64,000 nucleotides of DNA from Nocardia sp. BMG51109 (GTDB lineage: Bacteria > Actinomycetota > Actinomycetes > Mycobacteriales > Mycobacteriaceae): positions 7,130,001 to 7,194,000 of the forward strand of contig NZ_JAFQ01000004.1 of NCBI RefSeq assembly GCF_000526215.1, written 5' to 3'. Position numbers and translations under genes: made by a program. Below the pieces are notes generated by a model. That model was not told the DNA's origin and made no database searches. It saw only the letters and a list, made by a program, of their open reading frames with translations. The stretch's first letter is position 1. Each line of letters starts with the position of its first letter. This document shows, in pieces, positions 1-64,000 of this stretch.

Positions 1-20
1 CGGATCGAAGGTTCACAACG

Positions 21-407
21 ATGACGAATGTGCAAGCAACGGAGACGAATACGGTGACATTTCTGTCCGAATCGGACGACCGACCGATAGCGATCGGATT
101 CGTGCGCCGCGATGTTTCCGGGCTGCAAGCCCCCCGGCATGCAATCGCCGTGCAGCAACACGCCCTGTCGCTCGGGTACAAATATGCCTATACCGTCCGG
201 CCCCCGATGGATGCCGCCGACCCGATCGGCTACGCGCTCGGAATCGCCGCCGGACTCGGCGTGGCCGCCATCGTGGTCTTCGACCTGGCCCAGGTCGACG
301 ACCAGCCCGCCCGGGTGTGCGAGGACTACGACCTCGAAACCATCTGCCCCGCAACGACATGGGCGCGCGCCGCCGCCCCGAGGCCCGCCGAAACGGGGGC
401 GGTGTGA
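21..407 (+). CDS. Hypothetical protein, 128 aa
   Basis: I do not recognise this protein. It reads as a small alpha/beta protein: a strand-like IAIGFVRRD near residues 23-31, a helix with paired glutamines (residues 41-51), and a glycine/alanine-rich hydrophobic stretch at about 70-88 that is more likely a buried helix and strand than a membrane span. The start of the fold faintly recalls the N-terminal domain of serine recombinases, but I see no convincing catalytic serine and no DNA-binding domain, so I do not call it one. Its stop overlaps the start of the next gene (GTGTGA), so the two are probably translated together. Confidence 0.6.
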   Translation: MTNVQATETNTVTFLSESDDRPIAIGFVRRDVSGLQAPRHAIAVQQHALSLGYKYAYTVRPPMDAADPIGYALGIAAGLGVAAIVVFDLAQVDDQPARVCEDYDLETICPATTWARAAAPRPAETGAV

Positions 408-781
408 GCACGGAACTCTGGTACGCCGAACTCCTGCCGACGAAGAACCTCATGCTGGCGGCCTGCCGGGGTGAGACTCGCCCGGATCATGTCGTGCTGC
501 GTTGCGCCCGGGAACTGGCCGAGTTGCACGAGCGGCGCCTGGCGGCGGACCGGGACGAGATCGGGACGATCGATCAGCGACGCACCGAGGTCAGAGCGGG
601 CATCGATTTCTGGATCCACGATCGGCTACCGACGTCACACGGCTGCGCGCGGGTGCACACCGAGGGCCTGGGCGCGGTCGTGGATCGGCTCGCCGAGTTC
701 ACCGCCCACGCCTACGCCGCCAACGGCCGCACCATCCTGTGGTCCGAACTGGCCAGACCGGAATTCGACCGCTGGATATGA
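404..781 (+). CDS. DUF4254-family protein
   Basis: This 125 aa protein starts at a GTG inside the stop of the preceding gene; an upstream in-frame ATG at 317 would overlap that gene by 90 bases and is less likely. The central segment with RELAELHERR, an acidic helix, an IDQRR-type motif and a following IDFWI matches the pattern of actinobacterial DUF4254 proteins, which are short helical proteins of unknown function. No signal peptide or membrane segment is visible. It is convergent with the M20 amidohydrolase downstream. The family call is from pattern memory and the function is unknown. Confidence 0.6.
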   Translation: MSTELWYAELLPTKNLMLAACRGETRPDHVVLRCARELAELHERRLAADRDEIGTIDQRRTEVRAGIDFWIHDRLPTSHGCARVHTEGLGAVVDRLAEFTAHAYAANGRTILWSELARPEFDRWI

Positions 782-860
782 GAAGGCCCCGCATATCCCG
801 CCCGAATCGGCACGCCACTCCCCGGGTCCCAACACTTCCGGTCTCCGCTGGACGCGACAG

Positions 861-2039
861 TCAGCGCTGGTGGCTGGACGCAGTCCGTCTCCGATCGGCG
901 AGATCGATAGCGGTCCAAGCCATTGCGGTGGCGCCGTCCCGGACAGCATCGTCGGCAAGAGGACCGATCGCGGCGTCCGCGAACTGCTTCTGATGGTTCA
1001 CCGCCGGAAGGGAACCAATGCTCAGGTATGGGTGTATCGAGGGGACTACCTGGGAGACGTTGCCCATATCCGTCGACGCGGTGTTCATGGCGCCGGCGCC
1101 GTCCGGAGGTGCAGCGGTCATGTCCCGACCCAGGGCGGCGGCATTGCGGACGAAAAGGTCGAGAAGTTGGTCGTCGTTGCGGAACTCGGCGTAGCGGGGT
1201 GATTCCGGTTCGACCTCGAGCGTGCAGCCCGTGGCGAGGGCACCGGCGTCGAAGCACGCCCGCACCCGCTGTTCGAGGCCGGTCAGGCGGTCGAGGCTCG
1301 CGGCGCGCACGTACCAGCGGCCCCATGCCTCGTCGGGGATGGCGTTCGGTGCGGATCCGGCCGCGGTGACCACGCCGTGCACGCGCGCGTCGGGTGGAAG
1401 TTGCTGGCGTAGCAGCCCTATCGCGACCTGTGCGACGGTGAACGCGTCCGCGGCGTTGACGCCGAGGTGGGGGTAGGCGGCCGCATGCGCTCCCACGCCT
1501 CGGTAGCCGACTCGCCAGTGGGTGACCGCGAAGGGGTCGGCCTTCGCGACGTCCGCCGGCCCGGGGTGGATCATCATCGCCGCGTCCAGTTCGGCGAATT
1601 CGCCCGCGTCCAGCATCGCTATCTTCCCGCCGCCGCCTTCCTCGGCCGGTGTCCCGAGCACGTGCACGGTTATGCCGGGCTCGGCGGCCCGCGTCGCGAG
1701 TGCGGCGCCGACCGCAGCGGCCGCGATCAAGTTATGGCCGCACGCGTGACCGAGACCGGGCAGCGCGTCGTATTCGGCGACGAATCCCACGTGGAGCGGG
1801 CCGTCGCCGTACCGGGCGTGGAAGGCGGTGTCGAGACCGCCCGCCCTGGCGTCGACGGCGAAGCCCCACGCCTCGAGCAGTTCCGTCAGATGGCGGTGGG
1901 CGAGATGCTCCTGCCATGCCGTCTCGGGGTGTTCGTGCAGGGTCGTGGCGATCCCGAGGACGTCCTGCCAGGCCTCGCCCAGAGCCTGGACGGCCACTGA
2001 CTTGCGTTCCTCGACAACGGTTTCCGGATCAGAGATCAC
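861..2039 (-). CDS. M20-family amidohydrolase
   Basis: A cytoplasmic metal-dependent amidohydrolase of the M20 family, closest in layout to the aminobenzoyl-glutamate hydrolase / aminoacylase subgroup, with 392 aa. Visible motifs are EYDALPG (about 89-95), GHACGHN (about 97-103, metal-ligand histidines and cysteine) and EEGGGGK (about 133-139, catalytic and metal-binding glutamates), followed by a dimerisation-type domain and a C-terminal return to the catalytic domain. I chose the GTG that overlaps the end of the DUF1028 gene by 11 bases; an upstream start would extend far into that gene. It is the last gene of the HpaC-HpaB-RidA-DUF1028-M20 operon and probably hydrolyses an amide or N-acyl intermediate. 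The substrate is unknown. Confidence 0.85.
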   Translation of the reverse strand: MISDPETVVEERKSVAVQALGEAWQDVLGIATTLHEHPETAWQEHLAHRHLTELLEAWGFAVDARAGGLDTAFHARYGDGPLHVGFVAEYDALPGLGHACGHNLIAAAAVGAALATRAAEPGITVHVLGTPAEEGGGGKIAMLDAGEFAELDAAMMIHPGPADVAKADPFAVTHWRVGYRGVGAHAAAYPHLGVNAADAFTVAQVAIGLLRQQLPPDARVHGVVTAAGSAPNAIPDEAWGRWYVRAASLDRLTGLEQRVRACFDAGALATGCTLEVEPESPRYAEFRNDDQLLDLFVRNAAALGRDMTAAPPDGAGAMNTASTDMGNVSQVVPSIHPYLSIGSLPAVNHQKQFADAAIGPLADDAVRDGATAMAWTAIDLADRRRTASSHQR

Positions 2040-2703
2040 CGGGCACCCCGAAACTGGGAGCGCTCGCGGGATCGAGCGCCCGGCGCACGTAGTCGTCGCG
2101 TTGCGGTTCCCACACATCCCACAGCGCAGACAGATCCGTGGACGGATCCTCCGACCAGTCCACGCGCAGAGTCGTTTCCGGCCATTCGACCGCGCGATAG
2201 ACGAGCAGACCCGCCGCATGAACCGGACCCTCCTCGCCGCCCGCGGCGAGGGCGGCGGCCAGCCCGTCGAGCAGTCGCCGCTCGAAGGCGGCCTCTGTAG
2301 ACGACTCGTAGCCGCGGATCATTTCGGAGATGGTCGCCGGGCCGCGGAGCATATTGCCTGCCGCCACCACACCGTCACCCGCGATCTGGTGATGGGCGCC
2401 GAGGGTCCGCGATCCGCTGTAGGCCGCCGAGCGGCCGTCGGCGCGCAGCACGGTCAGCTGGCGGTAGTCACGCAGATCATGCCCGGCGACAACGGTTTCC
2501 ATCGCCCGGTCCGGGTCGTCCCCGGCGCGCAACCGGTCGAGCAGCCGCCCGGACAGCCTGGGATCGGTGATGTTCTGGCTCGCGGCCGCGCCGAGGCCGG
2601 GGCGGATGTTCAGGCATCGCGAGGCGACCGCGGGCGAGGACGAGGCGATGACCATGCCGAGCGCACCCGAATCCCGTTCCACCGCTGCGAGAGAGAAGGT
2701 CAT
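2029..2703 (-). CDS. DUF1028 Ntn-hydrolase-like protein
   Basis: This 224 aa protein begins MTFSLAAVERDSGALG and continues with the glycine-rich blocks (SSPAVASRC, GAAASQNITDP) typical of DUF1028, a family with the N-terminal-nucleophile hydrolase fold and no firmly assigned reaction. The ATG overlaps the RidA stop by four bases (ATGA), which fixes the start. In other genomes DUF1028 genes often lie beside RidA and amidohydrolase genes, as here, suggesting a role in breaking a C-N bond in a catabolic pathway. No export signal is seen. Confidence 0.75.
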   Translation of the reverse strand: MTFSLAAVERDSGALGMVIASSSPAVASRCLNIRPGLGAAASQNITDPRLSGRLLDRLRAGDDPDRAMETVVAGHDLRDYRQLTVLRADGRSAAYSGSRTLGAHHQIAGDGVVAAGNMLRGPATISEMIRGYESSTEAAFERRLLDGLAAALAAGGEEGPVHAAGLLVYRAVEWPETTLRVDWSEDPSTDLSALWDVWEPQRDDYVRRALDPASAPSFGVPGDL

Positions 2704-3116
2704 GCGCGCTCCTGCCGGACGGCGACGATATCGATCTCCACGAGCCACTCGGGACGGGCGAGGGCACTCACGACCACTCCCGTCGAGACGGGATACACGC
2801 CGCGCAGCCAGCGGCCGACCACCCGGTATACGTCTTCGCGATAGCGAGCGTCCACCAGATAGATGGTCATCTTCACCACGTCGCCGAGCCGCCCACCGGC
2901 CTCGCCGAGCAGCGTCGCGATATTGGCCATCGCCCGATCGGTTTGTGCGGCAACGTCTCCCACGCCGACGCTCGCACTGGTGTCGAGATCCTGGCCGACC
3001 TGGCCGCGCAGGTAGATCGTGTTACCGGCCACCACGGCCTGGCACAGGTCGTTGTCCAGGTTCTGCTCGGGATAGGTGTCCTTGGTGTTGAACGGCCGGA
3101 TTCGCGTGTGCGTCAT
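2700..3116 (-). CDS. ridA: RidA-family enamine/imine deaminase
   Basis: A 138 aa RidA (YjgF/YER057c/UK114) family protein. These proteins form trimers and hydrolyse reactive enamines or imines, or act as pathway-specific deaminases such as aminoacrylate or 2-aminomuconate deaminases. The characteristic order is present: a strand with YLRGQVGQD, the helix AAQTDRAMANIATLL, the GRLGDVVKMTIYLVD block with the conserved lysine region, and a final ARPEWLVEIDIVAV strand holding the glutamate near the active site. ATG overlaps the HpaB stop and TGA overlaps the DUF1028 start, so it is tightly coupled to both. Within this operon it probably removes ammonia from a ring-derived enamine (inference). Confidence 0.85.
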   Translation of the reverse strand: MTHTRIRPFNTKDTYPEQNLDNDLCQAVVAGNTIYLRGQVGQDLDTSASVGVGDVAAQTDRAMANIATLLGEAGGRLGDVVKMTIYLVDARYREDVYRVVGRWLRGVYPVSTGVVVSALARPEWLVEIDIVAVRQERA

Positions 3117-4573
3117 GCGGGCACCCCCGTCTCCACGCGGTCGGACAGCTCCGCCGCCGCCTTCACCAGCCCCAGCGGGCCGTCGAAATCGAAGTTCCGG
3201 TACACGGCCTGGTAGTGCGCGAACGGGGGCGCCTGGGCGAACAGCTGGAAGGTCAGGCGGTGCCCGGCGTAGTCGCTGTTGAGCAGGTCCCGGGCGAAGG
3301 CCAGCAGCTTGCGGCGGTCGTCGGCCTGCCACTGCTCGGTGATCGAGTAGTACTTCTCCAGCCACGGGGACGCGCCGGACAGCGCGAACGTCGCCGAATC
3401 CGGGGTGATGCAGATCTGGCCGCCGCACAGCTCCCGGGCGATGTGCATCATCTGCGGCAGCTGGGTCTGCGCCCACACCCGGCCGGCGTACAGCAGCGAC
3501 TGATTCGGCATCGCCAGGCCGCCGGGGCTCGTCTCGGCCGTCGCGATCGCGGCCGTCAGATGCGCGTCGATGCCCTCGCGGTAGCACGCGAGCGTCGCCA
3601 ATTTCTCCTGCACGGCGGGATTTCCGTCGAGTCCGGTCTGCCGCACGTTCCACAGCGCGGCGCCGATCATCAAGTCGGCGAACCGGATCGAGCGGTGCAC
3701 GTACGGCAGCGCGCTGTAGCGGTGCAGCGTGCCGCGGACGTAGGTGGCCGCCCGGGTGTGGCGATAGAACAGCACGTCGTCCCACGGGATCAGCACGTTG
3801 TCGAAGATGACGAGCGCCTCGACCTCGTCGACGCGGTTCGACAGCGGATAGTCCGCGCTGGACCGCCGCCCCGCGAAACCCGTGCGGCAGATGAACTTCA
3901 GGTTCGGGGCATTCAGGTCGAGGACGAATCCCACAGCGTAGTCGGACAATTCGCTGTCGCCCCAGTTGGCGATCGTCGGCTTGGTGAACGCCTGGGTCGC
4001 GTAGGGCGCGGCCGTCTCGTATTTCGCGCCCCGGACGATGATGCCCTCGTCGGTCTCCTTCACCACGTGCAGCAGCATGTCCGGGTCCTGGTCCTGGGGG
4101 CGTTTCGACCGGTCGCCCTTCGGGTCGGTGTTCGCGGAGATGTGGAACGGATCGGCGGTGACCGCGCGGTGGACGTGGTCGCGGATGTTCTGGGCGAAGC
4201 GGGGATCCACCTCGTTGAGGACGTCCTGCCCGTCGTAGAGCGCCCACATCTCGCCAATGGTCTCGTCACCCACGCGGGTGACCACGCCGCGGGCGTCGTC
4301 GAGAACCAGGTCTATCGCCGCGCGCTTGTCGATCCAGTCCTGCGGGGAGAGCGGGAGTTTGTTGGCGATCGAATTCCGCTCGCCGTTGTCGTCCACATAG
4401 CTCATCACGTCCCGCGAACTCGCCTCGTGGGCGAGATCGTAGATGCGGGCGCGGATGTCGACGATCGGCGCGAACATCGGATGCGTCGTGACGTCGGTGA
4501 CGCGCTCACCGTCGATGTAGATCTCGCGTCCGGTGCCGATCGCCGCGCGGTAGTCGTCTCCGGTTCGTATCAT
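3113..4573 (-). CDS. HpaB-family flavin-dependent monooxygenase (oxygenase component)
   Basis: This 486 aa protein belongs to the 4-hydroxyphenylacetate 3-hydroxylase (HpaB) family, the large component of two-component monooxygenases that use reduced FAD supplied by a partner reductase. The length is normal. Family landmarks include the N-terminal MIRTGDDYRAAI and DGERV blocks, the middle region with NWGDSELSDYAVGFVLD, VLIPWDDVLFYRH, and the C-terminal CGGQICITPD and AFARDLLNSDYAGHR. The partner reductase HpaC lies immediately upstream with an ATGA overlap, and RidA follows with another. Family members act on phenolics but also on pyrrole and other heterocyclic carboxylates, so the ring substrate cannot be read from sequence alone. 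Confidence 0.9.
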   Translation of the reverse strand: MIRTGDDYRAAIGTGREIYIDGERVTDVTTHPMFAPIVDIRARIYDLAHEASSRDVMSYVDDNGERNSIANKLPLSPQDWIDKRAAIDLVLDDARGVVTRVGDETIGEMWALYDGQDVLNEVDPRFAQNIRDHVHRAVTADPFHISANTDPKGDRSKRPQDQDPDMLLHVVKETDEGIIVRGAKYETAAPYATQAFTKPTIANWGDSELSDYAVGFVLDLNAPNLKFICRTGFAGRRSSADYPLSNRVDEVEALVIFDNVLIPWDDVLFYRHTRAATYVRGTLHRYSALPYVHRSIRFADLMIGAALWNVRQTGLDGNPAVQEKLATLACYREGIDAHLTAAIATAETSPGGLAMPNQSLLYAGRVWAQTQLPQMMHIARELCGGQICITPDSATFALSGASPWLEKYYSITEQWQADDRRKLLAFARDLLNSDYAGHRLTFQLFAQAPPFAHYQAVYRNFDFDGPLGLVKAAAELSDRVETGVPA

Positions 4574-5097
4574 CTGCGATGTCCTTCCATATCGGGCGCG
4601 GACAGATGGCGATAATTGCCGCGCAGGTGGAGAAGCGGTTCCTTGTCGGTGTGCGAGGCCCGCTGCACGAGTCCGAGATACAGCACGTGCGAGCCGATTT
4701 CGGTGCTGTCGTGCAGAACACATTCGAGGCTCGCGACCGCTCCGGCGAGGACGGGCACGTTGTTCCGCCCGCGTTCCCATTCCGCCTCCGCGAAGGTGAA
4801 CGGCGGCCTCCCCGAATGCACGCGCCCGGCGAAGCAGTCGGCGATCGTCCGGTGTTCCGGGCCGAGTACCGAGACGTTGAATGCTCCGCGGCTGCGGATG
4901 ATCTCGTTGATCGGGCTGCGCTTCCGAATGCTGGCGCTGAGGACGGGCGGATCGTCCGATACCCGGCTCAGCGCCGAAACGGTCTGCCCGAGTGGCCTTC
5001 CCGCGTATTCGGAAGTGACGACGGTGACCGGTGTCGCAGCCCGCGTGATCGCCCGGACGAAATCTCTGAGGGCTACCGGTTCCACGGTGCTGTTCAT
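4570..5097 (-). CDS. HpaC-type flavin reductase
   Basis: A 175 aa flavin reductase of the FMN-binding split-barrel type, the small component that hands reduced flavin to the HpaB oxygenase encoded directly downstream. It shows the usual family pattern: a start helix with FVRAITRAATPVTVVTSE, the GQTVSALSRVSDDPPVLS flavin-binding segment, RSRGAFNVSVL, and a central core ending in LECVLHDSTEIGSHVLYLG. The start is the ATG at 5097 with a GAGGA box a few bases upstream. It is the first gene of the five-gene overlapping operon ending at 861. The 121-base gap to the next upstream gene could hold a promoter, but I see no clear -35/-10 pair. Confidence 0.88.
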   Translation of the reverse strand: MNSTVEPVALRDFVRAITRAATPVTVVTSEYAGRPLGQTVSALSRVSDDPPVLSASIRKRSPINEIIRSRGAFNVSVLGPEHRTIADCFAGRVHSGRPPFTFAEAEWERGRNNVPVLAGAVASLECVLHDSTEIGSHVLYLGLVQRASHTDKEPLLHLRGNYRHLSAPDMEGHRR

Positions 5098-5218
5098 AGG
5101 TGATCCTCGCTCGCTGGTTCGGCGGAATGCGGTGCGGAATAGTGCTTCTCGTCTTTCGATCCTCCCGCCCGTTCAATCGTCTGGCAAAGAGATTCTTCCG
5201 TTGCCTTGCATAGCGAAA

Positions 5219-6223
5219 TCAGTTGCCGCCGAACGTATTACCGACCGTGACGACCACTTTGCCGATCCGGTCGGGCGCCACGAAACGTTCGTGCGCGGCG
5301 ACGATGTCGGGGAATGCGAATTCGCTGTCGAGAAGTGGCCGGATCTCGTTCGCGGCGACACGGGACATCACCTCGCGCTCGAGTTCGCGGCACAGTGCGG
5401 CCCGGACCTCGTCGGTGAGCTTCCCGAGACTCGACGAGGAGACCTCGGCCGCGCGCGCCATGAGGTCCGCGAGGTCCAGGGAGCCGGCGGTGCCGTCCTG
5501 CGTGCCGACCACCACGAGCCTGCCGAACGGCGCGAGGGCGGCGAGGTTGCTGTTCAGGGCCGGACCGCCCTGGTTGTCGAGGATCACATCGACGCCGCCG
5601 GGTGCGATCGACCGGAGCCCGGCGAAGACGTCCATAGCGCCGTAGTCCAGCACGTGATGCGCGCCGAGCCGGGCGCACACCTCGGATTTCGCCGGCCCGC
5701 GCGCCGTCGCGACGACCGTCGCGCCGAGCGCGGCCGCCAGCTGCACCGCGACCGACCCGACTCCCCCGGCCCCGCCGTGCACGACGACGATGTCGCCCTG
5801 CGCAATTCGCCCCCGGCGCACGAGATTCCACCACGCCGTAGCCGCGGATTCGGGGAGCGCACTCGCTTCCGCCGGGCTCGAGCCGCCGGGGACGCGCAGG
5901 CAGCTTCCCGCATGCACCGCAACGTATTCGGCATACGAGCCCGAGCGGGTCAGCGCCGCGACCACGTCGCCTTCCGCCAGGGTGGTGACCTCTGGCCCGA
6001 CCTCCACGACGGTTCCGGCGCACTCGAGCCCGGGGATCCCCGACGTCGGCGCGGGAACGACGCCGCGGCGCTGCATGAGCTCGGCATTGTTGATGCCGAA
6101 CGCCGCTACGCGCAGCAGTACTTCGCCCGGCCCGATACGCGGGCGGGCGACGCGTTCGAGGCGGAGACATTCCGGGCCGCCCGTGCCCCGCAGGACGACG
6201 GCGTCCATCGTGGCTGTGGTCAT
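5219..6223 (-). CDS. MDR-family NAD(P)H quinone oxidoreductase-like protein
   Basis: A 334 aa medium-chain dehydrogenase/reductase. It has the GroES-like N-terminal domain (GPGEVLLRVAAFGINNAE, GLECAGTVVEVG) and a Rossmann domain with the nucleotide-binding loop HGGAGGVGSVAVQLA at about residue 150. The structural-zinc cysteines and catalytic-zinc ligands of alcohol dehydrogenases are missing, so it is a zinc-free quinone oxidoreductase or enoyl reductase type. Its ATG overlaps the stop of the alpha/beta hydrolase gene upstream. Within the cluster it could reduce a ring-derived enone or quinone; this is inference. Confidence 0.85.
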   Translation of the reverse strand: MTTATMDAVVLRGTGGPECLRLERVARPRIGPGEVLLRVAAFGINNAELMQRRGVVPAPTSGIPGLECAGTVVEVGPEVTTLAEGDVVAALTRSGSYAEYVAVHAGSCLRVPGGSSPAEASALPESAATAWWNLVRRGRIAQGDIVVVHGGAGGVGSVAVQLAAALGATVVATARGPAKSEVCARLGAHHVLDYGAMDVFAGLRSIAPGGVDVILDNQGGPALNSNLAALAPFGRLVVVGTQDGTAGSLDLADLMARAAEVSSSSLGKLTDEVRAALCRELEREVMSRVAANEIRPLLDSEFAFPDIVAAHERFVAPDRIGKVVVTVGNTFGGN

Positions 6224-7008
6224 ACGGCTGCTTCCTTCCGGTGAAAGTCCATGAGGACGTGGGCGAATGCGCCCGGGCAGGTCTCGGGCGAGGAGATGTC
6301 GCCCTCGTCCAGCACGACGTGGCGGGCCTGCGGGAACGCGGTCAGGATGCGGTCCCGGTGCGGGAACGCGCGGGGATCGCGCGCCGACGAGAGGCACAGC
6401 AACGGGCCGCGATACTTTCCGAGTCCGTCCTCCGAGCGGTAGGCAGCGACGGCGGCGTGGCCTCGGTCGGGATCGGGATGGGCGAGGACGTCGCGGATGT
6501 ACCGCGTGATCACCCCGGGATCGATCGGCTCGGCCAGGTACTGCCGGCGTCGCTGCCAGAGTTCGGCGAGATGGGAGCCGTCCGGGCGGGGCGGCACGCT
6601 GTTGAACGGTGGCGCGTCCCGCCGGCGCTCTCGTTCGTCCGCGTCGATGTAGGGCGTCGAGGAAAGTGCGAGCGAGGCAACTCGATCCGGGTTCGAGACC
6701 GCGATGTGATAGGCGACGAGCCCGCCGAAATGGTGTCCGGCGAGGTGGGCCGAGTCCACGCCGAGCGCGTCCAGGACCGACACCGCCGCCTCGGCGGCCG
6801 CTTCGATCGTGTTCTCCCCCGCCGGATCCGACCGCCCGTATCCCGGCAGGTCGGGGACGACGGCACGGTAGCCCGCGAGATGCGGTAGCAGCAGCGCGTA
6901 CTCGTCCCACGAGCGGGGCGTCTGGTGCAGCAGGACGATCCAGGGACCGGCCGAGCCGCGAGTCACGACGTGTACGCGTCCCGTCGCCGTCCGGATACAG
7001 GTGCTCAC
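6220..7008 (-). CDS. Alpha/beta hydrolase
   Basis: A 262 aa alpha/beta-fold hydrolase. It has the oxyanion strand VLLHQTPRSWDEYALLLP, then PDLPGYGRSDP, and the nucleophile elbow reads GHHFGG at the position where most family members have G-x-S-x-G, so the nucleophile is not the usual serine and the catalytic residue is uncertain. An acidic residue and a late histidine are less clear than usual. I place the start at GTG 7008, which has GGAAG four bases upstream; a TTG at 7035 is possible. It overlaps the oxidoreductase gene. By context it may hydrolyse a formyl, amide or ring-cleavage intermediate. Confidence 0.75.
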   Translation of the reverse strand: MSTCIRTATGRVHVVTRGSAGPWIVLLHQTPRSWDEYALLLPHLAGYRAVVPDLPGYGRSDPAGENTIEAAAEAAVSVLDALGVDSAHLAGHHFGGLVAYHIAVSNPDRVASLALSSTPYIDADERERRRDAPPFNSVPPRPDGSHLAELWQRRRQYLAEPIDPGVITRYIRDVLAHPDPDRGHAAVAAYRSEDGLGKYRGPLLCLSSARDPRAFPHRDRILTAFPQARHVVLDEGDISSPETCPGAFAHVLMDFHRKEAAV

Positions 7009-7099
7009 TTGTCTTCCAGAAGCATTCTCGGGCAACGGTTCTCCGATCGTCGTCGCAGGGAACCCCGGACAGCGGGGTGAGTCCGGGCGTGATCCGGTA

Positions 7100-8038
7100 T
7101 CACCCGGCCGATTTCGGTTCGGGCCCGATCACTTCCCGGCACCTGTCCACGAATGCCCGGGCCCGCTGGCTCCTGCGGACCGAGTGCAGCGCCGCGACGA
7201 CGACGCGCAGCGGAACCACGTCGTCGGCGATCGGCAGGGCGGCCACGCGGCCGCCGCCATAGGTGGAGTCGGTGGCCGGGCGCTGGTGCAGCAGGCTGTA
7301 TCCGTGGCCCCCGGCGACCATCGCCCGCACGGTTTCGTAGCTGCTGGACCGGTACTGGATGTTCGGTTGCAGGCCGCGTTCGGTGAACACCCCGGTGAAG
7401 TAGTCGCGGCTGTAGGGCAGGTCGACGAGGATCATCGGGTCGTCGGCCAGTTCGGCGAGGTGCACCGCGGTATTCCGTTGCGCCAGAAGGTGTCCCGCGG
7501 GCAGCGCCACGTACGGCCGGATCTCCGCCAGGACCTCGCGGTCGACGGCGTCGGTGAGGGCCAGATCGTAGGTCAGGGCGATTTCCGCCTTGCCGGTCTC
7601 GAGCTGCTGGGCGACCTCGATGGCGTCGGCCTCGCTGACGTGGACGTCGAGCGCCGGGTGCGCGACCTTCAGGCCGGACAGAACGGCCGGCAGATAGAAC
7701 GGCGCCAGCGGCGAGAAGCACACGACCTGAAGGATTCCGGTGAACGCCTGCGCCTCTCCGGCGATCGTCTCCAGCGACTCCGCCAGCGAGGTGAGGATCT
7801 GGCGGGTACTCAGCAGCAGCTCGCGTCCGGCGGCCGTGAGGATCAGGCCCTTCGCGTGCTGCCGGATGAACAGCTGGACGCCGAGCTCGCGTTCGAGGTG
7901 CGCGACCGAGGAGGAGACGGCCGATTGCGCCACGTAGAGGTCTTCGGCCGCGCGCGTCATGCTTTCGCGTTCGGCCGCGCGCACGAAGTAGCGCAGCTGG
8001 GTCAGCGAGATATCTCGCAACAGGTCGGTCGACGTCAC
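7100..8038 (-). CDS. LysR-family transcriptional regulator
   Basis: A 312 aa LysR-type regulator. The N-terminal winged helix-turn-helix is clear (LTQLRYFVRAAERESMTRAA, VAQSAVSSSVAHLERELG, LFIRQHAKGLILTAAG), followed by a two-subdomain effector-binding region. Its GTG start overlaps the DctM stop (GTGA), so it is the fifth gene of the DctP operon rather than divergent, which is less common for LysR genes. It probably senses the imported carboxylate or a breakdown product and controls this operon and the two short operons downstream. No operator was identified. Confidence 0.88.
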   Translation of the reverse strand: MTSTDLLRDISLTQLRYFVRAAERESMTRAAEDLYVAQSAVSSSVAHLERELGVQLFIRQHAKGLILTAAGRELLLSTRQILTSLAESLETIAGEAQAFTGILQVVCFSPLAPFYLPAVLSGLKVAHPALDVHVSEADAIEVAQQLETGKAEIALTYDLALTDAVDREVLAEIRPYVALPAGHLLAQRNTAVHLAELADDPMILVDLPYSRDYFTGVFTERGLQPNIQYRSSSYETVRAMVAGGHGYSLLHQRPATDSTYGGGRVAALPIADDVVPLRVVVAALHSVRRSQRARAFVDRCREVIGPEPKSAG

Positions 8039-9315
8039 GGCGTACCCACCACGCTCGGCAGCCAGGTCGCCAGCGCCGGAACCAGCATCACCAGAACCAG
8101 CACCACGACGGTGGCCGCGAGAAACGGTGTGTTGTACCGCAATACCTGCCATGCGTCGACCTTGGCGATGCGCGCCGCCACGACCAGCGACATGGCGACC
8201 GGCGGGGTCACCTGCCCGATGACCACGGTCAGGACGATGATCGCGCCGAAGTGGATCGGGTCGATCCCGACCTCGAGGATCGTCGGGAGCAGCACCGGCA
8301 TGATCACCGGGATCAGGGGATCGAACAGCATGCCCGCGACGACCGCCACCAGGGTGAGCACGACGATGTAGCCCAATCGGGTCTCGCCGGGCACGATCGC
8401 GGTGGCGAAGTCGGTCAGCAGTTCGGGCAGCCCGGCCATCGCGAACACGGCTCCGAGCGCCACCGACACCCCGACTATCAGCATCACCTCGCCGGTCAGC
8501 ACCGCGGCCTCGACGAAGCAGCGGTACAGCCTGCGCAGCCCTAGCGAGTGGTAGGCCACCATCGACACGACCACGGCGTACACGACGGCGAAGGCCCCGG
8601 CCTCGGTCGGGGTGAACACCCCGAAACTGATCCCGGCCAGGATGATGACCGGCACCCCGACGGCGGGGATCGCGCGCACCAGGCTGCGGCCGACCTCCGC
8701 CCACCGGAACGCGGTCCGTTCACCCCATCCGTTGCGCTTGGCCTGTATCCCGACGACGATCATGAGAACGGCCGCGAGCAGCAGCCCGGGCACGACGCCC
8801 GCGAAAAACAGTGTGCCCAGCGAGGTTCCGGTGGCCGCGGCGTAGAGGATCATCGGCGACGATGGCGGGATCAGCGGGCCGATTCCCGAGGACGACGCGG
8901 TCAGCGCCGCGGCATACGGTGTCGGATAGCCGCTGCGCCGCATCTGCGGAATGAGTGTCGAGCCGGTGCCGGCGAGGTCGGCGACCGACGTGCCGACCAT
9001 GCCCCCGAAGAACAGGCTGGCCGCAACGTTCACCTGGGCCAGTCCGCCGGGCAGCGAGCCGACCAGCGAGCGGGCGAAACCGAAGACGCGGTCGGCGATC
9101 CCGCCGGCGTTCATCACCACGCCGGCGAGAATGAACAGCGGCATCGCCAGCAGGACGAAACTACTCATCCCGTCGGCCACCTGCTGCGGGTACTGCATCA
9201 TCCACGCGCCGTCGAGCACGGCGTACAGGCCCACGCCCGCGGCCATGGCGACGATCAGCGGAGCGCCCACGACGAGCAGGACGACGATGGCGAGAAGGGT
9301 CAGCGCGAGTGTCAT
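8035..9315 (-). CDS. dctM: TRAP transporter large permease DctM
   Basis: A 426 aa integral membrane protein with about 12 hydrophobic segments, the ion-coupled channel subunit of a tripartite ATP-independent periplasmic-type (TRAP) transporter. Family landmarks are FFGGMVGTSVADLAGTGS, the GIGPLIPPSSPMILY loop, the EAGAFAVVYA segment and the late GQVTPPVAMSL loop that mirrors the first half. It starts at an ATG that overlaps the DctQ stop by four bases. With DctP and DctQ it should import a carboxylate using a sodium or proton gradient. In a Gram-positive the binding protein is expected to be membrane-anchored, as DctP is here. Confidence 0.93.
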   Translation of the reverse strand: MTLALTLLAIVVLLVVGAPLIVAMAAGVGLYAVLDGAWMMQYPQQVADGMSSFVLLAMPLFILAGVVMNAGGIADRVFGFARSLVGSLPGGLAQVNVAASLFFGGMVGTSVADLAGTGSTLIPQMRRSGYPTPYAAALTASSSGIGPLIPPSSPMILYAAATGTSLGTLFFAGVVPGLLLAAVLMIVVGIQAKRNGWGERTAFRWAEVGRSLVRAIPAVGVPVIILAGISFGVFTPTEAGAFAVVYAVVVSMVAYHSLGLRRLYRCFVEAAVLTGEVMLIVGVSVALGAVFAMAGLPELLTDFATAIVPGETRLGYIVVLTLVAVVAGMLFDPLIPVIMPVLLPTILEVGIDPIHFGAIIVLTVVIGQVTPPVAMSLVVAARIAKVDAWQVLRYNTPFLAATVVVLVLVMLVPALATWLPSVVGTP

Positions 9316-9863
9316 CGGCGGCCCTCCTCGGCGCCGCGCAGAATGATCGCCCGAGTGCCGGGAATCTGGCAGACGATCACCAGTGCGGCCAGCGCGGTCC
9401 CGACCGGGAGGGCGGCGGTGAAGAATCCTTGCGGCAGACGCAGATACGGCGTCGAGTCGCCGCCGAACACGAGGACGTACTGGTACGCGTACCACGCCAG
9501 ATGCAGCAGGACGAAGGCGCCGAGAACCTCGACGCACAGCGCGACCCAGGCCCGCAGCCGCGCGGGCAGGCGGTCGGTGAACGCGGTCACCGCGATCGAC
9601 TCGCGCCTGCGCACGCCGAGCACGAATCCGAACATGGTGAGCCACAACATCAGTCCGGTCACGATCTCCTCGGTCCAGCCGATCGGCGCGCCGGCGGCGA
9701 ACCGCAGCGTCGCGTTGGCGAACAGCAGGAGCGTAATCGCCGCCAGCGACAGCACCGCGAGCGCCTCGAGGACGCGATCGGCGATCGTGACCGACGCTGG
9801 TGCGGCGCCGATTTCGTCGTCCTGTTCGGCGTGATCCGGCGGGTGACGGTCGGTGGTGCTCAT
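9312..9863 (-). CDS. dctQ: TRAP transporter small permease DctQ
   Basis: A 183 aa membrane protein with four predicted transmembrane helices, the small subunit of the TRAP transporter. The second helix pair carries the family pattern WTEEIVTGLMLWLTMFG followed by the basic-acidic turn VRRRESIAVTAF. The N-terminal 25 residues are charged and cytoplasmic. Its ATG overlaps the stop of the upstream AMDase-like gene and its own stop overlaps the DctM start, so all transporter parts and the enzyme are co-translated. Confidence 0.9.
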   Translation of the reverse strand: MSTTDRHPPDHAEQDDEIGAAPASVTIADRVLEALAVLSLAAITLLLFANATLRFAAGAPIGWTEEIVTGLMLWLTMFGFVLGVRRRESIAVTAFTDRLPARLRAWVALCVEVLGAFVLLHLAWYAYQYVLVFGGDSTPYLRLPQGFFTAALPVGTALAALVIVCQIPGTRAIILRGAEEGRR

Positions 9864-10651
9864 GACGCCACCCCGGTCGCCGGTACCCGCGTCTCGAGCA
9901 GCGATCCGAATCCCGTTCTCGCGGCGTCGGTTCCGGTCAGCTCGAGCGCATACCAGAACGACGCCTGCACGGCGCTCACCACGGGCTTGCCCAGGGTCGC
10001 CTCGAGCGCGGCGATCGCGCCGACACTGGCGACGTTGGTGCAGCTGATGAATACCGCTGTCGCGTCGGGTGTGTCGGTGCGGACGGCGAGATCGTAGATC
10101 CGCTCCAGCGGCACCTCGGCGAGCTCGCGGTCGTCGGTGATGCCGAGCCCGACACTGCCGGCCACCGGGTGGCCGTTCTCGGTGAAGAAGGTCTCGGCTC
10201 GGCGGACGACCTCATCGCGGTAGGGCGTGACGAGCGTGATGGGTCCCGCGCCGACCGCGGCGAGGGCGGCGATGCTCGCGGTCGACGTGGTGGTGCATCG
10301 TCCGGTGAGTCCCGTCCACTCCTCCAGGTGTTCGACGAGCATGCGGTCCCAGGCGCTGCCGTGCAGGAACGAGGCGCTGGTTCCGCCGAAGACCAGCACG
10401 TCCAGGGGCGCCTGCGCCGCGAGTTCCGCTGCGGTGCGCAGCTGTTCGGAGCGCATCATCGCGTCGATGCCCTCGACGGTCACGCTCGGCAGCGTGACCC
10501 TGCTCGTGTGGATCGTCGCGTCCGTCGTTGCCATGGCGTACATTTCGGCTTCCATCAGCGTGCTGGAGGCCATGTAGATCAGGCCGATGCGGGTGGCGCT
10601 CTGCAACGAGGTGAGCAGCAGTGGCGGCCGCATGCGTTCTCCCGGGGTCAT
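9860..10651 (-). CDS. Arylmalonate decarboxylase / maleate isomerase family enzyme
   Basis: A 263 aa enzyme of the Asp/Glu racemase superfamily, in the branch with maleate cis-trans isomerase and arylmalonate decarboxylase. In two-cysteine members each half-domain contributes a cysteine. Here the first site reads FGGTSASF (glycine where the first cysteine would be, followed by Thr-Ser) and only the second site keeps it (ISCTNV). That single-cysteine, GTS-type arrangement is known from arylmalonate decarboxylase and argues against racemase or isomerase chemistry. It sits between dctP and dctQ with overlaps on both sides, so its substrate is probably the imported molecule itself, for example a malonate-type diacid. 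The specific reaction is inference. Confidence 0.8.
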   Translation of the reverse strand: MTPGERMRPPLLLTSLQSATRIGLIYMASSTLMEAEMYAMATTDATIHTSRVTLPSVTVEGIDAMMRSEQLRTAAELAAQAPLDVLVFGGTSASFLHGSAWDRMLVEHLEEWTGLTGRCTTTSTASIAALAAVGAGPITLVTPYRDEVVRRAETFFTENGHPVAGSVGLGITDDRELAEVPLERIYDLAVRTDTPDATAVFISCTNVASVGAIAALEATLGKPVVSAVQASFWYALELTGTDAARTGFGSLLETRVPATGVAS

Positions 10652-11646
10652 CGGCCGTACTCGGCGAGAACGCGGTTGGCGAAGTCACCGGGAATGCCGT
10701 CGGCGATGGTGTCGGTGACACCCCGTACCTTTTGCCTGAGCTCGGCCACGTCGGCCTCGTTGACGGCCATGCCGGCCTGCTCGAACCGGGTCACCAGGCT
10801 CTCGTCCGCCGCCGCGCCGGCACGGCGGCTCGTCTCGGCCGCCGCGGCCGCCGCGGCGCTCAGACCGTCCCGGGTCTCCGGCGACAGCCGCTGCCACGTC
10901 TTGTCGTTGACGACCAGATACACCGGGCTGTAGATGTGCGACGTCAGCGACAGGTACTTCTGTTTCTCGAAGAACGAGAACGCGTCGACGACCTTCAGCG
11001 GATTCTCCTGGCCGTCGAGGACGCCCTGATCGAGCGCGAGGTAGGCCTCGCCGAGATCCACCTGTGTCGGTGTGGCGCCGAGCGCCTCGAACAGGTCGAC
11101 CCGTGCGGGGCTGCCGGGGACGCGCACGCGCAGGCCCGCGAGATCGCTCGACGTGCGGATCGGGCGCCGGTTGTTGGTGATGTGGCGGAATCCGTTCTCG
11201 CCGTAGGCCAGGACCCGCGCACCGATCGAGTCGACGAGCGAATCGCTCATCTCGTCGCCGAACGGTCCGTCGAGAAATGCCGACGCCTTCTCGCGGTCGG
11301 TGAACAGGAACGGCACCTCCATGATGTCGAAGGTCGGATCGAGATTGGCCACGGAGCCGCTGACCGCCGCGACCGCGACGGCGCCGCCGCGCAGCGACTG
11401 GAGCACCGCCTCCTCGTCGCCGATCGCCCCGCCGGTGCGTATCTGCAGGTCCACGGTGTCGCCGAGCCGGTTTCGCGCCTCGTCCGCGAAGGCGAGCAGC
11501 ATGTCGGCGAGGGGGTCGCCCTGGGTAGTTTCCACGGCGAGGACCAGCTTGTTTCCCGAGCCGGATCCCGTCACGGCCGAGCACGCGGTGAGGACGAGCG
11601 CGGCGGTGAGACCACACGCCGCGGTGAGTTTCCGAAGTGATCTCAA
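10648..11646 (-). CDS. dctP: TRAP transporter solute-binding protein DctP
   Basis: A 332 aa extracytoplasmic solute receptor of the DctP family. I start it at a TTG (11646) with AGAAGGG eight bases upstream, because this puts a compact lipoprotein signal peptide at the N-terminus: basic residues, a hydrophobic core, then the lipobox LTAC near residue 22. The binding domain shows LRVRVPGSPARVDLFEALG, where the arginine normally clamps a substrate carboxylate, and ALDQGVLDGQENPL, both diagnostic. It is the first gene of the five-gene transporter operon. A longer in-frame start at 11769 would bury the signal peptide and coincides with the likely -35 box. Confidence 0.9.
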   Translation of the reverse strand: MRSLRKLTAACGLTAALVLTACSAVTGSGSGNKLVLAVETTQGDPLADMLLAFADEARNRLGDTVDLQIRTGGAIGDEEAVLQSLRGGAVAVAAVSGSVANLDPTFDIMEVPFLFTDREKASAFLDGPFGDEMSDSLVDSIGARVLAYGENGFRHITNNRRPIRTSSDLAGLRVRVPGSPARVDLFEALGATPTQVDLGEAYLALDQGVLDGQENPLKVVDAFSFFEKQKYLSLTSHIYSPVYLVVNDKTWQRLSPETRDGLSAAAAAAAETSRRAGAAADESLVTRFEQAGMAVNEADVAELRQKVRGVTDTIADGIPGDFANRVLAEYGR

Positions 11647-11740
11647 CGAATTTCCCTTCTGCGCGCACGGTTCTCCACCGGCTGCCGATCGCCCGCGGTG
11701 CACGGTCGGCCCCGTCCGGCCGAGTCCGCGGTCGGTGATC

Positions 11741-11769
11741 AGATTCCGGGAAATTCTGGATCGCGTCAA
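11741..11769 (-). promoter_or_regulatory. Probable promoter of the dctP operon
   Basis: Reading the minus strand, TTGACG (11769-11764) is followed after 17 bases by GAATCT (11746-11741), a fair sigma-70-type pair. It would start the transcript near 11734, leaving a leader of nearly 90 bases before dctP. Confidence 0.45.
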
Positions 11770-12311
11770 ATAGGGAAAAGAGAGCCGTTGGATCTGTTGT
11801 TCCGATGCGCGTTCCCGGGTTCGTCAATTGCCCATCGCGAAACGGTTGCGTAACGGTCCCTTTATTTTTCTGCTCTGTACTGTGGGGTTCGCAGAACGCG
11901 ATCGCCTCGGCCGCCGGAATGAATCCCGTGGCCGACCGTACCGGCTGCCGCGATGCGTGCTCACCACGATCTGCACATTCCGGTGAGGCGTGTCACCCGT
12001 TGCGCTATGAGCGCATGAAACGGTGCGCGGTTCGTGAGATCCGTATCGGCGCAACACCCTTCGCTGCACTACAAGTGCGCGGACAAGTTTCGAAACCATT
12101 CGGCACGAGTAACCGGAACGTAAAATCCGGCACACGGTTTTGAAGTTTTCGTTGCTGCATCTGTTCTGCGGATTCCGATGGTCTGGTCTTTTTGTTTGAC
12201 CGGGTATTCCGCCTGTGTAACGCTGCACTCTGCACGGTGCGGTCCGGCCGCGAAATCGGCCGATTCTGTGCTCGTCGACCCCACCCGGCTATGGAGAATG
12301 GAGTTTCGGTG
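11770..12311. other. Non-coding divergent control region
   Basis: No gene is seen in this stretch, which separates two divergently transcribed transporter operons. It is noticeably richer in A and T than its surroundings, especially near 11860-11880 and 12080-12210. A weak plus-strand pair, TTGACC at 12196-12201 and TAACGC at 12218-12223 (16-base spacing), may serve the ABC transporter operon. The ABC binding-protein gene also has GGAG eight bases before its ATG at 12312. Confidence 0.4.
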
Positions 12312-13319
12312 ATGGCTCGACTGTCCCGATCGAAACGTCTGTCGAGAACGGCGATCACCGTGATGCTGGCGGCAGGTCTCGGAGGATGCACGCTCGCGGG
12401 AAGCACCGAATCCGACCCGTCGAAGAAGTCGATCGATGTCGGATTCATGTACGACGTGCACGCGGCGAACGTCTGGACAATGGATCAGTGTGAATCGGAC
12501 ACCGTCAGCATCACCCTGACCCCCTTCAAACAGTTCGCCGAGATCCAGCGCGGGCTGGAGCGAGGGCAGCTGGACGCCGCGATGATGGGGTACCAGAACC
12601 TGGGGCAGATGCTGGACAACGGGTTCGAGGGTTTCCGGGCGGTCTCGGGCGTCTATCGCGGCGGCGAGCACATCGTCGTCCGCGCCGGATCGGGCATCAC
12701 ATCCTGGAATGATCTGCGCGGCAAGAAGATCGGTGTCCCGCCCAACAGTTTCGTCGAGATGCTGCTCCGCGCGTCGCTGCGGGAGGCGGGCGTCGACGTC
12801 GCCGGCGTCGAACTCGTCCCGTTCGCCGGGGCCGGACCTCCGCTGCAGACGGCTCTGCGCAACGGCGAGGTCGACGCGCTGGTCGCGTGGGAGCCGAACG
12901 GCGCCACCGCGATCACCGAAGGTTTCGGCGCGGCACCGCCTTTCGACATCCAGGACGGGAGCCTCGGCGATGCCACGAGCCTGATGTACGTCTCCAGTGC
13001 GCTGCACGGTGACCAGCAGGCGGTGGATGCCCTGGTGTCCTGCCTGCGCGACCGCACCGAGAAGCTCTCCGCCGACACCGGCCAGTGGGTCACCGCCCTG
13101 CAGGCGCGGACCGGGCTCGGCGACGACGTGGCACGCGCCGCTGTGCGGACCGGCACGATGGATATCGCGCTGCCGCAGGCCTCGGCCGAGCGGATCATCC
13201 GGGAGTTCGCCGCCAACGGGCTGCTGTCGGACACCAGCGGCCGCGTCGCGGAGTTCTTCGACTACGGACCGCTCGAACGCGTGACCGGCGCACCCGTCTC
13301 CGAGCTGGGGAAGGGGTGA
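12312..13319 (+). CDS. ABC transporter substrate-binding lipoprotein (SsuA/TauA/NMT1-like)
   Basis: A 335 aa lipoprotein of the nitrate/sulfonate/taurine or thiamine-precursor (NMT1/SsuA-like) binding-protein group. The N-terminus is basic, then hydrophobic, with lipobox LGGC. The mature part shows the group pattern: a DAAMMGYQNLGQML segment, VVRAGSGITSWNDLRGKKIGVPPNS, and GEVDALVAWEPNG. The ATG at 12312 follows GGAG by eight bases; an adjacent GTG (12309) and an upstream ATG (12291) are alternatives. Permease and ATPase genes follow directly. The ligand could be a sulfonate, an organic acid or a pyrimidine precursor and cannot be told from sequence. Confidence 0.87.
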   Translation: MARLSRSKRLSRTAITVMLAAGLGGCTLAGSTESDPSKKSIDVGFMYDVHAANVWTMDQCESDTVSITLTPFKQFAEIQRGLERGQLDAAMMGYQNLGQMLDNGFEGFRAVSGVYRGGEHIVVRAGSGITSWNDLRGKKIGVPPNSFVEMLLRASLREAGVDVAGVELVPFAGAGPPLQTALRNGEVDALVAWEPNGATAITEGFGAAPPFDIQDGSLGDATSLMYVSSALHGDQQAVDALVSCLRDRTEKLSADTGQWVTALQARTGLGDDVARAAVRTGTMDIALPQASAERIIREFAANGLLSDTSGRVAEFFDYGPLERVTGAPVSELGKG

Positions 13320-13324
13320 CCGGG

Positions 13325-14167
13325 ATGTCCACGGTCGCCGACACGGCGGAGTCGCCGCCGGTCGAGGCCCCCGGCCGCCGCCGGTTCCGGCCGCGGCTCG
13401 AATACCTCATCGTCCCGGGTCTGCTCGTCGTGCTGTGGGAGCTCGCGGTCGTCGGCGGCCTGATCGACGAACGGTCGCTCCCGGCGCCCCACACCGCCGT
13501 GCGGACGTGGTGGACGTGGGTCTTCGGCAGCGGCGGCTCGGTGGCCGGATCCTACAGCGGGACATGGTTTTCCGCCGTGTTCGCCAGCACGCAGCGCGTG
13601 GTCCTCGGGTTCCTGATCTCCGCCGCGGCCGGGACGGTGGTCGGGCTGCTGATCGGATGGTCGCGGTGGGCGCGGGTGCTGCTGCAGCCGGTCATCGACA
13701 TTCTGCGGCCGATCCCGACCACCGCGTGGGTTCCCTTCGCCGTCATCTTCTTCGGCATCCAGCCGACGGCCTCGATCTTCCTCATCGCCCTGGGATGCTT
13801 CCCGCCGATCGTGCTCAACGCGGCGGCCGGCGCGGTGTCGACCCCGAAGGTGCTGGTGTCGGCGGCGCGGATGCTGGGCACGAGTTCGCGAATGACGTTG
13901 TGGCGGGTCGCATTACCGTCCGCGCTGCCGTCGATCCTGACGGGGCTGCGGGTCGGGCTGGCGCTGGCGTGGGTTCTGGTCATCGTGTCGGAGATGGTCG
14001 CCGTGAAATCGGGGCTCGGCTTCAGCCTCTGGGACGCCTACTACTTCGGACGAATGGATGTGATCGTGGTGGCGATGGTGACGATCGGATTGCTGGGGTA
14101 CGCCTCCGACAAGGTGCTCGGGGTCGTCGCGAAGCCGGTGATGAGGTGGTCTCCCGATGTCCGTTGA
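13325..14167 (+). CDS. ABC transporter permease (SsuC/TauC-like)
   Basis: A 280 aa permease with about six transmembrane helices, of the binding-protein-dependent type. The cytoplasmic coupling (EAA) loop is clear: AARMLGTSSRMTLWRVALP followed by SALPSILTGLRVG. A charged N-terminal segment of about 35 residues precedes the first helix. The ATG at 13325 has GAAGGGG eight bases upstream; a GTG at 13316 overlapping the previous stop is also possible. It forms the membrane channel for the binding protein upstream and the ATPase downstream. Confidence 0.9.
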   Translation: MSTVADTAESPPVEAPGRRRFRPRLEYLIVPGLLVVLWELAVVGGLIDERSLPAPHTAVRTWWTWVFGSGGSVAGSYSGTWFSAVFASTQRVVLGFLISAAAGTVVGLLIGWSRWARVLLQPVIDILRPIPTTAWVPFAVIFFGIQPTASIFLIALGCFPPIVLNAAAGAVSTPKVLVSAARMLGTSSRMTLWRVALPSALPSILTGLRVGLALAWVLVIVSEMVAVKSGLGFSLWDAYYFGRMDVIVVAMVTIGLLGYASDKVLGVVAKPVMRWSPDVR

Positions 14168-14948
14168 GTACGACAGCATGACGCGAGACGCGGTGGCGCC
14201 GCCGGCGGCGATGATCAGCTGTACAAAGCTGGGCAAGACCTTTCGGACCGGGAACGGGACGTTCGTCGCGCTCGACGGTGTCGACCTCGATGTCGCGACC
14301 GACGAGTTCGTCACCGTTCTGGGCCCGTCCGGATGCGGGAAGTCGACGCTGATGAACATGATGGCGGGCTTCGAATCGCCCACGGCGGGTTCACTGTTCG
14401 TCGACGGCAGCCCGGTCGGCGGCCCCTCCCCCGACAAGGGCGTGGTGTTCCAGGATTTCGCCTTGTTCCCGTGGCTTTCGGTGCGCCGGAATGTCGGATA
14501 CGGGCTGCGCGAGAAGGGAATCCGGAAGTCCGAGGCGGCACGACTGGTGACCGAGATGCTCGAGCTGGTCGGCCTGGAGCAGGTGGCCGACCACTACCCT
14601 CATCAACTGTCCGGCGGTATGAAACAGCGTGTGTCGCTGGCGCGTGTGCTGGCCATCGACCCGAAGATCCTGCTCATGGACGAGCCGTTCGGCGCCCTCG
14701 ACGAACAGCGGCGCGTGCAGTTGCAGGACGAGCTGCTGCGGATCTGGGAACAGCGCCGCAAGACGGCCGTGTTCATCACCCACTCCATCGAGGAGGCGAT
14801 CGCGCTCGGCGACCGCGTGGTGGTGATGGCCGCAAATCCGGGACGCATCAAGACGATCGTGCCGATCCCGCTGGACCGCCCGCGCGACCGGACCTCCTCG
14901 GAGTTCAACGAACTGCGCAAGCATGTGACCGCGGAGCTGTGGTCTTGA
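14157..14948 (+). CDS. ABC transporter ATP-binding protein (SsuB/TauB-like)
   Basis: A 263 aa ATPase with all motifs intact: Walker A GPSGCGKST, Q-loop VFQDFALFPW, signature LSGGMKQR, Walker B ILLMDEPFGALD and the H-loop FITHS. The order and spacing match the nitrate/sulfonate/taurine importer ATPases. It overlaps the permease gene by 11 bases, indicating translational coupling. The three-gene importer is complete. Confidence 0.93.
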   Translation: MSVEYDSMTRDAVAPPAAMISCTKLGKTFRTGNGTFVALDGVDLDVATDEFVTVLGPSGCGKSTLMNMMAGFESPTAGSLFVDGSPVGGPSPDKGVVFQDFALFPWLSVRRNVGYGLREKGIRKSEAARLVTEMLELVGLEQVADHYPHQLSGGMKQRVSLARVLAIDPKILLMDEPFGALDEQRRVQLQDELLRIWEQRRKTAVFITHSIEEAIALGDRVVVMAANPGRIKTIVPIPLDRPRDRTSSEFNELRKHVTAELWS

Positions 14949-14950
14949 AG

Positions 14951-15102
14951 GCCGTAGTTCCGAGCAGCTGCGGTCCTGAGCAACCATGGCCCCGAGCACC
15001 AGCGTCCTCGAACAACCGTGGCCCGAGCAGCAGCGGTCCCGAGCAACCGCGATCCCGAGCAGCAGCGGCCTGAGATGCCGTGGCCCTGAGAAGTTGTGGT
15101 TT
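14951..15102. repeat. Degenerate 15-17 bp tandem repeat
   Basis: Between the ABC ATPase stop and the dehydrogenase gene lie about nine imperfect copies of a unit close to CCCGAGCAGCAGCGGT, with variants such as CCTGAGCAACCATGGC and CTCGAACAACCGTGGC. Copies differ by substitutions and one-base length changes. No unique spacers separate them, so this is a decayed minisatellite and not a CRISPR array. Confidence 0.6.
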
Positions 15103-15114
15103 GAAAGGAGGCCG

Positions 15115-16134
15115 ATGCGCACGCCGATCGTTCTCAGCACCAGTCCCGCCGGCGTGGTGCTGCCCATCCACCGAACCGCGACCGACCTGCCCCCGCACGA
15201 ACTGCGGTTCTTCGAGCCGGGGTCGCGAGAACTGACAGACCACATCGCCGAGGCAGACTTCGTTCTCGGCGACTGGACCGGCACGACGCGCCTGGACGCA
15301 AAGGCATTGCACGCGGCACGGCACTGCCGCCTCATCGTGCAGCCGACGGCCGGACACGACTCGATCGACACCGAAACCGCTGCCGCCCTGGGTATTCCGG
15401 TCGCCAACATCCCGGGCGCCAATGCCCGCGCGGTCTCCGAGTGGACCGTGATGGCGATGCTGATGCTGGCCAAGAACGTCGTCCGCAACCACCACCGTAC
15501 GGCGGACGGCGAGTGGCCCATGGTCGAAGCGGCGGCGGAGGGAGTGCGCGACCTCGCCGACTGCACGGTCGGCATCGTCGGCCTGGGCAGGATCGGCCGC
15601 AACGTCGCCCGCCTCCTGCACGCCTTCGGCGTCGAACCGATCCACTACTGGCACCGGCGACCGGTAGCACCCGACCCCACGGCACCGGCCACCCTCGAGT
15701 ACGTCCCCGACCTCGACGACCTGCTGACCCGCTGCGAGATCGTCACCCTCCACATACCACTGACCCCGGACACCCGCGGCCTCATCGACTCCCGCCGGCT
15801 ACGCCTCCTCGGCCCGGCCGGCGTCCTGATCAACACCGCCCGCGGCGGAATCGTCGACGAGACCGCCCTTCACACCGCGCTACGCAACCGCGAGATCAAA
15901 GCCGCAGCCCTGGACGTCTTCTCGCAAGAGCCCCCACCGACCATCACCCGCTGGTCCACCCTCGACAACGTCCTCCTCTCCCCCCACCTCGCCGGTTCCA
16001 CGATCGAAGCCCGTCACGCGATGGTGCGACGAGCACTCACCGCCCTGGCCGAGGGCCTCCGGGGCGAGCTACCGGCTTCCGTGGTCAACGGCGTGACTGC
16101 CCTGAGATCCGCGAACGTACCGGGTCGCTACTGA
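15115..16134 (+). CDS. D-2-hydroxyacid dehydrogenase family protein
   Basis: A 339 aa NAD-dependent dehydrogenase of the D-isomer 2-hydroxyacid family, related to phosphoglycerate and hydroxypyruvate/glyoxylate reductases. The Rossmann motif is GLGRIGR, and the catalytic trio is visible as arginine in NTARGG, glutamate in FSQEPPP and histidine in SPHLAG. The ATG at 15115 follows AAAGGAGG by only three bases, tight but without a better alternative nearby. It follows the ABC importer at 166 bases with a repeat tract between, so it may use the imported compound or may be separately transcribed. Confidence 0.88.
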   Translation: MRTPIVLSTSPAGVVLPIHRTATDLPPHELRFFEPGSRELTDHIAEADFVLGDWTGTTRLDAKALHAARHCRLIVQPTAGHDSIDTETAAALGIPVANIPGANARAVSEWTVMAMLMLAKNVVRNHHRTADGEWPMVEAAAEGVRDLADCTVGIVGLGRIGRNVARLLHAFGVEPIHYWHRRPVAPDPTAPATLEYVPDLDDLLTRCEIVTLHIPLTPDTRGLIDSRRLRLLGPAGVLINTARGGIVDETALHTALRNREIKAAALDVFSQEPPPTITRWSTLDNVLLSPHLAGSTIEARHAMVRRALTALAEGLRGELPASVVNGVTALRSANVPGRY

Positions 16135-16508
16135 TCCGTCTGCACGGCAACGCAATTCGCGCGCAGGTCACCGCTCCCGATGTACGAGCCACTCTGATCT
16201 CAGTCGCGGACGACGCCTCGACGTGCGCCCACCGCCGTCAGGAACGTCGTGCATCGCAACAACTTCGACTACCTCGCGACCCAGATGACCGCCGCCTGCG
16301 GACCGCGAACGACCATGGCGACAACGGTGCCCACCGACTTCGAACTACTTGCCCGGAACTCGGCCTGACTGGTCGACACGCCAGTCACCGGCCCCTACAA
16401 TTGCCCGTCCCCGCTGAACACGATACGGTCGAACCGAGCTGAACGGGGCGGGAGCCGGTCGACCCGGTCGGCGATGTTCCGACCAACCACCGGCAGCGAG
16501 GGGATCGC
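16135..16508. other. Intergenic region without a recognisable gene
   Basis: Several short frames are open here because of the high GC content, but none has a ribosome binding site with a plausible protein. The stretch just before the DUF3558 gene carries GAGGGGAT, which serves as its ribosome binding site. Confidence 0.5.
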
Positions 16509-17069
16509 ATGATCAGCCGGGGGATCATCACCGCAGCAGCCGCGACCGCCGGCGCACTCCTCTTGCTCACCGGATGCGGATCATCCGAGGACGGCGACGC
16601 CAAGCCGGCAGCGACTACGGCTACGCAGGCCGCCGACGTACCGCGCGGATTCGACCCCTGCAACGACATCCCGCAAGAGACCGTGGCCAGCGAAGGATTG
16701 CAGAGCAAGATCCAGAACAACTACAAGGCAGACGGGGGAAAAATCCTCTGGCACGGCTGTCAATGGGCCAGCTCCGACAGTTACGGAGCCCGGATACAGA
16801 CAACGAACATCACCGTAGACATGGTCCGCGACAAGCACTTTCCAGACTCCCAGGAGTTCACGATCAACGGCCGCAGAGCGATCTCCAGCCGCCAGGTCGA
16901 CGAGCACCCCAGCGAGGCCTGCACCATCGACGTCGAAATGAAGGGCGGCAGCCTCGAATTCAACGTATCCAACCCGGCCTACCTACCCAAGACCGGAACC
17001 ACAGACACATGTCAGCTCACGCGAGGACTGGCAGAAAAAGTCGTGCCGCTGATGCCTCCGACCGCATAG
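16509..17069 (+). CDS. DUF3558-family lipoprotein
   Basis: A 186 aa secreted lipoprotein. The signal peptide ends in the lipobox LLTGC (cysteine at about residue 23), followed by a low-complexity linker and a DUF3558-type domain starting FDPCNDIPQETV, with a second cysteine at HGCQW and a third at TDTCQL that may pair. DUF3558 proteins are common in Nocardia, Rhodococcus and related genera, often next to type VII secretion-related genes as here, and have no known function. The ATG has GAGGGG about nine bases upstream. Confidence 0.85.
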   Translation: MISRGIITAAAATAGALLLLTGCGSSEDGDAKPAATTATQAADVPRGFDPCNDIPQETVASEGLQSKIQNNYKADGGKILWHGCQWASSDSYGARIQTTNITVDMVRDKHFPDSQEFTINGRRAISSRQVDEHPSEACTIDVEMKGGSLEFNVSNPAYLPKTGTTDTCQLTRGLAEKVVPLMPPTA

Positions 17070-17111
17070 GGATCAGCGCGCGAGGGGTAGATATCGGGAG
17101 GGATAGACAAC

Positions 17112-17609
17112 ATGGCCGCAGACGGGGAACCGCCTACCACTTCCGGAAGGCCGCTGACCAGCCTGGTCAGCGAGGCCAAAGAAGGGAGGCTCACGGTACG
17201 GATGGACTTGGAGAAGTTTGTCTACATTGACCGTGACTGCAACTTCTTCAAACTTCAGATCCAGCAAATACAGACCATAATGGATCAGATTTCTCAGCAG
17301 GACCATTGGGGCCTGGGTGAAGACCACCAAGCAGACGGGGATCGAGACTTGGTGTCCGCGAAGACCATGGTCGCTCGCTGGAGACAGAAGGCCAAGGGCG
17401 CCCAGAACGGTAACAGCGTCCATGAAGTGCTGGGGGCGCATTGGAAGACTATCGACGATTTTCAGACACTGTTCCGCACCGCGCGGGAGAAGATCACCGG
17501 TATCGAGACCGACGCGGCTGCTCAGTACAAACAGTTGGAATCCACGCTGCCCCAGCAGAATCCCCCGGCACAGAAGTGGCTGGGCGCGGGTCTGTCGTTC
17601 GATTTCTGA
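17112..17609 (+). CDS. Helical hypothetical protein in the type VII module
   Basis: This 165 aa protein has no signal peptide or membrane segment. It is mostly helical, with charged amphipathic stretches (for example residues about 45-70 and 85-140) and two tryptophan sites (ARWRQK, GAHWKTI), but no W-x-G turn. It lies between a DUF3558 lipoprotein and a WEG-containing PPE-like protein, 10 bases before the latter, so it may be the small partner that pairs with it, as PE or WXG100 proteins do. I do not recognise a family. Confidence 0.7.
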   Translation: MAADGEPPTTSGRPLTSLVSEAKEGRLTVRMDLEKFVYIDRDCNFFKLQIQQIQTIMDQISQQDHWGLGEDHQADGDRDLVSAKTMVARWRQKAKGAQNGNSVHEVLGAHWKTIDDFQTLFRTAREKITGIETDAAAQYKQLESTLPQQNPPAQKWLGAGLSFDF

Positions 17610-17619
17610 GGGTTGAACA

Positions 17620-18777
17620 GTGACGAGAGACAACGAACCCAAGCAGATCCCCGGGAACGGTGAGAACGTCTTCGGCTGGAGTCGGTCGGAGATCGAGGAT
17701 GCCTTCTCACGCCTGGACACGACCGATGCCCAGCAGCAAGCGCAGAAGTACGGTAGTGCGGCCAGTCTGTGGGATCAGGGCCTGGAAACGTTCAAGCGCT
17801 CGGTGCACGGCTCCATCGCGGAGGCGTGGGAGGGGGCGGCCGCCGAATCGGCGAAGAACGCCATCAACCAATACGTCACCGAGGCCGCGAATCTCACCGA
17901 ACTGCTCTCCGCTCTGAGCAACGACATCCATAACGCCGCCACCCACATCGTGTCGACGAAGAACGCCATCCCACCGGCGGCGGCGCACTCGTGGACTTCG
18001 CACATTCCTTTTCTCGGACGGGCTCAGGAAGAGGAGCGATCGCGCGCCAACGCGGAATCCGGTGCCCGGCAGTCCATGCTGTCGAACTACGTCACCCCGT
18101 TCGGACAGCTGGACCAGACAGTCCCAGTGCTCCCGCCCAGCTTCAATCCGACCAAGCCACAGCAGCCCGTACCAGGCGGCAACGACGGGAGCGGTCCTCC
18201 CCCGGGAGGAACCGGTCCGGAGAACAAACCACCGGACCAGCCGGGCGGCACGGACGAACCCAAACCCGGTGACCAGACCGGACAAGACGGGCAGCAGCCG
18301 GAGAGTCAGCCGAGCCAGGCCTCGTCCGGTCCGGACGAGGCGCGCACCAGTACCGCGGGCATGGACCCGAATGCGATGGCGCCCTCGGCCACGGATCCGA
18401 GCGCGACCTCGACCACGCCCGCAGGCGTTTCCTCCGGCGGTTCGGGTTCCGGCGGCGGTGGCACTGGTGGCGTCGGCGGCGTGGCCGGCGGGCCGGGGTC
18501 GGTGGGCGGTCCAGGTCGCGGCGCGCCCGGTGCGGGAGCTCCGGGGGCAGGTCAGAATGCCGCGGCAGCGGCGCGCGGCGGCACACCCGGCATGCCGGGA
18601 ATGGGCGGCATGCCCGGCATGGGCGGCGTCGGCCGCGGCAAGGGTGAAGACGACGAGCGGGACCACAAGACGCCCGACTACCTGGTCACCGCCGAGAACG
18701 CCGAGGAGTTGCTCGGCGAGCAACCACGCTCGATTCCCGGCGGCGTCATCGGCGGTGATCACGCGGCCGAACAGTGA
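17620..18777 (+). CDS. PPE/WXG-like type VII secretion substrate
   Basis: A 385 aa protein starting at GTG. The N-terminal 130 residues form a predicted helical hairpin with a W-E-G turn at residues 70-72 (AEAWEGAAAESAKNAI), the hallmark of WXG100/PPE-type secreted proteins. A long proline-, glycine- and alanine-rich linker follows (about 165-345) with MPGMGG repeats, then a conserved-looking charged tail (GKGEDDERDHKTPDYLV). This tail type recurs in PPE-like proteins of Nocardia and Pseudonocardiales. EspG, the chaperone for such substrates, is encoded directly downstream. I do not see a clear YxxxD/E export motif. Confidence 0.8.
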   Translation: MTRDNEPKQIPGNGENVFGWSRSEIEDAFSRLDTTDAQQQAQKYGSAASLWDQGLETFKRSVHGSIAEAWEGAAAESAKNAINQYVTEAANLTELLSALSNDIHNAATHIVSTKNAIPPAAAHSWTSHIPFLGRAQEEERSRANAESGARQSMLSNYVTPFGQLDQTVPVLPPSFNPTKPQQPVPGGNDGSGPPPGGTGPENKPPDQPGGTDEPKPGDQTGQDGQQPESQPSQASSGPDEARTSTAGMDPNAMAPSATDPSATSTTPAGVSSGGSGSGGGGTGGVGGVAGGPGSVGGPGRGAPGAGAPGAGQNAAAAARGGTPGMPGMGGMPGMGGVGRGKGEDDERDHKTPDYLVTAENAEELLGEQPRSIPGGVIGGDHAAEQ

Positions 18778-18832
18778 TCGGCCGCGGCAATTCGGCGCGC
18801 ACCCGCGCCGTGAAGAACAATGGGGACTGTAG

Positions 18833-19591
18833 ATGACCGAATGGGCTTGGGAGCCTGACGATTTCGCCGCGCTGTGGTTCAGCGACGCCAACGACCGGAT
18901 TCCCGGCCTGCTCCGGTACACGAGTCGTTTCGCCTACCGCGACGATTTCGAGCGCCACGGGCCGACCGTCCGCGACCGCTACGGCACCGACGAATTCGAG
19001 CAGATCCAGCTCACCCTGCACACCCTCACCGCCTCGGATATGCGGATCGAAATATTCGGCGGCACAACCAGATACCGGGAGGCCGACGGAACGACCCCGC
19101 GGATGTACCGGATCATCGGCGCCCGCACCATGTATCACGCGGCGGTCCTGCACCAGTTCACGCAGGGTGATATCGACGGCCGGATCAAACTACGGCTGTG
19201 CCGGCCCGACGACCTCGCCGCGCGGCTGGTCGCCACCGTTCCGGCGCGCGAGGCCGGCACCGAGCAGCCCGTCACCGTCCACCCGGCGGATCTGCGCGAC
19301 AACCGGCGGTCCGCGACGGGCACTTCGGCCGCGGAGCGGTACCGCCGCCTGCTCGACCGGCCCGTCGACGGCAACGGCTCCGCCCAACTGCTGGTGGGAG
19401 CGTTCAACGCAGATCCGGCCCCCGCGAACGGGGTGCTGTGGTGCGACTTCGAGGACGGCCGCTACCTCCAGACCCGCGACGAGCACGTCACCGTCCGCCC
19501 CGTCGGCGCACAGGATCTCGCCTCCCGCTTCGACGCCTGGATCGACCGCGCCGTGCAGCGCATGCGCGAGGACCAATACGAGACGTGGTAG
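18833..19591 (+). CDS. espG: ESX secretion-associated protein EspG
   Basis: A 252 aa protein of the EspG family, the cytoplasmic chaperones that bind PE-PPE dimers and keep them soluble for export by the ESX type VII machine. The start WAWEPDDFAALWF is the typical EspG opening, and the AAVLHQFTQGDIDGRIKL and late RPVGAQDLASRFDAWIDRAV segments fit the family. It lies 55 bases after the PPE-like gene. No EccB, EccC, EccD or MycP gene is in the window, so the machine must be elsewhere. Confidence 0.85.
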   Translation: MTEWAWEPDDFAALWFSDANDRIPGLLRYTSRFAYRDDFERHGPTVRDRYGTDEFEQIQLTLHTLTASDMRIEIFGGTTRYREADGTTPRMYRIIGARTMYHAAVLHQFTQGDIDGRIKLRLCRPDDLAARLVATVPAREAGTEQPVTVHPADLRDNRRSATGTSAAERYRRLLDRPVDGNGSAQLLVGAFNADPAPANGVLWCDFEDGRYLQTRDEHVTVRPVGAQDLASRFDAWIDRAVQRMREDQYETW

Positions 19592-19792
19592 CCGACACGG
19601 CCGACAATCGTTAGTACCCAAGCATTCCCGCTGATATCGCCGCACCGAGGGGATTGTCCGAGCACTCGCCGCGCCGACGCGCGAACCGTCCGAGTACTCG
19701 CCGCGACCACTAGCGCACGCACCAACAACTACACCCGCCCTGGGCCGAACCCCGTTACCGGATTCGGCCTATGCAACCACGAGTCGACTCAT

Positions 19793-19819
19793 ATACATCA
19801 ATCTGATTTGATGTATTAT
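19793..19819 (+). promoter_or_regulatory. ArsR operator overlapping a leaderless promoter
   Basis: A perfect 9-bp inverted repeat, ATACATCAA-N6-TTGATGTAT (19793-19816), contains the ATCAA-N6-TTGAT core seen at many ArsR-family operators. Its right arm overlaps TATTAT (19814-19819), a good -10 box, and the GTG start of the arsR-arsC gene is 7 bases further on. This predicts autorepression of a leaderless transcript. A further palindrome, GAGTCGACTC, lies just upstream at 19781-19790. Confidence 0.75.
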
Positions 19820-19826
19820 CGGGTGC

Positions 19827-20567
19827 GTGAGCACGACAGACCGTGAGCCTGTCCCGCTGTTGATTCGGATGGCGTCCCATCCACTGCGCTGGGCGCTGAT
19901 GACCGAGCTGGCCGTCAGCGACCGCCGGGTGCGCGAACTGGTCGAGGCCGTCGGCGAACCGCAGAATCTCGTGTCGTATCACCTGCGCCTGTTGCGCACG
20001 GCCGGTCTGGTCGGTGCGCGCCGCAGCAGTTTCGACGGCCGCGACAGCTACTACCATCTCGACCTCGCCCGGTGCGCGGCCGCGTTCGGCGATGCCGCCG
20101 GCGCCCTGCATCCGGCCCTCGCGCCCACCCGCCGCGAATGGCCCAACGGCAGTTCGGTGTTGTTCCTGTGCACCGGCAACAGCGCACGATCTCCGATGGC
20201 CGAGGCGCTGCTGAGCCACCGTACCGAGAACATCGAGGTCGCCAGTGCCGGTAGCCATCCCAAGCCCCGGATCCACCCGAACGCGGTGCGGGTACTGCGC
20301 GAGGACTACGGCATCGACATCGGATCCCGGCGGCCTCGGTCGCTGGACACGCTCGCCGGCCGGCGCTTCGATGTCGTGATCACGTTGTGCGACAAGATCC
20401 GCGAGCTCCCGCGCGATCACGGCCCGGCCGTCGCCAGCCATTGGAGTCTGGTCGATCCGGCCACCACCGGCGACACCGACAGCGCGACCTATCCGCAATT
20501 CCGCCGCCTGGCAAGCGAACTCGACACCCGCATCGGCTTCCTGCCACCGCAGACCGCTCCGCCGTGA
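19827..20567 (+). CDS. ArsR regulator fused to ArsC-type low-molecular-weight phosphatase domain
   Basis: A 246 aa fusion. Residues 1-100 are an ArsR-family winged helix (PLLIRMASHPLRWALMTEL, NLVSYHLRLLRTAGLV); residues about 108-240 are a low-molecular-weight tyrosine phosphatase / thioredoxin-type arsenate reductase domain with the P-loop CTGNSARS (C115-x5-R121) and a later DP pair in LVDPAT. Such fusions are known in actinobacteria and link arsenic sensing to arsenate reduction. The helix-turn-helix lacks the classical CxC metal site, so the sensor cysteines may lie elsewhere. The operator sits directly upstream. A VOC gene follows 21 bases downstream. Confidence 0.85.
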   Translation: MSTTDREPVPLLIRMASHPLRWALMTELAVSDRRVRELVEAVGEPQNLVSYHLRLLRTAGLVGARRSSFDGRDSYYHLDLARCAAAFGDAAGALHPALAPTRREWPNGSSVLFLCTGNSARSPMAEALLSHRTENIEVASAGSHPKPRIHPNAVRVLREDYGIDIGSRRPRSLDTLAGRRFDVVITLCDKIRELPRDHGPAVASHWSLVDPATTGDTDSATYPQFRRLASELDTRIGFLPPQTAPP

Positions 20568-20588
20568 ACCGCAACAAGGAGACAAGCC

Positions 20589-20996
20589 ATGACCACGACC
20601 GCACCGGCCGAACTCGCCCGCGTCCGCTATCTCGTCGACGACGTGCGCGAAGCGGTCGACTTCTACACCACCCATCTGGGTTTCACCGTCGACTTCGATG
20701 CCGCACCGGCGTTCGCCGCCGTCGTCCGCGGCCGGCTGCAACTGCTGCTGGCCGGCCCCAAGAGTTCCGCGGGCCGCCCGATGCCCGACGGCGCCGTCCC
20801 GACGCCCGGCAGCTGGAACCGTTTCCAGCTCGTCGTCGACGACATCGCCACCGAGGTCGCCCGGTTGCGTTCGGCCGGTCTCACTTTCCGCAACGACATC
20901 CTGAGCGGCCCTGGCGGACAACAGATCCTGCTGCAGGACCCCGCCGGCAACTTCGTGGAACTGTTCCAACCGGCACCGCTCGACAGAACGCGCTGA
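20589..20996 (+). CDS. VOC (glyoxalase/dioxygenase) superfamily protein
   Basis: A 135 aa protein with the paired beta-alpha-beta-beta-beta modules of the vicinal oxygen chelate fold (VRYLVDDVREAVDFYTTHLGF in the first half, FQLVVDDIATEVARL and DPAGNFVELFQP in the second). It follows the ArsR-ArsC gene by 21 bases, with AAGGAGA upstream of its ATG, so the two are probably one transcript. It contains no cysteine, which argues against the carbon-arsenic lyase ArsI. It could be an antibiotic-binding or glyoxalase-like protein. Confidence 0.8.
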   Translation: MTTTAPAELARVRYLVDDVREAVDFYTTHLGFTVDFDAAPAFAAVVRGRLQLLLAGPKSSAGRPMPDGAVPTPGSWNRFQLVVDDIATEVARLRSAGLTFRNDILSGPGGQQILLQDPAGNFVELFQPAPLDRTR

Positions 20997-21142
20997 ACGA
21001 GCACGTCCCATATCCACCGGACCCACCACCGAGGAACGCCGACAGGGGTGGTAGACGAACCGAGCCGAACTACAACTCCGGAACGTCTCCCGACGGCGGG
21101 GCCGCCTGACATCCGCAACGCCGATCGCGAGATGCTGTCGCG

Positions 21143-21931
21143 GTGACCGACTCTCTCGTGGATCCGCAGGCCGTCCCCGCCGAACTGCGCTCGTACCTGG
21201 AGGAACTCGTCCGCCGCACGCGCAGCGTCTGCGGGGATCACGTGGTTGGCGTCTTCGCCGTGGGGTCCGTGGCACTGGGTGACTATCGGCACGGGCGGAG
21301 CGATGTCGACGTGACGGTCGTCGCCGATCCTGCCCTGCCGCAGCGGGCGGTGGTGGATCTGGCGGAAGAACTCACCGATCTCGACTGCCCCGCCGCGGGC
21401 CTCGAATTGGTGCTGTACGACGCGGATTTCGCCGGACAGCCTTCCGAACGGGCCGGGTACCGGCTGAACCTGAACTCCGGTCCCTTGCTGGAATACCAGG
21501 CCTCGTTCGATTCGACGGAGGCGCCGGCCTTCTGGTTCGTCATCGACCGCGCCGTCGGCTACCAGTCCGGACGGCTCCTCTACGGGCGCCCGGTGCGGCA
21601 GGTCCTCGCGCCGACCTCACGTGCCGGCCAACTGGCAGCGGTCCTGTCCTCGATCCGCGAGCACTCCGAGGGCACAGGCCATCTGGCCGACAATCGTGTC
21701 CTCAACGGCTGCCGTTCCGTCGTGTTCTGCCGCACGGACCGGTGGGTGTCCAAACCTGCTGCCGCACAGGCGATTGCCACCGACGAGCCGGCCTTCCGCG
21801 CACTCGTCGAGCAAGCTCTCCACAGCTTCCGGCAACCCCGCTCCGCCGCACTCCCCCTCCCTTCCGCCGACGTACAGAACTTCCTGGCCTGGGTCCGCGA
21901 ACGAGTGGAACACGCCGCAAGCCGAGCATGA
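21143..21931 (+). CDS. Nucleotidyltransferase (aminoglycoside adenylyltransferase-like, DUF4111)
   Basis: A 262 aa protein with an N-terminal nucleotidyltransferase domain showing GSVALGDYRHGRSDVDVT: the G-S pair at 41-42 and the metal-binding D-x-D at 54-56. The C-terminal half is helical, of the DUF4111 type found in AadA-like streptomycin/spectinomycin adenylyltransferases. The start is a GTG with a weak ribosome binding site. Sequence alone does not show whether it modifies an antibiotic; many chromosomal members of this group have other or unknown substrates. Confidence 0.78.
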   Translation: MTDSLVDPQAVPAELRSYLEELVRRTRSVCGDHVVGVFAVGSVALGDYRHGRSDVDVTVVADPALPQRAVVDLAEELTDLDCPAAGLELVLYDADFAGQPSERAGYRLNLNSGPLLEYQASFDSTEAPAFWFVIDRAVGYQSGRLLYGRPVRQVLAPTSRAGQLAAVLSSIREHSEGTGHLADNRVLNGCRSVVFCRTDRWVSKPAAAQAIATDEPAFRALVEQALHSFRQPRSAALPLPSADVQNFLAWVRERVEHAASRA

Positions 21932-22022
21932 GGGACAAAGAGGACACAAATTGACCTCTTCCCCTGCGATCGTTGCCTTGCCGGAACCGGTCCGGCTGCC
22001 ACCATCGCGAAAGGAGACGACG

Positions 22023-22070
22023 ATGAGGATGCGTCCACTCGGCCGCCGCGGAACCCGATGGCCGCGCTGA
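22023..22070 (+). CDS. Possible 15-residue upstream ORF
   Basis: A very short frame, MRMRPLGRRGTRWPR, starts at an ATG preceded at six bases by AAAGGAG, the strongest ribosome binding site in this stretch, and ends 13 bases inside the AlkZ-like gene in another frame. It may be a coupling or leader peptide that delivers ribosomes to the next start, whose own ribosome binding site is poor. Five arginines could make it sensitive to arginyl-tRNA supply. This is speculative. Confidence 0.35.
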   Translation: MRMRPLGRRGTRWPR

Positions 22071-23155
22071 GCACCCGGGCGCTGAACCGCGCGACGCTGG
22101 CCCGGCAGTATCTGCTCGACCGCGCCGACGTGCCGGTCCTCGGCGCCGTGGCGCACCTGTGCGGGTTGCAGACCCAGGAACCGCAGGAGCCGTTCGTCGG
22201 GCTCTGGTCGCGCGTGCGCGCCTTCGATCCGGCGGTACTGGACGATCTGCTCGTCCGGCGCGACGTGGTGCGAACCCATCTGATGCGTCGCACCATCCAC
22301 CTCGTCACGGCCGCCGACGCCCTCGCCTGGCGAACCCGCCACGACGCCATGCTGCGCCAGCGGGTGCTGGCGGTCTATCGCCGCGAACTCGACGGCGTGG
22401 ATCTCGACGAACTCGCGGCGGCGGGCCGGGCGATGCTGGCGGACGGTGAGCCCCGCTCCATGTCCGAGCTGGGCCGCGCGCTCGCCGACCGCTGGCCCGC
22501 GGCGGGGCCGCGCGCACTGGGCGAAATGCTGGTCGCAGCCCTGGTCCCGGTGGCGCAGCTGCCGCCGCGCGGGCTCTGGCGCACGAAAGCGGGCGTCCGC
22601 TACGCCCCGCTCGCCGCGTGGCTGGGTTCCGAGATCGAGCCGCCCCCTTCGGGTTCCGATCCGGTCGGCGAGGCGCTCGTGCTGCGCTATCTGGCCGCGT
22701 TCGGACCCGCGGCCACGGCCGATCTGCGCGCCTGGTCGGGCCTCGCCGGACTGCCGGCGGCCGTGGCGGCGGCGCGCGAGAAGCTGATCGCGTTCCGCGA
22801 CGAGCGCGGCCGGGAACTGCTCGACCTGCCGGACGCCCCGCGCCCCGACCCCGATACGCCCGCGCCGGTGCGCTTCCTGCCCGCGTTCGACAACGCCGTC
22901 CTCGGCTACCACGATCGCGGCCGCATCATCGACGACGCGCATCGCGGCCTGTCGGTCGCGGGCGAGCGCGTCGTGCTCGTCGACGGCCGCGTCGCCGCGA
23001 CCTGGACCGTCGACGCGGGCGCCGTGGTCGTCACGCCGCTGCACCGCTTCACCCGAGCCGACCGCACGGCCGTCGCCGAGCAGGGACGGGAACTGGCAGC
23101 GTTCCTGTCCGGCAACGACAGTCACCGCGTGCGGATCTCGGCGTCGCCCCGGTGA
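22058..23155 (+). CDS. AlkZ/YcaQ-like winged-helix DNA-binding protein
   Basis: A 365 aa protein of the HTH_42 (winged-helix DNA-binding) family, which includes the DNA glycosylases AlkZ and AlkX/YcaQ that excise bulky or crosslinked purine lesions. The N-terminal GLQTQEPQEP carries Q38-T-Q40 at the place of the catalytic Q-x-Q/D motif. Further landmarks are RRDVVRTHLMRRTIHLVTAADA, PAATADLRAWSGL and RFLPAFDNAVLGYHDR near the C-terminus. Whether this member is an active glycosylase is not shown. The ATG at 22058 overlaps a 15-codon upstream frame that has the better ribosome binding site. Confidence 0.8.
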   Translation: MAALSTRALNRATLARQYLLDRADVPVLGAVAHLCGLQTQEPQEPFVGLWSRVRAFDPAVLDDLLVRRDVVRTHLMRRTIHLVTAADALAWRTRHDAMLRQRVLAVYRRELDGVDLDELAAAGRAMLADGEPRSMSELGRALADRWPAAGPRALGEMLVAALVPVAQLPPRGLWRTKAGVRYAPLAAWLGSEIEPPPSGSDPVGEALVLRYLAAFGPAATADLRAWSGLAGLPAAVAAAREKLIAFRDERGRELLDLPDAPRPDPDTPAPVRFLPAFDNAVLGYHDRGRIIDDAHRGLSVAGERVVLVDGRVAATWTVDAGAVVVTPLHRFTRADRTAVAEQGRELAAFLSGNDSHRVRISASPR

Positions 23156-23179
23156 ACACCGCCACCGGATGCCGCCGGA

Positions 23180-23490
23180 CAGGCCGTCACCGCCCCGCCG
23201 AGTAGCGCGCGGCCACTCGCCAGGCGCAGGACGTGCTGACGCGCCTCCTCCGGTGCGGTCACGGTGATCGCGTTGCCGAACCGGCGAAGCACTCGCACAT
23301 CCTCGATGCTGTGCGGGGAGACCGCGATGAGCACGCCGGGCTGCCGACATGGTCCGGGCGGACCGCGAGCCCGTAACGATCTACCACGCGCCACCCGGTC
23401 CTCGGTCGAGCGCCGGTAGCCGATGCGCAGCCGGCGCAGGTCATGGACCAACGCGGCGGGCGAGACCCGGAGGACCGAGGCCGGGTGCCG
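23180..23490 (-). pseudogene. Remnant of a WYL-domain transcriptional regulator
   Basis: On the minus strand, pieces of a WYL-domain regulator appear in order but in two frames: RRLRIGYR (near 23430), then RVVDRYGLAVR in a shifted frame (near 23350-23400), then ISIEDVRV-like and VTAPEEARQHVLRLAS residues back in the first frame (23180-23340). Intact family members read RxLRIxYR, RxVxPYGLVxR and end with such a helix. The WYL motif itself and the N-terminal helix-turn-helix are missing. I read this as a frameshifted, truncated gene. Confidence 0.5.
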
Positions 23491-23595
23491 ATCGGCAATG
23501 CCCCACTGACCAGCCCGCCCGGGACAGTGCCGTGTCGAGCGCGGTGCCTGCCAGGCCCGGTCGGTACGCTCGCGCGTGACCTGGAAGGAGCGTTC

Positions 23596-24381
23596 ATGAG
23601 CGCCGTCGTGGATCGATCGGCAGATATCGCTTTTCCCTTGCCGCGGTGCCCGGACGAGAGCCGGGCGTTTCACGAACAGTGGCCGGTGCGCCTCGGCGAC
23701 ACCGATGCCGACCAGCGGCTGCGGCTCGACGCCGTGGCGCGGTATCTCCAGGACATCGGATACGACCATCTGAAGGTGGTCGAGGAGGGCGATCTGCACC
23801 CGGGGTGGATCGTCCGCCGCACCGTCATCGACGTCCTGCGTCCGATCGAATTCGGCGACCAGGTGCATCTGCGGCGGTGGCCGGCCGCGTTGTCGAACCG
23901 CTGGTGCACTATGCGCATCCAGGTGCGCAGCGAGCAGGGCGGCCTGATCGAGACCGAGATGTTCCTGATCCACGTCGACATCGAGGCCGGAACCCCGGCG
24001 CGGATGAGCGACCGCTTCATGGCCCCGATGCTGGCGGCGACCACCGAGCACCGGCTGCGCTGGCGGGCCGCGCTGCGGGAACACACCGATGTCACCGCGG
24101 AACCGTGGCCGTTTCCCTTGCGCGTCACCGATATCGACCACTACGGGCACGTGAACAACGCCGTGCACTGGGAGGCCGTGGAGGAGGCCCTCGCGCGGTT
24201 CCCGGGCGCACAAGCATTGCCCTACCGTGTGGTCCTCGAGCACGCCGGGCCCGTCATGGCCGGTGACGACGTACTCGTCCGGGCCTGGCAGGGCGAGACC
24301 GCTCTACACGTGCAACTCGAGGTCGACGGCGGCGCCCGCACATTGGCACGGATCGAGCCGCTGGCCCCCGTGCCGGTCTGA
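23596..24381 (+). CDS. Acyl-ACP thioesterase-like protein
   Basis: A 261 aa protein made of two hot-dog-fold domains, as in the acyl-ACP thioesterase family. Domain one holds WPVRLGDTDADQRLRLDAVARYLQ and RRTVIDVLRPIEFGD; domain two holds RVTDIDHYGHVNNAVHWEAVEEAL, with D-x-x-x-H-x-N-N, the classical hot-dog catalytic block. It would release free fatty acids from acyl-carrier protein or CoA. The start is the ATG at 23596 with GGAAGGAG seven bases upstream, an excellent ribosome binding site. Confidence 0.85.
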   Translation: MSAVVDRSADIAFPLPRCPDESRAFHEQWPVRLGDTDADQRLRLDAVARYLQDIGYDHLKVVEEGDLHPGWIVRRTVIDVLRPIEFGDQVHLRRWPAALSNRWCTMRIQVRSEQGGLIETEMFLIHVDIEAGTPARMSDRFMAPMLAATTEHRLRWRAALREHTDVTAEPWPFPLRVTDIDHYGHVNNAVHWEAVEEALARFPGAQALPYRVVLEHAGPVMAGDDVLVRAWQGETALHVQLEVDGGARTLARIEPLAPVPV

Positions 24382-24444
24382 GACCCTCGCCCCGGGGAAA
24401 TTCGGTTGGCACGCGCCGGCGCCGATGTGACGATCGGAATCGCC

Positions 24445-25488
24445 ATGACGACGACAGCGATTGTGATCGGCGCGGGCCAATCGGGCATCGCGGCCGCATT
24501 CGCCCTGCGCGACAACGGGTTCCGCCCCCTCGTTCTCGAAGCCGGTTCCGATACCGCCGGATCGTGGCCGCACTACTACGACAGCCTGAGGCTGTTCACG
24601 CCCGCTCATTTCAACGCACTGCCCGGCCGGCCGTTCCCCGGCGACCCGGACCGATATCCGACCCGCGACGAGGTCGCCGCCTACCTGCGGACCTGTGCGG
24701 CCGACCTCGGCGACGCCGTCCGAACCGGGCACGGGGTGACTTCCGTGGTCCGGGACGGCTCCGGCTACCGCCTCCGCACCGTCGACGGCGCAGAATTCGT
24801 TGCGCCGGTGGTAGTTTCGGCTACCGGCAGTTTCGCCAATCCGCATCGTCCGCACATCCCCGGACTCGCCCGCTACACCGGGCGGGTCATGCACGCCGCC
24901 GACTACCGGACACCCGCACAATTGGCCGGACAGCGCGTCGTAGTAGTCGGGTCCGGCAACTCCGCCGTGCAGATCGCCGTCGAACTCGCCGCCGTCGCCG
25001 ACGTGATCCTGGCCTGCCGCACCCCGATTCGGTACGCGAGCACCGAGCCGATTCCCGCACGCTCCCGTTTCTGGTCCCTGCTGGCGTCGGCGGCGCGGTT
25101 GCCCGTCGGGCCGCTGTTCGGCACCGGCACGATCCCCGTGATCGACACCGACGGCTACCGGAACGCGCTGCGCGCCGGACGCCCCGAGGTCCGCGACATG
25201 CCCACCGCAGCGGCCGGCACGGTGCTGTGCTGGCCCGACGACCGCCGGGACCACGTGGACACCGTCGTCCTCGCCACCGGATACCGCCCCGCCCTGCCTC
25301 ACCTGCGCGCCGTGATCACCCTCGACCGCAACGGATTCCCGCGCCACCGGCACGGACTCTCGTCCACCCATCCCGGTCTCGCCTTCGTCGGGCTCGAATA
25401 CCAGCACACCATCCTGTCGGCCACCCTGCACGGCGTCGGCCGCGACAGCCGTCACGTGGCCCGCCGCCTCGCTCGCCGATACCGTTGA
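24445..25488 (+). CDS. FAD/NAD(P)-dependent monooxygenase-like flavoprotein
   Basis: A 347 aa flavoprotein with two dinucleotide-binding motifs: an FAD site at the N-terminus (IGAGQSG, residues 8-14) and an NAD(P) site in the middle (VVGSGNSAVQ). The block HYYDSLRLFTPAHFNALPG and the late VLATGYRP motif are typical of the flavin-containing monooxygenase group that includes ArsO- and CzcO-annotated proteins. I start it at ATG 24445, which gives a normal N-terminus; a TTG at 24406 would add 13 residues. The substrate is unknown. Confidence 0.83.
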   Translation: MTTTAIVIGAGQSGIAAAFALRDNGFRPLVLEAGSDTAGSWPHYYDSLRLFTPAHFNALPGRPFPGDPDRYPTRDEVAAYLRTCAADLGDAVRTGHGVTSVVRDGSGYRLRTVDGAEFVAPVVVSATGSFANPHRPHIPGLARYTGRVMHAADYRTPAQLAGQRVVVVGSGNSAVQIAVELAAVADVILACRTPIRYASTEPIPARSRFWSLLASAARLPVGPLFGTGTIPVIDTDGYRNALRAGRPEVRDMPTAAAGTVLCWPDDRRDHVDTVVLATGYRPALPHLRAVITLDRNGFPRHRHGLSSTHPGLAFVGLEYQHTILSATLHGVGRDSRHVARRLARRYR

Positions 25489-25775
25489 GCCGGAGCACCG
25501 GTGACGGCAACCGTCCGCGGACAGGAGTTCGGTAGGGATCGACCGACCGCGTCGGGCACAGCGACCTACTCGGCGGCCCGGAGCAGCGGCCGCTCCCCTG
25601 GCTCCGAACGCTTCGCCCGCAGGGTTCGATCGTGTTCACCTGCGGCACCGGCACGGCCCAGGCCGGACCGCTCGGTCGGCCCTCCCGGGGAATGAGAACC
25701 CGAGCGGCATCGCTTACGATTCGCGCGCGTGTGATGTGGGCGAGCGGCCCACCGGTTGTTCCGGAGGCTAGAACG

Positions 25776-26333
25776 ATGGTGTTGTGGACGTGGCGGAGCC
25801 TGCCGTGGAGTCGCAACCCGCTGATACGGCCGTCCGATCGGGTGCTCGCGGCGATCGCGATGGTCGCGGTGGTGTGTTGCGTGGCCGCGGTGCCGATCGC
25901 GGTCGTGGCCGGATCCGCGCGCTACGACGCCGCGGCGCGGCGGTTGCGGACCGAGGAGGCGGCCCGGTCGGTGGTGACGGCGACGGTGGCCGCCGATGCC
26001 CGCTACGTCCGCACCGCCCGGCGGGCCGAGGCGGCGGTTCGATGGCGATGGGACGGGCAGGTCCGGAGCACCGCGGCGCGGGTTCCGGCCGCCGCGGTCC
26101 GCGGGGACCGGCTCGAGATCTGGGTCGACGACGACGGCGCGCTGACCGACTCGCCGCCCTCGTCCGGCATCGCCGCCTGGCTGGGTATCGGCAGCGCGCT
26201 GGCCATCCTGGTGACGGTCTTCCTCGGCGCGGCCGCACTGGTGGAATCGGCGCGGTGGATCGCGTCGCGACGCCGAGATGCCCAGTGGGACATCGCATGG
26301 CGGCACATCGCCGAATCCGGCCACGACGAGTGA
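25776..26333 (+). CDS. Rv1733c-like two-helix membrane protein
   Basis: A 185 aa membrane protein with a transmembrane helix near residues 25-50, an extracytoplasmic domain of about 80 residues, and a second helix near 135-160, ending in a short basic tail. The motif SRNPLIRPSDR before helix one, the ATATV-like stretch, and RGDRLEIWVDDDGALTDSPP before helix two match the pattern of the mycobacterial Rv1733c family, known as membrane proteins of the dormancy response in M. tuberculosis. Start ATG 25776 has GGAGG eight bases upstream. Function is unknown. Confidence 0.75.
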   Translation: MVLWTWRSLPWSRNPLIRPSDRVLAAIAMVAVVCCVAAVPIAVVAGSARYDAAARRLRTEEAARSVVTATVAADARYVRTARRAEAAVRWRWDGQVRSTAARVPAAAVRGDRLEIWVDDDGALTDSPPSSGIAAWLGIGSALAILVTVFLGAAALVESARWIASRRRDAQWDIAWRHIAESGHDE

Positions 26334-26693
26334 CCTCGTGACACGGGCCGCACAGCGGGAACGGGTGGTCGTGACAGGCACCGACGTTCCGACAAAACTC
26401 CGGTCCTGATCGGCGCCCGGGAACCCGGTAGCCGCCCACGCTCCGATATCGGAACCTGGTGGTAGACGATCGGATTCAGCACGGAGGAAGCATCCGGCAC
26501 GACGTGGTTGTTCGCGGTACCGCCCGCGCCGAGAGCGGCGGCGCGCCGGTACCAGCAGCCGAGCGCTGCGTATTCCGTCGCGGCGGCCCGGATGCCGGTG
26601 TCGCCCGGTGGTCCGTATTGAAGCTTTCCCCACTGTCACAGGGCAAGAATGCGCCGAACCCTCAACCGAGTCTTCAACGATAGCGTCGAAGGT
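26334..26693. other. Intergenic region, nothing recognised
   Basis: No convincing gene or RNA is seen. Its 3' end, about 26620-26660, is relatively AT-rich and may hold the promoter for the immunity-type gene, but no clear -35/-10 pair stands out. Confidence 0.45.
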
Positions 26694-27281
26694 ATGACAG
26701 CTGCCGGCGACAATCCGACGATCGACCTCGACACGGCCGAGCTGCGCGCGATCGCGGCCTACGCCGTGGCCTGTGCCGGGCCCGCCTTGATCGTCTTCGA
26801 CCGCGCCCGCCCCGGCGATCGGCGGCCGCACGAGGCGATCGAGGCCGCTCGCGCCTTCGCCGAAGGTGCCAGGCGCACCAAGGTGATCCGCGACAGCGCG
26901 TGGGCGGCCCAGCGAGCGTTCCACGACACCCGCGATGCGGGGCAGCCCGCCGCCGGCGAGGCCGCCCGGGCCGCCGTCGCCGCGGCGGGCGCGGCATTTC
27001 TCCATCCGCTCGCGAAAGCCACCCAGGTCTGGCACATCCTGGGAGCGGCCGCGCACACGGCTCGCGCATTCGAACTCGACGCCGGAGACGACAGCGCCGT
27101 CGGCGCCGACCACATCGAAAGGGCCGAAGCGCTGGCCGAACCCACCGTGGTGAGCGTTCTGACGCGATACCCGAACGCGCCCAGCGGTCGCGGCCGTACC
27201 GGAGAGCTGTTGCGGACATTGGACGCCACGTTGCGACTCCGGGCCGCCGACCGTTCCACCGGCATCGGATCATCCACCTGA
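26694..27281 (+). CDS. Imm5-like putative immunity protein
   Basis: A 195 aa all-helical protein. The pattern ELRAIAAYAVACAGPALIVF, then RPHEAIEAARAFAEGARRTKVIRD, AWAAQRAFHDTRDAGQPAAGEAARAA-type helices (in shorter pieces) and HPLAKATQVWHILGAAAHTARAFEL fits a family annotated as putative immunity proteins (Imm5-like), thought to protect against polymorphic toxins. No toxin gene is adjacent: the upstream gene is an Rv1733c-like membrane protein and downstream is a repeat tract. The immunity role is known only from family association. Confidence 0.65.
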   Translation: MTAAGDNPTIDLDTAELRAIAAYAVACAGPALIVFDRARPGDRRPHEAIEAARAFAEGARRTKVIRDSAWAAQRAFHDTRDAGQPAAGEAARAAVAAAGAAFLHPLAKATQVWHILGAAAHTARAFELDAGDDSAVGADHIERAEALAEPTVVSVLTRYPNAPSGRGRTGELLRTLDATLRLRAADRSTGIGSST

Positions 27282-27379
27282 TCGGTTGCGCACCAGCACA
27301 ACTCGGCTGGCGCCGGTCTGCCACTTCACCAGCGCAGGACGCTGCGTCACCGGTCGGGCCGCGCAACGCTACCGGTCGG

Positions 27380-27640
27380 CCACGCAGCATCACCGGCCGA
27401 CCACCCAGCATCACCAGCCGACCACCCAGCATCACCAACCGACCACCCAGCATCACCAACCGACCACGCAGCATCACCGGCCGACCACGCAGCATCACCG
27501 GCCGACCACCCAGCATCACCAGCCGACCACCCAGCATCACCAGCCGACCACCCAGCATCACCAACCGACCGCGCAGCATCACCGGCCGACCGCGCAGCAT
27601 CACTGGGCGATCGCGCAGCATCACCGGCCGACCGCGCGGC
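27380..27640. repeat. 21-bp minisatellite, about 12 copies
   Basis: Twelve near-perfect tandem copies of a 21-base unit, CCGACCACCCAGCATCACCA plus G, fill the space between two convergent genes. Copies differ at only a few sites: the C/G in ACCC/ACGC, the A/G and G/A of CCAG/CCAA/CCGG, and ACC to GCG in the last copies. The unit is a multiple of three, so all frames stay open; the plus frame reads T-T-Q-H-H-Q-P repeatedly. There are no spacers and no associated cas genes. Confidence 0.9.
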
Positions 27641-27792
27641 GGCGCCCGGGGGTGATAGACGGGAGGCCGAGAGAATGCTTGCACGCGTGATCTTTCCCGG
27701 CACCGCCGGATACAGCTGTGGCCACCGCTGCGGGAGGTGCGGACGGATCCTTCGTGAAGGCAGACTTCTCGACACGCACCGCCGTGCGCCGG

Positions 27793-30609
27793 TCAGCCGA
27801 TGTCGATGGGATCGATCTGCACCCGAAGCGGCGCCGTCGAACGGTGCGTGCTGTAGACGGCTTGCGCGGCGGTGAGCGCACGGGACAGGATCGAGCCCTG
27901 CCGGCGGTCCGCCCGCAGGATCATGCGCTCGACCTCGACGGGAGAATCGCCGGACGAGAAGGGTTTTCGGGCGCCGGGCGGGAGCGGCACCGGACCGAGC
28001 ACTTCGATCCCCTCCGGAAGCTTTGCCTCGCCGAGCAATTCGGCGATCGAGTCCGTGGTCCCGTCGATCGCGGCGAAGCGCACGGCGGGCGGGAACCGGA
28101 CCTCGCTGCGCTCCTCCAGCTCGAAGACGGCGTGCCCCACCGGATCCCACCGCACCAGCGCCTGCACAGTGGGCACCGACGGCTCGGCCATCACGATCAC
28201 CTGCCCGCTCGAGCGCACCAGCGCCGCCGCGCACATCCAGCGCCGCAGCGCGTCCTCGGCCGCCCGCAGGTCGGCGCGGCCCAGCAGCGCCCAGCCGTCG
28301 AGCAGCAGCGCCACGCCGTAGCCGCCGGGCACCGGCGGTTCGGCGCCGATCGTCGCCACCACCACCTGCGGTTCGTCGGACACCGAATCCAGCACCGCCG
28401 CACCGCCGGACCCGCGGATCGGTACGCCGGGAAACGCGCGGCCGAGTTCCTCGGCGGTGCGCGCCGCGCCGATCACCACCGCGCGCAACGCCCGGGACCC
28501 GCACGACGCACACCGGAAGACCGGTTCCATCCGGCCGCACCACCGGCAGCTGGGACTGTGCGCTACCTCGCCCGACGAGCCGCGCGACACCGCCACGCCG
28601 AGTTCGCGAGACGACGGACGCTGTTCGCCCCTGTACCGGCCTCCCGCGTCGGCAGGGTTCGCGGCGCCGTTCTCCTTCCTCGCCCCCTCCGGTGCGGTAC
28701 TCATGTCCTTGCCGTTGCGCCGACCCCGATTACGCTGTGCCCCAGTGGAACCCGACGCCGCGCTCTCGTCCGGCAGCGTCAGGGGGCCGTTGCAGTGCCG
28801 ACACCGCGCGGGGGTCCGGCATTTCGCACAGGCCAGCGCCGGAACGTAACCGCGGCGCGGCACCTGGACCAGCACCGGTTCCCCCGCCGCCAATGCCTTG
28901 CGCGCCGCGGTGAACGCGACCGCCGGGATCCGCACGGCGCGCGCGACCGGATCTCGTTCCAGCGCGATATCGCTGTCGCCGGGCGCGCTGATCCGCGGCG
29001 CGAACTGCCGCACCACCGCACGGTCGGCGACCAGATCGTGCGCCCAGCCGGATTCGACGACGGCCTGGATCTCCGCGGTCCGGGCGAACCCGCCGGCGAC
29101 GAACGCCGCGCCCGTCTCGTAGGCCCGCAGCATCGCCACCTCCCGCGCGTGCGGGTACGGCGACCGGGGTTCGCCGTACGTGTCGTCGCCGTCGTCCCAG
29201 ATCGCGACGAGCCCGAGAGCCTGCACCGGAGCGAAAACCGCACTGCGCGTACCGATCACGACACGGGCCGTCCCGCGTAGCGCCGCCAGCCACCGCCGAT
29301 AGCGCGCCGCCGGTCCCAGCCCCGCCGCCAGCGCGACCGCCGAATCACCCACCACCTCGGCACACGCCGCCGACAGCCGATCGAGGTCCCGCTGGTCGGG
29401 CACGATCAGCACGGCACCGCGACCGCCCCGCACCACCACCGCCGCCAGCTCCGCCAACCGCCGCGCCCAGTCCTCCCCCGGCACCGCCTGCCAAGCCGCC
29501 CGCGGCCCCTTCCCTTCCGCCAGCGCACCCAGGAACGACCGCCCGTGCCGGTAGCGCTCCCACTCCGAATCATGCGAAAGGTCAACGGATGCCGCCGGAT
29601 TCGCATCGACATCGGCATCGGATAGTCCGGACGGGTCCAATCCTCTTACCGCGCAGCGTGCCTCGCGATCAGCCCCCGATTCGGCGCCAGACTGTTCGCC
29701 GGTCGGCCGATGATCGTGAGTCTCCGTTCCAGAAGTCCACGAGGCGTGCACGTCACCGGTCGTCGGACCGTCACCAGCGATCTCACCGCCCCGGCCGGTC
29801 TCCCGTGCCGCAACCGTCGTCTCGCTCTCATCGCCACGAGCCTGGTCCGACTCCGGCGCCGGAACCGTGGTCTCGATCTCACCGTTACGAGCTTCGTCGG
29901 CGTCCGACCCGAGCGCGGTCACTTCGGTCTCGTCTCCGGTGGGCGCCCGCCCCGCCGCTCCGGAGCTGGTGGGTGTCGACTCTCTCCCGGACGGCGACTC
30001 TCCCCCAGATGCTGAGGGATTCGTCTCATCGGCAACTGCCTCCGGCCCGCGGCCGGCATCGACCTCGGCCTCGGCACCAACGCCCCCGTTGACAGTCCCT
30101 CGATCGGCGGTACCGGAATTCTTCGGCAGCACCGAGCCCTTCGCCTCCCCCGAGTCTTTCGATTCCCCCGAATCCTTCGGCTTCTCCCCCTCCACCTTGG
30201 CGTGCCGGGGCGGAATCGCCAGGCGCAGCACGTCGGCGCGGGTCCCGGCATAGCGCGCCGCGACGGCGGTGACCAACCGCAGGATCTCGGGCGTCAGAAC
30301 GCGCTCACCGGAGACGACGCGCTCCAATTTCATCAATCGCCCGGTGTGATCGGTCTTGTCGAGACGGTCCAGAATGAAGCCGTCGACCAGACGCCCGGAG
30401 AAACGCACCCGGACGCGCACACCCGGCTGGGCGAGCGCGTCCAGTTTCGCGGGGACCAGGTAGTCGAAATCCCGGTCCAGATGGGCCGGTTCGAGCATCG
30501 GCAGCACGCGCGCAATGGGGCGCACCGACGCGGCCTCGACCCCCGAGGCGGCAGCCCGCGTCCCCGTCGGGGACTCGACGGCTGCCGCTTCGGGCCCGGC
30601 CTCGGTCAA
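27793..30609 (-). CDS. priA: Primosomal protein N' (PriA), helicase motifs degenerate
   Basis: A 938 aa PriA homologue. Residues 30-135 are the 3'-DNA-binding domain (RVLPMLEPAHLDRDFDYLVP). A low-complexity acidic insert of about 210 residues follows (140-350), then the helicase-like core. Where PriA normally has Walker A (GxTGSGKT) this has AVPGEDWARR, and the DEEH box reads IWDDGDDTY, so ATPase activity is unlikely. Zinc-binding cysteines remain (CAKCRTPARCRHC, CRWCG, FRCASCG) but a second disordered insert of about 65 residues interrupts them. Helicase loss is known for actinobacterial PriA; the long inserts are not usual. TTG start abuts the metK stop. Confidence 0.9.
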   Translation of the reverse strand: MTEAGPEAAAVESPTGTRAAASGVEAASVRPIARVLPMLEPAHLDRDFDYLVPAKLDALAQPGVRVRVRFSGRLVDGFILDRLDKTDHTGRLMKLERVVSGERVLTPEILRLVTAVAARYAGTRADVLRLAIPPRHAKVEGEKPKDSGESKDSGEAKGSVLPKNSGTADRGTVNGGVGAEAEVDAGRGPEAVADETNPSASGGESPSGRESTPTSSGAAGRAPTGDETEVTALGSDADEARNGEIETTVPAPESDQARGDESETTVAARETGRGGEIAGDGPTTGDVHASWTSGTETHDHRPTGEQSGAESGADREARCAVRGLDPSGLSDADVDANPAASVDLSHDSEWERYRHGRSFLGALAEGKGPRAAWQAVPGEDWARRLAELAAVVVRGGRGAVLIVPDQRDLDRLSAACAEVVGDSAVALAAGLGPAARYRRWLAALRGTARVVIGTRSAVFAPVQALGLVAIWDDGDDTYGEPRSPYPHAREVAMLRAYETGAAFVAGGFARTAEIQAVVESGWAHDLVADRAVVRQFAPRISAPGDSDIALERDPVARAVRIPAVAFTAARKALAAGEPVLVQVPRRGYVPALACAKCRTPARCRHCNGPLTLPDESAASGSTGAQRNRGRRNGKDMSTAPEGARKENGAANPADAGGRYRGEQRPSSRELGVAVSRGSSGEVAHSPSCRWCGRMEPVFRCASCGSRALRAVVIGAARTAEELGRAFPGVPIRGSGGAAVLDSVSDEPQVVVATIGAEPPVPGGYGVALLLDGWALLGRADLRAAEDALRRWMCAAALVRSSGQVIVMAEPSVPTVQALVRWDPVGHAVFELEERSEVRFPPAVRFAAIDGTTDSIAELLGEAKLPEGIEVLGPVPLPPGARKPFSSGDSPVEVERMILRADRRQGSILSRALTAAQAVYSTHRSTAPLRVQIDPIDIG

Positions 30610-31824
30610 TTACAGTCCGACGGCGGCGCGCAGCTTGTCGGCGCGGTCGGTCCGCTCCCACGGCAGGTCGACATCGGTGCGACCGAAGTGACCGTAGGCG
30701 GCCGTCGGCGCGTAGATCGGACGCAGCAGGTCCAGATCGCGGATGATCGCGCCCGGCCGCAGATCGAACACCTCGGAGATCGCGGCCGAGATCTTGTCCG
30801 GATCGACCACCTCGGTGCCGAAGGTCTCCACGAACAGGCCGACCGGGGCCGCCTTGCCGATGGCGTAGGCGACCTGCACCTCGGCTCGCTCGGCGAGTTC
30901 CGCGGCGATCACGTTCTTGGCGACCCAGCGCATGGCGTAGGCGGCCGAACGGTCCACCTTCGACGGGTCCTTGCCGGAGAAGGCGCCGCCGCCGTGCCGG
31001 GCCATGCCGCCGTAGGTGTCGACGATGATCTTGCGGCCGGTGAGACCCGCGTCGCCCATCGGGCCACCGAGCACGAACTTGCCGGTCGGGTTCACCAGCA
31101 GCCGGAACTCGGAGGTGTCCAGCGGGTTCGGCAGCTCCAGCTCGGACAGCACCGCCTCGACGACCTTCTCGCGGATGTCGGGCACCAGCAGGTTGTCCAG
31201 ATCGATGTCGGCGGCGTGCTGGGTGGAGACGACCACCGTGTCCAGCCGGGCCGGCGTGTCACCGTCGTACTCGATGGTGACCTGCGTCTTGCCGTCGGGA
31301 CGCAGGTACGGCAGCACGCCGGACTTGCGGACCTCGGTCAGCCGCCGGGACAGGCGGTGCGCCAGCCCGATCGGCAGCGGCATCAGCTCGGGGGTGTCCT
31401 TGGTGGCGTAACCGAACATCAGGCCCTGGTCACCCGCGCCCTGCTTTTCGATCTCGTCGTCGGAACCGCCGGTGCGCGCCTCGTGCGAGGTGTCCACGCC
31501 CTGCGCGATATCGGGCGACTGAGCGCCGATCGCCACGTTCACACCGCAGGACGCACCGTCGAAACCCTTTGCGGACGAGTCGTATCCGATCTCGAGAATC
31601 TTGTCGCGCACGATGCTCGGGATATCGGCGTAGGCCTGGGTGGTGACCTCGCCGGCCACATGCACCTGGCCGGTCGTCACCAAGGTCTCCACCGCAACCC
31701 GGCTGGCGGGATCCTGAGCGAGCAGTGCGTCGAGTACGGAATCGCTGATAGCGTCACAGATCTTGTCCGGATGACCCTCGGTCACGGACTCACTCGTGAA
31801 TAGCCGGCTACCGGACTTGCCCAC
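30610..31824 (-). CDS. metK: S-adenosylmethionine synthetase
   Basis: A 404 aa enzyme making S-adenosylmethionine from methionine and ATP in the cytoplasm. Signature blocks are intact: [16 protein letters not shown] (ATP-binding histidine and aspartate), [12 protein letters not shown], and [17 protein letters not shown] (P-loop-like motif with catalytic lysine). The start is GTG with GGGAAG four bases upstream. priA follows with no gap. The 271-base space upstream to coaBC holds no riboswitch that I can recognise, so metK is probably driven by a plain promoter. Confidence 0.97.
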
Positions 31825-32095
31825 AGTTCTTCCCTCTTCCTCAACGGGTCTTCGTACCGAGAAGCGACAGTAACGAACTAGCGCTACCGCGCAACCCTTC
31901 GACTCAGACTATTCCAAACCACCGACGCGGCACGGTCCCAGCGACTCGCACGGCACTGCCGTGATCAGCAAATGCCGTGGTCGCCACCCGCTACCGCCTC
32001 CACAGGGCTCCGTTTTGGCAGTCGGTGCAACTTCACGCGTAGTGCACTCACGCACCGTACGCGTACCTGCATGATAAGCCCAAACCGGATGCGGC

Positions 32096-33313
32096 TCAGC
32101 GCAAGAGCGGTCCGAGCGCGTCCAGCACACGGCTGGCAAGCAACAATTTCGAGCCGTGATCGAGCGACTGTTCGGTGCCGTCGGCTCCCAGCAACCATCC
32201 GTCGTTGTTGTCCACCTCGAACGCCTTACCCTCGCCGACGGCGTTGACGACCAGCAGGTCGCAACCCTTCCGCTTGAGCTTGGCGCGGGCGTGGGTGAGC
32301 ACGTCGCCGTGCTCGTCACCGGTCTCGGCGGCAAATCCGACGATGGCCAGCCCGGGCAGCTGCCCGTCGTGCCGGGCCTGCACCAGACCGGCGAGAATAT
32401 CGCGATTCTTGGTCAGCTCGATCCGGTCGGGCTCGTTCACCCCCTTCTTGATCTTCGCCGCGGCGACGTCGGTCGGCCGGAAATCGGCCACCGCGGCCGC
32501 CATGATCACCGCGTCGGCGCCGGGAGCGTGCTTGTCGACCGCGACGCCGAGCTGCTCGGCCGTCGTGACGTGCACGAGCTCCACGGCCGCGGGCGGTTCC
32601 AGGCCGATGGTGTTGCCGGCGACCAGCGTAACCCGGGCGCCGCGCTGGGCCGCCAACCGAGCAAGCGCGAAACCCTGCTTGCCCGAACTGCGATTGCCGA
32701 GGAAGCGCACCGGATCCAGCGGCTCGCGGGTACCGCCCGCGGAGACCACCAGGCGGCGCCCCTCCAGATCGCGCGGCATCGCGTCGGCGCGTTCCAGCAG
32801 CAGCGAGGCCAGCGCGAAGATCTCCTCCGGCTCGGGCAGCCGGCCCGGTCCGGTATCGGCGCCGGTCAGGCGGCCGGCCGCGGGCTCCATCACGACCGCG
32901 CCGTGGCTGCGCAGCATCGCCACGTTCGCCTCGGTCGCCGGATGCTGCCACATCTCGGTGTGCATGGCGGGAGCGAACAACACCGGACATCGGGCCGTCA
33001 GCAGCGTCGCGGTGAGCAGATCGTCGGCCCTGCCCATGGCCGAGCGCGCCATCAGGTCGGCCGTCGCCGGGGCGATCACCACCAGGTCGGCCTCCTGCCC
33101 GAGGCGCACGTGCGGCACCTCGGGAACATCGGCGAACACCCCGGTGTGCACCGGGTTACCCGACAGTGCCTCGAAGGTCGCCCGGCCGACGAACTGCAGC
33201 GCCGACTCGGTGGGAATCACCCGGACGTCGTGCCCGGTCTCGGTGAACTTGCGAACGAGCGAGCAGGCTTTGTAAGCGGCGATTCCGCCGCCCACGCCGA
33301 CAACGATCCGCAT
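32096..33313 (-). CDS. coaBC: Bifunctional phosphopantothenoylcysteine synthetase/decarboxylase
   Basis: A 405 aa fusion for two steps of coenzyme A synthesis: CoaB joins phosphopantothenate and cysteine (CTP-dependent in bacteria) and CoaC decarboxylates the product using FMN. The N-terminal CoaC domain starts MRIVVGVGGGIAAYKA with APAMHTEMW later; the C-terminal CoaB domain has SAGGTREPLDPVRFLGNRSS and AAAVADFRP with KIKK. The gene lies in the conserved order mihF-gmk-rpoZ-coaBC-metK seen in mycobacteria and relatives. Confidence 0.97.
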   Translation of the reverse strand: MRIVVGVGGGIAAYKACSLVRKFTETGHDVRVIPTESALQFVGRATFEALSGNPVHTGVFADVPEVPHVRLGQEADLVVIAPATADLMARSAMGRADDLLTATLLTARCPVLFAPAMHTEMWQHPATEANVAMLRSHGAVVMEPAAGRLTGADTGPGRLPEPEEIFALASLLLERADAMPRDLEGRRLVVSAGGTREPLDPVRFLGNRSSGKQGFALARLAAQRGARVTLVAGNTIGLEPPAAVELVHVTTAEQLGVAVDKHAPGADAVIMAAAVADFRPTDVAAAKIKKGVNEPDRIELTKNRDILAGLVQARHDGQLPGLAIVGFAAETGDEHGDVLTHARAKLKRKGCDLLVVNAVGEGKAFEVDNNDGWLLGADGTEQSLDHGSKLLLASRVLDALGPLLR

Positions 33314-33363
33314 CTGACTCAGCCTCTTCGTCCGGTGGAGGTGGGGCGGCGGTGTCCGCTAAC

Positions 33364-33705
<342 letters not shown>

Positions 33706-34287
33706 TCATCTCGAATTTGTGCTAACGAACAACGATACCAACTGCTCACAGGCGTTGTTCAGATCGTCGTTCACGATCACGGTGTCGAACTCGTCACACG
33801 CCGCGAGTTCGATCCTGGCGGTTTGCAGCCGCCGCTCGATGACCTCCGCCGATTCGGTGCCCCGGGCGGTCAGCCGGGCCACCAGCTCGTCCCAGCTCGG
33901 CGGCGCCAGGAAGACCAGCAGGGCCTCCGGCACGGCCGCACGAATCTGCCGGGCTCCGGCCAGATCCACCTCCACGAGTACGGGCTTGCCGGCGGCCAGC
34001 GCCGCCCGTACGGGTACGGCCGGGGTTCCCGACCGCTGCAGGCCGCCGTGGATGTCGGCCCATTCGAGTAGATCCCCCTCGTCGATCATGGCGTCGAACG
34101 CCGCCCTGGTCACGAATAGGTAATCGCGGCCGTCGACCTCCCCGGGCCGCGGGGCCCGGGTGGTGGCCGACACACTGAAAACCAGGTCGGGCAGCCGCTC
34201 GCGGACGCACCGGACCACAGTGGATTTGCCGACGGCCGAGGGGCCGACCAGTACGACCAGCCGACCCTTCTGCGTGTGCTCGACCAC
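33706..34287 (-). CDS. gmk: Guanylate kinase
   Basis: A 193 aa enzyme phosphorylating GMP to GDP. Walker A reads GPSAVGKST (alanine in place of the commoner glycine), followed by [22 protein letters not shown], the GMP-binding segment, and a lid region with [11 protein letters not shown]. The GTG start lies seven bases after the mihF stop, giving tight coupling to the integration host factor gene. Confidence 0.95.
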
Positions 34288-34294
34288 CCTCGGA

Positions 34295-34612
34295 TCAGGC
34301 TTGGTCGAACTTCGCCAGCAGCGCCTTGCGCTGGCGGTCGCCCAGGCCCCGCAGCCGACGGGTCGGCGCGATCTCCAGCTCGCTCATGATCTCCGCCGCC
34401 TTGACCTTGCCGACCTTGGGCAGGGCCTCCAGCAGGGCAGAGACCTTCATCTTGCCGAGCACCTCGTCCGTATCGGCGTCCTTCAGGACCGTCTTCAGGT
34501 CGGTGCCGCCGCGCTTCAAACGCTCCTTGAGCTCTGCCCGAGCGCGGCGAGCGGCAGCCGCCTTCTCCAGAGCAGCCTTACGCTGCTCGTCAGTCAGCTG
34601 GGGAAGGGCCAC
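34295..34612 (-). CDS. mihF: Mycobacterial-type integration host factor
   Basis: A 105 aa mIHF, a small actinobacterial nucleoid-associated protein unrelated to the alpha/beta IHF of E. coli. It has a basic N-terminal helix ([18 protein letters not shown]) and the conserved domain [21 protein letters not shown], a helix-two-turns-helix, then [13 protein letters not shown]. It binds and bends DNA and supports phage integration. The GTG start follows GGAGGA by four to five bases. It heads the mihF-gmk-rpoZ-coaBC run. Confidence 0.95.
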
Positions 34613-35257
34613 GGTTCCTCCGTCTCATCGTTCATTGCTTAATCTCCCACCGGTAACCCGGCGGTCTGTGCGACCGTACCCACGCAACGTGCCGATTGCG
34701 AACCCACCCCCCAGGTCAGCGCGGGATTCGGGCGGGACACCGGCGGCGCGGGTGCCGCATCGCGCTCGCTCGAGCCGGTTGCGGAAATCCTACCGCCGAA
34801 ATCCCCATCGGCCGCGTGGCCTGCGGTTTTCCGGTGCGCTACAAGGCAAATGACCGATTCGCCGCCGGACCGGAGGCGTTGTAATCCGGTCGTTATCCAG
34901 CGACCTGGACTTTTCTCGATTTCTCGGCGTGTCGCGCATTTTCGGCCCTGCGTGTCGCGTTTTCCGTCGACTGATAGCGGCCACGGCCGCCGCAGTGGGA
35001 GCAACGCACAGGGGCACCGATCGGCCACCCGGAAGGCCCGCTGACAGCGGAAAACACAGGGGTGTAGTTCCGGGACGGCCGGGACCGTCCGGGTCGCGCA
35101 GCGGGCCGAAAACACCGAACGGACCGGTCTCGTTCATCCATTCGGACCGCGACCGAGGACGGACCCGACCGACCGGTGCGGCACGAGCCCGCGTTCGGCT
35201 CCACAGGAGGGCGGTTCGGTTCCGCGAGAAGGCGGTTCGGTTCCGCAAGTGCGAGGT
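34613..35257. other. Long intergenic region between pyrF and mihF
   Basis: No gene is convincing here although several frames are open. In M. tuberculosis this position holds a PPE gene, so a gene may have been gained there or lost here. The right end (from 35191) carries a 21-bp tandem repeat that runs into pyrF. The promoter for mihF should lie near 34620-34700 but I cannot point to it with confidence. Confidence 0.5.
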
Positions 35258-35273
35258 TCAGTTCTGCAGGAAC
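35191..35273. repeat. 21-bp tandem repeat entering the end of pyrF
   Basis: Four imperfect copies of a unit near GCGGTTCGGTTCCGCGAGAA plus one base (35191-35210, 35211-35231, 35232-35252, 35253-35273). The last, most diverged copy covers the final codons and stop of pyrF. Confidence 0.7.
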
Positions 35274-36082
35274 GCGAAGGCGTCGGCGAATTCCTCGGCC
35301 CGCGAACGCAATACGTCCGCCGACGGCCCCGCACCGAGCACCTCGCGGGACACCGACGGCACGACCGCGGCGAGGCTCTCGGCCGGAACGAGCCCGCGCA
35401 CCGATTCCGGGCCACCGCCCTGCGCGCCCACGCCGGGCATCAGGATGGGTCCGTTGAGCCGACCGACGTCCGGCGCCTCGGCGAGGGTGGCGCCGACGAC
35501 CACGCCCACCGAACCGAATTCGGCGCCGGCGTTGCGCGCCGCCGCGTCGTCGACCACGGTCTGCGCCACCGACCGTCCGTCCGCGGTCGTGCCCCGCTGT
35601 AGTTGCGCGCCTTCCGGATTCGAGGTGGCGGCGAGCACGAACACGCCGCCGCCGCTGTCGGCCGCCAGATCCAATGCCGGTGCGAGCGAACCGAATCCGA
35701 GGTACGGCGACACCGTCACCGCATCGCTGCCGAGCGGGCCGTCACCGAGCCACGCCGCGGCGTAGGCGGCCATCGTGGAGCCGATGTCGCCGCGCTTGGC
35801 GTCGGCGAGCACCAGGGTGCCCGACTCCCGCAGCGCGGCGATGGTGTCCTCGAGAACCATGAATCCGCCGGAGCCGTAGGGCTCGAAGAATGCGACCTGC
35901 GGCTTGACCAGGGCGACCCGGCCGGCGAAGGCGTCGACGCAGGTGTCGGCGAATCGCTTCAGGCCGTCGATGTCCGCCGCGAGACCCCAGGCGCGCAACA
36001 GCTGCGGATGCGGATCGATGCCGAGGCATACCGGGCCGTGCTGCCGCATCGCCTGCCGCAGCCGGGCACCGAACGGCGTCAT
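35258..36082 (-). CDS. pyrF: Orotidine-5'-phosphate decarboxylase
   Basis: A 274 aa type 2 OMP decarboxylase, the last step to UMP. The catalytic Lys-Asp network is seen in [13 protein letters not shown], and [11 protein letters not shown] and [12 protein letters not shown] are typical of the actinobacterial form. ATG overlaps the stop of the octapeptide-repeat gene by four bases, so pyrF translation is coupled to it. The last codons (ending FLQN) lie inside a 21-bp repeat copy. Confidence 0.96.
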
Positions 36083-36735
36083 CGAGGAAGCGCGGCGAGC
36101 CGCGGGTCCGGTTCTGCGGCGAGACGGCCCTCCGGGCCGGTGGCGAGTCGGCCCTGCGGGTCGGTGGCGAGCTGCCCCTCCGGGTCGGTGACGAGGTGCT
36201 CCTCCGGGGCGGTGACGAGCTGCCCCTCCGGGTCGGTGACGAGCTGCCCCTCCTGGGCGGTGACGAGGTGACCCTCCGGGTCGGTGACGAGTCCGAGATC
36301 GGGGTCGGCGGCCGCCGCTACATCGGCGGCGTCGAGCCGCGCGTCGAGGTCCCCCGCGAGCCCCACCGCGGCGGATAGGTCCGCGGCCGAGGCCGATCGC
36401 GACTCGGACGCGGCGCCCGATTGCTGCTCCGGGCCCGTGGCGGTGCCGGCCAGCTCACGATGCGCTGCCGCCAGCTCACGATCGATCGCTGCGAGCTCGC
36501 GATCGATGGCGCTCGCCACATCTCCCGGCACCGAATCCGCCTCGGCCGGAGCCGGTTCGCGATCGATGGGCGGAATGGTGCGGAAACCGACGGCGCTGTA
36601 GCCGCCGACCTTCCGCATCGCCCGGATGTCTCCGCCGCCGGGTGCCGCCACGTCGCCACTTCCGATCAGCCGACGCCGGCGTTGCCGCCCGGCACCCACC
36701 GGCCGAGCGCCCGCGCCAATACCGATGGATCCCAC
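36079..36735 (-). CDS. Octapeptide-repeat protein of unknown function in the pyr operon
   Basis: A 218 aa protein I do not recognise, encoded between carB and pyrF. GTG 36735 has AAGGAG six bases upstream, inside the end of carB; a GTG at 36756 is an alternative. Residues 1-25 are glycine- and arginine-rich, 74-97 repeat IDRELAA-like heptads, and 149-214 are eight octapeptides close to LVTDPEGQ. No signal peptide or membrane segment is seen. The stop overlaps the pyrF start (ATGA). The good ribosome binding site, the exact overlap and in-frame repeats support a real gene. Confidence 0.7.
36088..36291 (-). repeat. In-frame 24-bp (octapeptide) repeats
   Basis: Eight tandem copies of a 24-base unit encoding LVTDPEGQ with drift toward LATGPEGR at the C-terminus. 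Leucine is nearly invariant, valine/alanine and threonine alternate little, and D-P-E-G forms a likely turn, which would suit a beta-solenoid or hairpin stack. Confidence 0.85.
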
Positions 36736-36748
36736 CGCTGTCTCCTTC

Positions 36749-40134
<3,386 letters not shown>

Positions 40135-40135
<1 letters not shown>

Positions 40136-41286
40136 CAGGCTTTCTCCTCCATCAGGCCGGCAAAGCGGTCGAACAAGTAGGCGGCATCGTGCGGACCCGC
40201 CGCGGCCTCCGGGTGGTACTGCACGGAGAACGCTTTGATGGTCTTGCCGTCGACCAGCTGCACGCCCTCGACCGTGCCGTCGTTCGCGCAGGTGTGGCTG
40301 ACCTCCGCGGTGCCGAACGGCGTGTCGAAGCGCTGCCCGGCCTCGCCCTCCAGCGCGAACCCGTGGTTCTGGGCGGTGATCGAGATCTGCCCGGTGGTGT
40401 GATCGACGACCGGCACGTTGATCCCGCGGTGCCCGAACTTCATCTTGTAGGTGCCCAGACCCAGTGCGCGGCCGAGGATCTGGTTGCCGAAGCAGATCCC
40501 GAACAGCGGGATCCCCTCGCCCAGAACAGATTTCGTGAGGCTCACGGCGTCGTCCTGAGTGGCCGGATCGCCGGGGCCGTTGGAGAGGAACACCCCGTCG
40601 GGCCTCAGTTCCTTGATCCGGTCGAGCGTGACGCTCTCGGGCACCACGTGCACCCGGATACCCCGCTGAGCGAACATCCGCGGGGTGTTGGTCTTGATGC
40701 CGAGGTCGACCGCGACCACGGTGAACCGGTGCTCGCCCTCGGGTTCGAGCGTGTAGACGTCGTCGGTGCTCACCTCGCCCGCCAGGTTCGCGCCCAGCAT
40801 CGACGGCTGGCCGTTCACCCGCGCCAGCAGCTCCTCGACCGGCGCGGCGGCCGGCTCGCCGGAGAAGATTCCCGCCTTCATCGAGCCCCGGGTGCGCAGG
40901 TGGCGGACCAGCGCGCGGGTGTCGATGCCCGCGATGCCGACCACGCCGCGCCGCTCCAGCGCGTCCTGCAGCGTGGTGGTGGCCCGCCAGTTCGACGCCC
41001 GGCGCGCGGGGTCGCGCACCGCGTACCCGGCCACCCAGATCTTCCCGGACTCGTCGTCCTCGTCGTTCCACCCGGTGTTGCCGATCTGCGGGGCCGTGGC
41101 CACCACGATCTGCCGGTGATAGCTCGGGTCGGTCAGGGTTTCCTGGTAGCCCGTCATCGCGGTGCAGAACACCGCCTCACCCAGCGTCTCCCCCGCGGCG
41201 CCGAACGACGAGCCGCGGAATACCCGGCCGTCCTCCAGCACCATCACGGCGCTTCCGCTCGCGAGCCCGCCCTGGCCGCTGCTCAT
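40135..41286 (-). CDS. carA: Carbamoyl-phosphate synthase small subunit
   Basis: A 383 aa glutamine amidotransferase subunit delivering ammonia to CarB. The N-terminal CPSase domain ([31 protein letters not shown]) is followed by a class I glutaminase domain with the nucleophile in [13 protein letters not shown] and the His-Glu pair in SVQYHPEA. The ATG at 41286 overlaps the stop of the upstream membrane-protein gene, as in mycobacterial pyr operons. Confidence 0.97.
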
Positions 41287-41792
41287 GTTTCGTCGTCTCC
41301 CGTCGTCGTGCCGGCCGGTCCCGCCGTCCAGGCCGGATACACCGTCTTGTCGTCGCCGCGGAATCCGGTGTCCACCTCGGTCCCGGTCGGCAACGTCCAG
41401 CGAATTACCAGCACACCATCTTCCGTCATCACCTTGCCCGCGTGCCCGCGCTCGGTGCGCACCACCGAGATGGACTCCTGCGGAATCCAGATCGCCGCCG
41501 ACCCCTGACGTTCGAGCAGGATGCCGCGCTCGAACCGGGTGAGTTCCGCGGTGGCCCGGAAACCCAGGTCGCCCACCGTGATCCGCTGAATCCAGCTGGG
41601 CGCCAGCGTGCTGCCCAGGTAGAGCCCGCTGGTGGGTTCCAGCAGCTGCGCGCCCAGGTCCGCGGGCACCGGCGGCAGCTCCCCGATCGAGGACGCCTGC
41701 CGGCGCGCCCGCTTCCGCCAGGCCCGGTACATCAGCCACAGGCACAGCAGGAACAGCACGAACAGCGCCAGCACCCACAGTGTTCGCTCCAT
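41283..41792 (-). CDS. Rv1382-like single-pass membrane protein
   Basis: A 169 aa protein with one N-terminal transmembrane helix (residues about 5-22) followed by a basic stop and a soluble domain with a PH-like beta pattern ([37 protein letters not shown]). It occupies the same place between pyrC and carA as Rv1382 in M. tuberculosis. Its ATG directly follows the pyrC stop on the other side and its stop overlaps carA. Its role in the pyrimidine operon is unknown. Confidence 0.85.
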
Positions 41793-43106
41793 CTACGCTC
41801 TCCCCACCTGCCGGGCCGAGAACCCGTCGATCACCGAGCCGTCGCGGACGGTCGCCCGTCCGCGCAGGAACGTCGCCGTCACCCGCGCGGGCAGGGCCAT
41901 CGCCTCGTACGGCGTGTTGTTCGCGATGCTCGCGAGCTCCCTCGCCCGCACCGTCCACGACGCGTCCGGGTCGACCAGCACCAGATTCGCCGGCTCGCCG
42001 ACCGCCAGCGGCCGGCCCTGATCGTCGAGCCCGGCGATCCGGGCCGGATGCTCGCTCATCACCCGCGCGACCCCGCGCCAGTCCAGCAGCCCGGACTCGA
42101 CCATCGTCCGCACCACGATCGACAGCGCCGTCTGCAGGCCGAGCATTCCGGGCCGGGCCGCGGCGAACTCGCAGCACTTCTCCTGCTCGGCGTGCGGCGC
42201 GTGATCGGTTGCCACGCAGTCGATCACACCGTCGGCCAGCGCACGGCGCAGCGCGACCGCGTCGGATGCCTCGCGCAGCGGCGGGTTCACCCGGTTCACC
42301 GCGTCGTAGGTCTCCAGCCGCGAATCGTCCAGCAGCAGGTGGTGCGGCGTGACCTCGGCGGTGACCGAAATCCCCTGCCCCTTGGCCCATTTCAGCAACT
42401 CGACGGTGCCCGCCGTGGAGGCGTGGCAGATGTGCACGCGCGCACCGGCATCGCGGGCCAGCAGCGCGTCGCGGGCGACGATCGACTCCTCCGCTGCGCG
42501 CGGCCAGCCCGACAGCCCGAGCCGGGCCGCGGTCGGGCCCTCGTGCGCGACGGCGCCCTCGGTCAGGCGCGGCTCCTCCGCGTGCTGGGCGATCAGCACG
42601 CCGAGCGAGCGGGAGTATTCCAGCGCGCGGCGCATGATCAGCGGATCGTCGACGCAGTGGCCGTCGTCGGAGAACATCCGCACCCCGGCCTCGCCCGCGG
42701 CCATGGTCCCCATCTCGGCCAGCTGCTTACCCGCCAGGCCGACGGTGACCGCACCGACCGGGTACACGTCGACCAGGCCGACCTCCTGGCCGCGCCGCCA
42801 CACGTGGTCGGTGACCACGGCGGTGTCGGCGACCGGATCGGTGTTGGCCATCGCGAACACGGCGGTGAATCCGCCGAGAGCCGCTGCGGCCGAACCGCTT
42901 TCGATGGTCTCGGTGTCTTCGCGGCCGGGCTCGCGCAGGTGCGTGTGCAGATCGACGAAGCCGGGCAGCAGGATCTGCCCCGACCCGTCGACGGTCTCGG
43001 CGTCGACGATGCCCAGATCCGTTCCGATCTCCCGGATCTCACCGTCGGCCAGCAGCACGTCGACCGGGTCGCCCGCGCCGTACAGCCGGACGTTCTTGAT
43101 CAGCAT
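41793..43106 (-). CDS. pyrC: Dihydroorotase
   Basis: A 437 aa class I dihydroorotase closing carbamoyl aspartate to dihydroorotate. Zinc-binding residues are visible in [13 protein letters not shown], and later in ICHASTAGT and [13 protein letters not shown]; the catalytic aspartate is in the last. It starts at an ATG overlapping the pyrB stop by one base. Third gene of the pyr operon. Confidence 0.97.
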
Positions 43107-44071
43107 CAGTTCACCGCCTCCCCGGCTCCGATCAGCAGGCGGAACAGCACCGCCATCCGCATGTGCACGCCGTTGGTCACCTGTTGCAGCACAGCGGCTT
43201 TCGGCGAGTCGGCCACCGACGCCGCGATCTCCATGCCGCGCAGCATCGGCCCCGGATGCAGCACCACCGCGTGCTCGTCCAGCAACGCCATCCGCCGCTC
43301 GTTCAGCCCGTAGTGGACCGAGTACTCACGCGCGGACGGGAAGAACCCGCCGTTCATCCGTTCGGCCTGCACGCGCAGCATCATCACCGCATCGGCGCCG
43401 GGCAACTCGGCATCCAGCGAGTGCGACACCCGCACCGGCCAGCCGTCCACGCCGACCGGAACCAGCGTGCGCGGCGCCACCAGCACCACCTCGGCGCCGA
43501 GGATGTGCAGCAGGAACGCATTCGAGCGCGCGACCCGGCTGTGCAGGATGTCACCCACGATCACCACCCGCTTGCCGTCCAGCGTACCGAGCCGTTGCCG
43601 CAACGTCAGGGCATCCAGCAGGGCCTGCGTCGGATGTTCGTGCATACCGTCGCCGGCGTTGATCACCGCCGGGCCGGTGCCCGCGAAACCCGCTGCGCCG
43701 GTGCCCATTTCACCGAACCAGCGGGCGATCTGGTGGGCCGCGCCGGAGGCCGGGTGCCGCACGATCAGCGCGTCCGCGCCGGCGGCGTGCAGGGTCAGCG
43801 CGGTGTCGCGCAGCGATTCGCCCTTCGACACCGACGAGCTCGACGCGCTCACGTTGATCACATCGGCGCTCATCCACTTGCCGGCCACCTCGAACGACAC
43901 CCGAGTGCGGGTGGAGTTCTCGAAGAACACCGTCATCACGGTGCGGCCGCGCAGCGTCGGCAGCTTGCGCACCTCGCGGCCGAGCAGCGCCTGTTCGAAG
44001 CGCTCCGCGTCGTCCAGCAGTTCGGTCGCCGCGGCGCGATCCAGGTCGGTGACCGACAGCAGATGCCTCAC
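43106..44071 (-). CDS. pyrB: Aspartate carbamoyltransferase
   Basis: A 321 aa catalytic chain of aspartate transcarbamylase. The carbamoyl-phosphate site is clear ([13 protein letters not shown]) with [22 protein letters not shown] and HPGPMLRG. I chose the GTG giving [10 protein letters not shown] because relatives begin [10 protein letters not shown]; an ATG 24 bases further up would add eight arginine/glycine-rich residues. No regulatory chain (PyrI) is present, as expected for this group. Confidence 0.95.
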
Positions 44072-44126
44072 GCGGCCACCCCGCCCTCGCCGCATGCCGC
44101 CACCCGGGCGGCCGCGCCCCGCCTGC

Positions 44127-44789
44127 TCACTGCTCGTCTCCCTGATGCAGGTACACGCCGTCGCGGCCGTCGTGTTCGGTCAACAGCACGGAGATGTCCT
44201 CACTGCGGGAGGTGGGCACGTTCTTGCCGACATAATCGGCCCGGATGGGCAGTTCGCGGTGGCCGCGGTCGATCAGCACCGCCAGCTGAACCGCGCGCGG
44301 GCGGCCGAGATCGCGCAGGCCGTCCAGCGCCGACCGCACGCTGCGGCCGGAGAACAGCACGTCGTCGACCAGCACCACCAGCGCGTCCTCGATGCCGCCC
44401 TCGGGCACCGAGGTGCGCTCCAGCGGCCGGTGCGGCCGGTTGCGCAGATCGTCCCGGTACAGCGTGATGTCCAGCGAGCCCACGGCCGGGCGCACACCCG
44501 CGAACTCCTCGACCCGCTCGGCCAGCCGGACCGCGAGAGTCGTTCCGCGAGTGGGGATTCCGATCAATACCACACGCGGTGCGGCCGGATCGCCGGAGTC
44601 GAGTGCGGTCTTCTCGATGATCTGGTGCGCCATCCGCGCGATGGTCCGGCCGACGTCGCGGGCCGACAGCAGTTCGCGCCCGGCCCGAACCCATTCGGGA
44701 TCGTGCCGCTGCGAATATTCGGCAGCGCTCGACCTGGCCGTACCGCCTTCGGGCCCGACCCGGCCACCGCGGTCTTCGGACACAGCCAC
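44127..44789 (-). CDS. pyrR: PyrR regulator / uracil phosphoribosyltransferase
   Basis: A 220 aa PyrR: an RNA-binding regulator of the pyr operon with weak uracil phosphoribosyltransferase activity. The PRPP-binding loop is [18 protein letters not shown] and the substrate region reads [13 protein letters not shown]. It has an N-terminal extension of about 25 residues compared with Bacillus PyrR. GTG 44789 follows AAGGAGG by five bases, an ideal site; a second GTG at 44783 is possible. The PyrR-binding loop lies directly upstream, indicating autoregulation. Confidence 0.95.
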
Positions 44790-44794
44790 GCCGA

Positions 44795-44830
44795 CCTCCT
44801 TCCCCGCCTCGCCGGACGGTCCGTTAAAGG
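44795..44830 (-). promoter_or_regulatory. PyrR-binding RNA loop next to the pyrR ribosome binding site
   Basis: On the minus strand the leader reads TCCGGCGAGGC (44816-44806), a full match to the core UCCNGNGAGGY of the PyrR-binding loop, within CCTTTAACGGACC sequence upstream and directly followed by AAGGAGG (44801-44795), the pyrR ribosome binding site. Binding of PyrR-UMP here should block translation initiation, as reported for the pyr operon of Mycobacterium smegmatis. Confidence 0.8.
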
Positions 44831-44847
44831 ATGTCTTTCGAGCGCCG

Positions 44848-44853
44848 AGCCTA
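44848..44853 (-). promoter_or_regulatory. Probable -10 box of the pyr operon
   Basis: TAGGCT on the minus strand, a common actinobacterial -10 sequence. It would start the mRNA near 44840, giving a leader of about 50 bases just long enough for the PyrR loop and ribosome binding site. No matching -35 is evident. Confidence 0.45.
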
Positions 44854-45000
44854 GCAGCGCGCCCGCAAACGCCCGGCATCGGGGGTCGGGCTGTGAGCGC
44901 CGCCACCTGCACGGATACCTACGCGCCGCGCCGCCGGCGGAGGCCACCGCGCCCGCCGCGCGCCGAGCACCGAAAATATGCCTCCCGGCGGCCGGAATGC

Positions 45001-45012
45001 GAACAATCGTTC
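45001..45012. promoter_or_regulatory. Weak LexA-like half-sites (GAAC-N4-GTTC)
   Basis: GAACAATCGTTC upstream of the alpha/beta hydrolase has the inner core of the LexA box but not the outer bases. About one such core is expected by chance in a window of this size, so this is only a candidate. Confidence 0.2.
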
Positions 45013-45044
45013 ATACGGCGTATATCGAAACTGGAACGTGTGTC

Positions 45045-45926
45045 ATGCTCGTTGTCGTGAGCAACGAAGCCGACTTCTCCGAACCGCGCCGACTCACCTT
45101 CCGCGGCCAGGGTGGCATCCGGCTCGCCGGCGAGAGCTGGGGCCCCGACGACGGCCCGCTCGCGGTGTTCCTGCACGGCGGCGGGCAGACCCGGCACTCC
45201 TGGAAGGACTCCGGCGCCGCACTGGCGAAGGTCGGGTTGCGCGCGATCCTGCTGGACGCGCGGGGGCACGGCGAGAGCGACTGGGCCGCGGACGGCGACT
45301 ACACCCGCGAGGCCATGACCGCCGACCTGCTCGGCATCCTCGCCGAACTCGGCCGGCCCACGATCCTGGTCGGCGCCAGCATGGGCGGCCTGACCAGCCT
45401 GCTGGCGACCGCTCGGCCCGGGCACGAACTGGTCGCGGGTCTCGTACTCGTCGACGTGGTACCGCGGCCGGAGCACAAGGGCGTGGCGCGCGTATTGAAG
45501 TTCCTGGGCGGCCACCCCGAAGGCTTCGCGACCCTCGACGAAGCGGCCGACGCGGTCGCCGAGTACCTGCCGCACCGCACCCGGCCGCGCACGACCGACG
45601 GACTGCGCCGCAACCTGCGGCAGCGCGCCGACGGCCGCTGGTACTGGCACTGGGATCCGGCGATGATGTCCGGCCGCGGCGAGGATATCGAATTGCACAC
45701 CGCGGTGCTGGAGGAGGCCGCGCGGCAGCTGACGATCCCCACGCTGCTGGTGCGCGGGCGGCTGTCGGACGTCGTCAGCGAGCAGGGAGTGGCCGAGTTC
45801 CGGCAGCTGGTCCCCCATCTCGAGTACGTCGAGATCCGCGGTGCCGCCCATACCGCCGCGAGCGACGTCAACGACGCGTTCTCCGATGCCGTCGTCGATT
45901 TCGTGCGCGCCCATCTGCCCTCCTGA
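45045..45926 (+). CDS. Alpha/beta hydrolase
   Basis: A 293 aa alpha/beta-fold hydrolase with all parts of the triad region: oxyanion strand AVFLHGGGQTRHSW, DARGHGESDW, nucleophile elbow VGASMGGL with serine, LVRGRLSDVVSEQG holding the acid, and the histidine in GAAHTA. The proteins of this group include epoxide hydrolases and esterases; substrate unknown. ATG 45045 or GTG 45057 could be the start. It is divergent from the pyr operon. Confidence 0.88.
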   Translation: MLVVVSNEADFSEPRRLTFRGQGGIRLAGESWGPDDGPLAVFLHGGGQTRHSWKDSGAALAKVGLRAILLDARGHGESDWAADGDYTREAMTADLLGILAELGRPTILVGASMGGLTSLLATARPGHELVAGLVLVDVVPRPEHKGVARVLKFLGGHPEGFATLDEAADAVAEYLPHRTRPRTTDGLRRNLRQRADGRWYWHWDPAMMSGRGEDIELHTAVLEEAARQLTIPTLLVRGRLSDVVSEQGVAEFRQLVPHLEYVEIRGAAHTAASDVNDAFSDAVVDFVRAHLPS

Positions 45927-46183
45927 CGATCCCGCCGTACCCGGATGCCGTCTACTACCGGGCCGATCCGGACCGCATCGGCTCCTCGGCCAGACTGTTG
46001 CGGACCTTCTTCTACTTCGGCGCCATCGGTTCGGCGGCCGTCGGCGGCACCTTCCTGTCGGACGGTACGGGCGCGACCGGACTACACCACCTGGCCCTGT
46101 TCATGCTCGTCGCCGCCGCGCTGTTCCTGGTGCTCACCGTCACCGACCGCTCGCTGAGCCGGACGGCGGCACGCGGCGCGTGA
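45923..46183 (+). CDS. Small two-helix membrane protein
   Basis: An 86-codon frame whose only start near the N-terminus is a CTG overlapping the hydrolase stop (CTGA). It would read MTIPPYPDAVYYRADPDRIG, then two hydrophobic segments (YFGAIGSAAVGGTFL and LALFMLVAAALFLVLTV), ending with a short basic tail. A TTG at 45998 would give a shorter protein. The hydrophobic pattern is protein-like, but the rare start leaves doubt. No family recognised. Confidence 0.45.
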   Translation: MTIPPYPDAVYYRADPDRIGSSARLLRTFFYFGAIGSAAVGGTFLSDGTGATGLHHLALFMLVAAALFLVLTVTDRSLSRTAARGA

Positions 46184-46279
46184 CCGGCGGGGGCGGGCCG
46201 GACTCCGGCTCGGCCGGACTATGAACTGCGCCAGGTGTTGTCGCATTTGCTCGCACGCGTTTCGGTTTCCCATCGACTA

Positions 46280-46299
46280 ATTAAGCAATATCGCTTAAT
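46280..46299 (+). promoter_or_regulatory. Inverted-repeat operator before the KshA-like gene
   Basis: A perfect repeat ATTAAGC-N6-GCTTAAT lies nine bases before the ATG of the Rieske oxygenase gene in an AT-rich island of otherwise GC-rich sequence. It has the size of a TetR-family operator and probably overlaps the promoter. It does not match the KstR consensus as I know it. The TetR gene at 48273-48923 is a candidate binder. Confidence 0.6.
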
Positions 46300-46308
46300 C
46301 TCGAGGCC

Positions 46309-47433
46309 ATGACCGCAGACGTGGACGTCCGTCAGATCGACGTCGGACCCGATCCCACCCGGTATGCGCGCGGGTGGCATTGCCTGGGGCTCGCGGACGC
46401 GTTCCGCGACGGCCGGCCGCACGCGGTCGAGGCGTTCGGCACCAAGCTCGTCGTCTGGGCCGACGGCGGCGGCGCACTGCGGGTGCTCGACGCCTACTGC
46501 CGGCACATGGGTGCCGATCTGTCGCGGGGCAGCGTCCGGGGGGACGCCCTGGCCTGTCCGTTCCACGACTGGCGGTGGGGAGGAGACGGCAGGTGCACAC
46601 TGGTGCCGTACGCCCGGCGGACACCGAAACTGGCGCGCACCCGCGCGTGGATCACCGCCGAGGAGAATTTGCAGCTGTTCGTCTGGAACGATCCGGAAGG
46701 CAACCCGCCCCCGCCGGAGGTGGCGATCCCGCACATCGAGGGGATCGGCACCGACCGATGGAGTTCCTGGACGTGGGATTCGGTACTCATCGAGGGGTCG
46801 CACTGCCGGGAGATCATCGACAACAACGTCGATATGGCGCACTTCTTCTATATCCACGGCGCCTACCCCGTCTACTTCAAGAACGTCCTGGACGGGCACG
46901 TCGCGACGCAGTTCATGCATTCCGAACCGCGCCCGGACATCCAGAAGGTCGACGACGCGCTGCTGCGCTCCGAGGCGTCCTACTACGGGCCGGCCTACAT
47001 GATCAATTACCTGCACAACGACTTCGCCGGGACGACGATCGAGGTCGTGCTGATCAACTGCCACTATCCCGTGACGCACGATTCGTTCGTCCTGCAATGG
47101 GGTGTCAGCGTGCAGAGCATCCCGGGCATGGCTCCGGAGGCCGCCGAGAAGCTCGCGGCGGCCTTCTCCCGTAATTTCGCCACCGGCTTCCTCCAGGACG
47201 TCGAGGTCTGGAAGAACAAGACCCGCATCGACAATCCACTGCTCACCGCCGAGGACGGTCCGGTGTATCAGCAACGGCGCTGGTACGAGCAGTTCTACGT
47301 CGACGTCGCCGACGTCACCCCCGAGATGACGGCGCGGTTCGAATGCGAGGTCGATACCCGCCACGCGCACGGCGAATGGGCCAAGGAGGTCGCCGCGAAT
47401 CTCGCACGGGCCGAACGGGTCACGAGCGACTGA
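46309..47433 (+). CDS. Rieske oxygenase, 3-ketosteroid 9-alpha-hydroxylase (KshA)-like
   Basis: A 374 aa Rieske non-haem iron oxygenase. The Rieske cluster ligands are C64-x-H66 in YCRHMGAD and C83-x2-H86 in CPFHDW. The mononuclear iron site is in DNNVDMAHFFYIH (H178 and H183, with N/D just before). The segment MAHFFYIHGAYPVYFKNVLDG and SEASYYGPAYMINYL closely resemble KshA, which with reductase KshB opens the steroid nucleus. No kshB is nearby. Rhodococcus and Nocardia carry several KshA copies with different steroid preference, so the exact substrate is open. Confidence 0.85.
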   Translation: MTADVDVRQIDVGPDPTRYARGWHCLGLADAFRDGRPHAVEAFGTKLVVWADGGGALRVLDAYCRHMGADLSRGSVRGDALACPFHDWRWGGDGRCTLVPYARRTPKLARTRAWITAEENLQLFVWNDPEGNPPPPEVAIPHIEGIGTDRWSSWTWDSVLIEGSHCREIIDNNVDMAHFFYIHGAYPVYFKNVLDGHVATQFMHSEPRPDIQKVDDALLRSEASYYGPAYMINYLHNDFAGTTIEVVLINCHYPVTHDSFVLQWGVSVQSIPGMAPEAAEKLAAAFSRNFATGFLQDVEVWKNKTRIDNPLLTAEDGPVYQQRRWYEQFYVDVADVTPEMTARFECEVDTRHAHGEWAKEVAANLARAERVTSD

Positions 47434-47527
47434 GTTCCGGCTCCGCGCCCCATCGCGCGGCACCGACCGCGCCGCGGCGAGGCCGCCCGCGCGCAGACTC
47501 CCCCGAAAGCGAAGCCGTGGAGGCGAA

Positions 47528-48268
47528 ATGACCGATCTGTCGAACAAGGTGGCACTGGTGACCGGCGCCTCGTCCGGACTGGGCGCGGCGGTGGCGCGCC
47601 TGTTCGCCCGGCGCGGCGCCTCGGTGTTCGGCGTAGCCCGCGACGAATCACGATTGTCCGAGGTGTTCGGCGAGGTACCCGGCGGGCGGTTCACCACCGC
47701 GGACATCTCCACCCCGGCCGCCTGCCGATCGGCGGTCGAGCGATGCGTCGACGCCTTCGGCCGCCTCGATGTCCTGGTCAATGTGGCAGGCCGGCACCGG
47801 ATGCGCCACACCGTCGACATCACCGACGAGGACTGGGGCGGCGACCTCGCGGTGAACCTCGACGGCCCGTTCTACCTGTGCCGCGCCGCCCTGCCGCACC
47901 TGCTGCGCACCGGCGGCAATATCGTCAACGTCGCCTCCGTCGCCGGCGTCGAGGGCCAGTCCTATTCGGCGGGCTACTGCGCGGCCAAACACGGGCTGAT
48001 CGGCCTGACCCGAGCCTTGGCCGTGGAGTTCACCGCGGACCGCGTGCGCGTGAACGCGGTGTGCCCCGGCGGCATGCTCACCCCGCAGGTCAGCGAGTTC
48101 TCCCTGCCCGACGGCGCCGACGTGAACCTGGTCATGCGCACCGCCTCGCCGCGCGGGATGAACGAGCCGGAGGAGGTCGCCGGCGTGATCGCGTTCCTGG
48201 CCGGCGACGACGCCTCCGCCGTGCACGGCGCGGTCTATCTCGCCGACAACGGCAAGACCGCGGGTTAG
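47528..48268 (+). CDS. Short-chain dehydrogenase/reductase
   Basis: A 246 aa SDR oxidoreductase. Cofactor motif TGASSGLG (residues 14-21), the NVAG motif, and the catalytic Ser in NVASVAGVEG with YCAAK (Tyr-x-x-x-Lys) are intact. ATG 47528 has GGAGG six bases upstream. It follows the KshA-like gene by 94 bases on the same strand, so it may act on the same steroid or alicyclic substrate (inference). It ends four bases from the convergent TetR gene. Confidence 0.9.
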   Translation: MTDLSNKVALVTGASSGLGAAVARLFARRGASVFGVARDESRLSEVFGEVPGGRFTTADISTPAACRSAVERCVDAFGRLDVLVNVAGRHRMRHTVDITDEDWGGDLAVNLDGPFYLCRAALPHLLRTGGNIVNVASVAGVEGQSYSAGYCAAKHGLIGLTRALAVEFTADRVRVNAVCPGGMLTPQVSEFSLPDGADVNLVMRTASPRGMNEPEEVAGVIAFLAGDDASAVHGAVYLADNGKTAG

Positions 48269-48272
48269 GGGT

Positions 48273-48923
48273 TCAACCGGCGGTGGGCGATCCGGCCGCC
48301 TCGCCGTGGACCCGAACCGGTGCGGTCAGCATCGCGGCGAGCATGACGACCAGGTCCTCCGGGAAGTCGTCCTCCGGGAAGTCCCGGGAGCCGGTCTCGG
48401 AGTGGGCCTTGCGCTCCCATTCGGCGAGCAACGCGAACATGGCGGTGCCGACCGCGGCGATCCTGCCGCGCTTGGCGGCGGCGTCGGAGGTAGGAATCGC
48501 CCGGGCGAGTTCGTTGAGCACCCGTGGCCACACCGTCCCCTGGGTGCCATCGAGATCGGTCGGGAGATACAGCGCGGCCGCCTGCAGGAAGCGCGCATAG
48601 CAGGGACTGTCGACCGTCGTCAGCGGCAACACCAGCACCCGCAGGAGAGCATCCACATCACGCCGGGCACCCCCGTCACGCCGGGCACCGTTGCCGAGCG
48701 TGGCCAGCATCTCGGCGCGCTCGCGCTCCATCGGCGCCAGGCGCCGCTCGACCACGGCGTGTATCAGTTCGTGCCGGTTGCGAAAGTGGTAGTTGACCGC
48801 GGAGTTGTTGCGCTGCCCGGCCGCTACCGCGATCTCCCGCAAGGGGACCTGCGCGCCGCGTTCGGCGATCAGCCGTTCGGCGGCGTCGAGAATATCGGCT
48901 CTCGCCCGTTCACCGCGGCTCAC
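48273..48923 (-). CDS. TetR-family regulator
   Basis: A 216 aa TetR-type repressor. The N-terminal helix-turn-helix is clear (ILDAAERLIAERGAQVPLREIAVAAGQ, NSAVNYHFRNRHELIHAV). The ligand-binding part contains two small internal duplications, ARRDGGARRDV and DFPEDDFPED, matching direct repeats in the DNA. A -10-like TATGCT (48937-48932) sits eight bases before the GTG start, so the message is probably leaderless. Convergent with the SDR; it may control the KshA-SDR pair through the operator at 46280. Confidence 0.88.
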   Translation of the reverse strand: MSRGERARADILDAAERLIAERGAQVPLREIAVAAGQRNNSAVNYHFRNRHELIHAVVERRLAPMERERAEMLATLGNGARRDGGARRDVDALLRVLVLPLTTVDSPCYARFLQAAALYLPTDLDGTQGTVWPRVLNELARAIPTSDAAAKRGRIAAVGTAMFALLAEWERKAHSETGSRDFPEDDFPEDLVVMLAAMLTAPVRVHGEAAGSPTAG

Positions 48924-49184
48924 GGAGACTCAGCATAGAAGACCGGGCGCCGGATTCGGCATGTGCTCGGGCTGTTCCGAAGATCTGCGCAGCGTCGAGA
49001 AGCCGCCCGGACTTCGGTCGTCCGGGCGGATCAGGGTTCGAAAATCACTCGACACCGGCCACACCCGACATTCGGCTCGACGCGCTGGACGTCTGTCTTG
49101 AGTCAAGCTCTTGGCCGGGTCGGGATGGTTTTCTGGTTGTTGGCGGAGGTTCGGTGTCGAAGGTGCTTGCGGCAGCTGGGATGG

Positions 49185-50579
49185 TCAGCTGTTCCGGTGC
49201 ACTGGGGGCGGTGTCCAGTCTCCGTTGTTGACTGCAGGTTTGGGCCAGTAGGTGCGGATGGTGAGTTCGAATTCACCACGAGGTGCGGGGAGCCAGTTGT
49301 TCTCGTATTCGGTGCCGGGTGAGTCGTGCTGTATGTGGATGGTGAGGGCACCGTCGGGAGCGAAGGTCATGGATTTGTTCTTGGTGCCCAGCGAGTAGCG
49401 GCCCAGGTCGTTCGGGGCAAAGAAGTGTTCGGGGTTGTAGAGGGTGAGGGACCAGAATCCGTCGACGGGCGGGACCTGACCGGCGGGGAATGTGATCGTG
49501 TAGTCGTTGTTGCCGTCGAGCCGTCTGCCCTGGCTATCGACTTCGAGGAAGAAGTAGCGGGTTTCCTCGGGCTGGTTGACGTACATGTTGGACTTGGCTG
49601 TGGCGGTGCGGGTGAGATAGTCGAAGCCCCAGCGGGCGACGTTGGGTGGTGAGTTCCAGCCGCCGGGTAGCACGCATCCGTTGGTGCGGAAGTTGAATAG
49701 CGGTGCGATGACCTGGGTTTCGGTCTCCTTGGCGGCTTGTTCGACCACTGCAGCGAGATCGGGGTCGGCAGCGATCGCGGCCAGCAACGCCCGCGTCATC
49801 GCGTAGCGGGATTCCTCGCCGGGCAGGGGCGCAACGTTGTCGAGGATGGCGGGCAGTTCGTCGAAGAAGGTTGCGGGATCGACCCATCGGGTCTCCCCCG
49901 AGGTGGATTCACCGGCGGGGAAGTGGGGGATATTCTGCCAGTCAACGGTTTTGGGTTCGCCGGTGTAAGTGCTCAGCGGATAGAGCACCACGTGGCTCAA
50001 CGTCGATCCGATGGCGGCACGGTCGGCTTCGGTGTCGTCGAGGAACACTCGCGGACCCATTCCGAGCAGTTCGGTGGGACAGCGCAATACGTCGGTGATT
50101 CCGGCAGGTACGTCACCGTCCCAGTTCGGCCCGACGATGAGGTAGTTGCCCGGGGCGGTGCCGTATTGCTGTCCCAGATTGGAGAATTCTTCGCTGCGGG
50201 CGTCGTAGAGGGCGTAGACCCAGAACCGGTTACCGAAGTCCGGGACCTGCGCTACGACCGGATCGCGATCGACTGCGCCGTATCCGAACCCGTACACCAC
50301 ATCCTGGTTGGGGTGGGCCACCCATCGCTGGGAGGGGTCGATGTAGCGGCTCAGCATTGCCACGTGCCCGACCGGCGCGGCAGGTAGCACGCCACCGACC
50401 AGACCGGGTTCGGGCGCGGAGGCGAACGAGGCGCGGCGGTGGAAGGCGTTGACGATCGGCCATCCCCACACGTAGACATCGCGGGCGAGCTGTCGCGCGA
50501 ACTCCTCGGTCATCACCGTGCCGGCAGGGATGACACGGACATCACTCGCGGCTCGAAGCGTCGGATTCTGGTGACTCAT
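49185..50579 (-). CDS. DUF1254/DUF1214 protein
   Basis: A 464 aa protein with an N-terminal DUF1254 domain (LARDVYVWGWPIVNAFHRR, HPNQDVVYGFGYGAVDRDP, FWVYALYDARS) and a C-terminal DUF1214 domain (PVDGFWSLTLYNPEHF, GRYSLGTKN, NNWLPAPRGEFELTIRTYW). Such proteins are widespread and usually of unknown function. No signal peptide is seen with the ATG at 50579; an in-frame upstream extension exists but lacks support. Codon use is less GC-biased at third positions than neighbours, consistent with acquisition. Confidence 0.85.
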   Translation of the reverse strand: MSHQNPTLRAASDVRVIPAGTVMTEEFARQLARDVYVWGWPIVNAFHRRASFASAPEPGLVGGVLPAAPVGHVAMLSRYIDPSQRWVAHPNQDVVYGFGYGAVDRDPVVAQVPDFGNRFWVYALYDARSEEFSNLGQQYGTAPGNYLIVGPNWDGDVPAGITDVLRCPTELLGMGPRVFLDDTEADRAAIGSTLSHVVLYPLSTYTGEPKTVDWQNIPHFPAGESTSGETRWVDPATFFDELPAILDNVAPLPGEESRYAMTRALLAAIAADPDLAAVVEQAAKETETQVIAPLFNFRTNGCVLPGGWNSPPNVARWGFDYLTRTATAKSNMYVNQPEETRYFFLEVDSQGRRLDGNNDYTITFPAGQVPPVDGFWSLTLYNPEHFFAPNDLGRYSLGTKNKSMTFAPDGALTIHIQHDSPGTEYENNWLPAPRGEFELTIRTYWPKPAVNNGDWTPPPVHRNS

Positions 50580-50798
50580 GGACAGACCGCCTCTCGTCGG
50601 GAAGACCGTATGAACCCGGCCGTTGACCAGCGGCGCCGAGCCGGTCGTCGCAATCTCCTCGGCGCATCCTGGCCGCGCTGGCACTGGCCGGGGCAGACGG
50701 TAGTTTCACACCCATCGGTGCCACGTCACCCCTTACGGGTGAACTTGCTGCAGCCGTCTGCCATTTCGCTGCAGCCGCTTCCACTCTCGCAGCCGCGT

Positions 50799-51270
50799 TC
50801 ATCGAGCGGTTGTCTGACAGTCACGACCAGTGAAGGCCGTGCTGGGGGTTCGATCGCCGAGCGTTTGGTGTGGCCTGATTGTGTTGTAGATGATCCGGAA
50901 GCGGTGGACCTCCATATCCAGGGCCGTTCGGCCTCGATGACTGCCAGCTGCAAGCACGACAGTGCATCATCGCCGCGATTTTGCGATGCCCCCACGCTGG
51001 CCACTCCTCGGCGTACTTGGCGGCGATCGGCTCGAACTGCTCCACCTTCGGCGACGGCCACGGACCATGAGGCGGATCTCCGTCGCGAAGCCGAACCAAC
51101 CGTCGTCGATAGGTGCGTTCGGAAACGCCGACCAGTCGAGCAAACCTCGAAACCGGCAGATCGTCTGCCGCTCTCAGGGCTTCGAGGTCAGCGAAGGGAC
51201 CTGGGTCCACCAGGGCTACGACGTCCAACTTCTTGAACGTATGTTCGATAGCACGTAGATTCGAGCGCAT
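50799..51270 (-). pseudogene. Decayed IS3-family transposase
   Basis: Three fragments of an integrase-type transposase lie in order on the minus strand but are split by internal deletions and frameshifts: an N-terminal helix-turn-helix part with VSERTYRRRL and EWPAWGHRKIAAMM (about 50970-51270), a catalytic-core scrap DALSCLQLAVIEAE (about 50930-50975), and the C-terminal YNTIRPHQTLGDRTP followed by its stop at 50799. Complete IS3/orfB proteins carry these blocks about 80-100 residues further apart. No terminal inverted repeats were found. Confidence 0.8.
51233..51261 (+). promoter_or_regulatory. LexA-like SOS box and leaderless promoter of alkB
   Basis: TTGAACGTATGTTCGA (51233-51248) matches the actinobacterial LexA box TCGAAC-N4-GTTCGA at 11 of 12 defined bases. 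It overlaps a near-consensus promoter: -35 TTGAAC (51233-51238), 17 bases, -10 TAGATT (51256-51261). Transcription would start at or next to the alkB ATG (51269). LexA bound here would cover the -35 box. All of it lies inside the 5' part of the decayed transposase. Confidence 0.7.
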
Positions 51271-51895
51271 GTCGACACCGCTGCAGGGTTCGCTGCTGGA
51301 CGGCTTCGGGGCGATCGGGCTCGGGCCGCTGGAGGGAGTGCGTCGCACAGTGCTGGGCGACGGGGCCTGGGTGGACGTGCTGCCGGGGTGGCTGTCCGGC
51401 GCGGATCTGCTGTTCGAGCGGCTGGCCGAACGGGTGCCCTGGCGGGCCGACCGGCGCCGGATGTACGATCGGATGGTGGATGTCCCGCGCCTGCTGCGGT
51501 TCTACGACGAGAGCGAGACCCTGCCGGATCCGGTGCTCGGCGAGGCGCGCGAGGCGCTGAGCGGGTACTACCGCGCCGAGCTCGGTGAGCCGTTCCGCAC
51601 GGCCGGGCTGTGCTACTACCGCGACGGAGGCGACAGCGTGGCCTGGCACGGCGACACGCTCGGCCGCGGCGCCACCGACGACACGATGGTGGCGATCGTC
51701 TCGGTCGGCGCGGCCCGGGCCCTGCTGCTGCGCCCGCGCGGGGGCGGCGCGAGCGTCCGCTACGGGCTCGGCCACGGCGACCTGATCGTGATGGGCGGCT
51801 CGTGCCAGCGCACCTGGGAGCATGCGGTCCCGAAGACGAGGCATCCGGTCGGGCCGCGGATCAGTATCCAGTTCCGGCCGCGCGGCGTACGGTAG
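51269..51895 (+). CDS. alkB: AlkB-type alpha-ketoglutarate-dependent dioxygenase
   Basis: A 208 aa iron(II)/2-oxoglutarate dioxygenase of the AlkB family, which repairs N-alkylated bases by oxidative demethylation. Iron ligands are H127-x-D129 (AWHGDTLG) and H185 (TWEHAV); the 2-oxoglutarate-binding arginines are in RISIQFR. MYDRMVDVPRLLRFYDE and GLCYYRDGGDSVAWH are typical. The ATG lies seven bases after a -10 box, predicting a leaderless mRNA, and a LexA-like box overlaps the promoter. Confidence 0.9.
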   Translation: MSTPLQGSLLDGFGAIGLGPLEGVRRTVLGDGAWVDVLPGWLSGADLLFERLAERVPWRADRRRMYDRMVDVPRLLRFYDESETLPDPVLGEAREALSGYYRAELGEPFRTAGLCYYRDGGDSVAWHGDTLGRGATDDTMVAIVSVGAARALLLRPRGGGASVRYGLGHGDLIVMGGSCQRTWEHAVPKTRHPVGPRISIQFRPRGVR

Positions 51896-51977
51896 CCACG
51901 CGAAGTTCAATCGCCGGCTGCCGAAATGCAAGGCACCGATAAGTGGGACCGACGTACCGTACCGATAGATTGGCTCC

Positions 51978-52691
51978 ATGAACACAGTTGGGGCGGGAAT
52001 CCTCTCGGTGATGCCGCTGCACACCATTTCCGACGTTCACGGCGAGAGTGGACTGCGGCAGCGCCTCGAGCTCGAGTCCGAGAAGCTGCCCGAGCCCGAA
52101 CGGGTCGGGGCGGCCCTCGGTCTCGCCTCCGAGCTGCATCGGGACGATCGGTACGGCCGCGAACCATACGTGAATCACCTACTGCGCGTGGCCATCCGGA
52201 TCGTCAGCCACTACGAGGTGCGCGATACCGAGGTGGTGATGGCCGGGCTGCTGCACGACACGGTCGAGGATCACGGCCCCGAACTCGCCGGGGCGCGAAC
52301 GGGTCCGGTCACCGAGAACGCGCTGGCCGAGGTGGGCGAGCGGTTCGGGGGCCGGGTCGCGAGCCTGGTCGCCGCGGTCACCAACCCGCCGCGCGACCCG
52401 GCCGTGGACCGCCACGCGCAATACCGCGAGCATGTGACCAGCAGCCTCGCCCGCAATCCGTGGGCCCGCGTCGTGAAGATCTCCGACTTCACCGACAACG
52501 GGGTCGGGATCCTGTACGCGACCGGCCCGGCGATGCACCGGCTGGCCACCAAGTACCGTCCACTCACCGATGTCTACCGCGAGTTGGTCACCCGCGCCGA
52601 CACACCGCTGGCGGCACATGTCAAGCGGCACATACTCGATCAGCTGGACCGCGCCGACGAACGGTTCGACGCCATCCTCGAACACAGCTGA
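51978..52691 (+). CDS. SpoT/Mesh1-type HD hydrolase (small alarmone hydrolase candidate)
   Basis: A 237 aa HD-domain protein resembling the (p)ppGpp hydrolase domain of RelA/SpoT without synthetase or regulatory parts, as in Mesh1-like small alarmone hydrolases. Visible: H54 region HRDDRYGREPYVNHLLRVA, LLHDTVED (HD at 93-94 and the ED pair at 97-98), FGGRVASLVAAVTNPP, and KISDFTDN where SpoT has KLADRxxN. These suggest a Mn-dependent phosphohydrolase. The ATG is six bases after TAGATT, again suggesting a leaderless message. Confidence 0.8.
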   Translation: MNTVGAGILSVMPLHTISDVHGESGLRQRLELESEKLPEPERVGAALGLASELHRDDRYGREPYVNHLLRVAIRIVSHYEVRDTEVVMAGLLHDTVEDHGPELAGARTGPVTENALAEVGERFGGRVASLVAAVTNPPRDPAVDRHAQYREHVTSSLARNPWARVVKISDFTDNGVGILYATGPAMHRLATKYRPLTDVYRELVTRADTPLAAHVKRHILDQLDRADERFDAILEHS

Positions 52692-52752
52692 CCGGCGCCG
52701 GATCCACCGGCCTCGACCGCGGCGGAGGAATCCGACCTACGACCGGTCCGGC

Positions 52753-53310
52753 TCAGGACCGTTCGCGGCGCAGGATGAAGAAGTACGGATCGGCCATACC
52801 GCGCAGGTCCATCACGCTCAGCAGCGTCTCGTCGTCCACCAGGCGGAATACGTCGATGATCGGCAGGTGGTCGTAAATCATTGCGGCGCTGACTGTGCCG
52901 CGATACTCCAGGTTGCGCAGCCGGGCCCGCGGCGCCCGCGCGCGCAGGGCCGGACGCAGCACCGGCAGCAGCTTGCGAGCCAACCGCATGCCCGCCGCGG
53001 GGACACGGCCCGTCAGCGCCAGCGGCACCCGGCGCGGATCGACCGGGAACACGACGCCGTCCGGGCCCGCGAACAGCAGCGGCTGCACCGCCTCGGGATC
53101 GTCGAACTGCTTTCCCTGCCAACCCGATTCGATCAGGGCACCGGCCCACGGGTGCCCGGTGTCCAGCTCGTCACCGCGCCAGCGGCCGGTGGTGATCTCA
53201 TCGACGCGAACCGCGGGCAGACTGTCGAACAGCTCCCACGCCTGCCGCGGCGTGCAGCCACCGTCCCGCAGCTGACGCAGTCGCGCCGTCGGCGTCTCCA
53301 CACCCGCCAT
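52753..53310 (-). CDS. GXWXG/DUF4334-domain protein
   Basis: A 185 aa protein with an N-terminal GXWXG-type motif (ITTGRWRGDELDTGHP) and a C-terminal DUF4334 domain (EYRGTVSAAMIYDHLPIIDVF, LSVMDLRGM). These two domains occur together in actinobacterial proteins of unknown function that look like small ligand-binding barrels. The ATG at 53310 follows GGAGGA closely. It is convergent with the HD hydrolase gene. Confidence 0.82.
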   Translation of the reverse strand: MAGVETPTARLRQLRDGGCTPRQAWELFDSLPAVRVDEITTGRWRGDELDTGHPWAGALIESGWQGKQFDDPEAVQPLLFAGPDGVVFPVDPRRVPLALTGRVPAAGMRLARKLLPVLRPALRARAPRARLRNLEYRGTVSAAMIYDHLPIIDVFRLVDDETLLSVMDLRGMADPYFFILRRERS

Positions 53311-54038
53311 CTCATCCTCCTCGCCGCCGATGAGAGCAACAGACAACTGGATTCTCACAGTATCGCACCGGCAGCATCCGGGTCGCGCCGGCAGCGCTGC
53401 CGTGACCCAAGCCACGCTCGCCGCACTGGACCTCGAGTGCGGTTGAGGCACCAGGATATCCGGTGCGGGCCGCCGCCCGGTCCGCGACAACACCCCCGAT
53501 CCCCCGGACTACATGAGGTCCGGGAGCGCCCCCGCCGGCCACGTACACCCACGGCGGGGGCGCACACATTTCGGAACCATCCGGCACATGCGCCCCCCGA
53601 GCAGCACGACAACCGAACCGGCCCAACGCGACACCGAACCGGCGACCGCGGCAACCCACGCACCCGTCCCTCGGCGCTTGCCCTCGGCTCGGCTCGACGA
53701 CAGGGCCACGGGACGAGCGACCACATCCGCCCTGGGCGAATCGCGCAAGGCCATTCCGGCCGAGCGCCGGTGGCGCAACCGGTCAGGAACTGGGCCGCTC
53801 GCAAGACCCGGCAACCGGGCTAGCGTGACAACGGGCCTCGTCCTGCGCGACACCAGTGATCAGGTGCGACAAGTACGGCGAAATATCCGAACTGGACCGT
53901 CTCCAGGCTGCTCGCTGGGTGGCCCGTATCCGAGCCACCCGGCAGCCGACTCCGGTCGATCGAACGCGAGCGGGACGGCCGTCGGCGCGGTCGGGACGAC
54001 GGCCGTCCGCGCACTGTCACGGGGCTAGGCTGGCGGGT
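53311..54038. other. Long intergenic region, no gene supported
   Basis: Several open frames exist on both strands, but their compositions are arginine/proline-rich artefacts without ribosome binding sites or recognisable domains. The right end holds TAGGCT (54026-54031), a -10 box seven bases before the serpin start. Confidence 0.5.
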
Positions 54039-55178
54039 GTGCAGACCAGTCTCCTGCCGCATGTGGCCGCCGCCAACGACCTGACTCGGCGGTGGTGCGC
54101 TGCGGCGGGCGCCGGCGATTTCGTGCTCTCGGGGTGCGGCGTATGGCCGTTGCTGGCCGTGCTCGCCGGTGCGGCGAACGAACCGGCCCGCTCGGAACTG
54201 GCTGCGGCAGTGGGGCTTCCGGCCGGGCACTCGCAGGATTCGGGTCTTCGGCTGCTGGCGGAGATCGCCGGCGCTCAGACCGTGGCCGGGGCGCTCGGTG
54301 TCTGGGTTCGTGAGGACCTCGAGCTACGCGACGAGTGGGTGCGGTCGCTGCCCGCCGGTGTCGTCGAGAAGCTCACGGGGCAGGCGGCGGTGGATACCTG
54401 GGCCGACCGGAACACCGGCGGGCTGATCGACCGCTTTCCGCTGACGTTCCGCCCCGACACGCTTGTCATCCTGGCCACCGCGATCGTCGCCCGGACCGCC
54501 TGGCTACAGCCGTTCGACGACGACGTGCTCGAACCCGAAGCCGGCCCGTGGCGTGGGCACCGCGGGCCCGGACTGTCCCGGTTCTCGCGCGAACTCGGCG
54601 ATGCCGCGCTGCTGGCGGGCACGGAACCGGTGACCCGCGTGGTGGTGCGCGGAATCGGCGACCTCGATGTTCACCTGCTGCTGGGCGACGGTGCTCCCGC
54701 GGACGTTCTCGGCGCCGGACTCGGCGCTCTCGACGGCTCGGTCGGCACGAACACTCATCTCCCGATCGGCACCGAGGGCCCGGGCCTGGCGGTTCGGGAA
54801 ACCCGGTCGGTGGCGGATACGCTGCGAATTCAGGTGCCGCCGTTCACGATCCGATCCCGCCACGATCTGCTCGCCCGGGCCGACCTGTTCGGGCTGCGGT
54901 CGGCGTCCGACGGCAGCCGCGATCGGTTCCCGGCGATCTCCCCCACGGCACTGTGCATCGCCGAGGCCGTTCAGGACGCGCTGGCTCGCTTCACCCGCGA
55001 GGGCTTCGAGGCCGCCGCGGTGACCGCCGTCGCCATGACCCGCGCCGGCATGCCACCGCGCCCGCGCCGGGTCACCGAGATCGCGGTGGGGTTCGACCGG
55101 CCGTTCGGCTTCCTCGCCGTCCACCGGCCGACCGGCCTGGTGATCGTCGCGGGGTGGGTCTCCGAGCCACCCCGGTAG
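54039..55178 (+). CDS. Serpin-family protease inhibitor
   Basis: A 379 aa serpin-like protein. Family landmarks: FVLSGCGVWPLLAVLAGAA near the N-terminus, VDTWADRNTGGLIDRFPL, LVILATAIVARTAWLQPF, the reactive-loop hinge GFEAAAVTAVAM (322-333) and the C-terminal breach FDRPFGFLAVHRPTG. The alanine-rich hinge is of the kind needed for loop insertion, so it may be inhibitory. The loop after it is rich in arginine and proline, consistent with a trypsin-like target, but the scissile bond cannot be fixed. No export signal is visible. GTG lies seven bases after TAGGCT, suggesting a leaderless mRNA. Confidence 0.82.
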   Translation: MQTSLLPHVAAANDLTRRWCAAAGAGDFVLSGCGVWPLLAVLAGAANEPARSELAAAVGLPAGHSQDSGLRLLAEIAGAQTVAGALGVWVREDLELRDEWVRSLPAGVVEKLTGQAAVDTWADRNTGGLIDRFPLTFRPDTLVILATAIVARTAWLQPFDDDVLEPEAGPWRGHRGPGLSRFSRELGDAALLAGTEPVTRVVVRGIGDLDVHLLLGDGAPADVLGAGLGALDGSVGTNTHLPIGTEGPGLAVRETRSVADTLRIQVPPFTIRSRHDLLARADLFGLRSASDGSRDRFPAISPTALCIAEAVQDALARFTREGFEAAAVTAVAMTRAGMPPRPRRVTEIAVGFDRPFGFLAVHRPTGLVIVAGWVSEPPR

Positions 55179-55472
55179 AGCGGCTCGTCCGAAGCCGGAC
55201 TCGTCCGCGCGCACCGCACCTCGAGATAGGGCCGCTCCGTTCGCCGTCGGTGGGAGACGCGGGACAGGTGGCTGCACCGACCCGGTGGCAGGGCCAGGCC
55301 GGTCGGCCGCGGGTAACTCGCCCGTCGAATCACCCTCGGTAGGGGTGCACCGGAGCGCCCGAGTATCGGTGCGGCGCTTCATCTCCGAGCGGTGCGGTGC
55401 TCGGCTCCGAACGGGCCCGCCTGCGGACCCTTCGGGCGATGTGCACGAGCTTGCGGGCACAGCCTCCTGAAG

Positions 55473-55991
55473 TTACGCCTCGTCGTCGGCAGGAGGGGTG
55501 GGGCGGGTGGCCGCGGCGGCGGCGCGCACCTGCGGGGCGACCAGAACCACCTGGCCCAGCACACCGTTGACGAAACTCGGCGAATCGTCGGTGGACAGCT
55601 CCTTCGCGAGTTCCACCGCCTCGTCGACGGCCACCACCGGCGGCACGTCGGCGGCGTGCAACAGCTCCCACACCGCCACCCGGAGGATGGCGCGGTCCAC
55701 GGCCGGGAGCCGCGACAGCGTCCAGTCCTGCAGGTAGGACTCGATGGTGCCGTCCACCCGGTCGAGGTCGTCGGCGACGCCCTCGACCAGTACGCGGGTA
55801 TACGGGTTCACCGGTGCCACCTGCTCATCGCCGGTGGAGAGCTGCTCGCGCTCGTCGAGCAGTTCCGCCGGGTCGATGTCGCGGGCCTCGGCTTCGAACA
55901 GCAGGTCCACCGCGCGTCGGCGGGCCTTGTGCCGCGCGCCCAGTTTCTTGTGCGAGGGCTTCCTGCCCCCGGGCTGATCGGCCACGGTCAC
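55473..55991 (-). CDS. nusB: Transcription antitermination protein NusB
   Basis: A 172 aa all-helical NusB that pairs with NusE (S10) on boxA RNA. The conserved [20 protein letters not shown] opening and [41 protein letters not shown] blocks are present. The GTG start lies four bases after the efp stop. The C-terminus has an alanine/proline tail. Confidence 0.96.
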
Positions 55992-55995
55992 CAGG

Positions 55996-56559
55996 TTAGG
56001 CGTTCACTCGGCCGAGGTAACCGCCGTCGCGGGTATCGATCTTCAGCTTGTCGCCTTCGTTGATGAACAGCGGCACCTGCACCTCGGCACCGGTCTCCAC
56101 GGTGGCCGGCTTGGTGCCCGCGCTGGACCGGTCGCCCTGCAGGCCCGGCTCGGTGTGGGTGACCTGGAGCTCGACGGTGACCGGCAGCTCCACGTACAGC
56201 ACCTCGCCGTCGTGCATGGCCACCTGGACGGGCATGTTCTCCAGCAGGAACCGCGCGCTGGTGCCGAGGATCTGCGGGCCGATCTGGATCTGGTCGAAGG
56301 TGTCGCCGTCCATGAAGATGAAATCCGACCCGTCGTTGTACAGGTAGGTCATGTCGCGGCGGTCGACGTTGGCGACCTCCACCTTCACGCCGGCGTTCCA
56401 GGTCTTGTCGACCACCTTGCCGGAGACGACGTTCTTCAGCTTCGTCCGCACGAACGCCGGCCCCTTGCCCGGCTTGACATGCTGAAACTCGACGATCTGC
56501 TGCAGGTTGCCGTCGATTTTCAGCACGAGGCCGTTCTTGAAGTCGCTGGTGTCCGCCAC
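55996..56559 (-). CDS. efp: Elongation factor P, PGKGP type
   Basis: A 187 aa EF-P that helps the ribosome through proline stretches. The tip loop reads [10 protein letters not shown] with K32 in a PGKGP motif. This actinobacterial subfamily is reported to work with an unmodified lysine, and no EpmA or DHS-type modification gene is adjacent. Three beta-barrel domains are complete. GTG start. Confidence 0.96.
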
Positions 56560-56607
56560 TGTCCTCGGATCTCCTTGTTTGGTTCGAACGCAGTCGGCTG
56601 ATCGTGG

Positions 56608-57729
56608 TCAGTCGACCACGATCAGGTCTTTGGTGGTCAGGGTGAGCAACTCGGGATCCCCCTCGCGAACCACGAGCGTATCCTCGATCCGGACACCGCC
56701 GCGGCCGGGGAAGTACACACCTGGCTCGACGGTCACCGTCATGCCAGGCAGCAGTGTACCCGTGCCGGTTTTGGCGATTCCGGGTGCTTCGTGGATCTGC
56801 AGGCCGACACCGTGCCCGAGCCCGTGCACGAACCGGTCGCCGTGGCCGGCCGCCTCGATCACCCCGCGGGCGGCGACATCCACCTCCGCGCATCCCGCGC
56901 CCGGTTTCAGCGCCTCCCGTCCGGCCCGCTGCGCGCCGCGGACCAGGTCGTAGATCTCGCGCTGCCAGTCGTCGGGCTCGCCGAGCACCAGGGTGCGGGT
57001 CATATCCGAGTGATAGCCGTCGACCAGGGCGCCGAAGTCGAACTTCACGAAATCGCCGGCCGCCAGCACCGCGTCGGTCGGCCGATGGTGCGGCACCGCC
57101 GAATTCGGGCCGGCGGCGACGATCGTCTCGAAGGCCACGCCGGCGGCGCCGTGCTCGGACATCAGCCATTCCAGCTCGCGCGCCACCTGTCTCTCGGTAC
57201 GGCCCGGCCGGATGGCTCCGCGATCGAGCAGGCTCGCCAGCGCCGCGTCGGCGGCCGCGCACGCCGCCCGCAACCGGTCGACCTCGTAGTCGTCCTTCAC
57301 CGTGCGTAGCTGCTCGACCAGGCCGCGGGTGGACACCAGCTCCAGCCCGGTGCCCTGGTCGACCAGGCTGTGGTACTGATCGACCGTCATGACGTGGCTT
57401 TCGAAGCCGACCCGGCCGGTCTGCCACTCCCCCGCCAGCTCGATGATCCGCCGCGCGCAGGCGCGGGCGATCTCCGCCCGCAGGTCGGGCACCTGCTCGC
57501 CGACCTGCGTGGCGTAGCGGCCGTCGGTGCAGACCACGGTGCGATCCTCGGCGCCGTCCCAGGAGTAGACCAGCAACGCCGCATTGGATCCGGTGAACCC
57601 CGTCAGGTACCGGATGTTGACCAGATCGGTCACCAGCAGGGCGTCGACCCCGTTCTCCACCAACAGGTTCCGCAGCGCGGCACGGCGGGCCGCATGGTCG
57701 GGGCGTCGCACGCCGTGATCAGCAGACAT
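56608..57729 (-). CDS. pepQ: Xaa-Pro dipeptidase/aminopeptidase
   Basis: A 373 aa pita-bread metallopeptidase of the M24B group, cleaving peptides next to proline. Metal ligands are two aspartates in FDFGALVDGYHSDMTR, histidine in HGLGHGVGLQIHE, and glutamates in VEPGVYFPG and GVRIEDT. It precedes efp and nusB as in M. tuberculosis (pepQ-efp-nusB), which fits shared roles in proline-rich protein handling. Confidence 0.94.
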   Translation of the reverse strand: MSADHGVRRPDHAARRAALRNLLVENGVDALLVTDLVNIRYLTGFTGSNAALLVYSWDGAEDRTVVCTDGRYATQVGEQVPDLRAEIARACARRIIELAGEWQTGRVGFESHVMTVDQYHSLVDQGTGLELVSTRGLVEQLRTVKDDYEVDRLRAACAAADAALASLLDRGAIRPGRTERQVARELEWLMSEHGAAGVAFETIVAAGPNSAVPHHRPTDAVLAAGDFVKFDFGALVDGYHSDMTRTLVLGEPDDWQREIYDLVRGAQRAGREALKPGAGCAEVDVAARGVIEAAGHGDRFVHGLGHGVGLQIHEAPGIAKTGTGTLLPGMTVTVEPGVYFPGRGGVRIEDTLVVREGDPELLTLTTKDLIVVD

Positions 57730-57936
57730 GATTTCCACGCTACCGCTGTCCGGCCGCACGTCCGCCCGTGGCTCCCGCTCTCGCTCACCGGCGGCGACAG
57801 CATGGGACCTGCACGGACACCCGCCGCACCGGCGTGACGACCCACTGCCTGTCCACATACTCGACGTTGTCCACAGGCCGATTCCGACCTGCGATCGAGC
57901 GTCCCGCGCGCCCCGGCCCCGGGCGACGATGGCCCC

Positions 57937-58377
57937 GTGACAATCATCGCGTTCGCAATCCTCGCGGCCTGGTGCGCCGCGCTCAGCGCCGTCGACCTGC
58001 GCGAACGGCGCCTGCCGAACCCGCTCACGGGAATCGGCGCCCTGGGCGTCCTCGGCTACGCGCTGACTACCGGCCGGCTGACCGCGGCCGTGACGGGCGC
58101 ACTGCTGCTGGCGGTGCCGTACCTGATCATTCACCTCGTCACGCCCGCGGCCTGCGGAGCCGGTGACGTGAAGCTGGCCGTGGGTCTGGGCGCCGCCTCG
58201 GCGTGCGCCGGAGGCCGGACATGGGTCTGCGCCGCGCTGGCGGCGCCACTGCTGACCGCGCTCGCGGGCGCATTCCTGTTCGCCCGGCGCCGCATTCGCG
58301 CCTCGCCCCGCAACCACGCGGTGCCGCACGGCCCGTCGATGTGCGTGGCAACCTTGCTCGCACTGTTACTCGCATAA
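57937..58377 (+). CDS. A24-family prepilin peptidase
   Basis: A 146 aa membrane aspartic protease with about four transmembrane helices. Both catalytic aspartates are visible: DLRERRLPN after helix one and GAGDVKL in the middle. It lacks the N-terminal methylase domain, as the short actinobacterial type does (Rv2551c in M. tuberculosis). It would process Flp/Tad-type pilins encoded elsewhere. GTG start. Confidence 0.88.
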   Translation: MTIIAFAILAAWCAALSAVDLRERRLPNPLTGIGALGVLGYALTTGRLTAAVTGALLLAVPYLIIHLVTPAACGAGDVKLAVGLGAASACAGGRTWVCAALAAPLLTALAGAFLFARRRIRASPRNHAVPHGPSMCVATLLALLLA

Positions 58378-58558
58378 AGTGCCGCTGGTCGAGAACCGCT
58401 CCCCCGCACCGGGCCGTCACTTCCGCTCTGCGCCTGGCGAATCCGGCCGGAAAACAGGGACGTGCCGCGCCCCGGCGAGCGGCGGGATCCGCGCGGACCG
58501 GGCGCTCACGGCGGACCGGATGTCCGGGTGGCGGTGCTGACGTGGAAAGATGGAGGTC

Positions 58559-59760
58559 GTGTTGCGCTGGATTACCGCAGGTGAGTCTCATGGTCCCGCC
58601 CTCGTCTCGATCCTCGAGGGGATGGTGGCCGGGGTCGAGGTGACCTCTGCCGATGTCGCCGCACAGCTGGCGCGCCGCCGCCTCGGCTACGGGCGCGGTG
58701 CGCGGATGAAGTTCGAGGCCGACAAGGTCACCGTGATCGGCGGCGTGCGGCACGGCCGCACCATGGGCGGTCCGGTCGCGATCGAGATCGCGAACTCGGA
58801 ATGGCCCAAGTGGACGCAGGTCATGGCCGCCGACCCGGTCGACGAGGCCGAACTCGCGGAACTCGCGCGCAATGCCCCGCTGACCCGGCCGCGGCCCGGT
58901 CACGCCGACTACTCGGGGATGCTGAAGTACGGCTTCGACGATGCCCGCCCCGTGCTCGAACGTGCCAGTGCCCGCGAGACCGCGGCGCGCGTCGCCGCCG
59001 GCACCGTGGCGCGCCATTTCCTGCGGCAGGCGCTCGGCGCCGAGGTCGTCTCGCACGTGGTATCGATCGGAACCGCCCGCGCCACAGCGGGTCTGGTACC
59101 GACGGGTGCCGACCTGGCCGCCGTCGACGAGAGCCCGGTCCGCGCCTTCGACAAGGAGGCGGAGGCGGCGATGATCGCCGAGATCGAGGCCGCGAAGAAG
59201 GACGGCGACACCCTCGGCGGCGTCGTCGAGGTCGTGGTGGCGGGCCTGCCGGTGGGCCTGGGCTCGTTCATCAGCGGCGAGAATCGCCTGGACGCACGGC
59301 TCGCCGCCGCGCTCATGGGCGTGCAGGCCATCAAGGGCGTCGAGGTCGGCGACGGATTCGAGACCGCGCGCCGGCGCGGCAGCCAGGCGCACGACGAGAT
59401 GCGGCCCGGCCCGGACGGCGTGCTGCGGTCCACCAACCGCGCGGGCGGCCTGGAGGGCGGCATGACCAACGGTGAGCCGCTGCGGGTGCGCGCGGCCATG
59501 AAGCCGATCTCGACGGTGCCGCGCGCGCTGTCCACCGTGGACATGTCCACCGGCGACGAGGCCGTCGCCATCCACCAGCGTTCGGACGTGTGCGCGGTCC
59601 CGGCGGCCGGCGTGGTCGCCGAGGCGATGGTGGCGCTGGTCGTCGCGCAGGCGGCGCTGGAGAAGTTCGGCGGCGATTCGCTGCCCGAGACGGTCGACAA
59701 CATCACCAGCTACCTGAAGCGGATCGCCGCGCGCCCGCACCTGCCGGGATCCGTCGGGTC

Positions 59761-59764
<4 letters not shown>
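58559..59764 (+). CDS. aroC: Chorismate synthase
   Basis: A 401 aa enzyme making chorismate from EPSP, using reduced FMN. Signatures are [46 protein letters not shown] and [18 protein letters not shown] prefer GTG 58559, which gives the family start MLRW; an ATG at 58550 would add three residues and also has a ribosome binding site problem. Its stop overlaps the aroK ATG. Confidence 0.96.
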
Positions 59765-62624
<2,860 letters not shown>

Positions 62625-62708
62625 GCGGACGGCCACCGGTTGCCCGGGCAATCTCCTGTCGGTAATGCTTGGCGTACCGAATCCCCCTCGGCCGCACCAG
62701 GAGTCGCC

Positions 62709-63050
62709 ATGCCGGTCGTGCTCGCCCGTATCCTCGCCGTCCCGGTCAGCGTGTGGCTGCCGGCCACGCTCGATGCCGGGTACCGGGCGGACAATATCTT
62801 CGCGCTGCCGGATGCCGCGTTCTCGCCGGTGCCGCCGGTCGCGGCGGTGGCGCCGACCCGGCTCGCGGCACCGGCCCTGACCGCCGGGTTCTTCTTCGGC
62901 TCCGGCGTGATCACGGTCGCGCCGCCGACCGGGTTCGCCCGCGACGAATTCGCCCAGGGCGTCCTCGATCTCGTCGTAGCCGCCGGCTATCTCGGGGCGG
63001 CCGCCCTGCTGGTGGCGCGCGGACCGATGCGGTCGGCGAGCACCGCCTGA
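62709..63050 (+). CDS. Small hypothetical membrane protein
   Basis: A 113 aa protein with about three hydrophobic segments (LARILAVPVSVWLP; APALTAGFFFGSGVITVA; GVLDLVVAAGYLGAAALLVA). ATG has AGGAG six bases upstream. It sits where aroQ would be expected after aroB, but has no dehydratase features. Family not recognised. Confidence 0.65.
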   Translation: MPVVLARILAVPVSVWLPATLDAGYRADNIFALPDAAFSPVPPVAAVAPTRLAAPALTAGFFFGSGVITVAPPTGFARDEFAQGVLDLVVAAGYLGAAALLVARGPMRSASTA

Positions 63051-63101
63051 GCCCTGGCGGCAAGCACTCCCCGGGTTCCTGCCGGCAAATACTGCCCGGA
63101 A

Positions 63102-63126
63102 CCCTGGCGGCGAGGCGCTGCCAGGG
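63102..63126. terminator. Hairpin between convergent genes
   Basis: CCCTGGC and GCCAGGG flank an 11-base loop that itself can pair (GGCG/CGCT). It lies between two convergent genes and could end transcription in both directions, although no T-tract follows. A second palindrome, GGCGCTAGAGCGCC (63125-63138), overlaps the downstream stop codon. Confidence 0.45.
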
Positions 63127-63128
63127 CG

Positions 63129-63605
63129 CTAGAGCGCCGAGGCGGCCGCCGTCGGCGGCGGTGCGGGCTGGGCCTTCTTCGACTCGCGGCCGACCAGGAA
63201 CCGGCCCAGGGCGACACCGACCATCGCCGGCACGAAGAGCAGCAGGATGATGAACGAGGCGCCGGCGGTGAGCTCGAAGAGCAGGCCGTTGTCGCCCAGT
63301 TCGAACTTGGGCACGAAATCCACCAGCCACGCGGCCAGCCCGGCGCCCAGGCCACCGACGACGGCGGCCTTCAGCCAGATCATCGTGAGATCGGCGCCGC
63401 CGCGCTCGGGATCGGGATTGGCGCGGCGGTCGCCGCGGCCGTCGAGCAGCCCCCATGCGGCCACGGCCCCGATCAGCACGATCAGGCACAGGATCCGCAT
63501 CCATGCGCCCTGTGTCGGCCAGTAGACCATCCCGAAGCCCAGCAGGATCCGGAGGCCGACGGTCAGCGCCCCGAGAACGGTGGCACGCAACACCCACGCA
63601 GTCAT
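63129..63605 (-). CDS. B-4DMT-family membrane protein (Rv2536-like)
   Basis: A 158 aa membrane protein with four transmembrane helices and a short hydrophilic loop holding LLDGRGDRRANPDPERGGADL between helices two and three, the pattern of the actinobacterial B-4DMT transporter family and of Rv2536, which also lies in the pepQ-aro neighbourhood. Start ATG 63605 has AAGGTG five bases upstream. The function is not established. Confidence 0.8.
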   Translation of the reverse strand: MTAWVLRATVLGALTVGLRILLGFGMVYWPTQGAWMRILCLIVLIGAVAAWGLLDGRGDRRANPDPERGGADLTMIWLKAAVVGGLGAGLAAWLVDFVPKFELGDNGLLFELTAGASFIILLLFVPAMVGVALGRFLVGRESKKAQPAPPPTAAASAL

Positions 63606-63684
63606 ATCGATCACCTTAGCTTGTACACCGTAACCGCCGAATTGGAACCGGTTACACACACCGAACCGGCTGGTGACGCCCCGA

Positions 63685-64000
63685 TCAGCCCTCCAGCGCC
63701 GCCGCCATGGCCGCGCGCGGGGCGGGCCGCCCGGTGAACTGTTCCACCTGCCCGTAGGCCTGGTTCAGCAGCATCTGGAGGCCGCCGATCACCGTATGCC
63801 CGGCCCGCAGCACCGCCTCCGCCAACGGCGTCGGCCACGGGTTGTAGATCGCGTCCAGGACCACCGGCGTCACCGCGACCGCGTCCGCCACGAGAGCGGC
63901 GCCGTCGGCGGGCACCGTGCTCACCGCGACATCGGCCTCCGCACACGCGTCCCGCACGGCGGTGGCGTCGAAGCCGGCGAAACGCGGCGACAGGCGCAGA
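63685..64000 (-). CDS. aroE: Shikimate dehydrogenase, C-terminal part
   Basis: The last 105 residues of an AroE-like protein, cut by the window edge. Visible blocks are VAVSTVPADGAAL, VVLDAIYNPWPTPLAEAVLRAG and GLQMLLNQAYGQVEQFTG, the standard C-terminal half of shikimate dehydrogenase (reduces 3-dehydroshikimate with NADPH). Confidence 0.9.
   Translation of the reverse strand, partial: LRLSPRFAGFDATAVRDACAEADVAVSTVPADGAALVADAVAVTPVVLDAIYNPWPTPLAEAVLRAGHTVIGGLQMLLNQAYGQVEQFTGRPAPRAAMAAALEG

Follow-up and report, generated by a model that had tools for sequence, protein, structure and literature searches.

Organization of the gene cluster

The window, a 64,000-nucleotide stretch of the genome of Nocardia sp. 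BMG51109, carries between positions 861 and 11646 twelve genes that all lie on the minus strand, and profile searches placed them in the families named in an earlier note on this DNA. In the direction of transcription, they encode the TRAP solute-binding protein DctP (10648–11646, TTG start; PF03480, 235.9 bits, and TIGR00787 above its cut-off), an AMDase-like enzyme (9860–10651; PF17645, 107 bits), the small and large TRAP membrane subunits DctQ (9312–9863; PF04290, 99.4 bits) and DctM (8035–9315; PF06808, 344.6 bits), a LysR regulator (7100–8038), an alpha/beta hydrolase (6220–7035; PF00561, 74.8 bits), an MDR quinone-reductase-like enzyme of the PIG3 type (5219–6223; TIGR02824, 312.7 bits for a cut-off of 296.8), a flavin reductase (4570–5097; PF01613, 124.1 bits), an HpaB-type oxygenase (3113–4573; PF11794/PF03241), a RidA protein (2700–3116), a DUF1028 protein (2029–2703; PF06267, 184.7 bits) and an M20 amidohydrolase (861–2039; TIGR01891, 184.6 bits, above cut-off). 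Eight of the eleven junctions are 4-base overlaps, among them those of the MDR gene start with the hydrolase stop and of the flavin reductase gene with the start of its HpaB partner; the DUF1028 and M20 genes overlap by 11 bases, the latter having a GTG start at 2039. The genes form three runs, as noticed earlier, because gaps of 64 bases (LysR–hydrolase) and 121 bases (MDR–flavin reductase) interrupt the overlaps. The right-hand limit at 11646 was too narrow, since the accessory genes continue divergently on the plus strand (12312–16134) with an NMT1-type ABC binding protein (12312–13319; PF09084), the permease (13325–14167; PF00528) and ATPase (14157–14948; PF00005) of the same importer, and an enzyme of the D-2-hydroxyacid dehydrogenase family (15115–16134; PF02826) that reached no NCBIfam cut-off.

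The twelve-gene block is a composite and not one conserved unit. Flavin reductase–HpaB–RidA–DUF1028–M20, plus LysR, make up a conserved core shared by actinobacteria and proteobacteria (alpha, beta and gamma), and the TRAP importer, AMDase-like enzyme, alpha/beta hydrolase and MDR enzyme make up a second module. The search for conserved co-occurrence called for in the earlier note thus succeeded for the core but not for the block as a whole: in 80 loci of relatives found through HpaB, with flanks of up to 10 kb, RidA was matched in 74 and DUF1028 in 71, an association far from chance, and flavin reductase in 60. Counting against the hin-type reading of the core given below, six loci gave no RidA match, some of them being cut by contig ends, and one (L018/L137) holds only a short RidA remnant. 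Gene counts come from tblastn; the second M20 type was counted, and the gene orders in single loci were read, with a GC-position gene caller that still misses some genes. The refuting condition of the earlier note, that relatives keep only parts of the block, is partly borne out: in most of them nothing beyond the core is kept, and the TRAP genes occur together with those for AMDase, hydrolase and MDR enzyme in just five of the genomes searched.

A cassette related to hinFLHG

The hinFLHG operon for histamine and imidazole-4-acetate was reportedly described in 2018 by de la Torre. HinC and HinD convert histamine to imidazole-acetate. PMC6467879 (Table 3) and PMC8231116 (Table 1) place hinFLHG in P. 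putida U and P. aeruginosa and have it lead from imidazole-4-acetate to aspartate, HinF being an FAD-monooxygenase (EC 1.14.13.5), HinL an enamine deaminase, HinH and HinG amidases and HinI an aspartate ammonia-lyase. The earlier statement that no described pathway has this set of genes does not hold for the core, which matches hinFLHG in gene order and functions, the monooxygenase excepted. The likeness extends to the order oxygenase–RidA–DUF1028–M20, a RidA of the HinL subfamily, a LysR that is probably related to HinK and an aspartate-type end product in relatives. The differences are that an HpaB-type oxygenase with its reductase stands in for HinF, which is FAD-dependent and of the Pyr_redox_3/FMO type, that the M20 protein belongs to another subfamily, that HinC, HinD, HinI and HinA are absent from the 16 genes described, and that TRAP, ABC, AMDase, hydrolase, MDR and 2-hydroxyacid dehydrogenase genes are added. 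A putative histamine catabolism gene set in Brevibacterium is likewise actinobacterial and of hin type, but the part of PMC6467879 consulted, which reports growth of three strains on histamine, gives it homologues of HinF (60–63%) and HinI and does not name HpaB.

The RidA subfamily of the window is found in 103 of 149 Pseudomonas genomes, at 60–67% in 102 of them (G114 has fragments), and other full RidA proteins among the matches listed reach at most 43%. It stands beside a HinF-type gene in 27 of 30 Pseudomonas loci, the RidA proteins of these 27 matching that of the window at 63–67%, and in 23 of the 30 DUF1028 and M20 follow in the order F-L-H-G. The residue that we take to mark the RidA archetype, a 2-aminoacrylate deaminase, is Arg105; it is missing from this family, in which 101 distinct homologues (123 with same-genome repeats) show Ser (84), Phe (13) or Cys (4) at the position judged equivalent by eye. 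Thr2 is present in all 96 distinct DUF1028 homologues (110 with repeats). We propose that the DUF1028 protein is HinH, a putative Ntn-type amidase, and that the M20 protein has the role of HinG, as a candidate N-formyl or N-acyl amino acid hydrolase, both being matched by operon order and published descriptions and not by the P. putida sequences. The actinobacterial and proteobacterial M20 proteins belong to different subfamilies, which counts against this equivalence; the HinF operon of Arthrobacter has, after HinF, RidA and DUF1028, an M20 protein of the window's type (55%). In Arthrobacter an aspartate ammonia-lyase gene follows the M20 gene of the cassette, which argues for a substrate of the imidazole type that is broken down to aspartate. 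The lack of HinC, HinD and HinI among the genes described, and a best match to the aspartase HinI of only 43% in the genome of the window itself, count against the same reading. The best PDB matches of the LysR protein are 6m5f (2e-59) and 3fzv (3e-59), the next being at 1e-30; we infer that both chains are HinK, from a locus (L136) in which the LysR gene adjoins an aldehyde dehydrogenase gene.

A flavin oxygenase, flavin reductase, RidA, alpha/beta hydrolase and amidohydrolase in one operon also recall the opening of the pyrimidine ring by the Rut pathway, and there are matches to the RutC, RutD and RutF models. These lie far below the cut-offs (36.9 for 169.1, 36.6 for 238.5 and 73.9 for 254.75 bits, respectively), the alpha/beta hydrolase being the RutD match, and the oxygenase belongs to the HpaB family and the RidA to the HinL subfamily, so that a Rut-like route is hardly credible here.

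An HpaB-type oxygenase in the place of HinF

The window oxygenase shares its family and, with its reductase, two-component flavin chemistry with the 4-hydroxyphenylacetate 3-monooxygenase HpaBC, but its scores fall below both curated cut-offs (HpaB-1, 230.2 for 480.2 bits; HpaB-2, 145.8 for 885.2 bits). Arg100, Tyr104 and His142 of HpaB are presumably its phenol-binding residues. When 84 distinct homologues (91 rows including same-genome repeats) were aligned to 2yyk, Arg100 was kept in all 84, Tyr104 was replaced by Glu in all 84, a change that we count in favour of the hin-type reading, and His142 aligned with Ser146 in all 84. The phenol-site set is not kept as a whole in the family; two places from the His142-aligned serine, His144 is present in 82 of the 84 and could take the role of His142.

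The window HpaB gene precedes RidA, DUF1028 and M20, which is the place of HinF in Pseudomonas, and the cluster holds no HinF-type gene; the best match in its own genome is at 43%, compared with at least 61% for 100 Pseudomonas HinF proteins. HinF (E<=1e-120) is present in 100 of 149 Pseudomonas genomes, all 100 of which have HinL, and HpaB in one (L067), which has HinL and lacks HinF. In L067 and a second Pseudomonas locus, L047, HpaB lies inside a cluster otherwise orthologous to the HinF histamine clusters, with aminotransferase (89%) and LysR (81–82%) genes matching those of HinF clusters in both, and an aldehyde dehydrogenase gene (77%) checked in L067 alone; no HinF was found in either genome at E<=1e-60. 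On a tree of RidA plus DUF1028 with 94 tips, cassettes with HpaB and with HinF interleave, with five switches between the oxygenases by FastTree and six by IQ-TREE, and a mean of 25.7 when shuffled. Rieske and OYE-type oxidoreductase genes are found beside HpaB in some lineages.

The HpaB-type operons might instead constitute a sister pathway, in which the same downstream cassette serves a different imidazole or azole acid, for instance an N-methylated or hydroxylated imidazole acid, and HpaB does not replace HinF. True HinF (64–71%) is present in 6 of 38 HpaB-operon genomes chosen for this comparison, with both genes on one contig in Arthrobacter SDTb3-6, and it may be that in those genomes each oxygenase acts on an imidazole acid of its own; the oxidoreductases that go with HpaB in some lineages, and the extra chemistry implied by the Nocardia accessory module, point the same way. 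We nevertheless find a sister pathway unlikely, given the interleaving on the tree and the L067 and L047 clusters, where HinF is absent and HpaB is surrounded by orthologues of the aminotransferase, LysR and HinL-H-G genes found in HinF clusters.

The accessory module

The accessory module was seen only in Nocardia, mycobacteria and one Prauserella among the genomes searched. The ABC importer and 2-hydroxyacid dehydrogenase genes accompany it in three of the five cases; in N. carnea and G255 the binding protein gene also stands beside the module, the permease matches at 79–83%, the ATPase at 69–81% and the adjoining dehydrogenase at 62–66%. The module co-occurs with HpaB in three of three genomes, unlinked in one.

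The description of the AMDase-like protein as a single-cysteine enzyme is right for its active site but not for the whole protein, which has cysteines at 119 and 204; only C204 is at an active-site cysteine position, the other such position being a glycine. A single active-site Cys with dioxyanion residues is what we take to mark arylmalonate decarboxylase. The GTS, Tyr and Cys positions of 3dg9, an arylmalonate decarboxylase of the same family, are all kept, but the Gly that follows the Cys is replaced by Thr and the score is below the arylmalonate decarboxylase cut-off (NF052327, 117.3 for 225 bits). Identity with the ectoine enzyme EutA was rejected (TIGR02990, 123.1 for 318 bits), as was the nicotinate-type NicD/NicE/NicF logic, since the AMDase gene is not conserved with the core.

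Rhodococcus has a two-component pyrrole-2-carboxylate monooxygenase. This precedent, and the presence of an AMDase-like enzyme and a TRAP importer in the operon, speak for the earlier reading, a route headed by the AMDase that degrades a pyrrole- or pyridine-carboxylate or an aryl-malonate. Nothing that we found favours a pyrrole- or pyridine-carboxylate. AMDase genes occur in only 3 of the 80 HpaB loci of relatives, the cassette kept among relatives is the hin one, and the neighbouring aspartate ammonia-lyase fits aspartate as a product rather than oxoglutarate or succinate semialdehyde, so that we regard this reading as very improbable.

Proposed pathway and implications

In conclusion, positions 861–5097 together with the LysR gene probably form a cassette for imidazole-4-acetate, or a close imidazole acid, homologous to hinLHG, in which HpaB and its reductase replace the unrelated HinF. 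As judged from gene families and context, the route would start from imidazole-acetate, or from a compound closely related to it, and end in aspartate. The flavin reductase would supply reduced flavin to the HpaB-type enzyme, which would hydroxylate the imidazole ring to an imidazolone; the ring would then open to formimino- or formyl-aspartate through the DUF1028 protein, as an Ntn amidase, and RidA, which would hydrolyse an imine and release ammonia, the order of these middle steps being our suggestion. The M20 enzyme would remove the formyl or acyl group, and aspartate would enter central metabolism. Import may be ensured by the TRAP transporter, a carboxylate importer, and by the divergent ABC importer, and a related precursor probably enters the cassette through the AMDase-like enzyme, hydrolase, MDR enzyme and 2-hydroxyacid dehydrogenase. 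The broad claim of the earlier note agrees with the evidence: a co-directional catabolic cluster by which an N-heterocyclic carboxylate would be imported, hydroxylated by a flavin enzyme, opened at the ring, deaminated as an imine or enamine and hydrolysed at an amide bond.

A wider proposal, to which we give less credence, is that imidazole-acetate has a second monooxygenase family in the two-component HpaB-type enzymes, which is not homologous to HinF, has changed places with it on several occasions and is widespread outside Pseudomonas, and that in Nocardia, mycobacteria and Prauserella the accessory module, an import-and-activation set not described before, adds to this pathway by making imidazole-acetate from another imidazole acid, where the precursor might be an imidazolyl-malonate or an imidazolyl-2-hydroxy acid.

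On the best reading, what is new here is an HpaB-type variant of the known imidazole-acetate pathway, the downstream cassette being already known. In the open literature searched, much of it represented by partial texts, we found no HpaB-type enzyme described as a monooxygenase of imidazole-acetate; none of its papers contained the word DUF1028, and titles and abstract openings of the homarine and RidA literature gave no such cluster. The present analysis offers a testable identity for a cassette of actinobacteria and proteobacteria whose oxygenase is annotated as 4-hydroxyphenylacetate hydroxylase, proposes a HinH-type amidase function for DUF1028 in this setting, and provides what looks like a clear example of repeated oxygenase exchange ahead of an unchanged downstream cassette. 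If this is true, surveys based on HinF would undercount the capacity to degrade histamine or imidazole-acetate.

Organization and conservation of the cluster

Twelve co-directional genes had been described in the earlier note at 861–11646 of the window, and this was borne out, as all lie on the minus strand and belong to the families named: DctP, an AMDase-like enzyme, DctQ, DctM, a LysR regulator, an alpha/beta hydrolase, an MDR enzyme, a flavin reductase, an HpaB-type oxygenase, RidA, a DUF1028 protein and an M20 amidohydrolase. Eight of the 11 gene junctions are 4-base overlaps, and two gaps (64 and 121 bases) divide the cluster into three runs. The host genome is 8.8 Mb in size, and its closest named relative found is Nocardia carnea (HpaB 92%). 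Elsewhere in the window, short tandemly repeated DNA at 27300–27700 is apparent in overlapping ORFs of both strands.

Eighteen aligned HpaB sequences were used to scan GTDB genomes, and the best 80 of at least 444 relatives' loci were kept; they come from actinobacteria, from alpha-, beta- and gammaproteobacteria, and from a single Thermomicrobiales bin. By tblastn (E ≤ 1e-6, contig ends cutting some loci), RidA was present in 74 of the 80, DUF1028 in 71, LysR in 63 (matches that may be paralogues), flavin reductase in 60 and an M20 of the window's type in 16; 23 loci carry a second M20 cluster, whose scanned member is of ArgE type. The other genes are far less frequent: MDR (possibly paralogues) and DctM 6/80 each, hydrolase 5/80, DctQ and DctP 4/80 each, AMDase 3/80. 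These counts define a core composed of reductase, HpaB, RidA, DUF1028, amidohydrolase and LysR. Of the block described in the earlier note, the core is widely kept but the full set is not: among the 80 loci, N. carnea and two mycobacterial records (L010–L012) are the only ones in which TRAP, AMDase, hydrolase and MDR genes together adjoin HpaB.

At the positions of Thermus HpaB (2yyk) that we take to bind phenol, Arg100 is conserved and Tyr104 is replaced by Glu in 84/84 distinct homologues, while His142 aligns with Ser146, with His144 (82/84) nearby. Thr2 of DUF1028 is invariant (96/96 distinct homologues), as expected of an N-terminal nucleophile. Within the RidA subfamily, Ser (84/101 distinct homologues), Phe or Cys occupies what is presumably the place of the archetype's Arg, matched by reading of the motif.

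Variants were also observed. In eight of the 80 loci (L044, L045, L068, L074, L077, L080, L084 and L087; e.g. L068:12663–13832) a flavin reductase carries a fused ligand-binding domain of LysR type, and no match to the DNA-binding part of the window LysR was found in these fused proteins. This fusion suggests a ligand-gated reductase, comparable with the MarR-like domain carried by the reductase of Acinetobacter HPA hydroxylase. Two Rieske oxygenase-like genes lie between HpaB and RidA in Roseovarius (L077:11603–13937), and Rieske genes (family checked in L041) also lie next to the core among Caballeronia/Burkholderia relatives.

The accessory module

A search of 397 genomes from the order gave AMDase (E ≤ 1e-50) in three and HpaB (E ≤ 1e-100) in four, both being present in three (Fisher 4e-7, a p value that overstates the association, as two of the three are congeners). 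In the Prauserella genome G255 some 400 kb separates AMDase from HpaB; the AMDase locus has TRAP, hydrolase, MDR, 2-hydroxyacid dehydrogenase and ABC importer genes as well as a flavin reductase (55% to the window's), and no flavin reductase was found at the HpaB locus. In N. carnea, HpaB comes after MDR, and neither reductase nor RidA, DUF1028 or M20 was found adjoining it; a reductase–RidA–DUF1028–M20 cassette devoid of HpaB lies past the dehydrogenase and ABC genes (L008:2600–5438 and 16762–18210 for the two separate parts). Within the N. carnea stretch analysed every part occurs once, and this links the module to the core. The N. carnea and G255 cases also assign to the module the divergent window genes at 12312–16134; neither mycobacterial locus yielded counterparts of these genes.

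Relation to the hin pathway

The hin pathway came into view through neighbours in relatives: an aspartate ammonia-lyase directly 3' of M20 in Arthrobacter, and a class III aminotransferase with a PuuC-like aldehyde dehydrogenase in L023, L032, L052 and L067. According to passages of PMC8231116 and to Table 3 of PMC6467879, in the P. putida U histamine pathway HinF, HinL, HinH and HinG convert imidazole-4-acetate to aspartate, and HinI is an aspartate ammonia-lyase. PMC6467879 gives the P. putida U accessions as AWA45227 for HinH, AWA45228 for HinG, AWA45229 for HinF and AWA45230 for HinL. The window RidA is matched in 103 of 149 Pseudomonas genomes (60–67% in 102, fragments in G114). An FAD monooxygenase of one type adjoins RidA in 27 of 30 Pseudomonas loci, with DUF1028 and M20 downstream in 23, so that these loci read by position as F-L-H-G. 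This HinF type is PF13738/FMO-like, a family different from that of HpaB. DUF1028 was not found in the remaining seven (L100–L102, L117, L119, L121, L123), and HinF is also absent from L100–L102. At two of these three, followed outward as L133 and L134, RidA adjoins a shared gene (Arginase family, checked in L133) and apparent transporter genes, a third setting of HinL-type RidA in Pseudomonas.

The Pseudomonas LysR beside the aldehyde dehydrogenase (L136) matches 6m5f/3fzv at 1e-169, and the window LysR matches them at 2e-59 (next best match 1e-30). From the gene order (hinK PA0218, hinD PA0219, as numbered in a passage of PMC8231116), we infer that these chains are HinK.

Proposed replacement of the oxygenase

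HinF (E ≤ 1e-120) is present in 100 of the 149 Pseudomonas genomes, all of which have HinL. HinL occurs without HinF in three: G060, which has HpaB; G114, where HinL is apparently broken; and G143, where HinF is apparently frameshifted. As HpaB (E ≤ 1e-120) is found in G060 alone, a swap is supported by one genome within this sample, G061 being a second. In their loci (L067 and L047, respectively), the aminotransferase is 89%, LysR 81–82%, and HinG and HinH 71–74% identical to HinF-cluster counterparts (aldehyde dehydrogenase of L067, 77%), and HinF was not found in either genome at E ≤ 1e-60.

Against replacement, we count the true HinF (64–71%) found in six of 38 HpaB genomes checked (those of the window and of N. 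carnea, plus 36 selected among the 80 loci); 17 others have only 36–47% matches, and 15 have no match at E ≤ 1e-60. In Arthrobacter SDTb3-6 the HpaB and HinF operons share one contig; the RidA of the HpaB operon is a short remnant (L137:5140–5439), the full RidA lying in the HinF operon. Streptomyces SID10853 (L022) has a RidA match in its HinF locus and none in its HpaB locus, and in two Arthrobacter (L019, L020) no RidA was found near HpaB and no HinF at E ≤ 1e-60.

RidA and DUF1028 sequences were joined to build a tree of 94 tips. Of these, 64 are HpaB tips (63 from the 80 loci, 17 of which failed filters on length, identity or distance, plus the window) and 30 are HinF tips (three repeating the same genome), the oxygenase-less N. 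carnea tip being dropped. The HpaB/HinF label switches 5 times in the FastTree tree and 6 times in the IQ-TREE tree, compared with a mean of 25.7 (range 20–30) for labels shuffled on the FastTree tree. The Pseudomonas HpaB pair lies inside a 28-tip Pseudomonas clade (UFboot 100; next inner branches weaker, 64–89). In conclusion, the core is likely to be an imidazole-acetate-type cassette with a swapped oxygenase.
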